In this document: piece after piece, positions 1-64,000 of the stretch
How positions within the stretch are numbered: the first letter of the stretch is position 1
Layout of the letters: every line of letters begins with the position of its first letter
Source: a virus
DNA length: 64,000 bases
Virus record (IMG/VR): IMGVR_UViG_3300045242_000214
Span: 1-64,000 of that record
Reading direction: 5' to 3' (one strand)
Made by a program: the position numbers and the translations under genes
Notes under the pieces: model-generated
Seen by the model: the letters and a program-made list of their open reading frames with translations, nothing else
Told to the model about the DNA's origin: nothing
Database searches by the model: none

Positions 1-2
1 AG

Positions 3-179
3 TCTGCCGCAACAACCGCGACGCGATGGGAGTGCCAGGTCGGAGCGACTGATTCGCAGGGTGACCTGACGATCCTCGATGTCACCATCGAGACGCCCGA
101 CTGGCAAGAGGCAATCCGTCGATCCTGTGAAGGCTTGGCGAGCGGCGACATCGAGTGGGTCAAGGTGCGACGTGTCTAG
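3..179 (+). CDS. Hypothetical protein, 5' end outside the window
   Basis: The frame is open from the first bases of the window and ends at TAG 177-179, giving 58 visible codons. The visible part begins with residues ESAATTATRWECQVG and ends IEWVKVRRV. It overlaps the next gene by 8 bases (GTGTCTAG), the same tight packing as the rest of this operon. The SAA-T word near its visible start recurs at the N-termini of the next small genes, so the true start is probably only a few codons outside the window. No family recognised. Confidence 0.6.
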   Translation, partial: SAATTATRWECQVGATDSQGDLTILDVTIETPDWQEAIRRSCEGLASGDIEWVKVRRV

Positions 180-360
180 TACTGCCGCGCAGACGTGTCC
201 GCGCTGCGGCAACGTGCTCGCGTTCGGCCCGGCCGACGACGGCACCGTCCAGACGTGCAATCCGCTCTCCTGCGACGCCTGGACGTTCACGCACCGGCTG
301 ACGAAGGAAGGGCCGAAGCCGATCCGGTCTGACGGCCGCGCCGATCTGAGGCCCGCATGA
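172..360 (+). CDS. Small zinc-ribbon protein (62 aa)
   Basis: The GTG start at 172 overlaps the previous stop by 8 bases; a longer reading from 79 would lie entirely inside the previous gene and is rejected. The N-terminus holds CPRCG followed by a second Cys pair-like segment (CNPLSC), the spacing of a single zinc ribbon. The N-terminus VSSTAAQT resembles the neighbours at 357, 550 and 1143. It ends in an ATGA overlap with the next gene. Such small ribbons in phage early operons usually bind nucleic acid or host proteins, but no specific role can be assigned. Confidence 0.65.
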   Translation: MSSTAAQTCPRCGNVLAFGPADDGTVQTCNPLSCDAWTFTHRLTKEGPKPIRSDGRADLRPA

Positions 361-557
361 AATCTGCCGCGCATACCGAGCCGCTGACCCACCTAGAGGT
401 CAACGAGTTGGCGGACTACAACACCCGCGTTTATCAGGGCATCGTCCACACCGACGAGACGAGGAAGCACATGGCCGCGCTACAGCATCGGTTCAACACG
501 GCGGGCTGGATACCAAGGCGTAGGCGCAAGCTCCGCGCTTGGAATCCAGATGAGTAG
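357..557 (+). CDS. Hypothetical basic protein (66 aa)
   Basis: Starts at the ATG of an ATGA overlap with the upstream gene. The first residues MKSAAHTEP share the SAAHT word with the next gene. The C-terminal third is basic (IPRRRRKLRAW), compatible with nucleic-acid binding. It ends in an 8-base overlap (ATGAGTAG) with the next gene. No family recognised. Confidence 0.6.
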   Translation: MKSAAHTEPLTHLEVNELADYNTRVYQGIVHTDETRKHMAALQHRFNTAGWIPRRRRKLRAWNPDE

Positions 558-780
558 CGAATCTAGTGCCGCTCATACGGCACGACGGAGCGGCCTGACC
601 AGGCAGGGCCATGAGGCCGTCTCGGAATCGGAGTGTGAGCACCTTCACACGCCGCATCCGGAGGGGTATCTACAGCACGCCGCTTGGGCTGAGGAGAAGT
701 TGAAGACGCACCGACAGAAGCGCTGCCCGGTCTGCGGGTTGTGGGCGATCTGGGTGCCGAAGAAAGCGAGGACAGCATGA
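550..780 (+). CDS. Small protein with C-terminal Cys pair (76 aa)
   Basis: ATG at 550 overlaps the previous stop. The N-terminus MSSESSAAHTARR repeats the SAAHT word of the preceding gene. A CPVCG motif near the C-terminus plus an upstream Cys-His segment (CEHLHTPH) could bind one zinc ion. The coupling to the next gene is ATGA. No family recognised. Confidence 0.6.
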   Translation: MSSESSAAHTARRSGLTRQGHEAVSESECEHLHTPHPEGYLQHAAWAEEKLKTHRQKRCPVCGLWAIWVPKKARTA

Positions 781-1001
781 ACAAGGATCACCAGATTTAC
801 GAGCTGACCGAAACGCAGCGCCGGATTCTGGCTGGCGAGGAGGAACCGATCCCCGAGGGAGGCGACGGCTACGACGAGGAGCAGGTCACGGTCATGCGCG
901 AGGACGTGGCGCGGCTGGAGGGCTACCTGAAAGGTCGAGCCGACTCCGACAAGGCTGGCCCGTCACGCCCGAACGCCGACCTGACGCGGAGGAGGAGATG
1001 A
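777..1001 (+). CDS. Hypothetical acidic protein (74 aa)
   Basis: The start is the ATG of the ATGA overlap at 777; upstream in-frame starts lie inside the preceding gene. The protein is acidic in the middle (EEPIPEGGDGYDEEQ) and ends in a basic tail (LTRRRR). Probably helical. No domain recognised. Confidence 0.6.
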   Translation: MNKDHQIYELTETQRRILAGEEEPIPEGGDGYDEEQVTVMREDVARLEGYLKGRADSDKAGPSRPNADLTRRRR

Positions 1002-1002
1002 C

Positions 1003-1146
1003 GTGAACGAGATCGTTGACGTAGATCAGCAGGTACTCGCGCTCGAAGCTCCACTGAGGGCGTTGAAGGGACTCGGCCGTGAGAACGTCGAGGACATCCT
1101 TAGCGCGGCCCTTGACGACGTGTTCGAGGAGGACGAAGCCGAGTGA
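1003..1146 (+). CDS. Very short hypothetical protein (47 aa)
   Basis: A GTG at 1003 lies one base after the preceding stop, preceded by the strong ribosome-binding stretch GGAGGAGATG. The frame runs to TGA 1144-1146, which overlaps the next start as GTGA. The product is acidic at its C-terminus (VFEEDEAE) and probably helical. Its perfect fit between two neighbours is the main evidence for it. Confidence 0.6.
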   Translation: MNEIVDVDQQVLALEAPLRALKGLGRENVEDILSAALDDVFEEDEAE

Positions 1147-1367
1147 GCGAGTCTGCCGCGATCGTCGTGCGTCCCACGGTTCTCGCCGGGATTCCCGGCC
1201 GTCTCTCGGGCGCTGTTGATTCGTACCGCCTGCGGCTCGTCTGCACCTGCGGAAACGCCGTCGAGTACCCGACTGTCGGCAAGCCGTCCGTCTATGAGGC
1301 GTATGCCTCCGGGATCATGCCGGAGCGAATGCAGTTGGCCCTCCCGGCGGCAGGAGAGACTTCGTGA
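1143..1367 (+). CDS. Small Cys-containing protein (74 aa)
   Basis: Starts at GTG 1143 in a GTGA overlap and ends in another GTGA overlap with the SbcC-like gene. It contains a CTCG motif about one third in and an N-terminus MSESAAIVV like the window's first gene. Only one Cys pair is visible, so a full zinc site within one chain is not evident. Function unknown. Confidence 0.6.
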   Translation: MSESAAIVVRPTVLAGIPGRLSGAVDSYRLRLVCTCGNAVEYPTVGKPSVYEAYASGIMPERMQLALPAAGETS

Positions 1368-3601
1368 TCCCGCTGCGCCTCCACGCAGAGAACTTCGCCA
1401 CCTACGGGACGTTGGACTTCGAGATCCCGAGCGGTCTGACTTCGGTTCTTGGCCGCAACACGCTCAGCGAGGGCATGGACTCGAACGGAGCCGGCAAGAC
1501 GACGCTCCTGTCGATGATCCCAATCGCGTTGTTTGGGCCACCGCTGCCGTGGAGCGAGTACCTGGCAGCAGGCGAGGAGAAGTGCTCGCTGGAGTTGGAG
1601 TTCGATCACGATGATGACCGCTACCGCATCCGGCGCACCTATGGCGACAAAGGTCGTGGGAAGACCTCCCTGGATTTCGAGGAGCGCGTCTCGACAACGC
1701 ACCTGGAGTACGACAACTCGGAGGAGTACACCGAGCAATGGGACACACTCACCCAAGAGAGCCAGAGCGAGACGCAGGCCAAGATCATCCAGACCATCGG
1801 CCTCAGCGAGGAAACCTTCCAGCACAGCGTCTTCGCCGCCCAAGGCGGCAGGCACTTTGCCAGTCCTGAGTTGCAACCGAGAGAACGCAAGGCCGTGCTC
1901 GCCGAAACGCTTGGTCTAAGCCAGTGGGACGTTCTACTCGAACTCGTCCGCAGCGATCTGCGCGATGCCGAGGCGGAGATCGCCTCCCTTGCACTCCGCC
2001 TCGGCGACCTCGAAGCAGAACAGGAGTCAGAGGCCGACCTGAAGACGCAGGCCGAGCAGGCTGCCGCCGCGGTCACCGTCACCGGCGCCGCGATTCAGGC
2101 TGCAGAGGTCGCTCACGAGAAGGCGCGCGAGGCTTTGAGTGCCGCCGAGAAGGTCGCCGAGAAGCGCAGCGCCCTCGTCGCCGACGTGACCGCCTGCGAG
2201 AAGACGTACAACGGGTTCACGAAGAGAGTGGCCGAGGCCGACCAGGCTCGCGAGGACGCCGCCAAGCTCGGTGCTGACCTCGACGCTCTGGCCGAGCACG
2301 CTGCTCGCGTCGAGACCCTCGAACAGGACCTGCGCGAGCGCGAGGCTGTCGAGGCCAGCCGTGCCGCCGTCGAACAGAATCGCAAGCAGGCGCTCGACAA
2401 CATCGCGCAGCTGCAACGACTCGCACAGACCTCCCGCGACCTCGCAGCGGCCTTCACCATCAAAGGCAAGGAGCTGAAGACACGCCGGGACGAGCTTGCC
2501 GAGAAGGGCGCGGGCGTCTGTAGCGAGTGTGGCCAGCCGCTCGCTGACGAGGCGCTTGCGACTGCGCTCGCGTCGCTGGACGCTGACCTTGAGACGTTGC
2601 GTGACCAGTTGCTCGCGGCGAAACAGGATGCCGCCGACAAGAGTGGGGAAGCCCACGAGGCAGAACAGGCGCTCCCGCCAGAGCCGGAACCGGGTCTCGA
2701 CCTCGCACCGCTCCGTCGTCAGGCTGCCGAGGCGCGTGAGGCTACCGTCCAGCTTGCCGCCGGCCGCGAGCGTCTCGCCAACCTAGAGAAGCTGGTCGCC
2801 AGCGTCCACTTCGCCGAGTTCATCAGCGAGATGACGGAGGCCAGGAACGCGCTCAGCCGCGCCAAGGCTGATCTGGCTGCCGCGGAGGACGTTGACTCTG
2901 AGGCGTACGAGGTATTGCGCCACGCCGTTGCCGAATCAGCCGGACAGCTGCTTGAGGCTCGTCAGCACGCCGAGGACGCTCGCGCCGAGCAGGTGCGGTG
3001 CGAGGAGCGTCTCAGAAGCCTCGCCGCTGCCGCTGAGCGTACGCAGGAGGCGCTCGCAGCCCGCGCGCGACTGAATACCCGTCTCGACCTCCTGAAGGCG
3101 TTAGAGGGCGCGTACGGTCGCAACGGCATCCCGGCCCTGATCCTCGAGAACTCCGCGATCCCGCAGTTGGAGGCGGAGGCGCAGCGGGTCCTCGGCGAAC
3201 TCGGCGTCCCGTACCGGATCGAACTGGTCACGCAGCGGGAGACGAAGAGCGGCACGTTGAAGGACACGCTCGACGTCGTCGTGCACGAGCCTGCCGGGCC
3301 GCGCCGCTACGAGACGTACTCCGGCGGCGAGCAGACACGCCTGGAGTTCGCGCTCAGGATCGCGCTGGCCCGGCTCGTCGCGTCTCGGCATGGGTCCGAG
3401 AGCGGGATTCTCGCGCTTGACGAAATGCAGTTCTTGGATAGCGCCGGAATGGCCCAGGTGACGCGGGTGCTGCGTGGTTTGACCGAGTTCCGCTCCGTCC
3501 TGCTCGTAAGTCAAGATGATCGCTTGAGCGATGCCTTCGATCAGCAGATCGTGGTCGTCCGCGACGAGGACGGCTCCCGACTGGAAGAGGTGAACGCATG
3601 A
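1364..3601 (+). CDS. sbcC: SbcC/Rad50-like recombination ATPase
   Basis: At 745 residues this is a compact SMC-type ATPase. The Walker A segment NGAGKTT is at about residues 41-47, a zinc-hook CxxC (CSECGQ) near residue 386 is flanked by long Ala/Glu-rich coiled coils, the ABC signature YSGGEQTRLEF is near 652, and the Walker B GILALDEMQ is near 680. Family members pair with an SbcD/Mre11 nuclease to process DNA ends and hairpins, as T4 gp46/gp47 do in phage recombination and replication. Here the likely partner is not adjacent: it lies on the other strand at 13996-14784. GTG start in a GTGA overlap. Confidence 0.93.
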   Translation: MIPLRLHAENFATYGTLDFEIPSGLTSVLGRNTLSEGMDSNGAGKTTLLSMIPIALFGPPLPWSEYLAAGEEKCSLELEFDHDDDRYRIRRTYGDKGRGKTSLDFEERVSTTHLEYDNSEEYTEQWDTLTQESQSETQAKIIQTIGLSEETFQHSVFAAQGGRHFASPELQPRERKAVLAETLGLSQWDVLLELVRSDLRDAEAEIASLALRLGDLEAEQESEADLKTQAEQAAAAVTVTGAAIQAAEVAHEKAREALSAAEKVAEKRSALVADVTACEKTYNGFTKRVAEADQAREDAAKLGADLDALAEHAARVETLEQDLREREAVEASRAAVEQNRKQALDNIAQLQRLAQTSRDLAAAFTIKGKELKTRRDELAEKGAGVCSECGQPLADEALATALASLDADLETLRDQLLAAKQDAADKSGEAHEAEQALPPEPEPGLDLAPLRRQAAEAREATVQLAAGRERLANLEKLVASVHFAEFISEMTEARNALSRAKADLAAAEDVDSEAYEVLRHAVAESAGQLLEARQHAEDARAEQVRCEERLRSLAAAAERTQEALAARARLNTRLDLLKALEGAYGRNGIPALILENSAIPQLEAEAQRVLGELGVPYRIELVTQRETKSGTLKDTLDVVVHEPAGPRRYETYSGGEQTRLEFALRIALARLVASRHGSESGILALDEMQFLDSAGMAQVTRVLRGLTEFRSVLLVSQDDRLSDAFDQQIVVVRDEDGSRLEEVNA

Positions 3602-3810
3602 CCTACCGTTACGTCTACGACCCCAGCGGCGAGCCTGCAGACGAGGAGGGTCGTTACGACGAGGCTACGCGCGTCATCATCCGCAAAAACGTAGCGCAGT
3701 CACAGACTCTCGATCCGCAGCGGGTGGATCTAGGCCCGACAGCCTCCCAGCTTCGTGCCCGCGTAGTAAGTGACCTCGCGACGGAGAACGGTCATGGAGG
3801 AAAGCCGTGA
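3598..3810 (+). CDS. Hypothetical protein (70 aa)
   Basis: ATGA-coupled to the SbcC-like gene and GTGA-coupled to the next gene. It is polar with a Tyr-rich N-terminus (MTYRYVYDPSG). No domain recognised. Its place directly after sbcC suggests a shared early or middle transcript and nothing more specific. Confidence 0.6.
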   Translation: MTYRYVYDPSGEPADEEGRYDEATRVIIRKNVAQSQTLDPQRVDLGPTASQLRARVVSDLATENGHGGKP

Positions 3811-4097
3811 GCACGACAGCCGACCTGAAGACCGAGTACGACCGCCTGCACGAGCACTGGCGCGAGACCGTCGAGCAGTGCAACGCCAGCCTCCGCTTCA
3901 TGGCCGACCTGCTTGGGCACCCGCCGACACAAGAGGAGATGCTCGCCCACAACCAGGACCTCAAGGCTGCGGGTCTCATCTCCTCTCCCTCGACGATATA
4001 CCGCTGCACTGGTTCCTGGCCCAAAGCTTTGAAGCTGGCCGGGTTGACCCAGGAAAGCCGCGCAAAGCGCGATGACACGCAAGCGACGAAAGGATAG
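3807..4097 (+). CDS. Stand-alone HEAR (homing-endonuclease-associated repeat) domain protein
   Basis: This 96-residue protein has the pattern LGHPPTQEEML ... SPSTIYRCTGSWPKALKLAGL, which fits the DNA-binding HEAR/HNH_repeat module normally found in tandem beside HNH nuclease domains. No nuclease residues are present. The N-terminal 30 residues look like a coiled helix. It could be a DNA-binding regulator or the remnant of a homing endonuclease; an HNH gene lies 0.5 kb downstream at 4632. GTG start in a GTGA overlap. Confidence 0.7.
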   Translation: MSTTADLKTEYDRLHEHWRETVEQCNASLRFMADLLGHPPTQEEMLAHNQDLKAAGLISSPSTIYRCTGSWPKALKLAGLTQESRAKRDDTQATKG

Positions 4098-4102
4098 GGA
4101 TC

Positions 4103-4639
4103 CTGTTCGTATGGCTTACGGTTCTTTCAGCAGCACTCACGCTTCACCACTCTCAGCCGCGAGTCCTGGCCGCGCACACGACGAGCCAAGCGGTCGCCAT
4201 TCGTTCGCTCAGAAGCGGAATCCAGTGGCAACGCTCATCGGCGTGGCATTGGCAGGACCGCGCTGGCATCACCCGCACGCCGACAGAGCACGCAGAGCGA
4301 CGTACGGCCTCCATCCCTTTCCTTCGCTGGATCGACCGGACGTGGCTGAAGCGACGGCTCGCTGCGCATCGCTTAGCCGCTCATCCAGTGATCGCTCATC
4401 TTGCGCTGTGGCTCTGTATCCACAGCCGTGAAGGCTCCTGGACGGATGAGGGGGCACCCTTCTATGGTGGCCTTCAGATGACGTACGGCTGGGACGGTCT
4501 CGTCGGTGACGCGGCCCAACTATCACCACGCGCTCAGATGAGCGCAGCTGAAATCGGCTACCGTCGCAGCGGTTACTCAAGGTCGTGGCTGGCCTCTCAA
4601 TGGCCCAACACATACCCTCCCTGTGCGGGGTATGCCTAG
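4103..4639 (+). CDS. Secreted transglycosylase/lysozyme-like protein with non-canonical start
   Basis: This frame is open from 4076 to TAG 4637-4639. The C-terminal 80 residues contain WLCIHSREGSW, FYGGLQMTYGWDG, SPRAQMSAAE and WPNTYPPC, the layout of actinobacterial transglycosylase-like (Rpf-type) domains, with the Glu in REGSW as the likely catalytic acid. Upstream in the same frame is a hydrophobic stretch (FVWLTVLSAALTL) followed by VLAA-H, like a signal peptide. No ATG, GTG or TTG exists before GTG 4388. CTG at 4103 is the best start: AAAGGA at 4089-4094 sits 8 bases upstream. Starting at GTG 4388 would give only the catalytic domain. The HNH start overlaps its stop. Confidence 0.6.
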   Translation: MFVWLTVLSAALTLHHSQPRVLAAHTTSQAVAIRSLRSGIQWQRSSAWHWQDRAGITRTPTEHAERRTASIPFLRWIDRTWLKRRLAAHRLAAHPVIAHLALWLCIHSREGSWTDEGAPFYGGLQMTYGWDGLVGDAAQLSPRAQMSAAEIGYRRSGYSRSWLASQWPNTYPPCAGYA

Positions 4640-5084
4640 GCTAGGAGACACAACCGATCCGCTCGTTCGGTTCTGGGCCAAGGTCGATAAGAGCGGCGAG
4701 TGCTGGCTTTGGACCGGGGCTAGTGGTAGCCAAAAGTGGACGGCCTACGGAACCTTCATGCCGGATGCTCGCCGCTCGGGGTTGCGTCAGACCGTCAGAG
4801 CGCATGTCTTCTCCTATGAGCTCGCCTACGGTCCGGTGTCTAAAGGGCTGCATGTCCACCATCGGGAGGGTTGTACGAGCACCCTCTGTGTCCGGCCTGA
4901 ACATTTAGAGGCACTGACTCCGGCCCAGCACCGAGCCGTAAGCCAGAATCACAATCGCAACATCGACCGCTGCCGTCACGGCCATAAACTCTCCGGGACA
5001 AATCTCCACATGGAAGGAGATCGTCGGCGCTGCCGTCAATGCCAACGAGATCGAAAGCGAGAGAGGGAGCTGGCTTCGGCATGA
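4632..5084 (+). CDS. HNH endonuclease (homing type)
   Basis: This 150-residue protein has the phage HNH layout: CWLWTGASG near the N-terminus, HVHHREGC at the catalytic His position, CVRPEHLE, then a C-terminal CRHGH and CRQCQ zinc pair. The ATG at 4632 overlaps the lysozyme stop by 8 bases, and the stop overlaps the methyltransferase start (ATGA). Unlike the three HNH genes in the late region it lies in the same direction as its neighbours. Likely a free-standing mobile endonuclease; its cut site cannot be read from the sequence. Confidence 0.85.
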   Translation: MPRLGDTTDPLVRFWAKVDKSGECWLWTGASGSQKWTAYGTFMPDARRSGLRQTVRAHVFSYELAYGPVSKGLHVHHREGCTSTLCVRPEHLEALTPAQHRAVSQNHNRNIDRCRHGHKLSGTNLHMEGDRRRCRQCQRDRKRERELASA

Positions 5085-5653
5085 GGATCGCCTACGCAGA
5101 CCCGCCCTATCCGGGCCGCGCCCACCTGTACGCGGACCACCCCGACTATGCCGGTGAGGTAGACCACCGCGAACTTGCGCTGACGCTCGCGACTCAGTAC
5201 GACGGATGGGCGCTGTCAACGTCGGCCGAGGCGCTGCCGAAGGTCTTCGGCTATCTCGCCGAGGCAGATGCGCAGTTCCGCGTGCTCGCATGGGTAAAGC
5301 ACACCGTGGCCGTCTCCTGGGAACCCGTCATCGTCGCGCCGGCTCGTAAGCCAGAAGGTGTCCGCGACTGGATCCAGGTCGAGCCGGACTCGTACCAGTG
5401 GCGCGAGAAGCCAGACAGCTATGTGATCGGCCAGAAGCCCGAGGCGTTCTGCATGTGGCTGTTCGAATGGCTCGGCGCCGCGACGGATGACGAGTTTGAT
5501 GACCTGTTCCCAGGGTCCGGGAACGTCGGTCGGGCGTGGGAGAAGTGGCAGGCGCAGCCAGGGCTACTCATCGCACGATCACGTTCGGCTGAGAAGCGCG
5601 CCGATCGTCGCGCGCTCGCTAAAGCCGACCTCCCGTCGTTGCTCGAGCCGTGA
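5081..5653 (+). CDS. DNA methyltransferase, permuted beta-type
   Basis: The ATG at 5081 is in an ATGA overlap. The 190-residue protein opens with ADPPYPG, the catalytic DPPY motif, at residues 6-12, and carries LFPGSGNVGRAWEKW, an FxGxG-like AdoMet-binding motif, near residue 150. DPPY before FxGxG is the order of beta-class amino-methyltransferases (N6-adenine or N4-cytosine). It is small for the class and has no obvious target-recognition domain. No restriction nuclease is adjacent, so a role in protecting or marking phage DNA is more likely than a restriction-modification pair. Confidence 0.75.
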   Translation: MRIAYADPPYPGRAHLYADHPDYAGEVDHRELALTLATQYDGWALSTSAEALPKVFGYLAEADAQFRVLAWVKHTVAVSWEPVIVAPARKPEGVRDWIQVEPDSYQWREKPDSYVIGQKPEAFCMWLFEWLGAATDDEFDDLFPGSGNVGRAWEKWQAQPGLLIARSRSAEKRADRRALAKADLPSLLEP

Positions 5654-5805
5654 ACATCTGCCCATTTTGCGGGACTCGCTGCAAAGGAGAGGCTTGCCAG
5701 GCCCACGACGATTTGCGAGACTCCGCTGTCTTGCTTGACGACCGCGACACCGACCCCTGCGTCCTCTGCGGCTGGACGGTGTGCGACTGCCCCGACGAGA
5801 CGTGA
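5650..5805 (+). CDS. Small double zinc-ribbon protein (51 aa)
   Basis: The GTG at 5650 overlaps the methyltransferase stop as GTGA, and the stop overlaps the RusA start as GTGA. The product contains ICPFCG, CKGEAC, CVLCG and VCDCP, eight or nine Cys in 51 residues, enough for two zinc sites. No family is named with confidence. It is probably structural or nucleic-acid binding. Confidence 0.65.
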   Translation: MNICPFCGTRCKGEACQAHDDLRDSAVLLDDRDTDPCVLCGWTVCDCPDET

Positions 5806-6269
5806 GCGGCCTCAACCTCACCGTTCCCGGCGTACCAGCGCCCCAGGGCAGCCTCATTCGCACCCGCTACGGGGTCCGGCCAGACAATCCCGCGACGCGC
5901 CCCTGGAAGCAGGCCATTGCCTGGGAGGCGCGTGCCGCACTCGGTCACTTCGATCTCATCACCGAGCCTGTTGAGATCATCGCGCGTCTCTACTTCCCTC
6001 GTCCCAAGAGCCACTTCGGCACTGGTCGCAACGCCTCGACTCTCAAGGCGACCGCCCCGTCGTTTCACCAGTCGAAGCCGGACACCGACAAACTCCAGCG
6101 CGCCATCGGTGACTCGTTGACCGGGGTGCTGCTCAGAGACGATTCTCAGATCGTTCACTGGGACGTCTGGAAGTTCTACGGCAGTCCGCCTCGCGCAGAG
6201 CTTGAACTGAACGTCCTCACGGAGAGCGCTATCTTGGCGCCCCGTCTACCAGAAGGGACTCCAGCATGA
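5802..6269 (+). CDS. rusA: RusA-like Holliday junction resolvase
   Basis: GTG start at 5802 in a GTGA overlap; 155 residues. The N-terminus LTVPGVPAPQGS is the usual RusA opening. KPDTDKLQRAIGDSLTGVLLRDDSQIV contains the acidic cluster (D..DKL and DDSQ) that binds metal in the active site. RusA dimers cut Holliday junctions and resolve branched replication or recombination DNA before packaging. This fits with the SbcC-like ATPase upstream and the RepA-like ATPase downstream. Confidence 0.92.
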   Translation: MSGLNLTVPGVPAPQGSLIRTRYGVRPDNPATRPWKQAIAWEARAALGHFDLITEPVEIIARLYFPRPKSHFGTGRNASTLKATAPSFHQSKPDTDKLQRAIGDSLTGVLLRDDSQIVHWDVWKFYGSPPRAELELNVLTESAILAPRLPEGTPA

Positions 6270-6877
6270 GCAGCATCGAAGGCATCGACCAGATCGGCGA
6301 GGCGGCTGCACGGATCGAGATCCAGGGACCCGAGAACGAGGCGTCGCGCGAGCAGCGCGAGATCGAAGCCGCGATCGCAGACGCGCGGAAAGACCTGCCA
6401 CCGCGCGAAGACACGGTGCTCACAGTGCCAGCGGGCACGCAGTCCCTCCAGCAGATTCCGGGCGGCATGGAAGCTGTGCGAGATGCCGACCGCGTCGTCA
6501 CGGAGGATGGCGTCGTTCTCAAGGAGCGCTTCCTAGTAGGTACCACCGCTCTCGAGGCCGTCGAGCAAGCAGTCGAGGAGGAGGGTCTCTTCGACGACTC
6601 CGCTTACGTCGCTGTCCCCGAGGTCGACGGGCAGGCCACCGACCAGATCGTGATCGCCTTCTCCGGCAGCGTCGCCTACGACGCCAGCGACGAGCAGGGC
6701 GCCAAGCTGTACCAGGACCTGAAGCTCGGCAAGGCGGTCGAGTTACGCGTCGCTGGGTACGTCGCCGGCAAGGCCGGCGGCTACAAGGTCACCGCTCGCG
6801 AGGAAGAGGTGGTGACCGGGAAAGTGTCCGTTCGCATCGACACGCTGTATTTGCTCACCCCGGAGCGCTTGAACTAG
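6266..6877 (+). CDS. Hypothetical protein beside RusA and the ATPase (203 aa)
   Basis: ATGA-coupled to RusA. The first 75 residues are a charged helical segment. The rest looks like beta-rich sequence (ESGLFDDSAYVAVPEVDG-like, then IAFSGSVAYDAS and VELRVAGYVAGK). The small beta fold beside an ATPase might be an OB-like single-strand-binding protein, but no diagnostic motif is visible. Function unknown. Confidence 0.65.
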   Translation: MSSIEGIDQIGEAAARIEIQGPENEASREQREIEAAIADARKDLPPREDTVLTVPAGTQSLQQIPGGMEAVRDADRVVTEDGVVLKERFLVGTTALEAVEQAVEEEGLFDDSAYVAVPEVDGQATDQIVIAFSGSVAYDASDEQGAKLYQDLKLGKAVELRVAGYVAGKAGGYKVTAREEEVVTGKVSVRIDTLYLLTPERLN

Positions 6878-6902
6878 TACGGCGCTGCGGTAGACGCGCG
6901 TC

Positions 6903-8252
6903 GTGACCATCGTGTCAGACGAGCCGGACCTCGGCGTCCCCTCGGAGGGCGACGAGCGTTCGGAAGAAACACCCTTCGAGCGCCGCCTCTGGGCGGCCAT
7001 GCTCATCAGTCAAGACCTGCTCGGTGTCGAGGCGATCGCCAACTCGGAGCCCGTCCCGGTCGAGACGCTAGAGCCGGAATGGGTAGAGCGGCTCGACCTC
7101 ACCGATGAGGCCTGGTTCACCCTCGACGATGCAGGAGCACGAAAGATCGAGATGCTCAGGCGCACCCGCGACGTGCGAGACCGTGGCGCCGAGATCCGAG
7201 TCGACGAACCCGACCAGCCCGAGACACATCTCCGCTTCTTGCCGGGCCGCGAGTTCCGCAAGCAGGAGCTCGCCAAGATCGAGCCGTTGCTCGGCGAAGG
7301 GAACGACGCGCTGATGATGCCCGGCTCCCTGCTGCTCTTGGCCGGGATCGGCGGTGCCGGTAAGACGACGCTGGCCGTGCACGCGATCGCGCACTGGTCG
7401 GCCGGCCTGCCCTGGTTCGGGATCCCGATCCCGCGCCCCCTGAAGATCGTGGTGATCGAGAACGAGGGGCCGCACGACCCGTACGCGCGCAAAGTCGACG
7501 AGTTCGCAGAACGGTTCAGCGAGTGCTGCTGCTCAGGTGACCCGCACGGCTCGGCAGAGGGGATTGACGAGCGCACGTTCTTCCTCGACGCGCCCTGGGG
7601 CAAGTTCTCCTTCGACGACACCGGACTCGCCAACGAGCTGAACGCGTTCGTGCGCGACAGCGAAGCGGATCTCGTCGTCGCCAACCCACTCGGCCGGCTC
7701 GGCATGAAAGGCGCTGGCACCCCGGAGGAAACACGCGAGTTCCTACAGCTGCTCGCGAACGCCGGCCTGAACGAGGACTTCGCCGCCCTGCTCCTGCACC
7801 ATCTCGCCAAGGTGAACAAGGCGGTGCCGCTCGTGCAGCAGGTGTCGGGCGACTGGGGGCCGCACCCGGACACGATCATGATCCTCGAGGAGGCCGGGGA
7901 GCGGATGTCGAAGCTCTCCTTCGGCAAGGTGCGCTGGGGAGACCAAGGACGCCAGCCTCTGATCCTCCGTTGGCTGACCGACCCCGAGGGTCCGGTCGGC
8001 TACCACGCTGACAGCGGGATCAAGGTGATCACCGACCGCGAGCTGTACGAGCGGATCGACAAGTTCATCCACGAGTCGGAGAAGCCGGTCGGCGTGACCG
8101 CTATTTGCCGTGGCGTGACCGGGCAGAACGACCGCATCCGTGCCCTGATCGCCGAGGGGCACGAGGTGGGCCGCTATGGACGGCTTGGCGGCGAGAAGCG
8201 CGGCACCTACTTCCTGGCCGAGGAGTCCGACCAGGAGACGCTCGAACTGTGA
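6903..8252 (+). CDS. RepA-like AAA ATPase / helicase
   Basis: This 449-residue protein has a Walker A GIGGAGKTTLAV near residues 148-159, a segment LVVANPLGRLG around 260 where Walker B and the DNA-loop region of AAA_25/RepA-type ATPases lie, and LLLHHLAKVNK as the sensor-like strand. The last 80 residues (VGVTAICRGVTGQ...RIRALIAEG) look like a winged helix. Family members are hexameric replication helicases or RadA-like recombinases. The N-terminal 120 residues are charged and unassigned. It is the only helicase candidate in the window. GTG start at 6903; GTG 6912 is an alternative. Confidence 0.78.
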   Translation: MTIVSDEPDLGVPSEGDERSEETPFERRLWAAMLISQDLLGVEAIANSEPVPVETLEPEWVERLDLTDEAWFTLDDAGARKIEMLRRTRDVRDRGAEIRVDEPDQPETHLRFLPGREFRKQELAKIEPLLGEGNDALMMPGSLLLLAGIGGAGKTTLAVHAIAHWSAGLPWFGIPIPRPLKIVVIENEGPHDPYARKVDEFAERFSECCCSGDPHGSAEGIDERTFFLDAPWGKFSFDDTGLANELNAFVRDSEADLVVANPLGRLGMKGAGTPEETREFLQLLANAGLNEDFAALLLHHLAKVNKAVPLVQQVSGDWGPHPDTIMILEEAGERMSKLSFGKVRWGDQGRQPLILRWLTDPEGPVGYHADSGIKVITDRELYERIDKFIHESEKPVGVTAICRGVTGQNDRIRALIAEGHEVGRYGRLGGEKRGTYFLAEESDQETLEL

Positions 8253-8446
8253 CCGGCCAGCTCGATCTGCTCGCTGACACTTGGACTTGCACCACCTGTC
8301 AGGGCGCCGGCGAATGTCTTCGTCTCCTCTATCCGGACGAGCGCGAGCCCGGCGGGACGTTCGTCGCTATGCGGCGATGCCCGACTTGTGGGGGCGCAGG
8401 GAAGCTTCCGTACGACCCTCGGGATCTGAGCGCCTTCCGCTTTTAG
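8249..8446 (+). CDS. DnaJ-type zinc-finger protein (65 aa)
   Basis: The GTG at 8249 is in a GTGA overlap with the ATPase stop. It carries CTTCQGAGEC and CPTCGGAGK, two copies of the CxxCxGxG motif of the DnaJ cysteine-rich domain, about 35 residues apart, and so probably forms one zinc centre. No J domain is present. Such proteins are common next to replication genes in phages but have no settled function. Confidence 0.7.
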   Translation: MTGQLDLLADTWTCTTCQGAGECLRLLYPDEREPGGTFVAMRRCPTCGGAGKLPYDPRDLSAFRF

Positions 8447-8529
8447 CAGGTAGAATGGGTGTCCTGGGGTCGGCTCAGGCAAGGCGGAATCATGCGCGGC
8501 TGGGCGGGCCACCCCAACAAGGAGCACCT

Positions 8530-8733
8530 ATGAAGGGATTCTGGCGTCAACTCATCGAGCACAACGGACCTTTCGTCGCGCACCTCTTACGCCAACTCGC
8601 ACACCAGGTGGAACTGGCGGCTCCAGGCCCACCCCACCTCGCGTTCATTCTCTTCAGACGAAGCGCGCCGGCAGCAGCTCCACGCGTTATAGTTGAGCTA
8701 CATGACTCAAGTAGCAGTCGTAAATGCCGATAA
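8530..8733 (+). CDS. Small hypothetical protein with strong RBS (67 aa)
   Basis: The ATG at 8530 is preceded by AAGGAG with good spacing. The product MKGFWRQLIEHNG... has no recognised domain, and its last 11 codons overlap the next gene in another frame. The overlap and low-complexity C-terminus leave some doubt that it is real; the ribosome-binding site is the main support. Confidence 0.45.
   Translation: MKGFWRQLIEHNGPFVAHLLRQLAHQVELAAPGPPHLAFILFRRSAPAAAPRVIVELHDSSSSRKCR
8688..8693 (+). promoter_or_regulatory. Candidate -10 box before the STAS-like gene
   Basis: TATAGT lies 8 bases before ATG 8702, with no convincing -35 hexamer 16-18 bases upstream. If used it would make an almost leaderless transcript, as at three other promoters in this genome. 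Confidence 0.3.
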
Positions 8734-9541
8734 GGGGGTGGTGCAGATCACCACACGCACGATCCACTTCTACCTCGTGGATCACGGTGCTGTCCTCTCT
8801 ACTCGGCCCAGAGGCAGAGAGACAGCCGATCATCTAAGGACCCTCGCGGGCGAGCCGGGCGACCTCATCCTCGATTTTCGAGACGTCGAGGTGGCCAGTG
8901 CGCCGTTCCTGCAGGAGCTGGTCAACGGGGTCCAGTCCGTGATCGCCGCAGAGAGCGACAGGGGGCGGATCGTCCTGATCGCGAACATGAACGACGATGT
9001 GGCGGAGACGCTCGCCTATGTCGTTGCTCGGAAAAAGTTCATGCTTCCGTACCGCCAAGGAGACCAGGTCGAGCTCCTTGAGGCAAACAAGCAGTTCGCG
9101 GACACGCTCCGCGAGGCGCAACGGCTTCGGTCGTTTACCGCGCCCCAACTCGCCGATCGCCTCCACATCAAGCCGGACGCCGCGACGCAACGTCTCTGGA
9201 GCCAACCCGAAGGAGTAGTAATGGCTGACCTCTCAGTTCTCGACACAAGCGGTCCCCTCAACGGCGCATTCCAGCCGCTCGACGTGGACGGCAACCCGAC
9301 CACCGCCGACGACATACCCGTCTGGACGTCCAGCGACACGACCATCGCAACGGTCGCCGCTGCCGCCGACGGCATGAGTGCCGTCGTCACGCTCGCCAGC
9401 CCGCCGCTGCTCGGCGCCACCGTCATCGGCGTCGACTCGATCCGTTCCTCGGATCAGGCCGACGTGCACGCGCAGGCCACCCTGACCGTCACGGCGTCCG
9501 AGGAGACCTCGGGCGAGGTCACTCTCACCCCGGCCGCGTAA
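8702..9541 (+). CDS. STAS-like (DUF4325) domain fused to Ig-like domain
   Basis: Residues about 25-115 (ADHLRTLAGEPGDLILDFRDVEVASAPFLQEL...) match the STAS-like DUF4325 pattern with its LDF(R/E)xVxxAxxF core. After a helical linker, residues about 185-270 form a beta-rich Ig-like domain (PVWTSSDTTIATVAAAADG, Big_2-like). There is no stop between the two. A strong internal start (GAAGGAG then ATG 9221) begins exactly at the Ig part, so a separate 106-residue Ig protein is probably also made. STAS-like modules act in signalling or regulation; phage Ig-like domains usually decorate capsids or tails. TTG 8693 is an alternative start. Confidence 0.72.
   Translation: MTQVAVVNADKGVVQITTRTIHFYLVDHGAVLSTRPRGRETADHLRTLAGEPGDLILDFRDVEVASAPFLQELVNGVQSVIAAESDRGRIVLIANMNDDVAETLAYVVARKKFMLPYRQGDQVELLEANKQFADTLREAQRLRSFTAPQLADRLHIKPDAATQRLWSQPEGVVMADLSVLDTSGPLNGAFQPLDVDGNPTTADDIPVWTSSDTTIATVAAAADGMSAVVTLASPPLLGATVIGVDSIRSSDQADVHAQATLTVTASEETSGEVTLTPAA
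9209..9223 (+). promoter_or_regulatory. Internal ribosome-binding site and start
   Basis: GAAGGAG at 9209-9215 followed by ATG at 9221, in frame within the STAS-Ig gene. The reading from here gives MADLSVLDTSG plus the whole Ig-like domain. The site is a much better match to the anti-SD sequence than anything before the gene's own start. Confidence 0.6.
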
Positions 9542-10130
9542 TACCGTTCGAGGCGAGGGTCGGCTCCGGTTGGCCCTCGCTTTGCACCTGCGGGCGGATG
9601 ACTGCGATGGTCTCGTCGACGTAGACAGGCTCGCCGAACTCGAGCCGTAGGCACTGCGCGTAGACGAGGTCGCCGAGCCAGCCTTTGCGTTTGACGCCGC
9701 CGAGGTCAGGTAACGCGTCGACGCCCCAACGGGCCTTCGCGCTGGCGGGCGCGACGATCATCGGGGTGCCGACGTTGCCCGCCTTGATGCTCTTGCCCTG
9801 CCAGACGGTGACGCCGGGGCAGTGCGACCCTTCGCCGAATGTCATCTTGAACAGGAACCAAGGGCCGTTCGGGTGCTGACGGATGGTCTGGCGGATCTTG
9901 TCGAACGCGGCAGGCAGAAACTCGTCGTCATCATCGGTGCTCACGATCCAGTCGCCCTTGACGAGACCTTCGTCCAGTGCCCGGTTTCTGAGCGAGTGGC
10001 CATAGCAGCCTGCTGTGCCATCCTGGTCGGGCATGATCACAACCTGGTCTGCTCCGCTGCAGGATTTGAGCGTCGCCCTAAGTGAATCACGATTGAGCGT
10101 CGGCACGATGACCGAGATGCGTTCGATCAC
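9525..10130 (-). CDS. Glycosyltransferase family 2-like protein
   Basis: This 201-residue protein begins ISVIVPTLNRDSL, the nucleotide-binding strand of GT-A glycosyltransferases, and carries STDDDDEFLP near residue 65 as the DxD metal and sugar-nucleotide motif. A later GWLGDLVYAQC segment fits the acceptor side. It is short for GT2 and soluble. It converges with the plus-strand STAS-Ig gene, overlapping it by 17 bases, and is the last gene of the long minus-strand unit. The substrate is unknown. Confidence 0.78.
   Translation of the reverse strand: MIERISVIVPTLNRDSLRATLKSCSGADQVVIMPDQDGTAGCYGHSLRNRALDEGLVKGDWIVSTDDDDEFLPAAFDKIRQTIRQHPNGPWFLFKMTFGEGSHCPGVTVWQGKSIKAGNVGTPMIVAPASAKARWGVDALPDLGGVKRKGWLGDLVYAQCLRLEFGEPVYVDETIAVIRPQVQSEGQPEPTLASNGITRPG
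9552..9583 (+). terminator. Candidate terminator between convergent transcripts
   Basis: The 7-bp stem GCGAGGG / CCCTCGC (9553-9559 with 9574-9580) encloses a 14-base loop and is followed by TTTG. It sits just past the stop of the plus-strand STAS-Ig gene and inside the last codons of the convergent minus-strand gene. The T run is short, so the call is tentative. Confidence 0.4.
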
Positions 10131-10369
10131 GATGGCGTCCAGAGCGGGACGACCAGATAGCTGAAGTCGCCGACGACTTCCTCGCCATCCATGAACTCCT
10201 GCCAGGCCGCGTCGTCACGTCCGGCCTGGACGAGCGCCGCTTCCGCCTGGTCGAACGGGCCGGTGGCGTGGACGACGGTGTGCGTCTCGTTGTCGACGGT
10301 GACCATGACGAAGGCGCCGGCGTTCTTCTGCGCCTGTTCGAGTGCAAAGATGAGTTCCTCGATGCTCAC
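10127..10369 (-). CDS. Hypothetical protein (80 aa)
   Basis: GTG 10369-10367 in a GTGA overlap with the gene upstream is chosen; a longer reading would overlap that gene by 52 bases. The product opens with SIEELIFALEQAQ, then VMVTVDNETHTVV, a helix-strand pattern. No family recognised. Confidence 0.6.
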   Translation of the reverse strand: MSIEELIFALEQAQKNAGAFVMVTVDNETHTVVHATGPFDQAEAALVQAGRDDAAWQEFMDGEEVVGDFSYLVVPLWTPS

Positions 10370-10560
10370 GGTCCCACGTTTCGCTTGATCCATCTGTCGA
10401 TGCGCCACATTGTCCACCAGCGGCCGAGCCTGCTGCGCCAGAACCAGCGCGGGCTTGTCGGCGGGTACACCGTCACGTTGCCGCTGAAGATCGTGTGCAT
10501 CTGCTCGGGCCAGCCTTGTTCGCCAAGGATCTGCATGATCTTGTCCTCTCCCTCGCTCAC
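10366..10560 (-). CDS. Small basic Trp-rich protein (64 aa)
   Basis: The C-terminal half contains SPRWFWRSRLGRWWTMWRIDRW, an amphipathic, strongly basic and Trp-rich segment that could associate with a membrane surface or nucleic acid. It overlaps both neighbours by a few bases. No family recognised. Confidence 0.55.
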   Translation of the reverse strand: MSEGEDKIMQILGEQGWPEQMHTIFSGNVTVYPPTSPRWFWRSRLGRWWTMWRIDRWIKRNVGP

Positions 10561-11150
10561 GCGCGCGCCCCGATGTCGCCGAACTCGCGTGTCGGGTGCA
10601 TGTACTCGGCGGTCTTTCCGTCCTCGCTGATCTCGTAGCCGAGAGCGGCGAGATGCTCAGCGAGCGTTAGATGCTCGAACTCGGGACGGAGCGCCTGCTT
10701 TTCGTTGACGTGTCGTACCGGCGGAAGATGCAGATGCGGCTGGCGCCCATAGACCTGCCCGAGAATGAACCGCATCAGCACCACGTCGACTTGCCGGTAG
10801 TGAGTGCCGCCAAGCCTCGGGACGGGAATCTCTGCAAGCAAGTCGGACTTGAACGCCGTAAAGCCGAGTGCGGGAGCGACGTTCGTGGACCACACGTAGG
10901 GCGAGGCGCAATAAGAGCGCTCGCATTCGATCAGAGCTTGCAGCTGCCCTGGCTCAAAAGCCATGTCGGCTTCTACAACGAGGAAGGACTCGCCGTCGCC
11001 CCAGAGCGCCATGATCAGTTCGGCGTATGCGGTGTCGCTGCGCGAAGTGTCGAGGAACTCGGGGTCGATCTCGAGAACTCTGACCGCATCACCGAATGAG
11101 CGCAGCGTCTCCGTGCGCACACTGGCGGCAAACGGGCAGACGATCCTCAC
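10557..11150 (-). CDS. Glycosyltransferase-like (GT-A fold) protein
   Basis: This 197-residue protein has FLVVEADMAFEPGQL near residue 55, a DxD-like motif (EADM) following a hydrophobic strand, and CASPYVWSTNVAPALGFTAFK and VDVVLMRFIL further on. It resembles short GT-A proteins of phages that sit next to terminase genes. It is GTGA-coupled to the large terminase. The acceptor and donor are unknown. Confidence 0.6.
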   Translation of the reverse strand: MRIVCPFAASVRTETLRSFGDAVRVLEIDPEFLDTSRSDTAYAELIMALWGDGESFLVVEADMAFEPGQLQALIECERSYCASPYVWSTNVAPALGFTAFKSDLLAEIPVPRLGGTHYRQVDVVLMRFILGQVYGRQPHLHLPPVRHVNEKQALRPEFEHLTLAEHLAALGYEISEDGKTAEYMHPTREFGDIGARA

Positions 11151-12610
11151 CTGTCCGCCCCCTCCCAGATGCTGCCGCGCGTCGGCATGATCATCAACGG
11201 ACCCCCATCAGCCGCGGCAGCCTCGTCGGCCAGCCCGTGCGTCGTCGGATCGAGCGACTCCTCGTAACGCCGCCATGCCTCCCCGCCTTCACCCGTCGCC
11301 GTCCCCAACCAGCGTGACCCCTGCGGCGACGGCAACCCCACCGGAACCTGGTTCACGCGACGCCGCCACGGCAGCTTCTTCGCCGCCAACGCCAGTGCAA
11401 ACGCCAGGTCATCCTTCGCGCGGTCCGAGCCGTGCGACCCCGGCGTCGTCCAGCGCGCACCCTGCGACGAATACGCGAGCTCGAACGACTCCAGCTCCGA
11501 GCGGATCTGGCCATCCGGAAAGCCGACCGCCTGCTCGCCGATCATCAAAGCCAGATGCTCCAGCAGATCCTGGCGGGAACGCGCGCTAAACGGGTAACCC
11601 TCAACACGCATGTCACCACGTCGCTGCAGACGCTCCACGATCGCATCGCCGGCTCCGGTCGAGTCGACCAGCGCGGGTACGCGGCCGACGATCTCGACGA
11701 TCCGGGCCTCCGTCTCGGTGTGTGGCGCCCGGAAGCGTTCGACATGGGTTGCGACGCCTTCGCGGTCGAGGAGGACGATCGCGGTGTAGTCGCGCTCGAG
11801 CACGTCACGCGACCTGACCTCGCGCACGTTGACGGCGCCGCGTCCGGCGAGGTCGACGCCGGCGACGGCGGGCGGCTTGTCGGAGAGCGGCTGCACGCAG
11901 GCCCTGATCGCGTCGAGGCCGAACGGGTTTTCGCCGTCGTCGGACGCTTCGGCGAGGTAGAGCTGCTTCCAAGCGCCTTCGCGACCGCGGCTCGCCCATT
12001 CCTGGCGTGATGCTTCGATCTCGGCCGCGTCGAGTACCCCTGCTTCGACGGCGTCGTAGCAGGTCAGCTTGTGGTACGCCATATCCGGGGCGCCGGCCTC
12101 GGCCATGCGAGAGACCTGGTAGAACCAGGTTTTGCGGCCGATCACGTTGCCGATGATCCGGAGCGGTCCTTTCGTGTAGGTCAGCGTGGTGAGGATGGCT
12201 TCATAGGCGTCCTCGCGCATCCAGGCTGCCTCGTCGAGCACGGCGGCATAGACGTCTTCACCGAAGAGGTCGCTGGCGCGTTCAGCCGACTTGAACCAGA
12301 TCATGGCGCCGTTCGGGATCGTGATCGTGAGAGCGGATTGGTTGAACTTGCACAGGTGGCGGATCGGGTGCAGATTGCGACGGGAGCGCCGGAAGCCGAT
12401 CGACGCCTGGTGATAGACCGGGGCGCACCACCAGTAGTTGCGGCCCGGATTGCCTTCGGTGAACGCCTTCTCGAACAGCCACGCCAGGACACCTACGGTC
12501 TTTCCTGATTTCGTCGCGCCCTCCACGAGTACCTGACGCGCGGGATCGTAGATGGCTGCGCGCTGCTTCGGGTAGAGCGGCGCTTGCGTGTATTCGACTG
12601 CGGTGGTCAT
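11147..12610 (-). CDS. terL: Terminase large subunit
   Basis: At 487 residues it has both terminase activities. The ATPase Walker A EGATKSGKT is at residues 30-38 and Walker B YAAVLDEA at 121-128 with its catalytic Glu. The RNase H-like nuclease has AGVDLAGRG with Asp253, LVDSTGAGD with Asp316 and a C-terminal KDDLAFALAL. It packages DNA into the prohead through the portal. It lies about 35 kb from the portal gene, an unusual separation. ATG start in an ATGA overlap. Confidence 0.95.
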   Translation of the reverse strand: MTTAVEYTQAPLYPKQRAAIYDPARQVLVEGATKSGKTVGVLAWLFEKAFTEGNPGRNYWWCAPVYHQASIGFRRSRRNLHPIRHLCKFNQSALTITIPNGAMIWFKSAERASDLFGEDVYAAVLDEAAWMREDAYEAILTTLTYTKGPLRIIGNVIGRKTWFYQVSRMAEAGAPDMAYHKLTCYDAVEAGVLDAAEIEASRQEWASRGREGAWKQLYLAEASDDGENPFGLDAIRACVQPLSDKPPAVAGVDLAGRGAVNVREVRSRDVLERDYTAIVLLDREGVATHVERFRAPHTETEARIVEIVGRVPALVDSTGAGDAIVERLQRRGDMRVEGYPFSARSRQDLLEHLALMIGEQAVGFPDGQIRSELESFELAYSSQGARWTTPGSHGSDRAKDDLAFALALAAKKLPWRRRVNQVPVGLPSPQGSRWLGTATGEGGEAWRRYEESLDPTTHGLADEAAAADGGPLMIMPTRGSIWEGADR

Positions 12611-12867
12611 GGCTGCGGGGCGGCTGGCGCTGGTATGGAGGTCACTTTGTTGGAGTTGTCCTCGCAGCCGTGAGGCTGCCGCTCGGCCGCCCCGCGGCTT
12701 GGCATAGAGGATACAGCGTGCAGGTCGGCGAGCAAGTCCTCAGCTGCGCGGGCGGCGTCGACGAGACGCTTCAACTCGGCGATGCTCTCGACCTTGAGGC
12801 CGGCGAGCAGGAGCTCGATGTCCTCGCTATACGGAGTAGAGGCAGGCTGATCGTGGCTAGAGGACAC
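12607..12867 (-). CDS. Hypothetical protein immediately upstream of terL (86 aa)
   Basis: GTG start, overlapping the upstream gene by 11 bases and terL by 4. The central residues (EDIELLLAGLKVESIAELKRLVDAARAAEDLLADL) are strongly helical and could form a coiled coil. Its position suggests a terminase small subunit, but it lacks a recognisable HTH. A second candidate for that role is at 61701-62090. Confidence 0.55.
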   Translation of the reverse strand: MSSSHDQPASTPYSEDIELLLAGLKVESIAELKRLVDAARAAEDLLADLHAVSSMPSRGAAERQPHGCEDNSNKVTSIPAPAAPQP

Positions 12868-13042
12868 CGCGAGCCTCCCCGCTTTTCACGATGCGCCGGA
12901 ACTCACTCCGCTCCCGTCGCCCGAAGAACCAGCCGGTGAAGAAACAGCACAACGCGCCAGCGCCCGCTATGGCGATGTAGCCGGTCGTCCAGTAGTGGAG
13001 CGCGAAGGCCGCGAACGCCACCGGCACCGCCGCGAACATCAC
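12857..13042 (-). CDS. Small membrane protein (61 aa)
   Basis: Starts GTG-ATG at 13042/13039. Two hydrophobic segments (FAAVPVAFAAFALHYW and IAIAGAGALCCFFTGWFF) are followed by a basic tail (RRERSEFRR), predicting two membrane helices with a cytoplasmic C-terminus. The role is unknown; it is not in the lysis cluster. Confidence 0.6.
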   Translation of the reverse strand: MMFAAVPVAFAAFALHYWTTGYIAIAGAGALCCFFTGWFFGRRERSEFRRIVKSGEARGVL

Positions 13043-13113
13043 GGCGCAGGCGTCTTCTCGATCTCGCCGCGTGAGCGGTCAGCAGGAACCTCAGTGGTCG
13101 CCGCGTAACTCAT
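13039..13113 (-). CDS. Very short ORF linking two genes (24 aa)
   Basis: ATG 13113 overlaps the stop of the upstream gene (ATGA), and TGA 13041-13039 overlaps the start of the next. The peptide MSYAATTEVPADR... is hydrophilic. The exact overlap at both ends argues that it is translated, possibly mainly to couple translation of its neighbours. Confidence 0.45.
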   Translation of the reverse strand: MSYAATTEVPADRSRGEIEKTPAP

Positions 13114-13505
13114 CGCGCTCTCGCCAGAAACTCGCCGTGCAGCGTCCGCAAAGCCTCCGGGTCCACGCTGACGCGCCCGTTCTGCGACGCGATCCACAGG
13201 TTGAGCGCCTCCGTCTCGTCCAGCGACTCGTCCATCGCCTCCACACGGGCGCGCACCTTGCGCTCGACCGTGGGGCGGAAGACGACCTTGAGCGCGCCAT
13301 AGCCAGCGAGGATGCGCCGAATCTGGGTCTCGTCGATGCGACGCGCCATCTCTTCGTCACAGCGGTAGCGCACCCGGACATTCGCACCTTCGTACTGCTC
13401 GGGAGGGATGAGCGTGTCCCACTCGGGAATGTCGCCCCAATCCGTGAAGTCGAAGTCCAGCGTGATGAAGTCGCGGTCAGTCAGCGGGATGAAGCGAAGG
13501 TTCAT
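13110..13505 (-). CDS. Hypothetical protein (131 aa)
   Basis: ATG 13505 (MNLRFIPLTDRDF) overlaps the HNH stop by one base (TGATG) and is preferred to a longer reading that would lie over the HNH gene. The N-terminal half has repeated FxLDFDFTDWGD-type acidic aromatic sequence; the C-terminal half is helical and basic. It lies between the SbcD-like nuclease and the terminase. No family recognised. Confidence 0.6.
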   Translation of the reverse strand: MNLRFIPLTDRDFITLDFDFTDWGDIPEWDTLIPPEQYEGANVRVRYRCDEEMARRIDETQIRRILAGYGALKVVFRPTVERKVRARVEAMDESLDETEALNLWIASQNGRVSVDPEALRTLHGEFLARAR

Positions 13506-13999
13506 CAGTCCACCGCAGCTTCCATGTTGGCAAGGCGCCAAGCACGGGATGCTTCGGCAGCCTCTTCCTCGGTATCGAAGTAGCCAAGGTGGTGCCATTG
13601 CCGTGCGAGGCTCCCATATGCGCGCCACTTACCACGGTCGGGGCGGTAGCAAACGCCACGATGTTTGGAATCGCGTGAGTCGCGGTGGCCACCCATGTTG
13701 TGATTGTGCTGATGACGCAAAAGGATCCGCAGATTGCTGCGACGGTTGTCTAACGGATCGCGGTTGATGTGATCGCCTATGCGCGGATCACCAATCCCTA
13801 GTCCTAGGATCTCGCGATGAAGGTACGAATTCGATGCAGGACGCGGCAAAGAGCGCATGGCGTAGCCATAGCGGTTGAGGTACCAGGTGTACTGAAGCGC
13901 CCAGGCTTCATCAGCCGCGCTAACGAGCGAGTAGCCGATCACCACGGTGCCTTGCTCACGGCGACCTCGCAGTGGGATTCTGACGCCCACGTCGTTCAT
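13505..13999 (-). CDS. HNH endonuclease with AP2-like DNA-binding domain
   Basis: Start at ATG 13999 (MNDVGVRIPLRG) in an ATGA overlap. The centre has YLHREIL..., GDHINRDPLDNRRSNLRI, the core of HNH homing endonucleases with catalytic His in DHIN. The C-terminal SKHRGVCYRPDRGKWRAYG...GYFDTEEEAAEA is an AP2-type DNA-binding domain. 164 residues. Same-strand insertion between the SbcD-like gene and its former neighbour, with clean overlaps on both sides. Confidence 0.9.
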   Translation of the reverse strand: MNDVGVRIPLRGRREQGTVVIGYSLVSAADEAWALQYTWYLNRYGYAMRSLPRPASNSYLHREILGLGIGDPRIGDHINRDPLDNRRSNLRILLRHQHNHNMGGHRDSRDSKHRGVCYRPDRGKWRAYGSLARQWHHLGYFDTEEEAAEASRAWRLANMEAAVD

Positions 14000-14784
14000 G
14001 CGGCTGTATCCAGAAGCCAGACCCCGTGAGAATCGTCGGTTTCTCCCCATGAGCAAACCCAGGGGCTACCGCAGTACAGAACGGCGGGATCGTCGCTGAT
14101 CACCTGAACCTTGTGTAGGTGGCCGAGGACTACCAGATCAAAACCAGCCGCCTTCAGTCCTTCGAGTGACAGCACGGGCTCTCTCAACATTTCGACAGGA
14201 AGCCCTGTCGGCAGCGTCGCCCCCGAGACCGACCAGTGCCCGACCAGGATCGCCGTCTTTCCTGGATGCTCGTCGCGGCAGCGAGCGCCGAGGAGATGCG
14301 CCGACTCCACGAGCGCCGCCGCCGCGACCTCGTTCAAGCTGTCCCGGTCCTCGGCAGGCCGGTCCGCGACGAGGCGCGCGATCGGCGTCCAGGGCAGCGT
14401 CGCCACGACCACGTCACCGACCGGGTAGAGGCTGGGTCCGAGCGCGACCGCGACGCCGGTTTCGCCGAAGATGGCGAGCGCCGGTGGCAGCGCTGCCGAC
14501 TTGACGTCGTGGTTGCCGAGGATGCAGAGAACGCTGGCGCCGTTGTCGCGAAGACGCCTGACAAAGCTCTGAAAAGCCAAGATGGCAAACGGCTTGGGTG
14601 ACGCATACTCGAACACGTCTCCGAGGATGCAGACGAGCTCGCACTCCTCCTGAGCCGCAAGGTAGGCGATCTGGTCGAGCGCGTCCTCCTGGTCGGCGAA
14701 GCGGCTGCCAGGACCAAAGTCGCTGCCGTTTCCGAGGTCATTCCCCGCGCCTAGCTGGAGGTCTGCCGTGAAGAGAGCGCGCAT
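13996..14784 (-). CDS. sbcD: SbcD/Mre11-like metallophosphoesterase nuclease
   Basis: The motifs of calcineurin-type nucleases appear in order: TADLQLG at the N-terminus, LGDVFEY, ILGNHDV, VGHWSVSG and LGHLHK near the end; 262 residues. The first motif has Gln where SbcD/Mre11 usually has His (DxH). The expected ATPase partner is the SbcC-like protein at 1364-3601 on the other strand. Together they would trim DNA ends during recombination-dependent replication. ATG 14784 overlaps the previous stop by one base (TGATG); a TTG one codon earlier is an alternative. Confidence 0.88.
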   Translation of the reverse strand: MRALFTADLQLGAGNDLGNGSDFGPGSRFADQEDALDQIAYLAAQEECELVCILGDVFEYASPKPFAILAFQSFVRRLRDNGASVLCILGNHDVKSAALPPALAIFGETGVAVALGPSLYPVGDVVVATLPWTPIARLVADRPAEDRDSLNEVAAAALVESAHLLGARCRDEHPGKTAILVGHWSVSGATLPTGLPVEMLREPVLSLEGLKAAGFDLVVLGHLHKVQVISDDPAVLYCGSPWVCSWGETDDSHGVWLLDTAA

Positions 14785-15422
14785 CAAAGTCCTACGGCAT
14801 CCCGAAACGCCTGCGCCGCGCGCTTCTTGCCGCGTCTGTTCCCGAGAGCGGCTACGGTCACCTTGGCGGCACGCACGATCGCCTCGTCCGAGAAGTCCGC
14901 CTGTTTGTCAGGCACCTCTCCGTTCGGGAGACGTACCGGCATGATCATGCCGACCTCTTCATGGAAGCCGTCGACGCGGAGACCCTTCAGCGGGTGGACT
15001 GGATGCAGGATGATCGCGTTGTCTCGCATCTCCTTGCCCTTCATCGCCGTCGCGAGATTGTGGAGCAGCCGAGCGTTGATCCCGAACCGCACGGGAGCCT
15101 TCGGGGCGCCGTCAAGGATCTTTGCAATGTCCGGAAAAGACAGGCTGGAAAGAGGCCAGGTGCGCTCTCCACCGTCCGACAGCTTGAGTGTTGCTTTGCC
15201 GTCAGCGATGCGCAGGCTCTGACCATTCGCTTCCTTCAGGGCCGTAGCCGGAATCAAGCCGGACTCGTCTCCGTCCTCCACTTTGCAAGGAACGCGAGCG
15301 GCGACGTAGCTGTCGGTCGCAGTCAAGGTGCCGGCCTCTGCATCGAAGGAGACATGATTGAGAGCCATCCGGGTCGGCTCGGTAGAAGCGATGACCCAGA
15401 TCTGGCCGACGCTGGCAATCAT
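14784..15422 (-). CDS. Sliding-clamp-like (DnaN-family) protein, short form
   Basis: ATG 15422 lies in an ATGA overlap. Beta-clamp hallmarks appear in order: LTATDSYVAARV (cf. L.ATDG.RLA), LIPATALKEA (cf. IVPAKTL.EL), LSFPDIAKIL (cf. YPDY..VLP) and MIMPVRLP (cf. VMPMRL). At 212 residues it has about two clamp domains, nearer the T4 gp45 size than bacterial DnaN, and so might form a trimer. No clamp loader or polymerase is in the window, so it may tether the host or an unseen phage polymerase. Confidence 0.65.
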   Translation of the reverse strand: MIASVGQIWVIASTEPTRMALNHVSFDAEAGTLTATDSYVAARVPCKVEDGDESGLIPATALKEANGQSLRIADGKATLKLSDGGERTWPLSSLSFPDIAKILDGAPKAPVRFGINARLLHNLATAMKGKEMRDNAIILHPVHPLKGLRVDGFHEEVGMIMPVRLPNGEVPDKQADFSDEAIVRAAKVTVAALGNRRGKKRAAQAFRDAVGL

Positions 15423-15664
15423 GACTCTTCCCTCAGCCGCCATCCGAGCTCGAATCCGAGAAGCAGCATCGACAGCATCGACAGCTTGATGTCCTCGGCG
15501 GTGACCATCGCACCCTCCGGGATCCCTTCGAGGCGCATGGCAACGACCTCGCTGCCGACCTTGAGCAGGTCGTCGGCGGACACGTTGGCGCTGCGGAAGA
15601 ACATGTCGCGCGCCGTGGCGCTGTCGGAGACTTCGACCTCGCTGATCTCTTCGTAGCCGATCAT
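15419..15664 (-). CDS. Hypothetical protein (81 aa)
   Basis: ATG start with overlaps at both ends. Sequence is acidic and helical with a C-terminal hydrophobic segment (LSMLSMLLLGFELGWRL) that could be a core helix. No family recognised. Confidence 0.6.
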   Translation of the reverse strand: MIGYEEISEVEVSDSATARDMFFRSANVSADDLLKVGSEVVAMRLEGIPEGAMVTAEDIKLSMLSMLLLGFELGWRLREES

Positions 15665-15906
15665 GCCGTCTTCGCCTTTGCGCGCCCTGAGATCGCCTCA
15701 TCGACGAGCGATGAATCCACGAAGCACCGCCACGAGCAATAGTGAGTGTCATGGTTAGTGATCGGGTAGATCATCATGTCGGTCACGAACCCGCCCATGC
15801 TTGGCACGCTCTCGTTTTTGACCGCTAGCCTCCAATCAACCGAGTTACCCGACGCTGTGATGTTCTTTCCGCAGGTGTCACAGATGATCTTGTGCGTCTC
15901 GCTCAT
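15661..15906 (-). CDS. Small zinc-binding protein (81 aa)
   Basis: ICDTCGK near the N-terminus and HYCSWRC near residue 60 supply four Cys for one zinc site. Between them is a beta-like segment. This CxxC...HYC..C layout is a common phage small-protein type. Its target is unknown. Confidence 0.65.
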   Translation of the reverse strand: MSETHKIICDTCGKNITASGNSVDWRLAVKNESVPSMGGFVTDMMIYPITNHDTHYCSWRCFVDSSLVDEAISGRAKAKTA

Positions 15907-16085
15907 GAGTCGCCGTTCCTTGGCGCGAACGCCTCGTCGGCTTGGTAGTTGACACCCAGGGTCTCCGCGCTCTGGCGGAGTGACTCCTTGGCAACCTCGG
16001 TGCGAGCCTTGAGGACGCCGAGGTAGGAGTTCCAGCTGACCCAGGCGAAGAAACCGAGCACGAGGACGACGATCTGCCAGGTCAT
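15903..16085 (-). CDS. Small single-pass membrane protein (60 aa)
   Basis: The N-terminal segment TWQIVVLVLGFFAWVSW is one membrane helix, followed by a charged helical tail. Overlaps both neighbours by four bases. No family recognised. Confidence 0.6.
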   Translation of the reverse strand: MTWQIVVLVLGFFAWVSWNSYLGVLKARTEVAKESLRQSAETLGVNYQADEAFAPRNGDS

Positions 16086-16288
16086 GTCCGCACCTTGAAT
16101 CGGAGTTGTTCCACGGCCGTATTCCCCGTAGCAGGGTCGATGTACTTCTCGCCGTCCTTTAGAGCAGCGCGAGTGACCGTCACGTCGATCGGCTCAAACA
16201 AGATTGAGATGACATTGGTTTTGAGAATGCCCAGCTTGTCGCAGAGCGCGGTGATCTCGTGGCCGATGTCGATGGGGTCCGTGATCAT
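16082..16288 (-). CDS. Hypothetical protein (68 aa)
   Basis: A helix-then-strand pattern (HEITALCDKLGIL, then NVISILFEPIDVTVTRA) with a C-terminal LRFKVRT. No family recognised. Overlaps at both ends support it. Confidence 0.6.
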   Translation of the reverse strand: MITDPIDIGHEITALCDKLGILKTNVISILFEPIDVTVTRAALKDGEKYIDPATGNTAVEQLRFKVRT

Positions 16289-16596
16289 CTCGACCTGAAC
16301 TCGATCTTCGGCTCGACCCTCGCCGTCAACTCGACCGGCTGAAACGAACGCGACGGGACGGCGACGTAGGTGAGGACCCCCGTCGTGTCGATGTCGGGGT
16401 CGGCGGCCTGGACGGCGGCGGCCTTGCGGATCGCCTCGTCACTCGACGCGGCGTTCACGGTGCCGAGCTCAGCCCACTGGTTGTCGGCGTCGACGATGCT
16501 CTGCAAGATGATGTACTCACGGCCGGCGCCCTTATCCGCGGGCAACGGGAGCGGTTCGGGTTCGGTCAGCGGTGGTTCGGTGATTGCGGTGGTCAT
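16285..16596 (-). CDS. Hypothetical protein (103 aa)
   Basis: A Pro/Glu-rich N-terminus (EPPLTEPEPLPLP) precedes a compact region with YIILQSIVDADNQW and a helix DEAIRKAAAVQAAD, then VLTYVAVPSRSF. This strand-helix-strand layout could be a small binding fold. Upstream is a good RBS (GAGAGGAG). No family recognised. Confidence 0.6.
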   Translation of the reverse strand: MTTAITEPPLTEPEPLPLPADKGAGREYIILQSIVDADNQWAELGTVNAASSDEAIRKAAAVQAADPDIDTTGVLTYVAVPSRSFQPVELTARVEPKIEFRSR

Positions 16597-16606
16597 TGAA
16601 CTCCTC

Positions 16607-16834
16607 TCAGTTGTTCTGAATGCCTAGGAGGTCACGCTGAAGCGCACGGTGCTCAGCGACAGCCAGCGCGTGCAGTTCGGCGATCTCGTCCGCTGTTGCG
16701 CCCTGCACGATCGACACTTCCCACTGCGGGTCCTGTTTGGAATTCAACGAAACCTTGATCTTCGATACCTGCTCGATGAACGGAGCATCAATGCCGCCAC
16801 GCTGCGCGTTCTCAAGTCTCGGTTCGCCCTCCAT
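16607..16834 (-). CDS. Hypothetical protein after the Gp3-like gene (75 aa)
   Basis: ATG 16834 overlaps the previous stop by one base (TGATG). KIKVSLNSKQDPQWEVSIVQG is strand-rich and the C-terminus is helical (ATADEIAELHALAVAEH). Translation coupling suggests a link with the gene upstream. No family recognised. Confidence 0.55.
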   Translation of the reverse strand: MEGEPRLENAQRGGIDAPFIEQVSKIKVSLNSKQDPQWEVSIVQGATADEIAELHALAVAEHRALQRDLLGIQNN

Positions 16835-18210
16835 CACTGGCTCCTCTCTGCGACCCATTCGGCGTACACCTCGGGCTTGTGTGCCTTCGCAACCAGGATG
16901 AGCGCGTCGTGGAATCCCTGATCCTGCTTCTCCCATTGCTTGTTCAAAGCCCATCTGATCCAGGCGTTCGCTGATTCGCCGTGTGTTAGCAGCTTCGTCA
17001 GCGTCATTCCCTGGTAGGAGCCCATCGGCACCTTCACCTTCAGCATCTCGGGCAGGACGGTCTCCTCCTCATCGCTCAGCGCCAGCGGATCGTCGGGATC
17101 CTCGTACTCGCCCTCGAGCGCCGGCTCGGGAGCTAGGGCCAGAGGCGGCGGCTCCTCCACCACCGCCTCCGGCGTCTCTTCGGTCGACTCCGCGCTGTGG
17201 TCCGCGGAGGTCGCGGCGCCTGTTGGGGGGGTCTGTCCCGGCGTTTCGCGTTGTAGGACCGAAGTCTCAGGACCCTGAATCTGTATCGGAGGCTTCGCAG
17301 CGTCAGGCTCCGCGTCCTCCTCGCGCTCGCGCACGACGACACCTTCCGTCAACTCGCGTGGCTGCGCATACAGCGACTCCGCCGCGGCCGAGGTCAGCTC
17401 GCGATGCTCCCGGAACCGCTCCAGCATCTCGTCCTCGGTCTCTGTCGGGATCAGGTCGAGCACATAGATGCGCGTCTTGATCCGCTTCGGCTCCTCACCA
17501 CGCTTCTGCACGACCGGCCGCGCAGACGCGGGCTTCACGATCAGCGTCGGTCGGAGCACGAACGAGGTGCGATGGCCAAACGTGCCATAGAAGCCGCGCA
17601 GCTTGAACCAGAGCGTGTCCGTCGTCGCCTTCCCCTTCGACGTGATCTCGCAGTGCGACCCGTAGCCGAGCACGTTTGGGATCCCGAAGCGGAACGTCGT
17701 GTACAGGCCGAGTTGCAGGTCGCGTGCGTACTCGTCGAGCGGCTCGCCCGTGGTCGCGTCGAGGCCGGCGGTTTGCACCTCTTCGACGGAGCCGTCCTGA
17801 CGCCAGATGGTCAGCGTGTCGGGGCCACCGACGTAGTCGTAGAGGGCGAAGTTCGTGTCGCCCTTCGCGGTCATCACGCCACCGCCGCCGTTCTCGCCAC
17901 CACCGCCCGCGAACGCCTTGTAGCGAATGTCGAGAGCGTCACCGAACTCGCCGGGGAGACGAATCTCGATCGCCTTCGGCCTGTCGCCGTAGACCTCGCG
18001 GAACTTGGCGGCGGCGCGGGCAAACTCGTTATCGGGGCCGTCCTTCGCGATGAAGTAATCGGTCTTGGTCGGGGCGCCGCGCTTGTCGGGGTCGCGGAAG
18101 CCGATCGCGATCCGAAGCGCAGGCTTGACGCGGACCCCGATGACGCGAGCGCCAGCAGGACGATGCACCTGCTCGAGCGGGCCGTGCTGGAAAGGTTCGA
18201 GTTCGCTCAT
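16834..18210 (-). CDS. Gp3-like / recombination-directionality-factor-family protein with ExoX-like C-terminus
   Basis: This 458-residue protein has an N-terminal region (VIGVRVKPALRIAIGFRD, then AAKFREVYGDRPKAIEI) like the actinophage Gp3-like family, which includes phiC31 gp3, the factor that reverses integration. The middle 150 residues are a disordered acidic Pro/Glu linker. The last 80 residues (VKVPMGSYQGMTLTKLL...AWIRWALN) resemble the ExoX-type C-terminal domain with its PxGxYxG core. No serine integrase is in the window, so a role in excision is not shown; family members also occur in lytic phages near replication genes. Confidence 0.6.
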   Translation of the reverse strand: MSELEPFQHGPLEQVHRPAGARVIGVRVKPALRIAIGFRDPDKRGAPTKTDYFIAKDGPDNEFARAAAKFREVYGDRPKAIEIRLPGEFGDALDIRYKAFAGGGGENGGGGVMTAKGDTNFALYDYVGGPDTLTIWRQDGSVEEVQTAGLDATTGEPLDEYARDLQLGLYTTFRFGIPNVLGYGSHCEITSKGKATTDTLWFKLRGFYGTFGHRTSFVLRPTLIVKPASARPVVQKRGEEPKRIKTRIYVLDLIPTETEDEMLERFREHRELTSAAAESLYAQPRELTEGVVVREREEDAEPDAAKPPIQIQGPETSVLQRETPGQTPPTGAATSADHSAESTEETPEAVVEEPPPLALAPEPALEGEYEDPDDPLALSDEEETVLPEMLKVKVPMGSYQGMTLTKLLTHGESANAWIRWALNKQWEKQDQGFHDALILVAKAHKPEVYAEWVAERSQ

Positions 18211-18422
18211 GACGGTGTCCCTTCGGAGGAGAAGAAGAAGTCGAGGGGCTTCCCAGTGACCTCGCAGATCCGCTTCAGATGGCGCGCGTTCGGTGTTCCG
18301 TGGCCGCTCTCATAGCGGCGAAGCGTCCGCATATTGATGCCGAGCCTCTCGGAAAAGTGAAGCTGATTCAGGCCCGTTGCGACGCGAGCCTCACGCAGCC
18401 TGCTAGCTGAGAAGTCCTCCAT
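18207..18422 (-). CDS. Cro/C1-type helix-turn-helix regulator (71 aa)
   Basis: ATG 18422 (MEDFSASRLREAR) is the start, because the next upstream in-frame start lies inside the -35 box. TGLNQLHFSERLGINMRTLRRYESG is an XRE helix-turn-helix at residues about 14-36, followed by HLKRICEVTGKPLDFFF, the standard tail of this family. It has its own consensus promoter with a dyad over the -10, suggesting self-regulation. It may control the late or early divergent region at 59.7-60.1 kb. It overlaps the Gp3-like start by four bases. Confidence 0.85.
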   Translation of the reverse strand: MEDFSASRLREARVATGLNQLHFSERLGINMRTLRRYESGHGTPNARHLKRICEVTGKPLDFFFSSEGTPS

Positions 18423-18429
18423 ACCGACC

Positions 18430-18451
18430 GACACGATAGGACATCCGTGTC
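18430..18451. promoter_or_regulatory. Dyad overlapping the XRE promoter -10 (candidate operator)
   Basis: GACACG (18430-18435) and CGTGTC (18446-18451) form a perfect 6+6 dyad with a 10-base centre covering the -10 and spacer. A shorter nested dyad GGACA/TGTCC is also present. The placement suits autorepression by the XRE protein. Confidence 0.5.
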
Positions 18452-18461
18452 CGTCTGTCAA
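18433..18461 (-). promoter_or_regulatory. Consensus sigma70-type promoter of the XRE gene, near-leaderless
   Basis: On the minus strand TTGACA (18461-18456), a 17-base spacer and TATCGT (18438-18433). Transcription would begin 4-5 bases before ATG 18422, so no Shine-Dalgarno sequence fits and translation is probably leaderless. Confidence 0.8.
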
Positions 18462-18468
18462 GTAGCGG

Positions 18469-18960
18469 TCAGAGGCGTGCGACGCTGAGCCAGGTCGTCC
18501 GACCCGAGAAGCCGGGTTGCAGCCAGGACAACTTCAGGAAGCTCGGGTCTTCAGCGCTGCCGTGCGTGAACATGATCGGGTCGCCGTGCAGCGGGTCCTT
18601 CTGATGCACCTGGGCGGCGTGCTGCTGCGGAAGTGGCCGATCACTGTTGAAGATGGCGATCGCGCCGGGCAGAGCAAACCTCGCGTCGAAGTAGTGCTTG
18701 GTGAGGTGGTTGAGCATCGTGTCGGTATTGCCCAGCGACCAGCTTCCGGTCGGTGACTTGACTCCCGCGATGTGACAGATCAGCACCAGCGACTCGGAGC
18801 AATCCATCGAGAAGCCGGCGCTGATCTTTCGCATGAGTCCCGTGAGCGTGGAGACGTTCCGTGTCCCCATCGGTCGCAGCTGCGTGTAGCCGATCTGGGC
18901 CTTATGCGCGACCAGAAGCGCCTGCACCTTCTGGATCTGCTTGCGCTGCGCGAGGTTCAT
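18469..18960 (-). CDS. NlpC/P60-like cell-wall hydrolase
   Basis: SMDCSESLVLICHIAGV near residue 53 places the catalytic Cys in the DCS motif at the start of a helix, and HGDPIMFTHG near residue 127 supplies the catalytic His region. 163 residues, without a signal peptide or wall-binding domain. Phage enzymes of this type cut peptide stems of peptidoglycan, either as endolysins or in the tail. It is the first gene before the lysis and membrane-protein cluster. Confidence 0.68.
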   Translation of the reverse strand: MNLAQRKQIQKVQALLVAHKAQIGYTQLRPMGTRNVSTLTGLMRKISAGFSMDCSESLVLICHIAGVKSPTGSWSLGNTDTMLNHLTKHYFDARFALPGAIAIFNSDRPLPQQHAAQVHQKDPLHGDPIMFTHGSAEDPSFLKLSWLQPGFSGRTTWLSVARL

Positions 18961-19523
18961 GCCGCCGCCGGGAAGATAATGTTGAGAATCGGATGGACCT
19001 CACAACCGTTCGGGGCGACGCCGGTCTGACCGTGTAGCCGGTCGAAGAAGCCGACACCCTGCACCGTGACAGGGACGGACACCTTCGTGATCATCGGGAC
19101 GCCCTCGGTGAGTGTCTCGGCCAGCGCCTTCAGAGCCGTCACCTGATTGCCGAACTGCGCGTTGAACGCATCCCTCGCTGACGTGATGGCGGGGAGCCAG
19201 ATGCTCGACTGGCAGAAGTCCGGGTCGGGGATCTCGGCGATCATCGTGTTCGCACCGTCGGAGAGGACGAGGTGATAGTCGCCGTCCTGCTCGAGCTTGT
19301 ACGCGATCAGGGTCGTGTCGAACTCGAACACGGTGAGCTCGGTCGGGTCGACGCGGTCGGGCACCGTGTCAGGATCCGGCGGCGGAGTGAGCGCGACGAG
19401 CATGGCGATCGAGCCGGTCACCGGGGTGAGGGAGACGTTCGCGGCCTCGGGGTCGGTGCCGGTCTTGACCGCCCAGCGCTCGACGCCCGGCTTGATGCCT
19501 ACTGGCTCTTCCGGCGTGCTCAT
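18957..19523 (-). CDS. Conserved hypothetical protein with ERWxVKTGTD domain (188 aa)
   Basis: VERWAVKTGTDPEA, then a segment TELTVFEFDTTLIAYKLEQDGDYHLVLSDG and TMIAEIPDP, and VQGVGFFDRLHGQTGVAPNG near the end form a recognisable bacterial family of uncharacterised, often secreted proteins. No signal peptide is visible here. Two Cys could form a disulphide. It sits in the lysis/tail region and may be a virion or cell-surface component. ATGA-coupled on both sides. Confidence 0.65.
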   Translation of the reverse strand: MSTPEEPVGIKPGVERWAVKTGTDPEAANVSLTPVTGSIAMLVALTPPPDPDTVPDRVDPTELTVFEFDTTLIAYKLEQDGDYHLVLSDGANTMIAEIPDPDFCQSSIWLPAITSARDAFNAQFGNQVTALKALAETLTEGVPMITKVSVPVTVQGVGFFDRLHGQTGVAPNGCEVHPILNIIFPAAA

Positions 19524-19705
19524 TTGCCTGGACGCTGCAATCGGCGCTCGTACTCGTCGAAGGTGTGGCCACCCCAGGAGCGAAGGCCTGCACGGCGGCG
19601 TCCTCGCCTGACGATGTCGCGGATTGTCGCGCCGAGGTAACCGCCTGCAACCGAAATCACGGCGATGATCGACCAGAACAGTTCGGGGTGCTGCTCGAAC
19701 GACAT
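19520..19705 (-). CDS. Small membrane protein, holin-cluster member (61 aa)
   Basis: A good RBS (GAGAGGAG) precedes ATG 19705. LFWSIIAVISVAGGYLGATI is one membrane helix, followed by a basic tail (RRGRRRAG). It is one of six small membrane proteins between 19520 and 21962; one or more of these is likely a holin. Confidence 0.65.
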   Translation of the reverse strand: MSFEQHPELFWSIIAVISVAGGYLGATIRDIVRRGRRRAGLRSWGGHTFDEYERRLQRPGK

Positions 19706-19717
19706 GCTTGCTCCTCT

Positions 19718-19939
19718 CTAGCAGTGAACATCTCCGTGGACTGTCGCGTGGCGCTTACAGCGTTTATGCGGCGTATTCTTGACCGGGACGGTGGCGGGGC
19801 GGTAGCAGCCGCGTTCGATGCAGTGCAGATGACGCAGCGCGAGCATGTAGGTCGGGATGACCCAGATCGCGGAAGCGATGAGGTTGGTGAGAACGCTCCC
19901 GGTTGGCCAATCGAAGAGGTGCCAAAGGACTGCCGTCAC
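19718..19939 (-). CDS. Small membrane protein (73 aa)
   Basis: GTG 19939 in a GTGA overlap is the chosen start. FDWPTGSVLTNLIASAIWVIPTYMLAL forms one membrane helix and the tail is Cys/His-rich (HLHCIERGC, HKRCKRH), an unusual metal-binding-like feature. Possible holin or spanin-type accessory; no proof. Confidence 0.6.
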   Translation of the reverse strand: MTAVLWHLFDWPTGSVLTNLIASAIWVIPTYMLALRHLHCIERGCYRPATVPVKNTPHKRCKRHATVHGDVHC

Positions 19940-20181
19940 GCAGGGTCGTCCCGGTTGGTGACGTTGTCGAAGCCGTCCCAGAGCATCCGGCAAAGGCCGC
20001 GCAGCCCGTGGCGGCCGAAGAGGAGGAGAACGGTAGCGACCGCCGTCGCGAGCGCGGCGCCCTGGGTGGCACTGAGAGGGACGCCGGCGTAGGTGGTGAT
20101 GACCCAGATGATGAAGACGGCGACGCCGCCGCCCGACCCGCCGAGCGTCGCGTTCGGATGTTGACGGGCCGGGCTCTGCAC
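19936..20181 (-). CDS. Small membrane protein (81 aa)
   Basis: GTG 20181 is 4 bases after the previous stop and fits better than a start overlapping that gene. Two hydrophobic segments (VAVFIIWVITTYAGV and AALATAVATVLLLFG) predict two membrane helices, a common class II holin topology. Confidence 0.6.
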   Translation of the reverse strand: MQSPARQHPNATLGGSGGGVAVFIIWVITTYAGVPLSATQGAALATAVATVLLLFGRHGLRGLCRMLWDGFDNVTNRDDPA

Positions 20182-20185
20182 GGCT

Positions 20186-20542
20186 CTAGGCCGACGTATT
20201 CCTGACCTGATAGACGGCGCCGAGCGCCACAAGCGCCGCGCTGATCGCGCCGATCAGCTCAGCCTGCGTGACGACGTTGTCGGCGTACGCCGTGATGAGC
20301 GCCGTGACGAACGCGCCGCCGCTGGCGATCACCGCCTTGATGATCCCGCCCGCGATACCGGGCACGTTCTCCGCCCACCAGGTGAGAGCACCCGATGCGA
20401 GGATCGCCCCAACCGCGGTCAGCCAGGTCTTCGTGTCGAGGTGCGAGAGATTCTGCTGCGGGCTCGTGCCCAGCGCGGTGACGAGCGCCGCGGCGACCGC
20501 GATCAGCGTCGCGATGACCGCCTTGGCGTACCTGCTGTTCAT
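20186..20542 (-). CDS. Holin-like membrane protein (118 aa)
   Basis: Three hydrophobic segments (KAVIATLIAVAAALVTAL, TAVGAILASGALTWWA, AVIASGGAFVTALITAY and LIGAISAALVALGAVYQV) suggest three or four membrane helices. Directly before the papain-like protease in transcription order it is the next gene after it. This layout matches membrane proteins commonly called holins in actinobacteriophages. Confidence 0.6.
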   Translation of the reverse strand: MNSRYAKAVIATLIAVAAALVTALGTSPQQNLSHLDTKTWLTAVGAILASGALTWWAENVPGIAGGIIKAVIASGGAFVTALITAYADNVVTQAELIGAISAALVALGAVYQVRNTSA

Positions 20543-20557
20543 CCGTCCTCCTCCTAG

Positions 20558-21322
20558 CTAGGTAGTGAGATTGACGTGCCAGAAGTCGTTGCAGAAGTCG
20601 CCCGAGATCATGAACGCGGCCGGCGCCCAGAAATACCCGGAATCGCCCCAAGACGAGGACCAGCTGTTACGCACCTCAAAATAGAGGTGCCCGTTGATCT
20701 GCTTGTAGCCGACGACAACGGTCGCGTGGCCGCCCATCACTTGCTCGGTGTTGATGTTTGGCATCGGCATGATCCCGTCCGGGCCGATCGTCTCGAACGA
20801 TTCGTAGACGACGAATCCGAATACGACGGGCCGCTTGAAGTAGACGGACGCCTGCAACGAGTGCGCAGACTGGGTGACGCGACCGTAGGTGGCCTCGTAT
20901 TTGAGCGCGTCGCTGAACGCTTGGGCCGGAGGCTTCTGCTTGAACTTCGCGATGTCGTACGGCCAGTCCGTCTCGGGCGGTGAGCCGATGGTGGCGATCA
21001 CCTTCATCCCGTCCCTGATCATGGCGCCGGAGTCCGCGTCGACCGTGCCTTCCATTGCGCGTTCCGCGTAATAGATGAAGAGGCGCGACGGCGTGTGGGT
21101 GCCTTCGGCCTCCTTCTGCTTCATCTGCTCGTACTGGACGCAGCCGCCGATCGCGTTCGCGGTGCAGGACCCGAGCTGGCCCTGGTCGTAGACGGGCGGC
21201 ATCTTGGCCCTGAGCGAGAACTCGGATGGCAGGACGGTCGTCTGTTCCTCGCGGGTCAGGGCGAAGAGGTGATCGCGCGGGTCCGGTTGATCCTTACGCC
21301 AGCCGTACGCGTATTTGCTCAT
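20558..21322 (-). CDS. Papain-family (C1A) cysteine protease
   Basis: 254 residues with all catalytic positions: Gln47 and Cys53 in YDQGQLGSCTANA, His199 in GGHATVVVGY and Asn219 in VRNSWSSSWGDSGYF. The N-terminal 35 residues resemble a short propeptide (GWRKDQPDPRDHLF). There is no signal peptide. Papain-like enzymes with this PDPRD opening occur in bacteria and some phages; target may be host surface proteins, a phage precursor or peptidoglycan cross-bridges. It sits within the membrane-protein/lysis cluster. Confidence 0.9.
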   Translation of the reverse strand: MSKYAYGWRKDQPDPRDHLFALTREEQTTVLPSEFSLRAKMPPVYDQGQLGSCTANAIGGCVQYEQMKQKEAEGTHTPSRLFIYYAERAMEGTVDADSGAMIRDGMKVIATIGSPPETDWPYDIAKFKQKPPAQAFSDALKYEATYGRVTQSAHSLQASVYFKRPVVFGFVVYESFETIGPDGIMPMPNINTEQVMGGHATVVVGYKQINGHLYFEVRNSWSSSWGDSGYFWAPAAFMISGDFCNDFWHVNLTT

Positions 21323-21332
21323 CGGTCTCCTC

Positions 21333-21407
21333 TCATCGGCGGACGATAAAGATGATGAGGGCGACTATCGCGAGGACGGCGAGGATGATCCAGAGCGTTG
21401 AGCCCAC
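21333..21407 (-). CDS. 24-residue single-helix membrane peptide
   Basis: GTG 21407 follows GGGGAG with 6 bases between. The peptide VGSTLWIILAVLAIVALIIF then IVRR is one membrane helix with a basic end. It fills the gap between two genes and matches the tiny hydrophobic proteins frequent in phage lysis regions. Confidence 0.6.
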   Translation of the reverse strand: MGSTLWIILAVLAIVALIIFIVRR

Positions 21408-21419
21408 GGTGTTCTCCCC

Positions 21420-21962
21420 TCATGGGGTGGTTGCGGTCGGGGTGGTAACCGTGACGGTAGGTATCGGCGTCGGCGACGTGCGATGGGCAGCGATGTAGGT
21501 GAGCAGGATGATGACGGCGACCACCAGCGCGATGACTGCGCTGGCGACTCTCGTACTGAGATCAACCTGGCTTCGCCTTTGTGTGCGCGTGTCCTGCTGG
21601 AACTCCTCGCGGGAGATCGAGGTGGTGCGGTCTTTGTCTACCTCCTTGCGCCATGATTCAAGGTTGGCCTGCTCGGCTTTCCGCTGTTCTTCATTGGCGT
21701 CATACGTGTCCTTCGAGATCGATGTCTCCTGGGCTGCCAAGATCCTCGCGTTCTCGTGGTTGAGGTTCTCGAGTCGCCGCTGGATCTCGAACCAGACGAT
21801 GCTGCCGAGACCGATCAGCCAGTAGAAGCGCTCTCGGCCGTGCGAGCGGTCGCTGTCCATCAGGGCGTGGAAATACTCGCGGAGCGAGACATCCGTCGCT
21901 GATGATGTTCCCGCCGCAGAGTCGGTGCTGCGACTCGCCCCACCCCCTTGGTCGGCGTTCAC
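21420..21962 (-). CDS. Two-helix membrane protein with central coiled coil (180 aa)
   Basis: A hydrophobic segment near residue 45 (FYWLIGLGSIVWF), a charged coiled coil over residues 60-130, and a strong membrane helix near 145 (VASAVIALVVAVIILLTY), ending in a Thr/Pro-rich tail. This fold could span membrane and periplasm-like space as a lysis accessory or holin regulator. It overlaps the lysozyme gene start by four bases. Confidence 0.6.
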   Translation of the reverse strand: MNADQGGGASRSTDSAAGTSSATDVSLREYFHALMDSDRSHGRERFYWLIGLGSIVWFEIQRRLENLNHENARILAAQETSISKDTYDANEEQRKAEQANLESWRKEVDKDRTTSISREEFQQDTRTQRRSQVDLSTRVASAVIALVVAVIILLTYIAAHRTSPTPIPTVTVTTPTATTP

Positions 21963-22471
21963 CGCGGCGGCCAGGGCTTGTGGAGGGACTTCGCGTACTG
22001 AGCGGCACGGGCGATGACCTGCTCGGCGTAACGCTCCGCAGCGGGACCAGAGCCATTGTAGGCGGCAACGCCGGCGTGAAGACCGTCGCGGCGGATGTTC
22101 TCGACGAGGTGCTCAAACCCGATCATCATGTTGTAGTACGGATTCCAGCAACCACCGAGCGCGTCCGCTTGGTCTTGCGTCGACCACCAGGTCAACTGGA
22201 CCGGACCCACGCCCTGCATCAGCGTGTTGCCACTGCGCTGCCGTTCCGCTTTGTAGGCGTGATACTTCGTTTTGGTCACAACGCCAGCGCCGATGAAGAT
22301 TGTCGGATCGTGGCCGAATTCGTTCGTTCCACCGCCGCTCTCCTCCATGAGGAGCGAGCAAGCGAGCGCAAGATTGAGGCCGGTGCGGTGGGCGGCTCGA
22401 GCGGTGCGGTACGGCATCTTCATGCCGATGCGGCGCATGCGCCAGATCAGGAGGAGATTGACGGTTGGCAT
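21959..22471 (-). CDS. Lysozyme-fold transglycosylase (endolysin candidate)
   Basis: ACSLLMEESGGG places the catalytic Glu at about residue 44; GVGPVQLTWWSTQ, NPYYNMMIGFEHLVENI and GVAAYNGSGPAAERYAEQV are the following lysozyme/SLT elements. 170 residues with no wall-binding domain and no obvious signal peptide. It is the best endolysin candidate, being next to holin-like genes, with 18469-18960 and 4103-4639 as other wall hydrolases. Confidence 0.82.
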   Translation of the reverse strand: MPTVNLLLIWRMRRIGMKMPYRTARAAHRTGLNLALACSLLMEESGGGTNEFGHDPTIFIGAGVVTKTKYHAYKAERQRSGNTLMQGVGPVQLTWWSTQDQADALGGCWNPYYNMMIGFEHLVENIRRDGLHAGVAAYNGSGPAAERYAEQVIARAAQYAKSLHKPWPPR

Positions 22472-22505
22472 ACGCCCGGAGATTATCGTCTAAGAGACGA
22501 ACTGA

Positions 22506-23162
22506 TTACGGCTCGTCGTACTCGATGATCGCCTCGCTGATCTGGAATCCGGGTGTGACGTCTAGCCGCAGGAAGAAGTAGCCGGGGCCGCCGTTGAGCA
22601 ACGTACCCCCGCTGATGGACGTGGACCTCTGGAAGATGGTGCTCACGCCTGCACCTCCGTCGACTGCGTTGATCGCCCAACCGACCCCGCTAGGACCGCC
22701 GCTGATCAGCGAGCAGAAATCCTGGATGCGACGCAGGTACGGCTCGAGTGCAGCACCGAGATTCCACGAGCTTTGCAGGATCCAGTCGCCAGACGGTACG
22801 GAAGTGAGCCTTGTGTTGGTTGGGTACGCGCCGGCGATGTAGGCGGCGAGCGTGCCGCTGCCACCGCCGTCGATCCAGAGCGTGTAGTCACCGGGGCCAC
22901 AGACGATCGGCCAGATCAGCTTGCCGGTGCCGCTGCCCGTATAGGCGAGCTTGAAGTTGTTGCGGCACGTCGAGTCGATCGTCGTGTCCCAGTGGTCCGG
23001 TGGCGGGTCGGGAGACTGGCTCGAGAACGGCCCTTGGTTGCCGATGCCGCTGAGTGGCAGGAAGGTTGGGCCTACCGGCCACACCAGCGGCCAGCCGGGG
23101 ATCGGGTCCTCGCCCCACGGCAGGTGCGTAGGCCCGTGATGGCCGATCGGCTGACGCGTCAT
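22506..23162 (-). CDS. Putative tail/fibre protein (218 aa)
   Basis: Begins with a Pro/Trp-rich segment (GHHGPTHLPWGEDPIPGW) typical of phage tail-appendage genes and continues as beta-rich Gly/Ser sequence (YTGSGTGKLIW, GDYTLWIDGGGSG). No catalytic motif. Its place after the GH26 protein suggests a tail-tip or fibre component. Confidence 0.5.
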   Translation of the reverse strand: MTRQPIGHHGPTHLPWGEDPIPGWPLVWPVGPTFLPLSGIGNQGPFSSQSPDPPPDHWDTTIDSTCRNNFKLAYTGSGTGKLIWPIVCGPGDYTLWIDGGGSGTLAAYIAGAYPTNTRLTSVPSGDWILQSSWNLGAALEPYLRRIQDFCSLISGGPSGVGWAINAVDGGAGVSTIFQRSTSISGGTLLNGGPGYFFLRLDVTPGFQISEAIIEYDEP

Positions 23163-23168
23163 TGTTAG

Positions 23169-24611
23169 CTAGCTAGGGATCGGCACTTTCTGGCCCGACG
23201 TGAAGGCCGTTGCCGGTGCAGCGAGATAGCGCGGGTCGGCGATCCCGGCCGCCCACGCCGCCAGCGCGGTTGAGTTGATCTGGCCGGCGTTGTTGCCGAT
23301 CTCGATGTAGTTGTTCTGGCTGAAGTTGCCGTCGGCGAACCAGCTGAACCACTTGACCTCCGGATGCGCCTTCAACCAGGCGAAGAACGCGGTGACCCAG
23401 GCCGCCTTGCCGCCGGTGTAGCTGGTGGGTGCTTTGCAGCCGGTCTCGCCGATCCCGATCGGGAGACCCGGAGCGAGCGCCTTGACCTTCGCGAGCGTCG
23501 TGTCGAAGATCACGTCCGGACTCTGGTTGGCCCCGAAGTTGTACGCGTCGAATCCGACCCAGTCGCAGTAGGAGGCGCCGGGGAACCAAGGGGTCGGGTC
23601 GGCGCCCATCTGGTTGCAGCACCAGTGGATGCTCACGTTGTTGGCGTGGGCGCGGACGATGTCGACGAGTTTCTTGAAGGCCGCGACGTAGGTGGCGACC
23701 GGCGTGCCGTTGGCGACCTGCCAGGACCAGTTCCCGTTCTGGTCACCGCTCCAGTTCCCGTTCATCTCCCAGAACGGCCTGAGCATGATCGGGTGCGCGA
23801 ACGACGCCATCGCCGTCGCCATCGCCGCGAAGACACCACCCGGATCGGTGCCCGCGGCGAGGGACGCTATCTGCGCCGTCGTGGCGCCGAGGTCGTACTG
23901 GTTGAAGGCGCCGCGGCTCTGGCTCAGCGCCGCCGTAGACGCCGAGAAGCTCTGGCCGTGGTTTGTTCCGGCCCATTGCACCGAGCAGACCTTTTTGCCT
24001 GCGTGCGCCTCGAAGCGATCCCAGGTGTTCGGTGATGGATTGGCCGCCGCCCAGGGGGCGTAGTTGGCGTTCGGGGCGCCGTAGTACGTCTGATAGACGA
24101 TGCCGTTCATGCGGGCGCCCCAGTAGCAGCCGCTCACGGGAGAACTGGTCACGAAGATGCTTCTGCTGACGGTCGCGGTACCGTCGGGACTCGTGCCGGT
24201 TACCAGCAGCGTCACCGTGTAGGTGCCCGTTCCGGCGTAGGTGTGGGAGGGGTTCTGTGTGGTCGAGGTGTTCCCATCGCCGAAGTCCCAGTGCCAGGCG
24301 GTGATAGGCCCGGACGGTCCGGGAGTCGAAGCGTCGGTGAAGCTGACTGTGAGTCCCGATGGAGAGTCGGTGAAGCTGGCGGTCAGAAGACCAAGATCGA
24401 CGACGGTGATCGACCGCGAAATCGAGGCGGTCCCATCGCTTCCCGAGCCGGTCACTGTGAGCGTGACGGTGTAGGTGCCCGTCGCCGCATAGTCGTGCGT
24501 GGGATTCTGCGCCGCCGAGGTTCCGCCGTCCCCGAATGCCCAGGCCCATGCCGTGATCGGGCCTGACGGGCCGGGGGCTGATTGGTCGAAGAAAGCAACC
24601 GTGAAAGCCAT
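23169..24611 (-). CDS. Tail-associated PKD-PKD-GH26 glycan hydrolase
   Basis: ATG 24611 (MAFTVAFFDQSA) is the start. Two PKD domains (residues about 1-80 and 85-165) carry WAFGDGGTS and WHWDFGDGNTS with TYTVTLTV strands. A GH26-like beta-mannanase domain follows: RPFWEMNG with the acid/base Glu282 and IGIGETG with the nucleophile Glu389, plus WVGFDAYN. PKD modules bind polysaccharide or space domains. Such an enzyme on a virion would degrade host capsule or wall mannan-type glycan during entry. No signal peptide, consistent with virion assembly. Confidence 0.85.
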   Translation of the reverse strand: MAFTVAFFDQSAPGPSGPITAWAWAFGDGGTSAAQNPTHDYAATGTYTVTLTVTGSGSDGTASISRSITVVDLGLLTASFTDSPSGLTVSFTDASTPGPSGPITAWHWDFGDGNTSTTQNPSHTYAGTGTYTVTLLVTGTSPDGTATVSRSIFVTSSPVSGCYWGARMNGIVYQTYYGAPNANYAPWAAANPSPNTWDRFEAHAGKKVCSVQWAGTNHGQSFSASTAALSQSRGAFNQYDLGATTAQIASLAAGTDPGGVFAAMATAMASFAHPIMLRPFWEMNGNWSGDQNGNWSWQVANGTPVATYVAAFKKLVDIVRAHANNVSIHWCCNQMGADPTPWFPGASYCDWVGFDAYNFGANQSPDVIFDTTLAKVKALAPGLPIGIGETGCKAPTSYTGGKAAWVTAFFAWLKAHPEVKWFSWFADGNFSQNNYIEIGNNAGQINSTALAAWAAGIADPRYLAAPATAFTSGQKVPIPS

Positions 24612-24612
24612 G

Positions 24613-24849
24613 TCAGACCTGCCTATCGGTGAACTGCGCAACCGGCGCGTGAGGCACGACAAGCTGGCCGACTTCCGCCCTCGCGGCGGCTACCGCGGTC
24701 AGCGCCTGGAACCAGTAAGAGGTCGGCGGCCACTTAGTCGGATCGGACCCGTACTTCTTGACCATCGCCGGATAGGTCAAGGTCGTCTTCGCGAGCGCTG
24801 CGGTAGCAACGTCTAGCTTCGCTTGCACGTCTTGTGGTGTTGCGGCCAT
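24613..24849 (-). CDS. Small hypothetical tail-region protein (78 aa)
   Basis: Helical N-terminus (PQDVQAKLDVATAALAK) and a motif KYGSDPTKWPPTSYWF in the middle. It stops one base before the GH26 start. Possibly a chaperone or small virion protein. No family recognised. Confidence 0.55.
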   Translation of the reverse strand: MAATPQDVQAKLDVATAALAKTTLTYPAMVKKYGSDPTKWPPTSYWFQALTAVAAARAEVGQLVVPHAPVAQFTDRQV

Positions 24850-24858
24850 TTGTGCCTC

Positions 24859-26895
24859 CTATTGGGCGTAGGCGAAGTCGGCAGAGAGACTCGGCGTCGG
24901 ACCCCCTCCTCCGCCCGGCCGGTAGTAGATGGTGCCGTCGAACGTCTGATACCAGGCTCGCGGCGACAGGTCGAGAGTTGTCGTGAAGTCGAACAAGCCA
25001 GCCTGCAGGACTGCGACAGTGTTGTGGATGCCCTCGACGAAAAACTGGGTTTGGACGAAGCCGCCGCCACCGGGGTTGGTCGTCCACACTTTGACCACGT
25101 CGCCGATCTCGACGCCGAGGATGAAATCCCAGAGTGGCAGGGCGAGCGAGTCGGAAGGATCGCGCGTCTTGAACGCGATGTGGGAGATCATTTCGACCGG
25201 CTGCGCGTAGTTGTCGACGTAATACTGGCCGAAGACCTTGCACGCGTCCTTCGCGTCCAGGAACGGCTGATCCTGAGAGGGGTCCGAGACCTGGTCGAGG
25301 GTGAGCAGGTCCGAGATCGTAAGCGACCGCGTCCCGTACTGCGCGATCGAGCCGGCGTTGAAGACGAGCTGGCCCGCGATGTCGGCTTGCGCGATCCCGT
25401 TCGGCGTACAGAGGCAGGCGTTGATCACGTTCTTCAGGTCGAGTATCCATTCGATCTCCGCGATCGGGGCGATGCCGAACGTTTCCGCGGCCTGGATGTC
25501 CCCGACCTCCCAGAAGTTGATCGCCTTATGCCCCGAGGGCGGCGTAAGGCCACCGTCGCGCGGACCGTAAATCTGGGGGATCAGACGCGAGAAGCGACCG
25601 CGGAACGCCACCTGCCCCCATTTGTCCATGAAGATGTTGGCGGCGTTCGGCAGTTCGGCGTCAGCGCAGTCCTGGAGCACGCTGAGCAGCGACGTTTGCG
25701 GGTTGTAGACGGTCTCCTGCAGGTGCACGTTGCCGCTGAAGATCAACTCCTTGTCCGATGGCCAGCCATAATCGGCCAGGACGCCCCTGATGCGATCCTC
25801 GACGAGGTCGGCGGCAAGGATTGTGGTGCCGGAAGAGTCTGGCACCGTCTCCGCTCGAGCGAGGAGCTCGAAGGCGTCGGTCAGGTTGATCGTGAGGATC
25901 ATCCAGCGCTCGGTCTGGTCGAGCACGTAGTCCCAGGACTCGACGAACCCGGTGAAAATCACCTCCGTCACCGACGAGACGGGGTTGACCGCGAGGATCT
26001 GGGCTGGCGCGAGCGGCCCGATCAGACCGAAGTAGGGGCCGTCGGGGTTCGTCGGGTCGTATAGTCCGGTCTGGTCGATGACGTTGATCACGGCGGTGCC
26101 GGCTTGTGTCTTGTCGAGCTCGTACTGGCGTCCGCGGTCGGTGCTCCAGGACTGGACGTTGAGGATGGGCTGGTAGGCGGGGGCCTCGGAGAGGGTGGCT
26201 TCGCCGAACGCGACATAGACGCCGCTGCTGGCGTTCTGCGGCGGTCCTGGGGGCGCGGGACCGCTTGAGATAGAGGCGGCACCGAAGACGGCGTCCCAGC
26301 CAGCAAGGCTGCCGGACTCGAAGTTGTCTGCGAAGTAGTCGCTGCCGCCCAGCGTCGAGCCGACCAGGATGTTGTCGAGGTAGTAGATCTCGCCCATTGC
26401 ATGGAAAGCGCTCCAGCCACCGAAGTGGAAGGTGGTCGAGCCAGTCGGCGTGACTCCCAGCGCGTTGGTGAACTCGGTAACGCCGTCCAGTACCCAAATC
26501 CAATTGCCGCTCGTGTCGATGTGCAGCTTGATCGTGTGCCATGTGTCGGCGCTGAACGCGTTCGGGATCCCGGTCGAAGATGGCTCGAAGTTCGTTCCAA
26601 AGGTGGCAGGGCTGCTGAGGCTGCCTGGCGTACCGTCGCCGAGGAAGACTCCGTCGTCCGGCTGAAAATCGAGGAAGGTTGCGGAATACCCGTCGCTCGC
26701 CAGTTGTAGGGCGGTGAGCGTCGCCGAGGGGACGTAGACGTCGAACTGGACGTAGATGTCCGACGGCGATCCGGGAAAGGTGATGGTCTTGTCGAGGTAG
26801 GCGTCAGCGCCCGAACAGTCACACTTGAGGACGAGCGTCAACTGAGTGGCCCAAACCCGGTAACATACGCCGAACAGTGACGGATTTGGAAACAC
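24859..26895 (-). CDS. Minor tail protein with concanavalin-like N-terminus
   Basis: This 678-residue protein has residues 20-190 of jelly-roll type (TLVLKCDCSGADAYLDKTITF, ADTWHTIKLHIDTSGNWIW, GEIYYLDNILVGS), then a tail-hub-like part (TEVIFTGFVESWDYVL, VEIGDVVKVW) and a Gly/Pro C-terminus. The readable start is GTG 26895, but the first 18 residues lie over the oppositely oriented HNH gene and do not look like this fold. The domain seems to lack its first strands, so the native start may have been lost on HNH insertion. Confidence 0.72.
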   Translation of the reverse strand: MFPNPSLFGVCYRVWATQLTLVLKCDCSGADAYLDKTITFPGSPSDIYVQFDVYVPSATLTALQLASDGYSATFLDFQPDDGVFLGDGTPGSLSSPATFGTNFEPSSTGIPNAFSADTWHTIKLHIDTSGNWIWVLDGVTEFTNALGVTPTGSTTFHFGGWSAFHAMGEIYYLDNILVGSTLGGSDYFADNFESGSLAGWDAVFGAASISSGPAPPGPPQNASSGVYVAFGEATLSEAPAYQPILNVQSWSTDRGRQYELDKTQAGTAVINVIDQTGLYDPTNPDGPYFGLIGPLAPAQILAVNPVSSVTEVIFTGFVESWDYVLDQTERWMILTINLTDAFELLARAETVPDSSGTTILAADLVEDRIRGVLADYGWPSDKELIFSGNVHLQETVYNPQTSLLSVLQDCADAELPNAANIFMDKWGQVAFRGRFSRLIPQIYGPRDGGLTPPSGHKAINFWEVGDIQAAETFGIAPIAEIEWILDLKNVINACLCTPNGIAQADIAGQLVFNAGSIAQYGTRSLTISDLLTLDQVSDPSQDQPFLDAKDACKVFGQYYVDNYAQPVEMISHIAFKTRDPSDSLALPLWDFILGVEIGDVVKVWTTNPGGGGFVQTQFFVEGIHNTVAVLQAGLFDFTTTLDLSPRAWYQTFDGTIYYRPGGGGGPTPSLSADFAYAQ

Positions 26896-27491
26896 GGCTG
26901 CTGTGTCGCAGGGTGATCACGTCGCGTGGGTGCTGGGTGTGGATGGGCCGCATCAGTTCTAGTGGATACGGAGAACTCACGCTCGTGGTTCATGGGCGGA
27001 AGGTTGTTCGACGCGTTCACCGCATCTCCGCCATGCTGTGGTTGGGCTTTGATCTGGAGTCGGATCTTTTCGTCTGCCATCGTTGCGACAACCCGCCATG
27101 CTTCAATCCCGACCATCTTTTTATCGGGACGGCCGCCGACAACACAGCGGATATGATCGCCAAGAACCGTCAGTCGATGGCAGGCATGAAGGCAAAGTGG
27201 AGTCCCGAGCAAATGGAGGCCGCACTTGACGGACTCCGGAATGGAATGACGCTCAGAGAGGCCAGTCGAACATTTGACGTGACGCGGCCTTGTTTGCGAG
27301 CCCGGGCGCCGTGGTACGTGCCACCGTCGCCATTGCCGAATCGACACGGCGGTCGGCCAAAGACACACGATCCGAAACAGATGGTTCGAGCGATCTTCGC
27401 CGTAAAAGCTGGTGTGCCCGTAAGAGTGGCAGCGCGAGAGTTTGGTGTGCCACGCACAACGCTTAGGCGCTACGTCTCCGGTACACGCTAG
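26877..27491 (+). CDS. HNH endonuclease with C-terminal HTH, antisense in the tail operon
   Basis: 204 residues. SRGCWVWMGRISSSGYG opens the phage HNH fold, RVHRIS and VCHRCDNPPCFNPDHLF hold the catalytic His and metal residues, and GTAADNTADM follows as usual. The C-terminal half has two helix-turn-helix-like units (MTLREASRTFDVT and VPVRVAAREFGVPRTTLRRY). GTG start. It is the only plus-strand gene between the tape measure and the minor tail gene, overlapping the latter's first codons, and must use its own promoter. Confidence 0.9.
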   Translation: MTDLETRLLCRRVITSRGCWVWMGRISSSGYGELTLVVHGRKVVRRVHRISAMLWLGFDLESDLFVCHRCDNPPCFNPDHLFIGTAADNTADMIAKNRQSMAGMKAKWSPEQMEAALDGLRNGMTLREASRTFDVTRPCLRARAPWYVPPSPLPNRHGGRPKTHDPKQMVRAIFAVKAGVPVRVAAREFGVPRTTLRRYVSGTR

Positions 27492-27499
27492 CGCCAGCC

Positions 27500-30400
27500 T
27501 CACGCCAGACCGACGCCTTTCCCCGCCTGAGGTCCACGGGTCTGGGCGCCGTTGCGGCGCTGGACGCGGAGTAGTTCGGTGCGTACTGCTCGCGCTACGG
27601 CAGCCGGATCCTTGGCAGCCGAGGCGACGTGGATCACGATGTTGCCGTTCACAACCATCGTCTGCGCAGCCGCTGGATGTGCTCCGCCGGCATGCGGATG
27701 ACGACGCCGGTGAGGATGGCCATGCGGCAGTTGTACGCCGCCGCCGACACCGGGCGGGAGCGGAACACCACCGGCCGCCCCGCCGGTCGGGACGCGATGG
27801 CCGTGCATGTAGTAGGAGGAGAGCCGTGCCATCTCGGCCGCCCGCTGCGCCGGCGTCAAACCGAGACCCGCGGTCAGCGCCCGCGCGGAGGGGGCGATGT
27901 AGTTCGACTTGATCGTCGACGTCCCGGACAGTTCCTGCTGGATCTGCTGCAGCCAGTTAGTGATCTTGCGCGTTTCGGCCGGCGTCAACTTCATGTTCTC
28001 GCGATGAGCGATTCGCAGAACCTCCTGGATCTTGCGCAGTTCGGCCATCGCCTTCGCGTCGAGCGTGATCCCATGCTGCTGCATCTGCCTCAACAACGTG
28101 GCCGGCGACTCGCGCGTCAGCTGGCCGACCGTGACCCCGAGCGCCCGAGCCGTCGCACCGATGTTGTGGTGCGGACCGCCAAGCGCCTGCTCGAGCGCAC
28201 GGATGAACATGTTCCGTTCGCGCTGCTGGATGCTGAGCGAGCCACCCGCCGCTGCCCCGCCACCGATGCCGAGAATTTTGTTGATGCGAGACTGGACTTG
28301 GAGGTCGTGGATCTGCTTCTCGGTTGCCGCGATCTGGCGGGTGATCGCGAGCTCCTCCCGCTTGAGGGCGACGAGCTTGGCGCCTGTGGCGTGTTGCGCC
28401 ATCAGGCTGTGAAGGACCGCCTGCTCCTGTTGGAGAAGGGCGCGATTGGCAGCAAGTGCGCGAGCAGAGTTGGTCGTGTTGGCGAGAGCGGCGACGCGCT
28501 GCTGGGCCTGTGCGAGGGCGGCGGCGAGACCGGGTGGGACGAGGTTCATGCCGGTTGCTGCGCCTGCTGTTCCGGGAATCGTTCCGGTCGCATGCGGGAC
28601 ATGACCCGGCGTGCCGTAGGGCGCGTACTGGGCCTCGGCCTGGTAGATGGCGAGGATCTGCTTGCGGGTCAGGTTGTGCCGTTTGAGGAGAGCCTCGTAG
28701 TAGGCGTAGGCTGCGGCGTCGGCCTTCTGGATCGAGCCGTGTCCGGCCTGCGCGGCGGCGAGTTGCATCTGGATTCCCCGCGGCAGGTTCAGATTGAGCG
28801 GTCCAGGGACACCTGCTATTCCAGCGGTGCTTACGATCCCCGCCCCGTACGGGCCAGCGCCGAAGCGCACGCCGTGGACTACCTCGTCGATGGTGATCGT
28901 GATCGTCTTGTGGGTGGGGATGCGACCAGTCGCCTCACGGATGCGGATCAGCTGCTCAATGACGCGAGCCAGCTTCGGATCGCTTGCCTGCAAGGATTTT
29001 GCAAGCGACTCCATCTTCTGCGTCCAGTTAGTGAGGGCTACGGCCGACGTAGCAGCGATGTGCTGGACGACGTTCCCCCTGCCGACCCATTGCGACATCG
29101 GGTGGATAGAGATCTCCGCCTGCTTGGCAACCTCTGCGAACGCGCTAGCGAGATCCGCCTCGATCTTGCGGGCACCCTGCGTGTGACTGTTCAACTGCGC
29201 GAACGCAGCCCCAAGCCTGCCGAGGCGCACCGTCAGACTCGGAATGCTGTGGTTGAGCGCGATGACTGCGCCGGCGATTGCGCCAAGACCGCCTCCGATG
29301 CCGGCGCCGAGCGGACCACCCACCAAGAAGCCGAGGCCCGCCCCGACTCCCGCGCCTTGCAGGGCGCCACCGACGCCCTGACCGACCTGACCGCCGATCT
29401 GGGACTTGACCAGACCGCCGCCCATCAGGCCGGCGATGGCGAAGAGTCCCGCGGGGCCAAGTCGTGCGCCTGCGCCAGCGAGACCGAGTCGGGCGAGGAT
29501 GCCACCCCCGCCGGCGGCAGCGACCTCTCCCTCGGCACCGACGACGCCAGCCGCACCGACCTGCGCTGACGTACCCATCCCAGCAAGCTCCGCGTTGATC
29601 GTCTCCAGCTGCGTCACCACTGGGGCGAGCGCTGCCTCCATCTCCGTCGCAGCCCGCTGAGTGCCAAGAATCGCCGCACCCCAGCTTGTACCTATGGCCC
29701 TGATGCCACCCCAAACAGCAATGGTCGCCCTGTAGACCAAGGCGAATGCGCCGATCCAGCCAAGCGCCCATGTGAGCAAGGGGTGACTGAACAGCCATTT
29801 GACAGCGTCGATGATCGGCTTCAATGCCTGATTGAACGCCTGCGTCATGGCCGCCTCAATCTGGAGGAACGCGGAGATCACGCTCTCGAGCAGCGGCAGC
29901 AGCGCCTTGATCAGATTGCCGATCAGAATGAGTTGCTGCGTATGGGCGGCGAACAGCCGGTGCAGCACATCCTGAGTGCCGGACGCCGAGAGCCAGTCGC
30001 GGACCTTGTTGATGATCTGGGTCAACGTCTCGGCGAACTGCTTGCCGAACCCAACCGCGGGCTTGAACAGGTCGACCACCAGGCCGATCATTGAGCCGAG
30101 CAAACCCATCCAGGTGCGGAAGAGGCTGATCAGCTTGCCGACCTCGGCGGCGACGCGCGGGAACATGGCCGGCGAGTTCCACTTGGTCACGAACTCGTTC
30201 ACCTTCTGCACAAGGCCACCCGTGTGCTGAGCGGCTACATCCATGACTTTCGTGAACAACTCGATCCCCTGCGTCAAGGCGTGGATCGAGGTCGGTAGCC
30301 GGTTCTGGAAGATCTGCTCCAGGTTCGTGAAAATGCCGAGGCCGCCCTGCGGTCCCTTCTGCTGTAGCCAGGTGAAGAACGGCTGCAGGCCGTGCTGGAT

Positions 30401-31378
30401 GATCTCGGTGTTCTGGGTGGCGTATTTGCCGATGGTCGGCAGGAACTTCATCCCGACGTGCATCGCCTGGTTGATGATCTCCGCCCCCGTCTTCTCCGCC
30501 TGCCCGGTCGCCTTGTCGAACATCGACTTGAACGCCTGCGAGGTCTGGGCGGCGGCGAGAACCGCTCCGCGAGCGACGGGGCTGAACGAAGCCAGCGACT
30601 GATTCAGGGTCGCCTGCGCCTGCGCGGCCTGCGTCGAATTGCGGCCGTACGTCTTGATCGCCGAGTTCAAGGCGCCGAGGTTCGTCGAGACCGTCTTGAT
30701 GTCACCCGCAGCCTGGCCGATCCCGGCCGCATCCGTGCCCATGCCGACAGCGGTCGTCGAGAGCAGCCCGCCTGCGAGGAGTCCGCCGCCAGCGAGGCCG
30801 CCGATCATCGAGCCCGCGATCCCGAGCGTCGACGTCAGGGCACGTTCGGCACCGAAGCCAGCGAGTCCCGCGACCGAACCCAGCGTCCCGAAGCCGCCGA
30901 AAAGGCGACGCGGGCCGAAGCCGAAGCCGCCTCCCATCATGCGCAGCGGGTTGCGAATGCCACCTCCACCGAAGCCGAGCGCAGCCGCCAGACCCAGACT
31001 CGCGACTGCGGCATCAGCGGCCACAGCCTCGTTGCGCACCTTCTCCAGGCCGCCGGCGATGACATCGGTAGCGGCACGCGATTCGGCGGCCTGTGCGGCG
31101 GTGACCTTCACCTGCTCGGAGCGGTTCGCCGCCTCAAGCGCGGTGATTGAGTACGAACTCATCGATCGCCGCATCTGAGCCAGCACCGCATCGGTCTGGG
31201 CGCCCTGGCTCGCCTCGATCTTGACGCCGCCGAGCGCGGTCGACAGCGTCGCCGCCGTCTTCTCTGTCTCCCTTATCTGGCTGCGCGTTTGGGCGAGGAT
31301 CGCGTCGGCCGCGGCCATGTTGCGCTGGAAGGCAGCGATCTCCCCCTTGAGAGTCGCGACAAGCTGAGCGACCTCCAC
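27500..31378 (-). CDS. Tail tape measure protein
   Basis: At 1292 residues it is the longest gene. N-terminal coiled coil (residues 1-110), a Gly-rich hydrophobic stretch (about 120-215), long Ala/Gln helices and a second Gly-rich hydrophobic part (about 610-700) are the usual tape-measure layout. By the family rule of about 1.5 angstrom per residue the tail would be near 190 nm (inference). GTG 31378 overlaps the frameshifted chaperone stop (TAGTG). The C-terminus AVRTELLRVQRRNGAQT is echoed in the protein at 60095-60421. Confidence 0.92.
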   Translation of the reverse strand: MEVAQLVATLKGEIAAFQRNMAAADAILAQTRSQIRETEKTAATLSTALGGVKIEASQGAQTDAVLAQMRRSMSSYSITALEAANRSEQVKVTAAQAAESRAATDVIAGGLEKVRNEAVAADAAVASLGLAAALGFGGGGIRNPLRMMGGGFGFGPRRLFGGFGTLGSVAGLAGFGAERALTSTLGIAGSMIGGLAGGGLLAGGLLSTTAVGMGTDAAGIGQAAGDIKTVSTNLGALNSAIKTYGRNSTQAAQAQATLNQSLASFSPVARGAVLAAAQTSQAFKSMFDKATGQAEKTGAEIINQAMHVGMKFLPTIGKYATQNTEIIQHGLQPFFTWLQQKGPQGGLGIFTNLEQIFQNRLPTSIHALTQGIELFTKVMDVAAQHTGGLVQKVNEFVTKWNSPAMFPRVAAEVGKLISLFRTWMGLLGSMIGLVVDLFKPAVGFGKQFAETLTQIINKVRDWLSASGTQDVLHRLFAAHTQQLILIGNLIKALLPLLESVISAFLQIEAAMTQAFNQALKPIIDAVKWLFSHPLLTWALGWIGAFALVYRATIAVWGGIRAIGTSWGAAILGTQRAATEMEAALAPVVTQLETINAELAGMGTSAQVGAAGVVGAEGEVAAAGGGGILARLGLAGAGARLGPAGLFAIAGLMGGGLVKSQIGGQVGQGVGGALQGAGVGAGLGFLVGGPLGAGIGGGLGAIAGAVIALNHSIPSLTVRLGRLGAAFAQLNSHTQGARKIEADLASAFAEVAKQAEISIHPMSQWVGRGNVVQHIAATSAVALTNWTQKMESLAKSLQASDPKLARVIEQLIRIREATGRIPTHKTITITIDEVVHGVRFGAGPYGAGIVSTAGIAGVPGPLNLNLPRGIQMQLAAAQAGHGSIQKADAAAYAYYEALLKRHNLTRKQILAIYQAEAQYAPYGTPGHVPHATGTIPGTAGAATGMNLVPPGLAAALAQAQQRVAALANTTNSARALAANRALLQQEQAVLHSLMAQHATGAKLVALKREELAITRQIAATEKQIHDLQVQSRINKILGIGGGAAAGGSLSIQQRERNMFIRALEQALGGPHHNIGATARALGVTVGQLTRESPATLLRQMQQHGITLDAKAMAELRKIQEVLRIAHRENMKLTPAETRKITNWLQQIQQELSGTSTIKSNYIAPSARALTAGLGLTPAQRAAEMARLSSYYMHGHRVPTGGAAGGVPLPPGVGGGVQLPHGHPHRRRHPHAGGAHPAAAQTMVVNGNIVIHVASAAKDPAAVARAVRTELLRVQRRNGAQTRGPQAGKGVGLA

Positions 31379-32000
31379 TAGCCGTTCTCCTCCTTCGCCG
31401 CTTCCATCGCCGCCTCCTCATCCTCCGGACGCAGGACGTACAGCTCGGCCTCCCACTCGGCAAGCTCCGCCGCGCCGATCCGCCTCAGAAGCTCACCCAC
31501 AGTGCAGCCAACCGTCTCCGCTATCCGGAAGAGGACGCGCCGTTCAGGGTGATCACGGAGTTTCCCTCCGCCGACTCCTGGTAGGAGCCCATCCGAGACA
31601 ACTTCTCGATCTCGTCGACGAGCGCAGCGATCTTCGCGCCGCCAAGCTTCATCAACCGATCGAGGTCACCCTCACGGAAGAACGGCTTGCGGTCACCGGC
31701 CGGCGACGTCGGATCAACGACCCCGTTCCGGAGCATCGCCTTCTGGTACTTCGCCGTCCAGGTCGGATCGGAAAGCTTGTTGCCCTCGATCGCCGTCGCC
31801 ATCTGACCCAGGATCTCGGCGCGCGCCTGCCCGGAAATCTCGGACAGCAGCACCTTGCCGACGCCCTCCAGTTCAAACTCGGCCTCGGCGAAACGGCCAG
31901 CGGCGCCGAGAATGTCATCGCGGCTCGCGAATCCCGCCGCTGCGGGCGGTGGCTCTGCGACTGCGGTGGCGCCAGGAGCGGCCTTGTCAACAGGGGACAT
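31378..32000 (-). CDS. Tail assembly chaperone, -1 frameshift product
   Basis: After the slippery GGGAAAC the -1 frame continues from 31560 without a stop to TAG 31380-31378, adding 60 residues (LRDHPERRVLFRIAETVGC ... AELAEWEAELYVLRPEDEE). The total is about 207 residues. The added part is the usual T-domain of phage G-T chaperones (VGELLRRIGAAELAEW). It has no start of its own, which supports frameshifting. The ratio of the two products normally matters for tail assembly. Confidence 0.85.
31521..32000 (-). CDS. Tail assembly chaperone, short (zero-frame) product
   Basis: ATG 32000 (MSPVDKAAPG) has GGAAGGA 7 bases upstream and is preferred to ATG 32018. The 159-residue product is acidic and helical, with FELEGVGKVLLSEISG typical of the G protein of siphoviruses, and ends ITLNGASSSG. 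It lies between the major tail protein and the tape measure, as expected, and contains a slippery heptamer near its end. Confidence 0.82.
   Translation of the reverse strand: MSPVDKAAPGATAVAEPPPAAAGFASRDDILGAAGRFAEAEFELEGVGKVLLSEISGQARAEILGQMATAIEGNKLSDPTWTAKYQKAMLRNGVVDPTSPAGDRKPFFREGDLDRLMKLGGAKIAALVDEIEKLSRMGSYQESAEGNSVITLNGASSSG
31560..31566 (-). promoter_or_regulatory. Programmed -1 frameshift slippery site
   Basis: On the minus strand GGGAAAC, read G-GGA-AAC in the zero frame, is an exact X-XXY-YYZ heptamer, 13 codons before the zero-frame stop. It is the lambda-type site (GGGAAAG) with C in the last position. Confidence 0.85.
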
Positions 32001-32544
32001 AAACGAGTCCTTCCTCATCGAAGGTCAGGACGGTTCCCGACCCAGTGCTGCTGATGCTATCGCCGCAGCCGACAAAGAGACAATCAGGCTCCCAAGCCTC
32101 CAGACGAGCCAGCACGCGACCGCGCGGGCCATCCGCAAGAGCAGGGAAGCGGCAGATGCGGTCGCCGGGGATGGCCACAACCTGCGGCTCGATTCCCAAC
32201 GTCTCCTTGCGATGAATCGTCGAATGCACCTCGCCCTCCCACCCGCCAGCCTCCACAACGAGGCTCAGCGGCCGACACACACCACTGACGCGCAGAGACT
32301 CGCCGCGGTAGCAGCGAGCGAAGCCGACCCGGCCACTCGCGCGCCACACCTCCAACGGCTCGAGCGGAAACCACTCAGCGCCCTGCCAGGCCTCGAAGAT
32401 AAGCGCTGCATCCGTCCAGAAGCGCAGCGACGGATCGGAGACGCGCCAATCGAAGCCGTCGCCGCAGTCCTCCAGAGCGCCCGTGAACGTGAGCGGATCA
32501 CCGACCCGGTACAAACTCCCGCCGGGGCCGGAGAACCGGAGCAC
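31987..32544 (-). CDS. Hypothetical protein of the tail module (185 aa)
   Basis: Rich in Trp, Gly and Cys with alternating strands (RVSDPSLRFWTDAALIFEAW, PLSLVVEAGGWEGEV). Begins MLRFSGPGGSLYRVGD. It lies between the major tail protein and the chaperones; no family recognised. It overlaps the chaperone gene by 14 bases. Confidence 0.55.
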   Translation of the reverse strand: MLRFSGPGGSLYRVGDPLTFTGALEDCGDGFDWRVSDPSLRFWTDAALIFEAWQGAEWFPLEPLEVWRASGRVGFARCYRGESLRVSGVCRPLSLVVEAGGWEGEVHSTIHRKETLGIEPQVVAIPGDRICRFPALADGPRGRVLARLEAWEPDCLFVGCGDSISSTGSGTVLTFDEEGLVYVPC

Positions 32545-32553
32545 ACGGGGAGC

Positions 32554-32964
32554 CTAGTTGTAGTACGGGCCGTTCAGCGAGCCGGTGCCCTCGAACGTCC
32601 AGTTCAGGCTGGCGATGTTGTCGACCGGACTGGAGATCGCACCCTGCGTGACCACGATCTGGCCGATCAACTCGGAACCGTCACCAGACTCGAACACGAT
32701 CAGCGGGTAAACGCTGCCGACCATCGAGTTCCAGAGGTAGTGCTGACCGAGCGGATCGGCGCCGACCTCGTAATGGCCGGTCAGCGTTCCCGTCCAGTTC
32801 TTGAGGCCCGAGATCCTCTCCGTCCACTGATCGCCAAGAACCGACGCGTCGTAGGTCGGGGCGGCCACCGTGATGTCCCACTGGCGCAGGCCAGCGACTT
32901 GCACATTCGGCGTGCCCGGAATGAGCACGCGACCCAAAGTTCCCGCGAACGCCTGCTGTGCCAT
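32554..32964 (-). CDS. Major tail protein
   Basis: 136 residues, almost all beta: QVAGLRQWDITVAAPTYDASVLGDQW, SGLKNWTGTLTGHYEVGA, SLNWTFEGTGSL. The pattern of a test of change (GDQW) followed by G-x-W-TGTLTG is typical of siphovirus tail-tube subunits. Position between tail terminator and chaperones is the canonical one. Confidence 0.85.
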   Translation of the reverse strand: MAQQAFAGTLGRVLIPGTPNVQVAGLRQWDITVAAPTYDASVLGDQWTERISGLKNWTGTLTGHYEVGADPLGQHYLWNSMVGSVYPLIVFESGDGSELIGQIVVTQGAISSPVDNIASLNWTFEGTGSLNGPYYN

Positions 32965-33008
32965 TCCGGACTCCTCCTCAAATCGTGAAAGTCCGGTGTG
33001 CTATCGGC

Positions 33009-33464
33009 TCACCACTGGTCGTTTTCGTACCAGACGCTGAGATTGAGGCTCCACATGTGCCGTTGCCGCGCGTCTGTCGGAGGCGCAATCCCAAGGTAGG
33101 CGGGCGAGGAGAGCGCGCGAATCAGGTGAAAGTAGGCGCCGCCGATGTTCAGGTTCTTCTCGGCCTGCATGTCCAGCGCCCCGAAGATCGCTTGCATCAG
33201 CGAGTTCCCAGCCACGAAGCCCTGCATCCCGGCTCGCACCATGATCTGGACGCTCGGCTTGTCGAAGCGCGACTGCGGCGTGTACAGAACCCGGTCCGGA
33301 GCCATGCCGGGTCGCTCGATCACCGCAGCGGCGATGTCAGGCTCGTCGGGGAGATACGTGTCGAACAGGTTCTTCGTCCCGGCACCCGAGTAGTTGAGTG
33401 TCGTCGGAAGGCTCTGCGCCTGCAGGTAGGTGCAGATCTCGCCGCCGACCGAGAGCGCCGTCAT
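33009..33464 (-). CDS. Tail terminator / minor capsid-type protein
   Basis: 151 residues with LFDTYLPDEPDIAAAVIERPGM, then SVQIMVRAGMQGF and HMWSLNLSVWYEND at the end. This follows the minor capsid/tail terminator pattern found in phages between the gp10-like and major tail genes. It likely caps the tail tube. Four-base overlap with the gene upstream. Confidence 0.72.
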   Translation of the reverse strand: MTALSVGGEICTYLQAQSLPTTLNYSGAGTKNLFDTYLPDEPDIAAAVIERPGMAPDRVLYTPQSRFDKPSVQIMVRAGMQGFVAGNSLMQAIFGALDMQAEKNLNIGGAYFHLIRALSSPAYLGIAPPTDARQRHMWSLNLSVWYENDQW

Positions 33465-34000
33465 GCTGGCTTCGCGCCCAGATCTACACCGTCAGCGACG
33501 ACGGCACCATGAGGGAGTTCGGCCGGGTGCGTCTCCTGCATTCGGATTGCCAGATCGGCCTCGAACGTAGACGCCTCTTGCAGCATCGGGTCGAGCAGGA
33601 AGTGGCTCTTGGTCGGCGGCTCGTGCTCAAGATCGGACCGCTCGTGCACGGGGACGGCGTACTCAGCCGCGAGACGACCTGCCGGGTTGACCTCCTCTCC
33701 GAAGCCGTAACCGAACTCGACGCTGACCTCGTTCGGCGTGCGCCGCGGCGCGAACACCCGTGCCGAGCGTCGCAACGTGCCTGCGTCACCTTCGATGAAC
33801 ACGTCGTCCGGGTTGCCGAGGAACACGGGTCGGCCGCCGATCGTGCGGTACTGCGTCCCGAACTCCTCGATGTACGTCTCTCTGTCGGAGATCGGACACT
33901 CGATGATCGACTTGCGCATCACCGCCTCGGCCTCCTCGACGAGTGCGCGCTCGAGCCGCCGTACGAGATCTTCTCCGGCAGCCTCGAACTCGCCGGCCAT
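33461..34000 (-). CDS. HK97 gp10-like head-tail joining protein
   Basis: 179 residues. A helical N-terminus (DLVRRLERALVEEAEAVMRKSI) followed by beta strands (VSVEFGYGFGEEVNPAGRLAAEYAVPVHER) and a helix FLLDPMLQEASTF is the gp10/HK97-type connector layout. Sits in the connector cluster. Confidence 0.7.
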   Translation of the reverse strand: MAGEFEAAGEDLVRRLERALVEEAEAVMRKSIIECPISDRETYIEEFGTQYRTIGGRPVFLGNPDDVFIEGDAGTLRRSARVFAPRRTPNEVSVEFGYGFGEEVNPAGRLAAEYAVPVHERSDLEHEPPTKSHFLLDPMLQEASTFEADLAIRMQETHPAELPHGAVVADGVDLGAKPA

Positions 34001-34386
34001 TAGAGCGTCACCTTGACGAGCCAGGGCGCCTGATTGTCAAAGGGTGGCCCGAACTCCGTGGCGAGGAAGAGTGCTTGTGGTTTGCGGCCTTCGATCCCGA
34101 CCACCGGAATGCTGAAACGGTCGAGCACGGTGAAACCCTGGACGTTCGCGTCGGAGCCGTTGAAGTAGAGATCGAACTCGACGTCGACGGTCGTGTTGGC
34201 GGCCCGACGTACGGCCTCGAGGCCGCCTGCGACAAAGCCGGACTGCTCGCACCAGCACTGGAGCGTGATCGGTGCGGCATAGGTCGGCTGGCCGTGCCCG
34301 TCGAGGCCGGTGTTCTTCTCGTACTGGCAGCTGATCGTGAGCAGCTCGGCGATGTCGGGAGGGAGTGCGGTCGCGGGGCCGCTCAT
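34000..34386 (-). CDS. Head-tail connector protein (128 aa)
   Basis: Small beta protein: ISCQYEKNTG, ITLQCWCEQSG, VDVEFDLYFNG, VLDRFSIPVVGIEG. It fits the stopper-type completion proteins. Its stop shares a base with the next start. Assignment rests mainly on position and fold pattern. Confidence 0.6.
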   Translation of the reverse strand: MSGPATALPPDIAELLTISCQYEKNTGLDGHGQPTYAAPITLQCWCEQSGFVAGGLEAVRRAANTTVDVEFDLYFNGSDANVQGFTVLDRFSIPVVGIEGRKPQALFLATEFGPPFDNQAPWLVKVTL

Positions 34387-34389
34387 CAG

Positions 34390-34881
34390 CTAGAAGTCGT
34401 CTTCGTCGAAGTCACCGCTGGCCGTGTCGCCCTCGTTACCGACGGGCGGTAGCGAGTCGGACGTGTAACCCCCCGTCCACGGGCTCTGCTGCATCGTTTT
34501 CTCGAAGAGAGGAGCAACGAGGTCACCGTTCTCGCTGTACGCGATCTTGTCACTGACGCTCATGCCGCCGACGAATGGCGGCGTGGTTCCGAGCGCCTTG
34601 CAGCGAAGCGCCTTCGCCATCATTAGGTACTGCTCGGCGGCGCGCGTGTAGGTGATCTGCATGGAACGCCCGAGACGCACGTCGGCCTTGCGCAGGAGGA
34701 GTCGGGAGATCTGTTCGGCGCTTCGCGCCGCTGCGCTCCAAAACCCGCGTTCCTGTGAAATATTCCAGGCGATCTCCTCATCCGCGAGCAGCTGATTATT
34801 GACGTCCACATCAGCGATCTCGTTGCGGACCTGGTAGATTTCGTTCGTCGCTAATTGGGTCGGATCGTACGTCCAACTCAT
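34390..34881 (-). CDS. Head-tail adaptor protein
   Basis: 163 residues beginning SWTYDPTQLATNEIYQVRNEIADVD, the YDP..L...R..IGD pattern of gp6/gp15-type connector adaptors, with the helix-rich middle AWNISQERGFWSAAARSAEQI. It is the first connector gene after the HNH insertion and starts only 15 bases from the HNH start codon on the other strand. Confidence 0.72.
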   Translation of the reverse strand: MSWTYDPTQLATNEIYQVRNEIADVDVNNQLLADEEIAWNISQERGFWSAAARSAEQISRLLLRKADVRLGRSMQITYTRAAEQYLMMAKALRCKALGTTPPFVGGMSVSDKIAYSENGDLVAPLFEKTMQQSPWTGGYTSDSLPPVGNEGDTASGDFDEDDF

Positions 34882-34895
34882 ACGGCAACCCCAAG

Positions 34896-35588
34896 ATGTC
34901 CAAGCGTTCGCGAATCACTGATGAAGAGAGGCGCCAACGACAGCGTGAGGCCAATGCCCGCTACAGGGCGAATCACCCTGAGCGTGTAAAGGCGATTCCA
35001 CGATCGCAGCTCCCCCCCGAAAAGGTTGCTCAACTCCGGGCGCGAGATCGAGAAGCGAAGAGACGCGCAAAAGAACGTCGCACTCCCGAGCAGATTGCGG
35101 CTCGCAAGGCGTATGATCGAGCGAGGTACCTGAGAGAGCATGATCGCTTCCTCGAGGCGGCGCGCCTGAAGCGCGAGCGCGACCCTGAAAAACATCGTGA
35201 GGGTGTGCGGCGTTCGGCAGCGAAACGTCGCGCTAGAGATCCGGAAGGAGACAAACGGCGACAAGCACAGGCGACGGCGAGATGGCGCGCTCGCAACCCC
35301 GAGAAGGCGCGCGAAATCGTAAAGGCCGTGCAGCGACGCCACGAGGCGAGGAAACGTGGGGCACAACGAACTGAGGCGGTACGCCTTCGAATCCTTGCTG
35401 AACGCGACGGCTGGCGCTGTCATATCTGTGGAAAGCTCGTGACTAAGAAGAACTGGTCGATGGACCATCTTGTGCCGATCAGTAAGGGCGGTGACCACAC
35501 GTACGACAACGTCTCGCTTGCTCATGTCAGTTGCAACGGCCGCCGCCAAGATGGGCGAACTCCAGCCCAACTTCTCTTCATCGGCTGA
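34896..35588 (+). CDS. HNH endonuclease, antisense in the connector/fibre region
   Basis: 230 residues. The first 160 are a highly charged Arg/Glu helical region with repeats of the type R(A/R)xNPE(K/R) (ANHPERV, RDPEKHR, RDPEGDK, RNPEKAR). The C-terminal domain is a compact HNH: GWRCHICGKLV, WSMDHLVPISKGGDHTYDNVSLAHVSCN. DH of MDHLVP is the catalytic pair; two CxxC-type positions bind zinc. Opposite in strand to all neighbours. Confidence 0.9.
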   Translation: MSKRSRITDEERRQRQREANARYRANHPERVKAIPRSQLPPEKVAQLRARDREAKRRAKERRTPEQIAARKAYDRARYLREHDRFLEAARLKRERDPEKHREGVRRSAAKRRARDPEGDKRRQAQATARWRARNPEKAREIVKAVQRRHEARKRGAQRTEAVRLRILAERDGWRCHICGKLVTKKNWSMDHLVPISKGGDHTYDNVSLAHVSCNGRRQDGRTPAQLLFIG

Positions 35589-35603
35589 TCTCACCGCATT
35601 CCC

Positions 35604-36185
35604 CTACTGCAGCCGCACGAGCCCGAGCTCGGCGAGAAGGTAGGCGACGTCACGCGCCAGCGTCTCCGACCCGAGCGAGAGCGTCGGCGGCGACGAGAGC
35701 CGCTTTACATACTCGGACAGATCCTGGTTCGCGCCTCGAGGCCCCTGGACGCCCTGTGCGCCCCTCTCGCCCGCCATGCCGCGCGGGCCAGGCGATCCGA
35801 CAGGTCCGGCCGGGCCACGCTCGCCACCGTCTCCTCGCGGCCCCTGGGGGCCTTGTGGGCCGCGCTCGCCCTGCAGGCCACGCACGATGGCCGGGATCGC
35901 GTACGGGCTGAGTTTCCCGTTGGCGTCGAGGCCTGCGTAGCCACCTGCCGTGTCCTTCTCTTCGACGGTCTGGTAGTCGCGTGAGAGGTCGGGCAGGTGA
36001 CCGGATGTGAGCGGCGGGATGACCTCGGCGGGAAGGAGGCCGTTCTTGAGCGGTACGCCGACGGCCGGCTCGGCCAGGAAGGGATCCTCGATCGGCTCGA
36101 AGTCGACGTCGGGCTCCATCACGGCGGTCGCCTCCTGGTTGTGCGGGTACATCTTCTTGCCGGGGCCGTGCTCGTCGTCAGGCAT
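35604..36185 (-). CDS. Short collagen-like protein (193 aa)
   Basis: ATG 36185 overlaps the GT4 stop by 8 bases. Residues about 105-160 are Gly-X-Y repeats (GERGPQGPQGPRGDGGERG and on). The N-terminal part (PLKNGLLPAEVIPPL, YAGLDANGKLSPYAIP) is a known tail-fibre linker, and the C-terminus is helical (TLARDVAYLLAELGLV), perhaps a trimerisation knob. Probably a virion fibre. Confidence 0.75.
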   Translation of the reverse strand: MPDDEHGPGKKMYPHNQEATAVMEPDVDFEPIEDPFLAEPAVGVPLKNGLLPAEVIPPLTSGHLPDLSRDYQTVEEKDTAGGYAGLDANGKLSPYAIPAIVRGLQGERGPQGPQGPRGDGGERGPAGPVGSPGPRGMAGERGAQGVQGPRGANQDLSEYVKRLSSPPTLSLGSETLARDVAYLLAELGLVRLQ

Positions 36186-37311
36186 TCGCGGTCTCCTTCG
36201 TCTCGGCGAGTTTATCGTCAGCCAGTTCATACCATCCTCGGCCCCACAAACTGAGGAGCCGAGAAAACCAAGCGTCGTAAAGCGGCCCGACGGCCTCGAG
36301 CGAATAGCGGCCGACCGCGTAGGCGCGAATGGTCTCAGGGTCGAGGGTCACGCAGTCTTCGACAGCTTGGACGTACTCGGCCAGCGTGCGGCAGCGGAAG
36401 CCAGAGAGGCCGCTCTGGACCGTCTCCGTGAACGCACCGAAATCCGAGACAAGAACCGGGGTTCCCGCAAGCATCGCTTCGATTGCGACACCCCCGAACG
36501 GCTCAATGTACCGAGTTGGACAGAGAAGCGCTCGCGCACCAGTCAGCAGCTCGGCGCGAGTTTCGATGTCGACAGGGCCGACGTACTCGACGTGCGGGGC
36601 GGACAGGTCTACTTCATCCACGCTGCCACGGCGGGACTGGTTCGGCCCGGCCACGACGAGCCGCATCCCGGCTGCCCCGGCAATCTCAATGGCCTCCTGG
36701 ACGCCCTTGCGCGGCGTAATACGACCCAGGTAGAGCAGATAGTCGCCGTCTCCCTGGTTCAGGTGAGGGAATTCGTCCGGATCGAAGAAGTTGGGGATGA
36801 CGGCGTCGAAGTGTCGTCCGTCTTTGATTCCGCGCAGTCCGTAGACATGGTGCATCCAGGCGTACGACTCGAACGCGCAATGCAGTGTCCCCGTGATGCC
36901 TTCGTAGCCGACGCCATACTCGACGGCCATCATCTCTGGGAAGGCGTCCGCGATGGGCTTCTGTGCCCAGCTCGTCGAAAGGAGCAGCAGGTCATGCGGC
37001 TGGGCGCGCTCCCGGATCGCGAGCGTCGCTCGTGCGTTGAAGACGCGCCACCAGTCGTCGGACGCCGCCCAGCCGACATCCGGCATCACCTGCGGGCTGT
37101 GCGGTCCAAACCAGTCTTGACGTTCTTCTGCGCTGATCAGTGCGATGTGTTCCGTGCATTCGGCGTCGTTGCTCTCGCCTGCGTAGAGGTAGACCTTGTG
37201 GCCCGCGCGGCTGAACATCGTGCTCGCATGGCGAGCTTTGGCCGTGTAGGCACAACCTGCGAACTCGGCGGTCGTCTCCGTGTGCGGAAAGCCGAGAAGG
37301 TGGAGTCTCAC
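36178..37311 (-). CDS. Glycosyltransferase family 4 (GT-B)
   Basis: 377 residues. LYLGRITPRKGVQEAIEI marks the start of the C-terminal Rossmann domain, and IEPFGGVAIEAMLAGTPVLVSDFGAF is the GT4 donor-binding loop with the E-x7-E motif. The N-terminal domain contains PHTETTAEFAGCAYTAKARH. It sits between two collagen-like fibre genes and so may glycosylate them; that is inference. Confidence 0.87.
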   Translation of the reverse strand: MRLHLLGFPHTETTAEFAGCAYTAKARHASTMFSRAGHKVYLYAGESNDAECTEHIALISAEERQDWFGPHSPQVMPDVGWAASDDWWRVFNARATLAIRERAQPHDLLLLSTSWAQKPIADAFPEMMAVEYGVGYEGITGTLHCAFESYAWMHHVYGLRGIKDGRHFDAVIPNFFDPDEFPHLNQGDGDYLLYLGRITPRKGVQEAIEIAGAAGMRLVVAGPNQSRRGSVDEVDLSAPHVEYVGPVDIETRAELLTGARALLCPTRYIEPFGGVAIEAMLAGTPVLVSDFGAFTETVQSGLSGFRCRTLAEYVQAVEDCVTLDPETIRAYAVGRYSLEAVGPLYDAWFSRLLSLWGRGWYELADDKLAETKETANA

Positions 37312-37314
37312 GAA

Positions 37315-37851
37315 CTAGCCGACCCGGATCGTGCGGACGTTCCCAGCCGAATCCTTCTCGCTGACCATCAAACCGCCGGTCACTGGAGTTTGGTCATACC
37401 AGATCCAGGCTGAGCCGTCTCTCATGTCCTGCGCCCACGGAGCCGCATGGGATGACGTAACGATCGCACCCGAGCCGGTGATCCCACCGATGAAGTTGTC
37501 GTTGGTGTCACGCACCGACAGGCGCGGCGTATCGGGGTAGACGTAGTAGTTGTACGACTCGAGCTCGCCGCCACTAGAGATGGAGGCAACGGGGCTCGAG
37601 CCGATCTCCGAGATCAGCGTGTCGGCGGTGTTGTACCCATCCGCCGAGAGGATCAGTCGTGCCGTGTTCGAGCCAGTCGCGTGAATCCATGTCTGGCCGG
37701 ACGAGTCAACTGACAGTCCGGTCTGCCCAGCGTTGTTCGCCAGGCTGAACGGAAGCAGACCAGTGTCGGCCGCTGCGACACCTCCAAGCGAAATGAACAG
37801 TGCAATCATGGCGACGATTAGTGCGGGTGATGGCCTAAGTCGTCTGAACAT
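37315..37851 (-). CDS. Secreted or anchored protein with Thermoleophilia-type signal segment
   Basis: ATG 37851 has an excellent RBS (AAAGGAGGAGG). The N-terminus MFRRLRPSPALIVAMIALF then ISLGGVAAA is the signal/anchor typical of Thermoleophilia surface proteins (RLSPALVVA..ALFVALGG). The rest (178 aa in all) is beta-rich (GQTWIHATGSNTARLILSADG, RLSVRDTNDNFIGGI), like a fibre head. A host-like signal on a protein within a fibre cluster is unusual and may mean transfer from a host. Confidence 0.7.
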   Translation of the reverse strand: MFRRLRPSPALIVAMIALFISLGGVAAADTGLLPFSLANNAGQTGLSVDSSGQTWIHATGSNTARLILSADGYNTADTLISEIGSSPVASISSGGELESYNYYVYPDTPRLSVRDTNDNFIGGITGSGAIVTSSHAAPWAQDMRDGSAWIWYDQTPVTGGLMVSEKDSAGNVRTIRVG

Positions 37852-37862
37852 GCCTCCTCCTT

Positions 37863-40253
37863 TTACGAGTACCAGATGCGGCATTCGCCAGCGCCACCAA
37901 CTCCGCCCGTACCGCCCGCTGCTGAGGAGGATGCGCTAGACGAACATCCCCCTCCGCCGCCGCCAGCCCCAACGCCGCCAGCGCCGCCGTTCTTGCCTGC
38001 GACCGCGGTGCCTCCGCCACCGCCCCCGCCGCCCTGGCCGCAATACGGTGTTGGGCCTTGGCCTCCGTCGCCGCCCTGGGCCGGAGTAGCGCCACCGCCA
38101 CCGAGAGCGCCGCCGCCGCCGGTTGAGTAGGACTGGTTGTTGCCTCCCGCCGCCCCCACCGAGCCGACGTTGCCTGCGCTGGCTGCGCCACCTGAGCCGC
38201 CGCCTGGGCCTCCGAAGATGCTGCCGCCGCCCTGCTGCGGCCCTGCGAGACCACAGGAGCCGCCGCCAGCGCCCCCGAACTCGGTTGCGTTACCGGCCGT
38301 GTTGGCACCGTTGATTAGTGCCGACTGACCGCCTGCGGCGGTTGTTGCAGACGCAGCTGTTGGAGTGCCTGCCGTGCCGACGACGGCTGCGTTGAAGGCT
38401 GAGCCGCCGCAGCCGCCTGCTACACCAGCGGCCGTGCCGCCAGGACCCCCAGCGCCACTACCGGCCTTTACCAGGGTGCCGAATGTGGTCGCGGCCCCAT
38501 TGGCGCCGTTCGATCCGTTCGCGCCCGCACCAGAAGCTCCCCCGCCGCCTGCGCCCGAACCGCCTGCGCCGACGGTGACGGTAATCGTTGTTCCCGCGGC
38601 TCCGAGTGAGGCAACTGTCGGGTGAGCTATCGCGACCCCACCGCCTCCACCGCCAGAGCCGCCAGTCTTGTTGGTTGAAACGCAGGAAGCACCGCCGCCG
38701 CCCTGGCCGCCACCACCGATGCAGACAACCTGGATCTTCTCGATGCCTGTAGGGACGATAAAGTTGCCGCCCGTCGGCGTAAATTTCGCATAGCCTCCAT
38801 CAAGCAGCTGGGAGAAGAAGTTCGCGCCGTTGCACTCGATCAGGCGTGTCTCGCCCGAGTACATCGTGATCGTGGTGAGTCCGTCGATCGTCTCGGAGGC
38901 ATTGGGATCGACGACAAGGACGGTCGTGCCGCCTTGGGTGTCGTTCTTGATGATGCACCACCAGCCTGCGCCGAGCGTCGCCGCAGCGGTGATTGTCTGG
39001 GTGTACGCGGAGGTAGCGCAAATGACAGCGCCGAGATCACCGGCAGCGAGGATCGTGTTGGATGAACGGGCGGAACGAGTGATGCCAGGTCCTGTTGGTC
39101 CAGTGGCCCCGGTAGGTCCTGTCGGCCCGGTTGCGCCTGTGGTTCCGACGCCCGTAGGTCCTGTCGCTCCCGTAGGCCCAGCAGCGCCGGTCGCGCCGCT
39201 GGCTCCGGTTGGGCCAGTCGAACCTGCAGGCCCCGTCGGCCCTGTAGCACCGATCGCGCCCTCCGTGATCGGGGACGCCACATTCGAGGCGTGCGTGTTG
39301 CCGTCGAAGACGAAATGCACCGTCCGCGCCACAGCCGACGTGGTCTTCGCGAATACTTTGACCACGATTCGGTCGGTCGCAGCCAACACCGTCGCTGTCG
39401 AAGTGGTGTAACTAAGCAGTTCCTCGGCCACCGAGGTCGAGATCAGACCGCCAGTCGAGGCGACGTTGAAAATCTCCGTCTCGCTCCCGCCAGCGGTCCG
39501 CTGATAGACGCGGAAGACGAGTTGGGTGACACCGACGATCGTGTCGACATAGGTCCAGAAGTCGAACTTCCAGAGGCCCGGATCGAGTTGGACGATCCCA
39601 GGGAAGCCGACCGGGGACGCGAACGCTTGGATCAGCTTCTCACCGTCGGCGGACGCGACGGAGACGGATGCGTCTGCTTCCGTACCGCCGGAAGGAGTGT
39701 CAGCGATCACATCGTAGGTCGAGATTCCGGAAGCGACGTTCTGGAAGTAGAGGATCAGTCCGGTTGTTGCGGCTCCCGTCGCTCCTGTGGGACCAGTAGC
39801 ACCCGTCGTGCCTACTCCCGTTGGACCCGTCGGCCCGGTGGCACCTGCTGCTCCGGCCCCTCCTGTGGGTCCCGTGGCGCCCGTAGCGCCGATGCCTGTC
39901 GGACCCGTTGGGCCTGTCGGGCCTGCGACACCAGCCGCGCCCGTAGCGCCAGTCGGCCCTGTGCTGCCGACGCCCGTGGGTCCGGTCGCGCCGCTGGGTC
40001 CAATCGCGCCAGTCGGACCAACTGCGCCGGTGACGCCAGTAACCCCGGTTGGGCCAGTCGCTCCTGTCGGACCCGGAACGGTCGAGTCGGCCCCCGTTGC
40101 TCCGGTGGGTCCAATCGGCCCGGTCGCACCCGTCGCGCCAACATCACCTGTTGGCCCTGTCGGGCCAGCGACGGTACTGTCGGCGCCAGTTGGCCCAGTA
40201 GGGCCGGTTGCGCCTTGCGCCCCGGTTACGGCTTCAAATGCTGAGTTGCTCAT
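37863..40253 (-). CDS. Large collagen-like tail fibre with Gly-rich C-terminus
   Basis: 796 residues. Residues about 12-165 and 335-395 are Gly-Pro-Thr-type collagen triplets ([17 protein letters not shown]). Between them is a beta domain ([20 protein letters not shown]). After residue 395 comes [19 protein letters not shown] and a Gly-rich C-terminal domain of about 290 residues ([24 protein letters not shown]), like the glycine-rich adhesin tips of phage fibres. It likely forms a trimeric receptor-binding fibre. Confidence 0.85.
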
Positions 40254-40279
40254 GGGTTACCGAGGCTCGATTCGATGCC

Positions 40280-41563
40280 CTACCCGGCGCTCACTTTGAG
40301 CGTCCCCGCCGAGTTCCAGAGACGCCCGGCGACGTGAGGGTCTGCGGTGGGTAGGAGCGGCATGTCGATTTCGCCGTGTCCTCGAATGGCGAATCCGATG
40401 TCCACTCCATCGTTGACGTAGACGTTGACGGCGTCGTTGTCGGCGTCGTTGGCGGTGAGGAGGGTGCCGTGCGCGTTGACGAAGATGCCGTATCCGTTAC
40501 AGCTGACGTAGAGCAGGTAGTTCGTCTGGTTTTCGCCCGCTCCCACGACGGAGAGACAAGCCTCGTCGGGGTTGCCCGACTCGATGGAGACTGCGCCGCC
40601 AGACGTAACTCGGAAGACACTGCTGCCTCGATAGGTGAATGGATAGGTGGCCTCTTTGCTCGGTACGAAGGAGTTGTTGAATCCCGGCAAGAGGGTGAAG
40701 CTGAGCACCAGCGTTACGCCGCGGATCGCCGTGAAAATCTCGTCAAGCGTGCTAATAGGCGTGTCGCCGGAGTCGGTCGCATAGTGGACGGTCAGCGTCG
40801 TTCCAACTAGATCTACGGAGAGAGGTGACGATGGGCCATCGTCGGTGAACACGATCTCCGTGACTGTGACGCCGTCGCCCTGGATTAGCCAGCCGATGTC
40901 GCTGGCGATGAAGTAGTAACCGAGGCCGGGAGAAAACGCCTTGAACAGATCCCCGCTCTGGCTGTCGAGCCCGTCGATCTGGAGCGGTGTCTTACTGCCA
41001 GCATCGACCGCCGCGGTGACTTCGCCGCTGGTGTTGTCGGCTGTCCACGGGTCGGGCAGCGAACCGCCGCCCGAGGCCGCGATCACCTCACCCCGGAAGT
41101 TGAACAGATACCCCGACGACGACGAATCCGCGATCAACAACGGCTTCGACACCTGCCCCACCGTCGCCGGATCCGTAGGCGACAACGCCCCCGGAGTCGT
41201 CGCTGACAGAAAGTACACGTCGCCCGGCGTCAACCCGGACAGGCCCGTGATATACCCCGACAGCTGCAACGTGAAATGGTTCGCGTCTGCGACCGCAGAA
41301 ACAAGACCAACCACCTCCGCGTCAGCCGCCGAATCAGCTTGCGCCTTCACATAGTTCGTGCCGTCAAAACGCACCGCATCACCGACCACCAGCATGTGAT
41401 CCACCTGCTGAACCGGACGCGTATTCCCCGAACCGCCGCCTCCGCCCTGGCTCGGCTTCCAGTTCGGCTCCAAATCGTCGTTCAGAGTCAGAACCCAGTC
41501 GACATCAACAGCATCGACCGGCACATCGTCGTTAGCCGTCTGCACGCGCGGCGAAGGAGCCAC
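40280..41563 (-). CDS. Putative tail fibre / virion protein (427 aa)
   Basis: Beta-rich repeats: HMLVVGDAVRFDGTNYVKAQ, EVVGLVSAVADANHFTLQLSGY, GDVYFLSATTPGALSP are the phage fibre 'capsid/structure' module widely seen in fibre proteins; the C-terminus HVAGRLWNSAGTLKVSAG is a common phage fibre ending. It lies between capsid genes and the collagen fibre. Confidence 0.65.
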   Translation of the reverse strand: MAPSPRVQTANDDVPVDAVDVDWVLTLNDDLEPNWKPSQGGGGGSGNTRPVQQVDHMLVVGDAVRFDGTNYVKAQADSAADAEVVGLVSAVADANHFTLQLSGYITGLSGLTPGDVYFLSATTPGALSPTDPATVGQVSKPLLIADSSSSGYLFNFRGEVIAASGGGSLPDPWTADNTSGEVTAAVDAGSKTPLQIDGLDSQSGDLFKAFSPGLGYYFIASDIGWLIQGDGVTVTEIVFTDDGPSSPLSVDLVGTTLTVHYATDSGDTPISTLDEIFTAIRGVTLVLSFTLLPGFNNSFVPSKEATYPFTYRGSSVFRVTSGGAVSIESGNPDEACLSVVGAGENQTNYLLYVSCNGYGIFVNAHGTLLTANDADNDAVNVYVNDGVDIGFAIRGHGEIDMPLLPTADPHVAGRLWNSAGTLKVSAG

Positions 41564-41575
41564 CGCTAGCCGCCC

Positions 41576-41653
41576 CTACGAGCCAGAACCGTTGTGTACA
41601 CGCATCTGCTGGCCCGCGCTAGTGACCGCGGCCTGGACGGCCAGCACAGCCAC
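41576..41653 (-). CDS. Very short ORF between virion genes (25 aa)
   Basis: GTG 41653 lies 3 bases after the previous stop and TAG 41578-41576 is 12 bases before the next start. The peptide is VAVLAVQAAVTSAGQQMRV plus HNGSGS. The fit in the gap is the only support. Confidence 0.35.
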   Translation of the reverse strand: MAVLAVQAAVTSAGQQMRVHNGSGS

Positions 41654-41656
41654 CGA

Positions 41657-42109
41657 CTACCCCTTGTCCAGGGCTGCCTGGGCTGAGACAGCCCGACGCT
41701 TGCCGCGAACGTGCATCCCGTCCGACAACTCGTAGGTGCCGCCGCCGAGATGGTTCGGGTACTTGATCTCCTGCTCCGGCGGCTCCTCGTCCTCTGGTGC
41801 CTCCAACTTGGGCTCCTCGAGCGAGATCGGGGCCTTGCCCTCGTAAGCAAGATACTGGCGCGTCGGGTCGGTCAGGCCGTACGGCGGAGGAGACGCCGGT
41901 CGGGCGCCCGCGACGTCATCACCGGGATCGGCGACGTTGATCGCGATGCGCGTGATCGTGTCGTTCCCCTCCATGTGATGCGCCGCCTGGCCCCAGTCGT
42001 TCGCGGGGACACGGTCTCCGGGAGCGTAGGTAACGACCGTCCCAGAGCCGAGCGGATGCTCGGCCTGGAACGGCTTCTTGGCTACCCAGTCGAATTCGAC
42101 GTGAGCCAT
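41657..42109 (-). CDS. Capsid-proximal hypothetical protein (150 aa)
   Basis: HVEFDWVAKKPFQAEHPLGSGTVVTYAPGD suggests a small beta domain, followed by an acidic Pro/Glu linker (EEPKLEAPEDEEPPEQE) and a basic C-terminus. Directly after the capsid gene; possibly a head-fibre anchor or capsid-associated protein. Confidence 0.55.
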   Translation of the reverse strand: MAHVEFDWVAKKPFQAEHPLGSGTVVTYAPGDRVPANDWGQAAHHMEGNDTITRIAINVADPGDDVAGARPASPPPYGLTDPTRQYLAYEGKAPISLEEPKLEAPEDEEPPEQEIKYPNHLGGGTYELSDGMHVRGKRRAVSAQAALDKG

Positions 42110-42114
42110 CTCGA

Positions 42115-43092
42115 CTAGACGGAGACCGCGTTGAGGAAGAACGAACCCAGGTCAGCTCCGACGATCTTGCAGGCGAAGGCGAGTTCGGCCTCGACCCGGA
42201 CGGTGCCGATCCCCAGCCACGGCATCGGAATCTGCGAGACGCGAGACCCGAAGGCCCCGGCGCCGAGCAGTCCGACCCAGGTGAAGATATAGCCGGCGGA
42301 CGGAACCATGATCCCCGGCTCCGGCTCTGCGTAGAGCAGCAGCGCGTCCTTCGTCGGGGTGATGAACTGAAAGTTGTCCGCCGCCCCCTCCGCCGCGTTG
42401 TTGTAGATCGCCGCGGCGACGAGAACCTGGAAGTCGGGCACGCCAGGCGGGGCGATCAGCGACGCCAAGAGCTCCGGCGTCGTGATGCCGCGCTGCGTGT
42501 ACTTGATCCTCTGCACGATCTCGTCGTGGTTCTTCAGGACCTCCCAGACACGCGGGCCGAGCACGAAGCGGTTGGGGAACTTGCCGGTCACCTGCTTAAC
42601 TGCCCAGATCTGCGCCTCGATGTCCTCGAGCGGCGTCGAGTTGGCGAGATTCCACTGCGGCGACGGGGTGATGTCGCCGCCCGTCGTGGAGCCCGTCCAG
42701 GTGCTCGTCGCCATCACCGTCTGCGCGACGATGATCTCCCGCTTGAGCATGATCCGGTGCGTCGTCCACAGGGTCGCGTCGCGGTCGGCGTTCAGCGGCA
42801 CGTCCGAGTTCGCCCGGATCTGCGGGTCGACGTCCTTATGGATCGCCCAGACGGGGGCGTAGTAGGACGGCGTGTTGTCGAGGTTGTAGCCGGACCCTGC
42901 CGACGGGGTTCCCGGTGCCCGCTGCTGTGCTTCGTCGCGGAACCAGTCGCCCTTCGTGTAGACGAAGTAGCGGTCGGACTGCTTCTGCACCGGCACGATC
43001 GGGAAGATCTTGTCGGCGATGTAGTCGGAGGCGTCTTGCATATACGCCTGTGAGATATTTGTTAACGGTCTGTTAACATGTACGCTAGACAA
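42115..43092 (-). CDS. Major capsid protein
   Basis: 325 residues. SSVHVNRPLTNISQAYMQDASDYIADKIFP is the N-terminus of a large family of phage capsid proteins; ANSDVPLNADRDATLWTTHRIMLKREI and IMVPSAGYIFTW are further family segments, and the C-terminus is a long hydrophobic P-domain strand. No obvious cleaved delta domain. It starts with TTG 43092 and no good SD is visible, with the HNH insertion just upstream. Confidence 0.88.
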   Translation of the reverse strand: MSSVHVNRPLTNISQAYMQDASDYIADKIFPIVPVQKQSDRYFVYTKGDWFRDEAQQRAPGTPSAGSGYNLDNTPSYYAPVWAIHKDVDPQIRANSDVPLNADRDATLWTTHRIMLKREIIVAQTVMATSTWTGSTTGGDITPSPQWNLANSTPLEDIEAQIWAVKQVTGKFPNRFVLGPRVWEVLKNHDEIVQRIKYTQRGITTPELLASLIAPPGVPDFQVLVAAAIYNNAAEGAADNFQFITPTKDALLLYAEPEPGIMVPSAGYIFTWVGLLGAGAFGSRVSQIPMPWLGIGTVRVEAELAFACKIVGADLGSFFLNAVSV

Positions 43093-43168
43093 CTGCGGCT
43101 CAGGAATCGGACTCGCCTCCCCTCAGTTCATGTAAGATGATGGGACCTACTAGAAGGGAGTGGCTCCT

Positions 43169-43939
43169 ATGCCGAAGCGCATCCCAGCAGACCGCAACGC
43201 GATCTTGGATCTCTACGAACAGCTTGGAAACGCGCAGGAAGTGGCGCGACGAATGAACCTCCATCCCGGAACGGTCTACAAGGCGATTCGCCTTGGTCGT
43301 GGACTGTGTGCTGCTGGCTGCAACCGACCTGCTAAAGCGAACCGGGCCTACTGCGAGCCATGTCTCGAGCGTCTTGCAAAGAGATCCCAGGCTGTACGTG
43401 CCGAGCGCCGCCGTCTGGGACTTTGCTTCTACTGCGATGAGCGTGTCGATGCGCCGGTCTCGCGACAGTTCTGCGCAGTCCACCGGATTGAGCAACTCGA
43501 CAAGCAGAGAGACCGTGCTACGCAGCGTCACAAGGAACGCACTAAGGCCGGCCCGCTCACCACAGGTGTGGCTCTGGCGAAGCGGGAGCGAACAATCAAG
43601 TGGCTCTACCGACCTGGCGGCATGGAGGCGTGGGAACGAGACAGGAAGCGGTGCGTGATTTGCGGAACGCACTTTGGTCAAGCCAAGATCCACATTCACC
43701 ACATCGACCTTGACGGGAAGAACAACGCCGCCGAAAACCTCGTCTGCCTCTGCTTCGACTGCCACGAACTGGTCCATCGCCTTCTTAGGGCGCGAAAGCC
43801 CACAAAGGCCGTGACCTGGACTCGTCGTACGTACCCCGGCTTCCAACCGCCGCCGGGGTACGACGCGGATCTTGCCTTCGTCACGGAGAGCGACAGACGA
43901 CACGCAGCAGCCTCTACGCCGCCAGGCCGCTCGGCCTGA
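43169..43939 (+). CDS. HNH endonuclease with N-terminal HTH, antisense next to the capsid gene
   Basis: ATG 43169 has AGAAGGGAG upstream. Residues 1-45 form a helix-turn-helix (NAQEVARRMNLHPGTVYKAI), then CAAGCNRP and CEPCLERL zinc-like pairs, then the HNH core: RCVICGTHF, KIHIHHIDLDGKNNAAENLVCLCFDCHELVH. The pair HH is catalytic. 256 residues. It converges with the decoration gene (26-base overlap) and diverges from the capsid gene. Confidence 0.92.
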   Translation: MPKRIPADRNAILDLYEQLGNAQEVARRMNLHPGTVYKAIRLGRGLCAAGCNRPAKANRAYCEPCLERLAKRSQAVRAERRRLGLCFYCDERVDAPVSRQFCAVHRIEQLDKQRDRATQRHKERTKAGPLTTGVALAKRERTIKWLYRPGGMEAWERDRKRCVICGTHFGQAKIHIHHIDLDGKNNAAENLVCLCFDCHELVHRLLRARKPTKAVTWTRRTYPGFQPPPGYDADLAFVTESDRRHAAASTPPGRSA

Positions 43940-44339
43940 ACAGCATCGCGGTGTAGGAACCGGAGGCGCCTGCCTGCTCCGCGATTCCTAGTACCTGGCT
44001 TCCGGAGACGGTGTAAGGCGTCCCGGTGAACACGGTCGCTCCCGTGTAGGCTACTGCCTTCCCGGCCGAGTCGGACGAGAGCTTGTCACCTGCGTTGAAC
44101 GTGCCGCCCGCCTGGACCTTCGTGCCGCCCAGGAACCTCACCTCGGAGGCGAGCGGGGTGCCCGCGGTGCCGACGGGGGTGTCCTGGATGACGCCGAACG
44201 CGAGTGCGCCCGCGCCGCAGACGTCCATGTAGCCGTCGGAGCCGAGCACGACGAACTTGAACTGGTTGCCCGTCATGTCGATGTCGGTCAGGAGCGTGGT
44301 GTCGAGACCGACGTTGGTGCCGTAGGCAGGTCCTGCCAT
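43914..44339 (-). CDS. Capsid decoration/stabilising protein, DUF2190-like
   Basis: 141 residues of beta-rich, Gly/Thr-rich sequence: AYGTNVGLDTTLLTDIDMTG, FGVIQDTPVGTAGTPLASEVRF, AGGTFNAGDKLSSDSAGKAV. This is the DUF2190 pattern of head decoration proteins, usually directly before the major capsid gene in transcription order, as here apart from the HNH insertion. Confidence 0.8.
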   Translation of the reverse strand: MAGPAYGTNVGLDTTLLTDIDMTGNQFKFVVLGSDGYMDVCGAGALAFGVIQDTPVGTAGTPLASEVRFLGGTKVQAGGTFNAGDKLSSDSAGKAVAYTGATVFTGTPYTVSGSQVLGIAEQAGASGSYTAMLFRPSGLAA

Positions 44340-45785
44340 TTACGCCGCCTCCCCTCTCATGCCGGTCAGGTTCGCGGCGCCCATGTGGTAGGTCTCGCCC
44401 TGGTAACGGGCGTAGAGTTTCTGACCCTCCTCGGTCTTGAGCACCCTGTCGATCTTCTGCTCGCGAGTGAGGGTCTCGCCGTCCTTTTCGACGATCGCCT
44501 CGGCGGCCTTCTCGAGCTGCGACCAGGCATCGCCGGCGGTGTCCTCGCTGGTGAGGGCGGTGCGGCCAAGCTCCTTGAACAGGTCGCCCGTCTCGACCTG
44601 CTCGTTCGCGGCCTTGAGGATCGCCTCCAGCTCGCCGAAGGTCTCCTCGGCGAGCGATTCGGCTGCGGCCTTGAGCACCGGGCCGAGCTTGTCGGCTGCC
44701 GCGAGCGCCGGCAGCTCGTCCTTGGCCTTCGCGATGTACTGCTTCTCGGCCAGGGCCTGCTCGGACTTCTCGAGCCGCTCGCGCGTGTCCTTCAACTCGC
44801 TGATGATGGCCTCCTGCGCCTTGAACACGGGCTCGAGAGTGGCGCGCTGCTCGTCGGGGACGCCGTCGAGGTCCCACGTCCCGTCTTCCTTCAGAACCGG
44901 CACTGCTGGGGTCCCCACGGTGCCTCCCTCCTCTTCGTTGGCTTTCTTCAGATCGTCTGGGTCGTCGTCCGGTACGGCCGGCTCGCCGTTCTCGTCTGCC
45001 GGGGTGTCGCGCGTGTCCTGCGACTCGCCCTTCAAAGCCTTGATCACGCGCCGGACGAGCGTCTCATCGGTCTCGTCTTCCTTGGAGACCTTCCAGTCGC
45101 CGGGGAGCGCGTCCGTGGCGCCGAGCGCCTTGGCGCGGCTGCGGATGTGAGCGCGGATCGCGTCGTGCGAGCCTTTGCCGCGGCCGACGGCGTGGATCGC
45201 GTTGTCGAGGTCACTGCGGTTCTCGATCGGGTAGCGGCCACCCGGCATCGCAGCGCCACTCGAGGCTGCGGCGCGACGCTGGTCGGCGGTGAACGTGCGC
45301 TTCGTGACCGCCGAGACTGCCGCGAACTCCTTCGCAACGTCTTCGTCGTCCTCGTCCTCGTCGTAGTCCGCCTTCCAGGTCGGCAACTCTCCGCCGCCCG
45401 AGGCTTCCCCGGTCAGTTCGTTCTCGGAGTCTTCCGGGGCTGTAGAGGTCGTGTTCAGCGGCGCGTTGCGGCGCGTGTACATCTCGCTGCCGAGTTTCTC
45501 GACCATCTCGCGCAGCGGCTCCGGCAAATCCCCCTCGACACCCTTGAGCAGACGAACGGCTGCGACAGCGGCCTTCTGCACCGTTTCGTCGGCGCCATCG
45601 GCGCGCAGGCCGTCGAGCATCGCGCCCTCGAACGAGGTCGGCACGGCCATGATGTCGCTGATCTCTGCATCCACGTCGGCGTCTCCCTTCAAGACGAAAC
45701 GCCGCTTGTTTGCGGCTCTTTTGACCGGACTGACCTCATCCGTGTCCACGTCCTCAAGCAGGTTCACGCCCCGCCTTATCGGCAA
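44340..45785 (-). CDS. Scaffold-like capsid assembly protein
   Basis: 481 residues, strongly acidic. The middle (residues 170-240) has RSDLDNAIHAVGRGKGSHDAIRAHIRSRAKALGAT, a DNA-binding or capsid-associated motif common in phage protease/scaffold genes. The C-terminal 150 residues are a coiled coil (QEAIISELKDTRERLEKSEQALAEKQ) typical of scaffolds. Position between protease and decoration/capsid genes fits. May be cut by the adjacent protease. Confidence 0.7.
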   Translation of the reverse strand: MPIRRGVNLLEDVDTDEVSPVKRAANKRRFVLKGDADVDAEISDIMAVPTSFEGAMLDGLRADGADETVQKAAVAAVRLLKGVEGDLPEPLREMVEKLGSEMYTRRNAPLNTTSTAPEDSENELTGEASGGGELPTWKADYDEDEDDEDVAKEFAAVSAVTKRTFTADQRRAAASSGAAMPGGRYPIENRSDLDNAIHAVGRGKGSHDAIRAHIRSRAKALGATDALPGDWKVSKEDETDETLVRRVIKALKGESQDTRDTPADENGEPAVPDDDPDDLKKANEEEGGTVGTPAVPVLKEDGTWDLDGVPDEQRATLEPVFKAQEAIISELKDTRERLEKSEQALAEKQYIAKAKDELPALAAADKLGPVLKAAAESLAEETFGELEAILKAANEQVETGDLFKELGRTALTSEDTAGDAWSQLEKAAEAIVEKDGETLTREQKIDRVLKTEEGQKLYARYQGETYHMGAANLTGMRGEAA

Positions 45786-45788
45786 GAT

Positions 45789-47318
45789 TTAGATGAGCAG
45801 CGAACCGAGCAGATCCGGGTGCGGCTGAACCTGCCAGTCGGCAGGCTCCTGCGGCATGTAAGCGCGTGGCACCTCGGGTCCGTAATCGGCGCCCTGAAGC
45901 GAGCGCCTGACACCCGTGCCGCCCACCGAGAACCCGGTGTACTTCCCGTCGAGGAAGTCCTGCCAGAGGGCGTCGTCCTCGACGTGCATGACCATGACCC
46001 AACTTCCGGCCTTGATCATTTCCTTGCCGTCGTAGCTGAAGTCGGTGGGCGCGATGAACGACTCGACGGGGATCACACCTTTGCCGTCGCGCTTGAAGCC
46101 CTGCGTGCGATGCTGCAGCTTGGCGACGGTCGCCTTGCCGCGGATGATCCGCTTCATGTAGGCGTGGGCGGCCTTCTCGACGTGCTTCGGGAGCATGAAG
46201 TCGTCCTGCGAATCCATCGCGTTCGGCTCGAGCACGACGCCGCAGGCGAGTTGCTTCCACTGGTCGGCTTTACGCACGGGCAGAAACTCGCCGCGCAGCA
46301 CCGACTCGTCCTTGCGCTTGCGTCCCTGACCGACATAGGAGACCGAGATATCCGGGAGCGGCACGTTCACATGCACGCTCGCCAGTCCGGGTCCGACCTC
46401 GCCGAGCGTCTGGGATGACGGTAGCGCCGAGGAGGCGCCGAGATCGCCGGCAGGGGGTATGTCTCCGGCGGGACCGTCGGCGCCATCCTTGGCTAACTCC
46501 CCACCGGCGAGTGCGGCGAGCTCGCGCCAGGAGTGGGGAGCATCGGAGTAATGGGAGACGACGTTCGGATTGACCCAGCGCATGTCCCCCTGCACGTCCT
46601 GGAGGAAGTCGCCGGTCTCGACCTTGAGCACGTCGCCCTTGCGAGCGCGCACGCGCGTTGGCAGGGTGCGACCGACGTAGTGACCGTCGCGAGAAGCCAT
46701 CCGGTAGACGCGCATCCCGCCGGGGGCGTTGGAGACACCGTGCACGCGCAGGTGCAGCGTCGTCGGACGCGCGTCTCCCTTCGCAACCTTCGTCCAGGGA
46801 CGAGAAGCACGTAGCTCATCACGGATTGCAGGGCTACGCTTCATGTCGTCGGGATGCCACCAGGCTGCGACCTCGACGTCGTCGCCGTCAGGATCATCCG
46901 GATTGAGCACGCGCCGGTCCTCCGGGTCGAGGTTCAGCTTGACGGAATCCTCATTTGGGACCTGATGGACGAATCCGTGGTAGATGCCACTGCGCCATTG
47001 GCCCGCGTGCTCGCCCTTCGGCAGGCGCAGTCCCATTTCCTCTTGCCACTCGCGACGCGCACCGTCGTAAGGATGCTCGCCGTCCTCAAGTTTGCCGCCC
47101 GGAAATTCCCACTTGCCCGCCGCAGGGTCTTTCGGATCTGAGGTCGAGCGCTGAATCATCAACACGCGCCTCGTGTTCTTAGCCCTCACCGCGATTCCTG
47201 CCGCCTTCGGTGCCGTGCCCTTGCCAATCCGCATCGGCTCAAGCCGGTTGGTCATCTCCGCGACGCGGTCAAGATCATCCTGATCCCAGGTCGCAGCGTT
47301 GAGCGTGCCGTCTCTCAT
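45789..47318 (-). CDS. Nudix hydrolase fused to XkdF-like prohead protease
   Basis: ATG 47318 in an ATGA overlap; 509 residues. Residues 75-96 are a complete Nudix box (GKLEDGE...REWQEEMG: G-x5-E-x7-REW-x-EE-x-G). Residues about 185-265 (TTLHLRVHGVSNAPGGMRVY, RKGDVLKVETGDFL) are a beta domain of unknown type. The last 150 residues (CGVVLEPNAMDSQDDFMLP, VESFIAPTDFSYDGKEM, KAGSWVMVMHVEDDALWQDF, GKYTGFSVGG) match XkdF-like phage serine proteases. The protease should mature the prohead. A Nudix fused to it is unusual. Confidence 0.82.
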   Translation of the reverse strand: MRDGTLNAATWDQDDLDRVAEMTNRLEPMRIGKGTAPKAAGIAVRAKNTRRVLMIQRSTSDPKDPAAGKWEFPGGKLEDGEHPYDGARREWQEEMGLRLPKGEHAGQWRSGIYHGFVHQVPNEDSVKLNLDPEDRRVLNPDDPDGDDVEVAAWWHPDDMKRSPAIRDELRASRPWTKVAKGDARPTTLHLRVHGVSNAPGGMRVYRMASRDGHYVGRTLPTRVRARKGDVLKVETGDFLQDVQGDMRWVNPNVVSHYSDAPHSWRELAALAGGELAKDGADGPAGDIPPAGDLGASSALPSSQTLGEVGPGLASVHVNVPLPDISVSYVGQGRKRKDESVLRGEFLPVRKADQWKQLACGVVLEPNAMDSQDDFMLPKHVEKAAHAYMKRIIRGKATVAKLQHRTQGFKRDGKGVIPVESFIAPTDFSYDGKEMIKAGSWVMVMHVEDDALWQDFLDGKYTGFSVGGTGVRRSLQGADYGPEVPRAYMPQEPADWQVQPHPDLLGSLLI

Positions 47319-49750
47319 TTTGCTGTCAGCCTGTCCGACGCCGGCGTGTCCGGACCCGGCCGCGTCACCACTCGCGGCGAGAAATCGTGGCCCTCCTTTG
47401 GTTCCGGCAGGCCGCCCTGGTTCATCGCCCACGGCAGCACCGTCTCCCAGTCGATCGGGGCTCCGGACTGGCCGAGCCGCATGATGTAGTTGCCGAGTGT
47501 GTCCAGGTCAACCGTCTCCACCGCTCCGTGCGCCAGGGACGGCTGCGGCATCGTGAATCCGTTCAGCGCCCAGAGGCGCGGCACCAGCTGCGTGTTGATC
47601 ACCGACGAGATGATGTCCAGATACGCGCCGAGCGACGCGGCGAACAGGTCCTTCTTCGTCACCGCCAACGCGTATGAGCCGACCTTGTCCTGGCCCATCA
47701 TCACGAGGTCGGCGAGGACGGAGGTTGCGATTCGGTTCTCGTAGCGCGAGATCGCGCCGCTGATGTCGAGTTGGCGTGTGCCGCCCGTCGTCAGCAGTTC
47801 GAGCACCCAGCCGTCCGGCAGCACGATCCCCTCTTGCTCGTCGCGGCGAATCGACGAAACGACGTTCTGGGCGAGCGTCCGCATCGCGGCCATCGCCGGG
47901 TCGTTCGAATCCCAGATGTCGACGCCTGGCGGGGGATGCAACATCGGCAGACCAGCGAGGTCGCGCTCCATCCCGATGCCCTCCAGGTTTTGGAGGTTGC
48001 GGGTGAAGTAGAAAGCTCTGTACGCGTTGCGAAGTATCGAATTATGGGTGGGTACCATTGCGCGCCCTGCAAGAAATAGCCCACCTGGCTCGCCAACCTG
48101 AATGCAGACCGTGCGCTGTCTCGGGGCTGGCTCAATGCGACTGACCATGTGCGCCGAGGACTTGTGACTACGACGCAGAACTTGCCGCTCCCGCTTGCGC
48201 TCAAGACGAAATACCCAGCGATCTAGGGCGAAATGTACGCGGTAGTTCGGCTTCGTCGCTACCACTGCGCGCCCATTCAACATGCCCGCGAAGTGACCAG
48301 CTTTTGTTGTTACCTGAACATGCGGTATCCCACCGAGGGATCGCACCAACTCTTCACAATCAGCGATCAGTCTCCGATCGCTATTGAAGAACATGCAGCT
48401 TCCGATGTTTCCGATCGCGCCATCTGAGTCCATAAGTCCTTGCAGGAGAGCAAGTCGCGCGTCCGGGTCGGCCTGCAAGTACATCCTTGGCACATGTTTG
48501 TTGCCGAGCAGTCCAAGCCCTCTTAGGACCGTGCGAAGACCGGCGACACCAAGATAGCCGCTGCCGTAGTCGGTGTGCTCGAAACCAGCGAGGCGGATCT
48601 GGTCGACTAGATGAGGAAGGTCGCGCTCACCGTATGAAATGCGACCGTCTCGAGCGTTGCCATCCCCAAGCCAATATCCGAGCACATACGGGTCGAGAGG
48701 CAGATGAGTCGTTGTGCCTCGCAAACGCGGTGTCATCCCGAACGAGAAATGCGGTCTGCTATGAGTCTCGAGATGCTCGGCCATCTGCTGCGTCGTCAGC
48801 AGATGCTTGCGTTCGCGCGAATGAGTCTTCGTTACTGACCACAGATGGTTCGCGTCCGCGACGATGGATTGCCCCTCTGTCAGCACGACCTCGTAGCACG
48901 GACGGTCATCCCAGGACGCTACTCCGACGACAGGGGTGGGTTCCCCTTCGGCATCGTAAACGAAGTCACCAACCTTCAACTCGTCCATGCGGCGCCATCC
49001 ATCCGGCGTAGGAACTGGGGTGTCGGCTGCGAGAGCCCGCCCTTCCGGATTTTGCTTGAAAATCGTCGTACGGAAGTGCAGGGCTTTCTCTGTCGGAATG
49101 AACCGCAGCAAATAGTCGGGCGGCGGGTTCTGGATCAAGCCCTCGATCTGGCCGGTGTCATCGAACACCCATTTCCAGAGCGAGTCCTGGGAGCGCCCCG
49201 GTAGTCCAGCGAGGGCGATCTGACCATCGTCGAAGCGGGAGTTGAGGCTCGAGTCACGGTTCTCGCCGTTCCGCTTCTTGTAGACCGTCTCCTGCCACGA
49301 GTAGCCGTAGCCGAGGAACGAGATGATGTCGGTGATCGTGTCCGGCCAGGAGGTGCGCATGTCGTTCAAGACGCCCCAGAGCCACTCGGCCTGCTGGGAT
49401 CCCTTTGGCTCGCACCACCAGGTCACGCGGCGCATGAGCATCGTGATCGCGTACATGATCGCGCCGATGATCGGATCCTGGTCCTGCATTTCACGGTAGA
49501 CCTCGGCGGCACGTCGCCCTTGCTGAAGCTCGCGCAGCCACTCCTCGAAGACAAAGCCGCCCCAGTGTCTGAGACCGGAGCGGCCGAGCTCCTCGTAGAT
49601 GTCGCCGCCGAGACCGAGACTGCCGCGCGATTGCGGCGTGGCGGCCTTGCTCATCGTGACGAGTTCGCGAGGCCCGAAGTCACCGACGATGTGGCGAATG
49701 TCCCCGTTGCCGTTGCGGGGGACGGTGTACTCGGGGAGGCCGCTGCTCAC
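47315..49750 (-). CDS. Portal protein interrupted by an intein
   Basis: The 811-residue precursor becomes a 479-residue portal of the Mu gp29/DUF935-like type after removal of residues 239-570. Extein segments AEVYREMQDQDPIIGAIMYA, TDIISFLGYGYSWQETVYKK and, across the splice point, NPEGR|SILRNAYRAFYF are family features; the insertion is at the conserved NPxGR..LR loop. The portal forms the dodecameric DNA gate and motor dock. GTG start in a GTGA overlap; the stop is ATGA-coupled to the protease. Confidence 0.9.
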   Translation of the reverse strand: MSSGLPEYTVPRNGNGDIRHIVGDFGPRELVTMSKAATPQSRGSLGLGGDIYEELGRSGLRHWGGFVFEEWLRELQQGRRAAEVYREMQDQDPIIGAIMYAITMLMRRVTWWCEPKGSQQAEWLWGVLNDMRTSWPDTITDIISFLGYGYSWQETVYKKRNGENRDSSLNSRFDDGQIALAGLPGRSQDSLWKWVFDDTGQIEGLIQNPPPDYLLRFIPTEKALHFRTTIFKQNPEGRALAADTPVPTPDGWRRMDELKVGDFVYDAEGEPTPVVGVASWDDRPCYEVVLTEGQSIVADANHLWSVTKTHSRERKHLLTTQQMAEHLETHSRPHFSFGMTPRLRGTTTHLPLDPYVLGYWLGDGNARDGRISYGERDLPHLVDQIRLAGFEHTDYGSGYLGVAGLRTVLRGLGLLGNKHVPRMYLQADPDARLALLQGLMDSDGAIGNIGSCMFFNSDRRLIADCEELVRSLGGIPHVQVTTKAGHFAGMLNGRAVVATKPNYRVHFALDRWVFRLERKRERQVLRRSHKSSAHMVSRIEPAPRQRTVCIQVGEPGGLFLAGRAMVPTHNSILRNAYRAFYFTRNLQNLEGIGMERDLAGLPMLHPPPGVDIWDSNDPAMAAMRTLAQNVVSSIRRDEQEGIVLPDGWVLELLTTGGTRQLDISGAISRYENRIATSVLADLVMMGQDKVGSYALAVTKKDLFAASLGAYLDIISSVINTQLVPRLWALNGFTMPQPSLAHGAVETVDLDTLGNYIMRLGQSGAPIDWETVLPWAMNQGGLPEPKEGHDFSPRVVTRPGPDTPASDRLTAK
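48041..49036 (-). mobile_element. Class 3 intein with LAGLIDADG endonuclease
   Basis: The intein is 332 residues, Ala1 to Asn332, with Ser as the +1 extein residue (PTHN|S). It starts ALAADTPVPTPDGW with Ala rather than Cys. Block B DANHLWSVT carries the Trp, block F VCIQVGEPGGLFLAG carries the Cys at 311 and block G VPTHN the Thr: the WCT triplet of class 3 inteins. LGYWLGDGN (118-126) and LLQGLMDSDGAIG (197-209) are the two LAGLIDADG motifs, both with the catalytic Asp. It is therefore likely splicing-competent and mobile. Confidence 0.9.
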
Positions 49751-50547
49751 GAGTCGAGACTATCGCGCAGCCGGGAAAGTCCGACGCTGCGTATCTGGCG
49801 TGCTTCCTCGACCGTCTTTGCTCGCGGCACGCCCTGTATCGGCTGGGGCGCGTCGCCGTAGCGGTGGTGACGCTTCATCTCGGCGACCATCTGCTCGTAG
49901 CCTCCGGTCTGATGGGCACGTTGCAGCATGGAGTCGTCCTTCGTCTGATAGTGAAAGAGTGTCTCGTAGCAGCCGACATAGCGGGCGCCGCGCATCATGA
50001 GGTCGACGTGGAGGTCGTAGTCCTCGAGCGCGAGCGTCATCTTCGCGTTCCAGCCGCCGACGCAGCGCAGCATCTTCGCGCGGTAGAGGCTGGCGTAATA
50101 GCAGCGGTTGTATTGCCACATCACGTCGAGCGTGACATCTTCGATACGGCGATCGAAGCCAGGCCCGTAGGTGCCGTTCCTGGTCGGCCCGTGCTCCTGC
50201 AGACCCGGCACGACGACGTCGGCGTTCTTGAGCAGCGGCACGGTCTTCTCGATGTAGTGCTCGTCGATCCAATCGTCCGCGTCGAGCGGCAGGAAGGCGT
50301 CTCCCTCCGCGAGCATCAGTGCGACGTTCCGGGCGCCGGCGAGCCCGCGATTCGTGACCTGGACGAGGCGCACGTCGGTGTGGCCCGTGCAGATGCCGGC
50401 GATCTCGCTGGCCTCGTCGGGCGGTGAGCCGTCGTCGACCACGATGACCTCCAGCGCGGGCCAAGTCTGGGCGAGAGCACTTTCAAGGGCGCGGTCAAGC
50501 GTGTCAGCCTGGCCATAGCAAGGGATCGCGACGGTGACAGAGGTCAT
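49747..50547 (-). CDS. Glycosyltransferase family 2
   Basis: ATG 50547 (MTSVTVAIPCYGQ) in an ATGA overlap is the start; 266 residues. VTVAIPCYGQADTLDRALES, VIVVDDGSPPD, GLAGARNVAL and FLPLDADDWIDEHYIEK are the classical GT2 motifs with DxD. GYETLFHYQ-type C-terminus (CYETLFHYQTKDDSM) fits. First enzyme of the glycan cassette when read from the portal side. Donor unknown. Confidence 0.9.
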   Translation of the reverse strand: MTSVTVAIPCYGQADTLDRALESALAQTWPALEVIVVDDGSPPDEASEIAGICTGHTDVRLVQVTNRGLAGARNVALMLAEGDAFLPLDADDWIDEHYIEKTVPLLKNADVVVPGLQEHGPTRNGTYGPGFDRRIEDVTLDVMWQYNRCYYASLYRAKMLRCVGGWNAKMTLALEDYDLHVDLMMRGARYVGCYETLFHYQTKDDSMLQRAHQTGGYEQMVAEMKRHHRYGDAPQPIQGVPRAKTVEEARQIRSVGLSRLRDSLDS

Positions 50548-51269
50548 AGCGCCGCCACCAGCTGCCGCATGAGGGATTCGCGTTGGCCCCAGTTCGGCAC
50601 TCGGTTCCAGTGGGTCGTATTCGTCAGGTGCACGAAGTCTGAGATGCGCTCGACCGCGTCCGAGTGCGTCGTGCCGTTCGTGGTCCTGATCCAGTCGTAG
50701 CCGTACGAGATCGGCGGCAAAGCGTTGAGTTGTTCCTCGGTGATGAGGTTCGCGAGCTGCGCGCCCGTGTCGACGCCAGGGAGGCTGTCGAAGTCGGGCA
50801 TACGGCCATCCAACCAATCGCGGCGGAAGAATACGAAGCCGGGCCAGAGGTAGACCTGGCCGTTCTCGCCATTGCGCTGGCCGACGCCGAAGAAGCCACA
50901 CGGTTCGACGAGGGCAAGCAACGACGTTGGGCGACATGGGAAGACGTCGTGGTCCAAGAAGCCGAGCACGGGCGCCTGCCGGTTCATCAGGTCCGCGCAG
51001 GCGTGGTGAAGAGCGTCCTCGTGTAGCCGCTTCCCGTCTCTCGCAGCCCGCAGCGGGACACGCGTGTAGCGCGCACCTTGGGCCTTGCAAAGCTGCTGGA
51101 TGTCCCAGGCCACCTTCGCGTCGTTCGAGTTGTCGTACACCGAGAGGACGAACGAGTCGGTCAGGTACTTCGGGTAGAGACGCAACGCCTCTTCGACGAC
51201 CCAAACGACGTCGGAGACGATCATCGCCAGATCGAGCTCGGCCTCGCAGATGTCGCTCACATCAGCCAT
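50544..51269 (-). CDS. Glycosyltransferase-like protein (GT-A)
   Basis: ATG 51269 (MADVSDICEAELD) overlaps the upstream stop by 13 bases; 241 residues. FVLSVYDNSNDAKVAWDIQQL and VLGFLDHDVFPCRPTSLLALV hold a DxD (DHDV) in GT-A position; GFVFFRRDWLDG and WIRTTNGTTHSDAVE follow. It resembles uncharacterised glycosyltransferases of capsule loci. Substrate unknown. Confidence 0.65.
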   Translation of the reverse strand: MADVSDICEAELDLAMIVSDVVWVVEEALRLYPKYLTDSFVLSVYDNSNDAKVAWDIQQLCKAQGARYTRVPLRAARDGKRLHEDALHHACADLMNRQAPVLGFLDHDVFPCRPTSLLALVEPCGFFGVGQRNGENGQVYLWPGFVFFRRDWLDGRMPDFDSLPGVDTGAQLANLITEEQLNALPPISYGYDWIRTTNGTTHSDAVERISDFVHLTNTTHWNRVPNWGQRESLMRQLVAAL

Positions 51270-52302
51270 CGACGATTCTCCAGTGTCCAGCAAACGGTGC
51301 GTCGGAGTGACTCGGCCAAAGGGATCGGAGGCTTCCAGCCGAGTGCTGCCATCCTCGATCCGTCAAGGGCATATCTGAGATCATGGCCTGGCCGGCTCTC
51401 GTGCCAGTTGACGAGCTCGTAGTCGATCTTGCGGTTCGCGTAGGTGGCGATCATCCCGGCCATCTTCAGGTTGTCGACCTCGCGCTCCCCGACCACGTTC
51501 CAGCGTCCCATCTCAGTGCTATCCGCGTAGATGGGGAACGGCTGCGTCCGAAGCAGGAACAGCAGAGCGTCGGCCTGGTTGCGGGCGTGGAGGTAGTAGC
51601 GCGACCCGATGCTGACCGGCCGGGCGTACTCGTCGACGCTCGCGTGGATTGGGACGGTCTGGCCGGCCAGCACCTTCGACAGGACGAGCGGCACGAACTT
51701 CTCGGGGTCCTGGCGCTCGCCGATGATATTCATGGTGTTGGAGATCCCAACCGGCAACCCGTACGTCCGCCAGTACGAGTAGATGATGTCCTCCTGCGCC
51801 GCCTTCGACGCCGAGTACGGGTTGGACGGCCGGTGCGGCTCGCCCTCGACGTGGTTGTGACCGACCGAGGCTGGTCCGTACACCTCGTCCGTCGAGACGT
51901 GCAGGAACTTCTCGACCGGATGCTCGCGCACGTAGTCGAGCAGGGTCAGGACGAGCTGGACGTTGTTCTCGATGAAGCTGCGCGGCTCGGTGATGCTGCG
52001 GTCGACATGGGATTCTGACGCGATCGAGACGAGGTAGTCGATCTCGCCGATCCGCTCAGCGAGCTGCGCGTCGATCGGGGCACGGAGGTCATGGGTGAGG
52101 ACGGTGACCCGATCTCTCCAAGTGAATGAGGATCGGCCCTGCGGCGTGCGATCGTGTGCATCAAGCACCTCACGGATCCGGCTCGTCTTGCCGCGATGCC
52201 GGAACGAGTCGAGGCAGATGATCTCCCAGTCGGTGTTTTCCAGGGCATGTTCGAGAAAATGGTGCCCCACAAATCCACCCGCTCCGGTGAGGAGGACGCG
52301 CT

Positions 52303-52306
<4 letters not shown>
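51257..52306 (-). CDS. NAD-dependent sugar-nucleotide dehydratase, RmlB-like
   Basis: ATG 52306 (MKRVLLTG) is the start. 349 residues. GAGGFVGHHFLEH is the Gly-rich NAD loop, VSTDEVYGPASV carries the Thr-Asp-Glu of 4,6-dehydratases, and YSASKAAQEDI is the catalytic YxxxK. NTMNIIGERQDPEKFVPLV and the C-terminal RPGHDLRYALDGSRMAALGW are typical of dTDP-glucose 4,6-dehydratases, including D..RYA.D. Product would be a 4-keto-6-deoxy sugar nucleotide. No RmlA/C/D genes are present. Confidence 0.85.
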
Positions 52307-53216
<910 letters not shown>

Positions 53217-53220
<4 letters not shown>

Positions 53221-54059
53221 GAGACCGCCTCGATGAACCTGCGCAGGCGTTCATCCGCTTCGTCCTTGTCGCGGACCTCCCAGTTGCCACCGCCGCCGAG
53301 GTGGACGAAGATGCCGCCGTACGTCTCGCTGGCTCGGTAGTGGTCGTGCTGTGTGTTGGAGTCCCAGCGGAAGAAGTCCTGCAAACGGTCAGGAAGAGCG
53401 CCGTTCGCCGAGAAGGTATGAGCACGAGCCGAGCAGATCCCGAAGGAACCGAAGCCGCCCTGGTTCGCCTTGAGGAAGAGGTAGAGCATGCCCCCGACGT
53501 CGCAGGGCGTGTCATTGATGTGGGCGCAGTCGAGATTGAAAAGGCCCATGCCAGCCGCTCGCCTCGGGTCGACGAGGAGCAGGCCGTTCCAGAGGTAGAT
53601 GATCCCGTCGCGGGTCTGCGGCACACCCCAGATCGGCTTGATGGCCAGGAGGTTTTTCGGCTCGACCGGGCTGTACGGGACCATGTCGGCGTCGAGGATC
53701 AGGATCGGCTCATCCGACTCACCGAGCAGCAGGTTGACGCCGAACTGGACGGCGTCAGCGCAGCGCGTGTTCGCGTTCTCGACGTTGGCGAATTCCTCTG
53801 GCTCGTTGGGAAAGACCTGGCGCCGGTCGGTGTGCCACTCCTGCGGGAAGCGATGCTCTTGTGCTCCGATTGGCAGACAGGCCGCGGTGATCTCTGCAAC
53901 CGTGCCGCGTCTCCAGTTGTTCGAGAAGTGCTCATCCTCCTGCGCATCGTTGACGACGTGGAGTTCGTATGGATGGTGGGCCATGTGCCGGACCAGCGCT
54001 TTCCCTTGCGCGACAAGCAAGTCGCCGGACGTGCAGGCGGTGACAAGGACACGAATCAT
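53217..54059 (-). CDS. Glycosyltransferase-like protein (GT-A)
   Basis: ATG 54059 ([13 protein letters not shown]) in an ATGA overlap; 280 residues. [16 protein letters not shown] is a DxD metal site, followed by [21 protein letters not shown] and [13 protein letters not shown]. The family around GT8-like or capsular transferases has this order. Substrate unknown. Confidence 0.72.
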
Positions 54060-54616
54060 TCGAGCAGACCCATGCCGACGCGTTCGGTGACCTCGCTCCA
54101 GCTGCGGCCGTACATCGCCGCCCAAGTGCGAGCCGCGTCACCAGGCCCCGCACCGTTCGTGTCGTGAATCAGCATCGGCGCGTCAGGAACGAGACGCTGG
54201 ATCAGGGCGATCTCCCTCGTCACCATCACGGCCGAATGGTCACCGTCGAGGAAGAACAGCGGTCGCCTTGGTTGCTGGCGCTTCCACCGAATCAGCGACT
54301 CGGTGACGCCGTCGCCGCGCCAGGCAAACACGCCTGTGTCCTTGATGTGCATGCCGCAGTTGACGCCCGGATGTTGCCCATCCAGGTCTCGCAACTCGTC
54401 GGGCAATTCGGTCGTGTTGATGGCTGCCTCAAAGCCCAGGCGCAGGTCACACTCCCAGAAGATGCGAGCCGAGCAGCCCGAACCCGTACCCCACTCGGCA
54501 ACGAAGTCCGGGCGCAGCCGCTCCATCGTGTCGCACATGAATTGAAGCTCCTCTCCCGGATAGCCTCCGACAGCCAACGGGAAGGCCTCCACTACCTGAC
54601 TCGCGAGGTCACTCAC
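54056..54616 (-). CDS. Class I methyltransferase, CmcI-like
   Basis: 186 residues. FVAEWGTGSGCSARIF is the AdoMet motif I, and RPLFFLDGDHSAVMVTREI near residue 120 is the FFLDGDHS motif of CmcI/Methyltransf_24-type O-methyltransferases, with PMLIHDTNGAG after it. It probably methylates a sugar hydroxyl in this cassette. Confidence 0.78.
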   Translation of the reverse strand: MSDLASQVVEAFPLAVGGYPGEELQFMCDTMERLRPDFVAEWGTGSGCSARIFWECDLRLGFEAAINTTELPDELRDLDGQHPGVNCGMHIKDTGVFAWRGDGVTESLIRWKRQQPRRPLFFLDGDHSAVMVTREIALIQRLVPDAPMLIHDTNGAGPGDAARTWAAMYGRSWSEVTERVGMGLLE

Positions 54617-54801
54617 GGTCGCTTCGCTATCAGCCGCACGGTGCCTAGCGGGCCGTCGTCCTTGCTCAGCTGTCGATCCTCGGATAACTCGCTCGGGAGG
54701 AGCAGGATCTCGCCGCCGGCACGCTCAACCAGGATCGCAAGAAAACGCAGGACCTCCTCGTGCTGGCGTCGCAGCTGGCGGAAGTCGCTCTCGAGGTTCA
54801 T
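54613..54801 (-). CDS. Small hypothetical protein (62 aa)
   Basis: Helical N-terminus (LESDFRQLRRQHEEVLRFLAIL) followed by a short strand-rich tail. Coupled to both neighbours by ATGA overlaps. Possibly an accessory subunit of the glycan enzymes; no family recognised. Confidence 0.5.
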   Translation of the reverse strand: MNLESDFRQLRRQHEEVLRFLAILVERAGGEILLLPSELSEDRQLSKDDGPLGTVRLIAKRP

Positions 54802-55481
54802 CGGCCGGTCAGCGCCCGCTGCTCGGGTGTCTTGTCGAGGGCGAGGATCCGCGGCTGGTACTTCTCCGTCCAGACGACGCGTTCGTAATACGACGAGTCG
54901 GCCGGATGGCAGTAGGCGGGCGAGAGGAAGGACTTGTATCCGCGATAGGCCACCGCAGCTGCATTGAGTCCACTCTCATCGTTCCATCGAGCCGTGATTC
55001 CGCGAACGCGGTCCTCGTCGATTCGCCTCACGACCATACGGGCGAGATCCTGAAACTCGCGGCGCTCTCCGCCGACAAATCCGCCGGCGAAGTAGTGATG
55101 CCGTTTCTCCAACGGCACGTAGGAGGCGGACTCAGGGCGGTCCTCGAATGGCAACTCCTCGGCCGACTTGCCGACGTAGCCGGGATGGAGGGTGAGAACG
55201 ACTCCGTCCTCGTCCTGCGGCAGGACTTCGGCTTCAATCGGAGCGACGCACAACATGTCGCAATCCACCATGTAGAGATACGTGCTGGTGAACTTCTCGC
55301 GCAGCAGTCTGTGGTAGCGCAAAAGCGTGCCATCTGGCCAACCAGAGGGTCCGTCGAGGACGACATACTCCTGTCGGCCGCACGGCTGGAAGAACTCGCG
55401 GGCCGACTCCATCAGCGCCTCGGCGTATTGCTCGTAAATAGCACCACCCGCGACTGCGACCAGCGTGCAGGACTCAGACAC
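54798..55481 (-). CDS. Glycosyltransferase family 6 (ABO-type) enzyme
   Basis: 227 residues. [13 protein letters not shown] supplies the metal-site region that follows a Tyr-Leu strand, [20 protein letters not shown] is the donor/acceptor GG(F/Y)xGG motif, and [17 protein letters not shown] then FLSPAYCHP are the family's W-DES-LN and LSPxYC hallmarks. GT6 enzymes transfer alpha-Gal or alpha-GalNAc in a retaining reaction. Bacterial and cyanophage members also lack the membrane anchor, as here. Confidence 0.82.
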
Positions 55482-56460
55482 GGGCTGGCGCCTCTACTGC
55501 TGCGAGGTCGTGGTCGACCATGATCCACACGAGCTCCTTGAACCCGACGGTCGGCTCCCACCCCAGCTTCTTCTTCGCCTTCCCTGCGTTACCACACAGC
55601 TCGTCGATCTCGGCGGGACGCAGGTATCGCTCGTCCGTCACCACGAAGTCACGCCAGTCCAACATGTCCCGGATTGGGCCGTGACTGAATGCCTGTTCGA
55701 GGAACTCGCGGACCGAGTGCGGTTCGCTGGTCGCGAGGACGTAATCGTCCGGCTCGTCGGCCTGCAACATCATCCACGCGCCGCGCATGTAGTCGGGCGC
55801 GTACCCCCAATCGCGCTTCGCGTCCAGATTGCCGAGCACTAGCTTGTCCTGTTCGCCACGCCGAATGGCAGCGACAGCCTTAGTGATCTTCCTGGTCACG
55901 AATGTCTCACCGCGCCGGGGCGACTCGTGGTTGAAGAGAATCCCGTTGGCCGCGTACATGCGATACGCCTCGCGGTAGTTACGCGTGATCCAGTAGCCGA
56001 ACACCTTGGCGACGCCGTAGGGGCTACGCGGTTGGAACGGTGTCAACTCGTTCTGGGGCGGCGGCGCGTTGCCGAACATCTCGCTCGAGCCGGCCTCGTA
56101 GAAGCGGCAGGCGAGGTCGGACTCACGGATCGCGTCGAGGAGGCGCAGCGTGCCGAGCGCGTCTATGTCGGCCGTGTACTCGGGAATGTCGAACGAGACG
56201 CGGACGTGGGATTGGGCGCCGAGGTTGTAGATCTCGTCGGGGCGGATGGTGCGGATCAGACGGTTGAGGGAGGAGCCGTCGGCGAGGTCGCCGAAGACGA
56301 GTTCAAGGTCGTCGAAGATGTGGTCGATGCGGGCCGTGTTGAAACTCGACGAGCGGCGCACCATTCCGTAGACCTGGTAGTCCTTCTCCAGTAGGAGTTC
56401 GGCGAGATACGAGCCGTCCTGCCCGGTGATGCCGGTGATGAATGCTCTGCGCTTAGACAA
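55474..56460 (-). CDS. gmd: GDP-mannose 4,6-dehydratase
   Basis: Start TTG 56460 overlaps the previous stop by 8 bases (TTGTCTAA); 328 residues. [20 protein letters not shown] is the highly conserved Gmd N-terminus; [33 protein letters not shown] (YxxxK), [18 protein letters not shown] and [17 protein letters not shown] are all typical. It makes GDP-4-keto-6-deoxymannose, the substrate for Fcl at 52303-53220. Confidence 0.95.
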
Positions 56461-57361
56461 GGGCCGGTTCCCGTCCCAGCTCGAGCGCGCGCTCGATGGC
56501 CTGCAGCGATTCGCGGTACGAGTAGCGAGCGACGGCGCGCTGCTGCTCACGCACGACGCCGAGATACTCCTTGCGCCTGAGCGCGAGCGCCGAGTCGATC
56601 ATCTCCGCGACCGAACCGGGTGTCGGTGACCAGCCGCCGAACAGCGTCTGCACCGCCGGCACATTCGTCAACGACAGGACGCCATACGCGGGCGCCTTCA
56701 GGGTGCGGCAGGGGATCAGGTCGTGCTCGACCTGCCAGCCGCCGGCGAACGCAGGCGCGATCCGCGCCGACCGGACCGCCTCGACCATCTCCGCATCCGA
56801 CAGCTGGGTCAGGCGGCGAAACTTGAGTCCGTGGTCGGCGAGCGCGAGCCGTGTCTCCTCGATCACCTCGCGATTGCCGAGCTCAACGCCATCGACCAGC
56901 TGGCTCCAGACCGCGCCGACGAAGACGGCATCCTGCGACTGCGGGTTGAAGACCGGCTCGAGGAACTCCTCGGGGAAGAGGTCGGTCCCCCACGGTTGAT
57001 AAAGCACGCGTCCAGAACGGTCGTAGAGCCGGAACGGTGCCCATTCATCCCCACGAGCGTCCGAGGTGTAGACCTGGAGCCGCAGGAGACGTTCCGGCTC
57101 CACGGTTTGACAGAGAACGTGCGTCGAACTGAAATTGTGCAAGATGTAGTCGACCTCGGGCATAGCCGCTCCGATGTGCTCTGACCAGATGTCCGCGCCG
57201 ATGACCGTTGTCCCCGGCACGAGAAGTTGGCGCGCGTCGGCTAGGTCGTCCGTCCAGACCGAGCGGATCCCGAGCTTGTGCGCCGCCCTGTAAAAGTGGG
57301 ACCAGATCCAACGGAGGCTGTTGCCGTCCGAGACACCGCCCCAGAGGACGAGGTTCTTCAC
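56453..57361 (-). CDS. Glycosyltransferase-like protein (GT-B, C-terminal EX-type)
   Basis: 302 residues. [24 protein letters not shown] begins the second Rossmann domain, and [37 protein letters not shown] resembles the donor site of spore-type glycosyltransferases (GT_1-related), with IPCR.LK..A.G. Likely transfers sugar from a nucleotide donor. Confidence 0.72.
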
Positions 57362-58014
57362 TGCAGTCGCTCCGCCACTAGTTCCGCTTCGACGGTAACG
57401 GCATCCTCAAGATAGGCGTGCAGCAGGACCTCGCCGCCCAACGATTCGTAGAAGGAGACGGCCACCTTTGAATTCGCGACCATGATTTCGTCGATGCGCG
57501 TCTTCGACCATACGTTCTGCCACAAGCCGTCGCGCTCACGCAGGAGGTAGTCCTCCTTGCCGGGGCGCATGAAGAAGACGACGATCATCTCGAGCCGGGC
57601 CACACGGATCATCTCGGCCAGCGCCCGGTCGATCCGGGGCAGGTGCTCGAGGACGTGGCGGCAGTAGACCAACTCGAAGCTGGAGTCCTCGAACGGGATC
57701 TCCTCGATCGAACCGGCGGCGATGTTGGGCTCTTCGAGGTCGTACCGTTCGGCGATCTGATCGGCGGCTTCACGCATCGCCTCGGACGGTTCGACGCCGA
57801 CGTACTCGACGTCGTAGCTGATGTTCTTCATCCCGATCGCGTCGAGGCCAAGGCCGGCGCCGCAGTCAAGGACTTTGAGGTAGCCGCACTCTGCGATGCG
57901 TTCGCGGATGCGCACCCGGCTGGGGTGGTCGACGCCACCGAGCCAGGTCTCGAGTTCGTCAAGACCGCCGGCCAAAGCGAACTCTGTCCACCACGCGCCC
58001 TCGCTCACAGCCAT
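57358..58014 (-). CDS. Class I SAM-dependent methyltransferase
   Basis: ATG 58014 (MAVSEGAWWTEF) overlaps the small membrane gene by 10 bases; 218 residues. LKVLDCGAGLGLDAIG is motif I, YVGVEPSEAMREAA motif II and SFELVYCRHVLEHLPRIDRAL motif III/post-III. Typical of sugar or small-molecule methyltransferases of surface glycan loci. Confidence 0.85.
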   Translation of the reverse strand: MAVSEGAWWTEFALAGGLDELETWLGGVDHPSRVRIRERIAECGYLKVLDCGAGLGLDAIGMKNISYDVEYVGVEPSEAMREAADQIAERYDLEEPNIAAGSIEEIPFEDSSFELVYCRHVLEHLPRIDRALAEMIRVARLEMIVVFFMRPGKEDYLLRERDGLWQNVWSKTRIDEIMVANSKVAVSFYESLGGEVLLHAYLEDAVTVEAELVAERLQ

Positions 58015-58130
58015 TCTCTCAGTTCCGCGAAGGTAATGAACCACGCGACAAACATGACCAACCACGCTACGACCACAGCACGCCAACACCAGAGGAGTCG
58101 CCGGTACGACCTGTCCAGGGGCTCCATCAT
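58005..58130 (-). CDS. 41-residue membrane protein
   Basis: ATG 58130 is in an ATGATG overlap with the upstream gene's stop; stop TGA 58007-58005. A basic N-terminus (DRSYRRLLWCWR) precedes AVVVAWLVMFVAWFITF, one membrane helix. It fills the gap between a glycosyltransferase and a methyltransferase, so it may anchor the glycan enzymes at the membrane. Confidence 0.6.
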   Translation of the reverse strand: MMEPLDRSYRRLLWCWRAVVVAWLVMFVAWFITFAELREWL

Positions 58131-58936
58131 GCGAACCTCAGCGAGAACTCGACATGAGCGGCGTTCACGGCGTCAGGGTCGATGTCCAGGGCGAGCCGGT
58201 TGCCGCCGAGGTAGCCGTGATTGAGAGTGGCGACGTCGTGGGCGTGCATCTCGCCGAACCGATTCGACTCATGGCTGGACCCTACGCGGTTCACGGGTAT
58301 TCCCACGAGGCTCGACTGGGCGTGCGCCGCCATCATCGGACGGTCGAGGTCGTTCCACTGGAAGTCGCGCGCTAGCTTCGCCTCGACGGTGTTCGGATCG
58401 GACCAGTCGAAGACGTCCTGCAACAGCGGGAGCAGGTCGACGGTTCGGAAAACGTGCCCGTCGAGCGACGCGGGGTACGAGAAGTCGCACTCGGCCTGCC
58501 CCCACTCCCAGTAAAGGACACCGTCCTCGGCGCTGTGCGTCGCCGGGAGCGCCTGCGAGCACCGCAGCGGATAGCACTCCGTCGTGTTCAGCCCAAGGCG
58601 CGGCGAGAAGCAGAGCACGTCCTCGTCCTCGCACAGAATTTCGGCCGGGTCGCGGCCCTCGACCTTGCGGTAGAAGACGCAGTCGTCCATCAGGAACGCG
58701 ACGTGCTCGTCCTGCTGGGCGAGCCAAAGAGTCTGGCCGCGCAGGTCGCGTTCGGCATGGAACGGAAACTCGAGGTGCTGCAACTCGCAGGTGCGATAGG
58801 CGGCAGCGTACTCGCGCTCGCCCTTCCAGATGACGTGGACGCTGTCGTAGAGGTGCGTGGCGTTCTTCTGAAGCGAGCGGAGCAGCAGGTCGAGCTGTGC
58901 GGCCCTGTTTTTGCTGAACACGATGACGGTCGTCAC
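58127..58936 (-). CDS. Glycosyltransferase-like protein (GT-A)
   Basis: 269 residues starting TTVIVFSKNRAAQLDLLLRSL, the strand-helix opening of GT-A proteins, and HVAFLMDDCVFYRKVEG, whose DDC acts as the DxD equivalent. The segment EDVLCFSPRLGLNTTECYP follows. Similar proteins occur in bacterial capsule regions. First enzyme gene of the cassette in transcription order. Confidence 0.72.
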   Translation of the reverse strand: MTTVIVFSKNRAAQLDLLLRSLQKNATHLYDSVHVIWKGEREYAAAYRTCELQHLEFPFHAERDLRGQTLWLAQQDEHVAFLMDDCVFYRKVEGRDPAEILCEDEDVLCFSPRLGLNTTECYPLRCSQALPATHSAEDGVLYWEWGQAECDFSYPASLDGHVFRTVDLLPLLQDVFDWSDPNTVEAKLARDFQWNDLDRPMMAAHAQSSLVGIPVNRVGSSHESNRFGEMHAHDVATLNHGYLGGNRLALDIDPDAVNAAHVEFSLRFA

Positions 58937-59151
58937 GCGCCGCTCCCTATCGCCTGAGCCTCACCGTTCAGCTTCGGGCCGGGCGTCATCGGTCCAACCG
59001 GGCAGCCGTGCCAGACGCGGGCGCAGGTTGCGCTGCAGAAGGGGTCGGTCGCGAACGCGTCCCGGTACAGCGGCTTCAGGCCGGCCAACTTCCGTTCGCC
59101 GCCGCACTGGACACACCGTCCTGACGCAGGCACTGTCGGGTCAGGGTTCAA
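58933..59151 (-). CDS. Small zinc-ribbon protein (72 aa)
   Basis: TTG 59151 is the best start, overlapping the upstream stop by 11 bases. RCVQCGGERKL and DPFCSATCARVWHGC give five Cys arranged as a treble-clef or ribbon. No family recognised. Confidence 0.55.
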   Translation of the reverse strand: MNPDPTVPASGRCVQCGGERKLAGLKPLYRDAFATDPFCSATCARVWHGCPVGPMTPGPKLNGEAQAIGSGA

Positions 59152-59431
59152 GGCGCGGCTCTCCCGGCAGCGGTTGGAATCTCGGTCGAGTCGGCTTGCG
59201 CCAGACCCACTTCCAGGTCTGGCCGAAGAATGGCCGCTCCAGATCCTCTTGGCCGCGCTCCACCCGACCCTCCTCGAACAGGTAGACGAGTACGAGCCGC
59301 ACCCACTTGGCGCTCCTGCTGGCGCGGTCCGCCACCTCAAGCGTGCTGTGCCACTCATCGTCTACGGCAGCCTCCACCTGCAGCACGGCCTTAGAATCAC
59401 CGTTCGTTCGGTAGTAGTCACCAACGCTCAC
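59141..59431 (-). CDS. Small DNA-binding-like protein (96 aa)
   Basis: GTG 59431 in a GTGA overlap is chosen over longer readings. HSTLEVADRASRSAKWVRLVLVYLFEEGRVERG is a winged-helix-like pattern (helix-turn-helix followed by a hairpin). It follows the HTH gene that opens the operon. Possibly a late regulator. Confidence 0.55.
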   Translation of the reverse strand: MSVGDYYRTNGDSKAVLQVEAAVDDEWHSTLEVADRASRSAKWVRLVLVYLFEEGRVERGQEDLERPFFGQTWKWVWRKPTRPRFQPLPGEPRLEP

Positions 59432-59730
59432 AGCGGCGCCTCCTCGCCGCACAGAATCGCTCGCATCAGGCGTGCCGCCGAGACACCGCCAGCCAGAGCT
59501 CGCGCCTCGATGGTTGCCCACTCGTCATCGCTGAGCATCAAGTAGTGCTGACGCAAACCGTCCTCACGATCCGACCGGCTCATCCGTTTCTCCGGGTTGA
59601 GCGCGTAGTAGGCGCCCATCTCACTCATCCCGAGGTACTTGCCAAGCTCTCTGTAGGTCCAGCGCTTGCGGTCTTGTGCGCGGAGCGTGCGGGCGCGCTC
59701 GAGCATGACCTCGCGGCTGATTTTTGGCAC
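59428..59730 (-). CDS. HTH-type regulator, first gene of the late unit (100 aa)
   Basis: WTYRELGKYLGMSEMGAYYALNPEKR (residues 23-48) is a helix-turn-helix; the C-terminal part (SDDEWATIEARALAGGVSAARLMRAIL) resembles a ribbon-helix-helix or second helical module. The GTG start at 59730 is where the promoter at 59737-59765 would begin transcription, so its mRNA is probably leaderless. As the first gene in a unit running to 9525 it is a candidate late activator or autorepressor. Confidence 0.65.
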   Translation of the reverse strand: MPKISREVMLERARTLRAQDRKRWTYRELGKYLGMSEMGAYYALNPEKRMSRSDREDGLRQHYLMLSDDEWATIEARALAGGVSAARLMRAILCGEEAPL

Positions 59731-59736
59731 CGTTCT

Positions 59737-59765
59737 AGGCTACCAATATCCACATGCCGTGTCAA
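59737..59765 (-). promoter_or_regulatory. Leftward promoter of the long minus-strand unit
   Basis: On the minus strand TTGACA (59765-59760), 17-base spacer, TAGCCT (59742-59737). The predicted start is at about 59730, which is the G of the GTG start codon, giving a leaderless mRNA. GACACGG overlapping the -35 also occurs in the XRE promoter. Confidence 0.75.
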
Positions 59766-59772
59766 CACACTT

Positions 59773-59788
59773 GGCGCGTAGTTGCAAA
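59773..59788 (+). promoter_or_regulatory. 16-bp control site, copy 1
   Basis: GGCGCGTAGTTGCAAA, one of three copies of GGCGYRTAGTTRCAWA in the intergenic region. It lies 7 bases upstream of the leftward -35. Confidence 0.6.
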
Positions 59789-59807
59789 CAAGGGCGCCTG
59801 CTACTTA

Positions 59808-59823
59808 GGCGTGTAGTTACATA
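59808..59823 (+). promoter_or_regulatory. 16-bp control site, copy 2
   Basis: GGCGTGTAGTTACATA, direct copy, starting 35 bases after copy 1; it lies between the two divergent promoters. Confidence 0.6.
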
Positions 59824-59847
59824 GGGCCGACGAACGTAGGCGGGAGT

Positions 59848-59863
59848 TTTGTAACTATGCGCC
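59848..59863 (-). promoter_or_regulatory. 16-bp control site, copy 3 (inverted)
   Basis: On the minus strand GGCGCATAGTTACAAA. It covers the -35 of the candidate rightward promoter at 59849-59878, the position expected for repression. Confidence 0.6.
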
Positions 59864-59878
59864 GCAAACCCTTATGGT
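59849..59878 (+). promoter_or_regulatory. Candidate rightward promoter
   Basis: TTGTAA (59849-59854), 18-base spacer, TATGGT (59873-59878). Both hexamers are 4 of 6. Transcription would begin at or just after the ATG of the short reading frame at 59882. Confidence 0.45.
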
Positions 59879-59881
59879 TCC

Positions 59882-59959
59882 ATGAAGTCTTCTGCTGGCG
59901 GGGTTAGGGACAAAATCTTCGCGCCACTACTCAGTCTGAACAAAGTTCCGTCTCCCTAA
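59882..59959 (+). CDS. Candidate leader peptide (25 aa)
   Basis: ATG 59882 follows the candidate -10 by 3 bases. The peptide begins MKSSAGGVRDKIF and ends KVPSP; TAA 59957-59959 lies inside the left arm of the large hairpin. The first residues resemble MKSAAHT at 357. Position and overlap with a hairpin suggest a leader peptide, but the frame is short and may be chance. Confidence 0.35.
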   Translation: MKSSAGGVRDKIFAPLLSLNKVPSP

Positions 59960-60002
59960 CCCACCCCCCCTGAAAGGTGGGTTGGGAGACGAAGGAACTT
60001 TG
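59941..60002. promoter_or_regulatory. Large intergenic hairpin
   Basis: Left arm 59941-59965 (CAAAGTTCC, GTCTCCC, AACCCACC) pairs with right arm 59976-60002 (GGTGGGTT, GGGAGAC, GGAACTTTG), broken only by a 3-base and a 1-base bulge, around a 10-base loop. No T run follows on the plus strand, so it is not a plain terminator. The left arm can instead pair with 59901-59910 (GGGTTAGGGA with 59953-59962). Confidence 0.75.
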
Positions 60003-60053
60003 AGAAGAGGTACCAAAAAACACTGAACAGGCTTCCGGGGACGCTATCGACAT

Positions 60054-60083
60054 TTGCCTCGCTCCACGAAAGTACGCTACGCT
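60054..60083 (+). promoter_or_regulatory. Weak candidate promoter before the rightward operon
   Basis: TTGCCT (60054-60059), 18-base spacer, TACGCT (60078-60083), 11 bases before GTG 60095. A start at about 60090 would leave a 5-base leader. Confidence 0.35.
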
Positions 60084-60094
60084 CACGACCGCCC

Positions 60095-60421
60095 GTGCGC
60101 TTCCGTCGCCGCCGTGACGACAGACCCAAGCTTCCCACCGAGAAGCCCTACCTCGTCACCATCCACGCCGAGCACGACCAGTACCACACCTTCGCCATGG
60201 GACCCGGCGACGCAGTCGGCGTCGGAGCCATTCGAATCGACATCGCCAAAGACGGCAGCATCCACGCCAGCCCCAACGCGGTACCGCACGCAGAACAGGT
60301 CACGACGATGCGCACGCCGGTCTTCGTCGGCGAAACGCAGGTGAGCGGAGAAGCGCTCGCCGAAGCTGTGCGGCGCGAATTACTCAAGGTGCATCGACGC
60401 AACGGGCCACGCACCGCATGA
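60095..60421 (+). CDS. Hypothetical protein sharing a C-terminal module with the tape measure (108 aa)
   Basis: GTG start; basic N-terminus (RFRRRRDDRPK). The C-terminus ALAEAVRRELLKVHRRNGPRT is identical at 14 of 21 positions to AVARAVRTELLRVQRRNGAQT of the tape measure, preceded in both by a Val-rich strand. The middle (YLVTIHAEHDQYHTFAMGPGD) is beta-like. First gene of the rightward unit, so an early or regulatory role is more likely than a structural one. Confidence 0.6.
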   Translation: MRFRRRRDDRPKLPTEKPYLVTIHAEHDQYHTFAMGPGDAVGVGAIRIDIAKDGSIHASPNAVPHAEQVTTMRTPVFVGETQVSGEALAEAVRRELLKVHRRNGPRTA

Positions 60422-60972
60422 GACGCCGCTTCTTCAACCAGCCGCTCCTCATCGGCGGACGCGAAGTCCAAGCCTTCTCGACAGGCGCCGTCCTGACCAG
60501 AAACGGACGCTGGCTCATCCTCTACACCGACCCCATTCTCGACGCCGAAGCATTCTGCAACGGCCTGCTCAAAGAAGCCTTCGACGAATGGGGACACTAC
60601 GAACGCCCCGACGAATACGACGAAGCACTCCAAGAACTCCTCATCCGAGCGCTCCGCCTCGAGCGCACCTATGATCCCGAGAGGAGCCAAAGCTTTGCCG
60701 ACTACGCCAGATACATCCTCCGCAGACGCGCCGCCGACGTCGGACCCCGACGCCTCCTCGGCCGCTCCGGCAACCGAATCCACGACTACCTCCACGACAC
60801 GCTGGAACCGGGCGCTGGAACAAGTGAACCTGGAGAACCTCTCGGTACGCGGTCGAGCGATCCGAATCGAGATTGGGGAGATGATGCCGTCTGGCTACCG
60901 CCTGAACGAAATCGCGAAAGAGCTCGACGTCACGCCGTCCTGGGTCTCCCAGCGGCTCGACGAGCTGCGTAG
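60418..60972 (+). CDS. Sigma-70 region-2-like protein, 5' part of a split gene
   Basis: ATG 60418 in an ATGA overlap. Residues about 60-115 (YDEALQELLIRALRLERTYDPERSQSFADYARYILRRRAADVG) follow sigma region 2: helices ending in the F..YA...LRRR.AD core. After about residue 130 this frame becomes low in protein-like character (TSEPGEPLGTRSSDPNRDW), while the frame at +1 carries sigma region 4. It therefore looks like the front half of one gene whose frame changes between about 60770 and 60824. Confidence 0.6.
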   Translation: MRRRFFNQPLLIGGREVQAFSTGAVLTRNGRWLILYTDPILDAEAFCNGLLKEAFDEWGHYERPDEYDEALQELLIRALRLERTYDPERSQSFADYARYILRRRAADVGPRRLLGRSGNRIHDYLHDTLEPGAGTSEPGEPLGTRSSDPNRDWGDDAVWLPPERNRERARRHAVLGLPAARRAA

Positions 60973-61708
60973 CGAAATCGTCCTCGCCGGCGGCGGCTTC
61001 CTCCCCCTCTCAGACAGCGAATACGAAGCGCTCAAAGCGTCCATCGCCGAACACGGCCAGCGGGTCCCCGTCATCGTCGGCGCCAGCGGAGTCCTCGACG
61101 GCAAGCACCGGCTCACGGCCCTCCGCGAACTCGGCATCACCGAGGTCCTCGTCGAGTTCGTCACCGACGCAGACCCCGAAACCGAACGCCGGATCAGCCG
61201 CACCGTCAACGCCGCCCGCCGCATGCTCAACCGCGCCCAAAAGGAAGCGCTCGTCCGCGCTGAGTTGGAACAGAACTGGTCCCGCTCGAGCCGGCAAATC
61301 GCGCTCGACTGCGGCTGCAGCCCCCCGTTCGTCGAGACCATTCGCGACGCGGTACGCAGAGAACGCGAGACCGAGAATGAGGACTGGGAATTCGACGACG
61401 AACCCGCGTTGAAAGTTACTCACGACGGCAAAGAAGTTCCCGCGCCACGCAGCGTCGGCGAAGCCGTACGCGCAGCCAGCGTCCCACGCGAAGAAGAAAT
61501 GCGTGTTGACGCCGGCGGAGTCCGCCGCCCCGCCTACGTACGCAAACCAGGCACCTCCCACAAAGCCAGCGAACCACACAGCCGCTGGGCCGGACGCGAA
61601 GGCCACGCAGACCGCCCCAAAGGCCACGCAACCTGCGCACACGGCCAGCAACACGCCATCTACCGCGCCGACGACGGCACCTGGACACTCAAACCCGACG
61701 ATGGCTAA
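60824..61708 (+). CDS. Sigma region-4-like HTH fused to ParB-like domain
   Basis: Start GTG 60824 (VNLENLSVRGRA) if independent; the frame is open further upstream. Residues about 1-50 (SGYRLNEIAKELDVTPSWVSQRLDELRSE) are a sigma region-4 HTH. Residues about 60-130 hold EHGQRVPVIVGASGVLDGKHRLTALRELGI, the ParB/Srx core with GxHRxxA-type motif, and RSSRQIALDCGCSPPFVETI is a second, KorB-like HTH. The C-terminus is Arg/His-rich and disordered. ParB-like phage proteins act as nucleases, CTP switches or regulators; the fusion to a sigma-type HTH is unusual. Confidence 0.68.
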   Translation: MNLENLSVRGRAIRIEIGEMMPSGYRLNEIAKELDVTPSWVSQRLDELRSEIVLAGGGFLPLSDSEYEALKASIAEHGQRVPVIVGASGVLDGKHRLTALRELGITEVLVEFVTDADPETERRISRTVNAARRMLNRAQKEALVRAELEQNWSRSSRQIALDCGCSPPFVETIRDAVRRERETENEDWEFDDEPALKVTHDGKEVPAPRSVGEAVRAASVPREEEMRVDAGGVRRPAYVRKPGTSHKASEPHSRWAGREGHADRPKGHATCAHGQQHAIYRADDGTWTLKPDDG

Positions 61709-62090
61709 CCCCGAAGAACACGAACGCGCCCGCCGCGTACTCGCCATCCGCGACAACGACACGGACGACGAAGAACACCCCTTCGACCGCCTAGCCGCCG
61801 ACGACCCTCGCTACCTGCGCGAACAGGCACGACTACACACACCCGGCTCAATCGACACGCTCGTGGCGATCCGAGACGACTGGACACAGCCAGGCAGCGT
61901 GCGCAAAAGCTGCGCCGAACTCCTCCTCGCCTACGGCTGGGGAAAACCCTCAAGCCAGGCCGACATCATGCGCCTCTTCCTCGACCACGAAAACGGCGAC
62001 AGCATCATTCGCTTCGAGATGCCTATGACCGTCGACGGCGTCAAAGACGATGACTCTGACGGCAAAGCACGAGCGGGCGATCTCGGATGA
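61701..62090 (+). CDS. Terminase-small-subunit-like helical protein (129 aa)
   Basis: ATG 61701 overlaps the previous stop by 8 bases. RYLREQARLHTPGSIDTLVAIRDDWTQPGSVRKSCAELLLAYGWGKP is the helical repeat (HTPxxIDxLVxI ... A..LL..GxGKP) found in small phage proteins beside terminases. The rest is acidic. It is a better family match for a small terminase than the gene next to terL, though 15 kb away in a circular map. Confidence 0.55.
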   Translation: MANPEEHERARRVLAIRDNDTDDEEHPFDRLAADDPRYLREQARLHTPGSIDTLVAIRDDWTQPGSVRKSCAELLLAYGWGKPSSQADIMRLFLDHENGDSIIRFEMPMTVDGVKDDDSDGKARAGDLG

Positions 62091-62236
62091 AAAGATTCTG
62101 GTCTGAGCCAACGATCAACGAGCAGTTCGGTGCACTGTGTGCCGCCGTGCGAGAACTGGGATACGAGGCGGTCAAAGCGTGGAATTCAGACGGATCGTTC
62201 AAGGTCGTCCTGATGCCAAGAAAGCAAATGCCCTAG
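62087..62236 (+). CDS. Small hypothetical protein (49 aa)
   Basis: ATG 62087 in an ATGA overlap; TAG 62234-62236. MKRFWSEPTINEQFGALCA, then GYEAVKAWNSDGSFKVVLMP: one helix and a hairpin. No family recognised. Confidence 0.55.
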   Translation: MKRFWSEPTINEQFGALCAAVRELGYEAVKAWNSDGSFKVVLMPRKQMP

Positions 62237-62650
62237 CGAAGCCCTCTAGGCCTAGCCAAAATATTCGGCGGGTCGTCCGCCCTCTCGCGTCCGGGCCAAG
62301 GTCGTAATCTGTGCCGCGGGGATGCCGGGGCCGGGGTGCAGCTCGGCGCTTCACTCGCTGTTCTCGGTCCTGGCGCGTGCCTGGCCGACCGCGCGCCGCT
62401 CGCTTCCCTCGCCAGCCGGCTGCTCGAGGTGGGCCGGGCGTGCCTCCCTGCGCTCACCAGAGCCCCGTGACGGCCCTGCGAGCCGCTGCGCGGGTGCTGC
62501 TACCCCCGAACGCTTAGAACGGCTCCTGCGGCCTTCCTGGGGGGTGCTGGCCTGCGTGCGCCCAGCGAGCTCGGCTGCGCTGCGCGGGCGTGTAGCGGAG
62601 TTTCGGAAGATGATCCGGCACACGTTCCGTGCCTGCGAGTCGGAGCGGGC
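62237..62650. other. GC-rich stretch without a convincing gene
   Basis: Between 62237 and 62650 several overlapping frames are open but have biased Arg/Ala/Ser/Pro composition and no RBS. A frame ending at 62756 has a more protein-like last third (FRKMIRHTFRACESERANAAERYEG) but covers the repeated sites. A small dyad GGCGG/CCGCC lies near 62270 and the palindrome CTAGGCCTAG near 62245. Function not evident. Confidence 0.4.
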
Positions 62651-62758
62651 TAACGCTGCGGAGCGTTACGAGGGGACGAGAGCGCAGCAGGTTCGTAACG
62701 CTTGGCAGCGCGAGAAGCGAGCGTTACGAAGTGAGCCTCGGCAGGTGCTTTCGTAACG
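62651..62758 (+). repeat. Phased array of AGCGTTACGA / TCGTAACGCT elements
   Basis: Four near-identical 10-mers alternate in orientation at 62662 (+), 62693 (-), 62720 (+) and 62751 (-, one mismatch), spaced 31, 27 and 31 bases. The first belongs to a perfect palindrome TAACGCT-GCGG-AGCGTTA (62651-62668). The array ends 23 bases before the -35 of the next promoter, as expected of an operator or activator set. Confidence 0.7.
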
Positions 62759-62781
62759 GTAGCCTGTATTGTAAAGTCTGC

Positions 62782-62810
62782 TTGACTCCACTGGCATGGG
62801 CTGCTAGTGT
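62782..62810 (+). promoter_or_regulatory. Consensus-type promoter P1 (early region)
   Basis: TTGACT (62782-62787), 17-base spacer, TAGTGT (62805-62810), start near 62817. It drives a leader carrying GGAGTTTGTC and ACGGACGGAGG to GTG 62850. Confidence 0.8.
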
Positions 62811-62820
62811 CCCTTATGTT

Positions 62821-62843
62821 GGAGTTTGTCTCACGGACGGAGG
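62821..62843 (+). promoter_or_regulatory. Leader repeat L1
   Basis: GGAGTTTGTC followed at 13 bases by ACGGACGGAGG, which ends as the ribosome-binding site for GTG 62850. The same two-part leader recurs at 63190-63214 and 63762-63785. Confidence 0.65.
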
Positions 62844-62849
62844 TCGACA

Positions 62850-63152
62850 GTGAATACCGAATCACGGTCAGTCTGGGATCTAGACGCAGGCGACGAGTAC
62901 GTAGTGCGCACGCGGGATGGCCTGCAGTCGCGCACCGTGCTAGGCGTTTTACAGCGCACGCCGTTGCACGGTGCGCTGCTTGAGGTACGCGCGGACGATG
63001 GCAACGTGTTCCGCTCGCATATGCACGGCGTCGTCGACCTTCTGACGCACGATCCCGCGTGTACGGGATGCGAGCACGACTGCCCTTGGCGGAAGAATCC
63101 GCTCGGCGCGCCCTTCTGCTCAGTCTGCGACGATCATTGGGAAGCGGGCTAG
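62850..63152 (+). CDS. Small Cys-rich early protein (100 aa)
   Basis: GTG 62850 lies 6 bases after GGAGGT. The N-terminal 65 residues form a beta domain (YVVRTRDGLQSRTVLGVLQ, LLEVRADDGNVFRSHMHGVV). The C-terminus has CTGCEHDCPW and FCSVCDDHWE, four or five Cys for a zinc site. It is driven directly by promoter P1. Confidence 0.7.
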   Translation: MNTESRSVWDLDAGDEYVVRTRDGLQSRTVLGVLQRTPLHGALLEVRADDGNVFRSHMHGVVDLLTHDPACTGCEHDCPWRKNPLGAPFCSVCDDHWEAG

Positions 63153-63189
63153 GACCCCTGCGGCTCGCGCCTCTCACGGGACGCGGGCC

Positions 63190-63214
63190 GGAGTTGTCAG
63201 CTAACGGACGGAGG
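63190..63214 (+). promoter_or_regulatory. Leader repeat L2
   Basis: GGAGTTGTC (63190-63198) and ACGGACGGAGG (63204-63214) just before ATG 63219. There is no clear promoter immediately upstream, so here the element sits in the intercistronic gap. Confidence 0.6.
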
Positions 63215-63218
63215 AGTC

Positions 63219-63512
63219 ATGAACGGACGGAGCACTACCGGCCACGTCGACGTCATTGGTGAGATTTGGTGGCCGATGGGCGGGACGTTCGCCTACAGCT
63301 ACTCGCTCGACGCCTACGACGTGGAGAACATGCGCGCCGACGATGGGAAGATCGCGCGGCGCGAGATCCAGGCGTGGCTCGATACGCACGCGGGCGATTT
63401 CTCGAGCATCGCTGATTTCTCGGCGACGATTGACGGCGCGTCGTACGGCTGGGCGGACGCTGATTCGGAGCTGACGTTCGGCGATTGCATGTACGGCTCG
63501 GAGGTGTCCTAA
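63219..63512 (+). CDS. Small hypothetical early protein (97 aa)
   Basis: ATG 63219 with GGAGGAGTC upstream. HVDVIGEIWWPMGGTFAYSYSL is strand-rich and the rest acidic (ADFSATIDG, DADSELTFGD). No family recognised. Confidence 0.65.
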   Translation: MNGRSTTGHVDVIGEIWWPMGGTFAYSYSLDAYDVENMRADDGKIARREIQAWLDTHAGDFSSIADFSATIDGASYGWADADSELTFGDCMYGSEVS

Positions 63513-63537
63513 GGTCGCTCGCAGCGATAGCCTTTGC

Positions 63538-63726
63538 ATGGCAGCCAGGCCTGCGAAGCGTAAGCGGGAGAACGGCCGGCAGCGGCTCGAGCGGGAGCTG
63601 GGCGCCTATCTCGGCTTCTGGCAGGAGATCCGCGGCGATGAGCCTATGCTGACCGCGTATCCTCAGAGTGAGCGGACGGGGCTCGCGTTGTCGCGACGCA
63701 TCAAGCAGTCTCGCAAAGCGGCTTGA
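63538..63726 (+). CDS. Small basic protein (62 aa)
   Basis: ATG 63538 is 5 bases after TAGCCT, a possible -10 for leaderless expression. A basic N-terminus (RPAKRKRENGRQRLEREL) precedes a helical core. It may bind nucleic acid. No family recognised. Its stop overlaps the -35 of promoter P2. Confidence 0.5.
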   Translation: MAARPAKRKRENGRQRLERELGAYLGFWQEIRGDEPMLTAYPQSERTGLALSRRIKQSRKAA

Positions 63727-63751
63727 CTTTCGCGCCGTGAGGGTGTAACGT
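63723..63751 (+). promoter_or_regulatory. Consensus-type promoter P2 (early region)
   Basis: TTGACT (63723-63728), 17-base spacer, TAACGT (63746-63751). It shares its -35 and spacer length with P1 and leads into the same type of leader. Confidence 0.8.
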
Positions 63752-63761
63752 CTCAAGTGTT

Positions 63762-63785
63762 GGAGTTGTCTACATCGGACGGAGG
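63762..63785 (+). promoter_or_regulatory. Leader repeat L3
   Basis: GGAGTTGTC (63762-63770) and CGGACGGAGG (63776-63785), followed by a second ACGGACGGA directly before ATG 63796. Confidence 0.65.
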
Positions 63786-63795
63786 TACGGACGGA

Positions 63796-64000
63796 ATGAA
63801 AACCTTGACTCAGAGCGAATGGGAAAGGACGCCGGAGGATTACCGCTCCGAGCGGTTCGGCGTTCGGAGCGTGCTTTGCCTAGACGGGCACGGCGCTACG
63901 GTTCTCGAGCCGGTCTCGGTGCTGGACGAACGGGACGCGACGATCCTCGCGGACCGTGGCAGGCAGCTCGACGCCGTAGCGGGTCCCCGTTGCGGCGACT
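63796..64000 (+). CDS. Hypothetical early protein, 3' end outside the window
   Basis: ATG 63796 is open to the end of the window (68 codons). It begins MKTLTQSEWERTPEDYR and continues with VRSVLCLDGHGATVLEPVSV, a beta-like region. It follows promoter P2 and leader L3, so it is likely an early gene. No family recognised. Confidence 0.65.
   Translation, partial: MKTLTQSEWERTPEDYRSERFGVRSVLCLDGHGATVLEPVSVLDERDATILADRGRQLDAVAGPRCGD

Follow-up and report, generated by a model that had tools for sequence, protein, structure and literature searches.

The phiEco32-like phages encode sigma-70-family factors, and a ParB domain followed by a helix-turn-helix (HTH) is a common phage module, found standalone or fused to methyltransferases. 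In Bacillus subtilis, SigO (sigma4) and RsoA (sigma2) form a two-subunit sigma (PMC8103513). The CTP-binding motifs of ParB are Box I, ELxxSIxxxGxxxP, and Box II, GERRxRA (PMC10653881). ParB domains are also described in phage multidomain proteins, in a paper from which the word sigma is absent (PMC5512222), and no sigma-ParB fusion appeared among the titles and abstracts listed in a literature search. Here we describe a locus in a 71,879 bp IMG/VR virus record, of which the window (the 64-kb stretch analysed, positions 1 to 64,000) forms part. The locus is most likely a single gene encoding sigma2, sigma4, ParB and HTH domains in ∼429 aa and interrupted by a +1 break, rather than two overlapping genes.

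ORF1 (60418..60972, + strand, frame 1; 184 aa) comprises an N-terminal extension and sigma-70 region 2, and is coding only until ∼60813. Region 2 (residues 62–107; 60601..60738, +) matches Pfam Sigma70_r2 (PF04542) at 3.7e-7 over model positions 18–63 of 71, its 30.3 bits exceeding the gathering score of 24, and was also located there by a search of the whole record; ORF1 alone aligns in addition with TIGR02937 positions 27–67 (19.1 bits, 7.7e-4). ORF2 lies in frame 2, +1 of ORF1, and runs to a stop at 61708. It encodes, in order, a region-4-like HTH, a ParB/Srx domain, another HTH and a short element at the C-terminus. Its region-4-like HTH (60839..60979, +; read-through residues ∼141–187, with a block pLDDT of 82–84 for residues 161–180) corresponds to positions 100–161 of TIGR02937 (sigma70-ECF), which ORF2 alone matches at 8.6e-5. 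The score for frame 2 alone is 22.2 bits when residues upstream of GTG 60824 are included and 19.3 bits without them, and the sigma similarity may reach upstream of this start. The original prediction of region-2-like helices in frame 1 and a region-4-like HTH in the +1 frame is borne out by these matches.

With the two frames joined across the break, TIGR02937 is matched from position 27 to 161 in one colinear stretch at 2.3e-8 (about 33.8–33.9 bits), a score below the curated cut-off of this model (33.9 versus 42.9). The match to the phage sigma family phrog_1740 changes from 0.22 in the unjoined to 7.4e-4 in the joined protein, and spans residues 64–186 only in the latter; a generic Clostridia ECF sigma from a genome-contig scan aligns across residues 63–180. 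The joined match at 2.3e-8 and, independently, the gain for phrog_1740 point to more than chance, with the joining of the halves resting on statistics inside a single record. The colinear match supports the earlier view that regions 2 and 4 belong together and, judged from the sequence, they are most likely parts of one sigma factor. Similar to the ECF and sigma-70 sigmas (TIGR02937, PF04542, phrog_1740; phiEco32-like phages), region 2 is followed, when the break is read through, by region 4 at roughly normal spacing; as with phage sigmas such as those of phiEco32-like phages, the gene is carried by a phage, close to where an operon begins. It differs from them in a sigma match that stays under the TIGR02937 cut-off, in an N-terminal extension of ∼60 aa, in the broken frame and in the ParB-HTH module directly behind region 4.

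A Viterbi frame scan, together with the crossover of codon log-odds and GC3, places the +1 change of frame at 60785..60824 (+), and the likeliest switch point by Viterbi is 60813/60814, at a short G run. Across all 71.9 kb of the record, a seven-state Viterbi scan shows no other place where one coding frame passes directly into another on the same strand. ORF1 remains open for 156–159 nt beyond the change, and this frame-1 tail (60817..60972, +) is off-frame-like and probably not real coding. Its 51 codons have a mean codon log-odds of −0.204, compared with off-frame medians of −0.27 and −0.30 and with +0.299 per codon in frame 2 across the same positions; 3.9% of genuine in-frame windows are equally low. 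The overlap of ∼150 bases described previously holds as ORF geometry but probably not as two overlapping coding regions, since frame 1 loses its coding character, and becomes non-coding-like, from ∼60813. Within the C-terminal tail of ORF2, at ∼61421–61701 (+), the codon scan favours frame 3 over the ParB frame, which may reflect an overlapping signal or odd composition; frame 2 there retains GGVRRPA, resembling DGVxxPA of ParB relatives. This preference for another frame, along with the 3.9% of windows, means that the codon scan is not infallible.

A two-subunit sigma, with a region-2 protein from ORF1 ending at 60972 and a region-4-ParB-HTH protein from GTG 60824 or ATG 60884, is unlikely. 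Both proteins would assemble on RNA polymerase, as do SigO and RsoA, which provide a split-sigma precedent (PMC8103513). The frame of ORF1 is indeed open until 60972, but its codons beyond 60816 resemble off-frame DNA, with a C-terminus as low in 0/60 other ORFs tested, and the overlap of ∼150 nt exceeds the upstream-gene tails of nearly all other close gene pairs. GTG 60824 immediately precedes the region-4 domain, but its ribosome-binding score is at background level; ATG 60884 scores better, with GGGGAG upstream (−7.3 kcal/mol), but the spacing is short and a start there deletes the first helix of region 4. The likeness to SigO-RsoA is that sigma2 and sigma4 occupy separate open reading frames, whereas the B. 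subtilis pair consists of two working genes, and here the frame-1 tail is non-coding-like and sigma4 carries ParB.

The simplest cause of the break in a single gene is an indel, arising either from an assembly or sequencing error or from a real, natural lesion in the phage; the short G run at the switch marks the place to inspect and does not discriminate error from lesion. An indel is likelier than programmed frameshifting because the sequence showed neither a shift-prone site nor a significant RNA structure. That programmed +1 ribosomal frameshifting joins the frames, and so sets the ratio of a region-2-only protein to the full fusion, is highly improbable: the required geometry, a long overlap crossed by a +1 shift, is present, but by inspection 60772–60820 contains no codon permitting +1 re-pairing of a P-site tRNA, no frame-1 stop lies near the switch, the RNA fold is ordinary (z about −1.2; −1.18) with no stimulatory structure, and there are no conserved copies that would indicate selection. 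It was rejected as the main reading for want of a shift site and of structure. Of the three explanations in the original prediction, the best fit is a single polypeptide whose frame is broken by an indel or an assembly error; its production by frameshifting gained no positive support. Overall, we regard it as moderately probable that a phage ECF-like sigma, a ParB/Srx domain and a KorB/Noc-type HTH constitute one gene with a +1 break at ∼60813, most likely an indel.

Region 4 and the ParB-HTH module share one uninterrupted frame, so their fusion is independent of how the break is read. The ParB/Srx domain (residues 192–270; 60992..61228, +) is identified by TIGR00180 (6.8e-7), by many PHROG ParB families and by a fold match; the Pfam ParB model PF02195 gave no match at 0.1. 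It is followed by the second HTH (residues 271–321; 61229..61381, +), of KorB/Noc/Spo0J type by alignment, with Noc, KorB and ParB matches reaching residues 312–324. A small three-stranded element is predicted at the C-terminus (residues 401–424; 61619..61690, +; block pLDDT 68–82) and has no family match. Both the ParB/Srx core and the KorB-like HTH had been proposed from the sequence, and these matches confirm them.

AlphaFold2, run on a 21-sequence alignment with the break read through for folding, predicted the ParB-HTH core with confidence. Its closest structural matches are M. xanthus ParB, Noc and KorB: the ParB fold superposes on the CTP-binding M. xanthus ParB with a Z of 10.1 (74 aligned, rmsd 1.6), and the Noc and KorB matches extend over 117–129 residues. 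The sigma2 part was folded at low confidence (pLDDT 40 for the sigma part in single-sequence folding), and no sigma2 chain was among the listed matches (VIA table) in the structural comparison of this low-confidence N-terminal part. The prediction for the joined protein is thus confident for ParB-HTH and neither supports nor rejects sigma2.

The glutamate of ENxxR is catalytic in ParB; here its position is occupied by V. Box I, LKASIAEHGQRVP, matches LxxSIxxxGxxxP, and Box II reads GKHRLTA, which matches GxxRxxA and retains the G, R and A and the GxxR core of GERRxRA. On these motifs, CTP binding by the ParB part is possible. The locus is like the CTP-binding ParB superfamily (ParB/Spo0J, Noc, KorB, VirB, PadC) in fold (Z up to 10.1), HTH, Box I and GxxR, but differs in having GKHRLTA for GERRxRA, V for the ENxxR glutamate and an N-terminal sigma. 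No ParA was noticed in the operon or among the ORFs read.

ParB and the second HTH are ∼30–37% identical to phage ParB-HTH proteins, for example that of Mesorhizobium phage vB_MseS-P1 and the N-terminal part of a methyltransferase from Agrobacterium phage Rivra. The pattern LNxxRR...Q...S.R.IA is common to the phage ParB-HTH modules (phrog_498), but the copies found stand alone or precede a methyltransferase, and none has a sigma region in front. It could be argued from these copies that the protein is a ParB-family regulator carrying an additional HTH and a region-2 remnant or look-alike, acting on phage DNA without RNA polymerase in repression, anti-silencing or partition, or as a nuclease or methylation partner. 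The ParB half is the best-conserved part (phrog_498, 1.8e-12), and VirB exemplifies a ParB-like regulator that lacks a sigma part (PMC10653881). We nevertheless consider a non-sigma protein improbable, as region 2 exceeds the Pfam gathering score and precedes region 4 colinearly, at the distance typical of sigma factors.

IMG/VR, INPHARED, PLSDB and one genome-contig scan yielded no second case of a sigma-ParB fusion, and the search for homologues with both halves in one frame, suggested with the original prediction, returned none from these sources. The searches used short patterns or tblastn, which favour close relatives and may miss distant fusions, and the viral-contig scans may omit very near records. 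ORF1, ORF2 and the joined protein retrieved no fusion from IMG/VR viral contigs, where a degenerate DNA pattern for sigma region 2 had no match. The best 80 of 321 relatives from a ParB alignment search included none with the sigma part aligned, and a sigma alignment search, to which two made-up helper sequences were added solely to broaden the patterns, likewise gave no fusion. A DNA pattern for an HTH followed by DGxHR had 10 matches, and in the matched frame none of them (0/10) looked like a fusion of HTH and ParB. By tblastn, phages and plasmids (INPHARED, PLSDB) contained no fusion; the genome-contig scan, which used invented helper sequences, yielded the generic Clostridia ECF sigma only. 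PF04542 was found in 0/18 viral records holding ParB relatives, and the relatives of the terminase are short contigs that lack the gene.

Genes from ∼9.5 to 59.7 kb are mostly leftward, and a rightward block begins near 60.1 kb. Its first gene is a 108-aa ORF with a GTG start (60095..60421, +), which has no family match and a positive coding score in frame; its TGA and the ATG that starts the sigma ORF overlap as ATGA. The placement at the head of a phage operon is therefore nearly correct, but the sigma ORF is the second gene. The next gene, a 129-aa ORF (61701..62090, +) that has no family match, overlaps the stop of the ParB frame. The divergent intergenic region ahead of the rightward operon contains a long, near-perfect inverted repeat (59941..60002), present once within the window and predicted at −40.5 kcal/mol (z −6.1), with no shuffled sequence equally stable; it is a possible control element. 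This position, second in the rightward block and behind a divergent region with the inverted repeat, suits an early regulator of phage transcription, and early expression is inferred from the place near the operon start.

Other features of the record were also noted. A DUF3631 protein (1.3e-44; L003:6293-7432, record positions 66292-67431) lies farther downstream in the same rightward block and has a relative (36%) in Pseudomonas phage Phipami28. On the leftward strand, 49747-58936 (−) holds a long series of ORFs that, as judged by reading, resemble sugar-nucleotide epimerases/dehydratases, glycosyltransferases and methyltransferases and adjoin phage structural genes. The 811-aa portal protein ORF (47315-49750, −) matches Portal_Mu in its C-terminal half (4.6e-23) and has a weak LAGLIDADG match mid-protein; this gene probably harbours an intein. 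Three HNH-like ORFs, again judged by reading (26877-27491, 34896-35588 and 43160-43939, all +), run in the direction opposite to that of the structural genes and are probably homing endonucleases.

In intact members of this lineage, sigma2 and sigma4 would bind host core RNA polymerase and initiate at phage promoters, so that the host enzyme would be redirected by the phage ECF-like sigma. The ParB-HTH part would bind a second DNA site and either anchor the complex there or load it from there, and CTP may drive loading, spreading or switching, as in ParB/VirB proteins. It is a tenable, if not the favoured, possibility that the locus reflects a natural fusion in which a ParB-HTH clamp, perhaps CTP-dependent, tethers or gates the promoter use of the sigma factor, or else a two-subunit sigma with ParB on the region-4 subunit. 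As a natural fusion, it would load RNA polymerase near ParB-bound sites of the phage genome.

We conclude that the architecture is real, unusual and seen once, and that the break is more likely an indel than biology. The new regulator type envisaged originally is possible, but stands on a single example with no homologue found to hold both halves. Should the break be only an indel, the domain fusion remains unusual, with one phage as its source, and the record calls for caution; high interest would follow only from an intact gene in reads or relatives together with action of the protein on RNA polymerase. The sigma factor and the ParB clamp represent two separate modes of action on DNA. If the fusion is true, the phage would link its choice of promoters to a DNA clamp that slides or is gated by CTP, which would be a new route for the takeover of host RNA polymerase.
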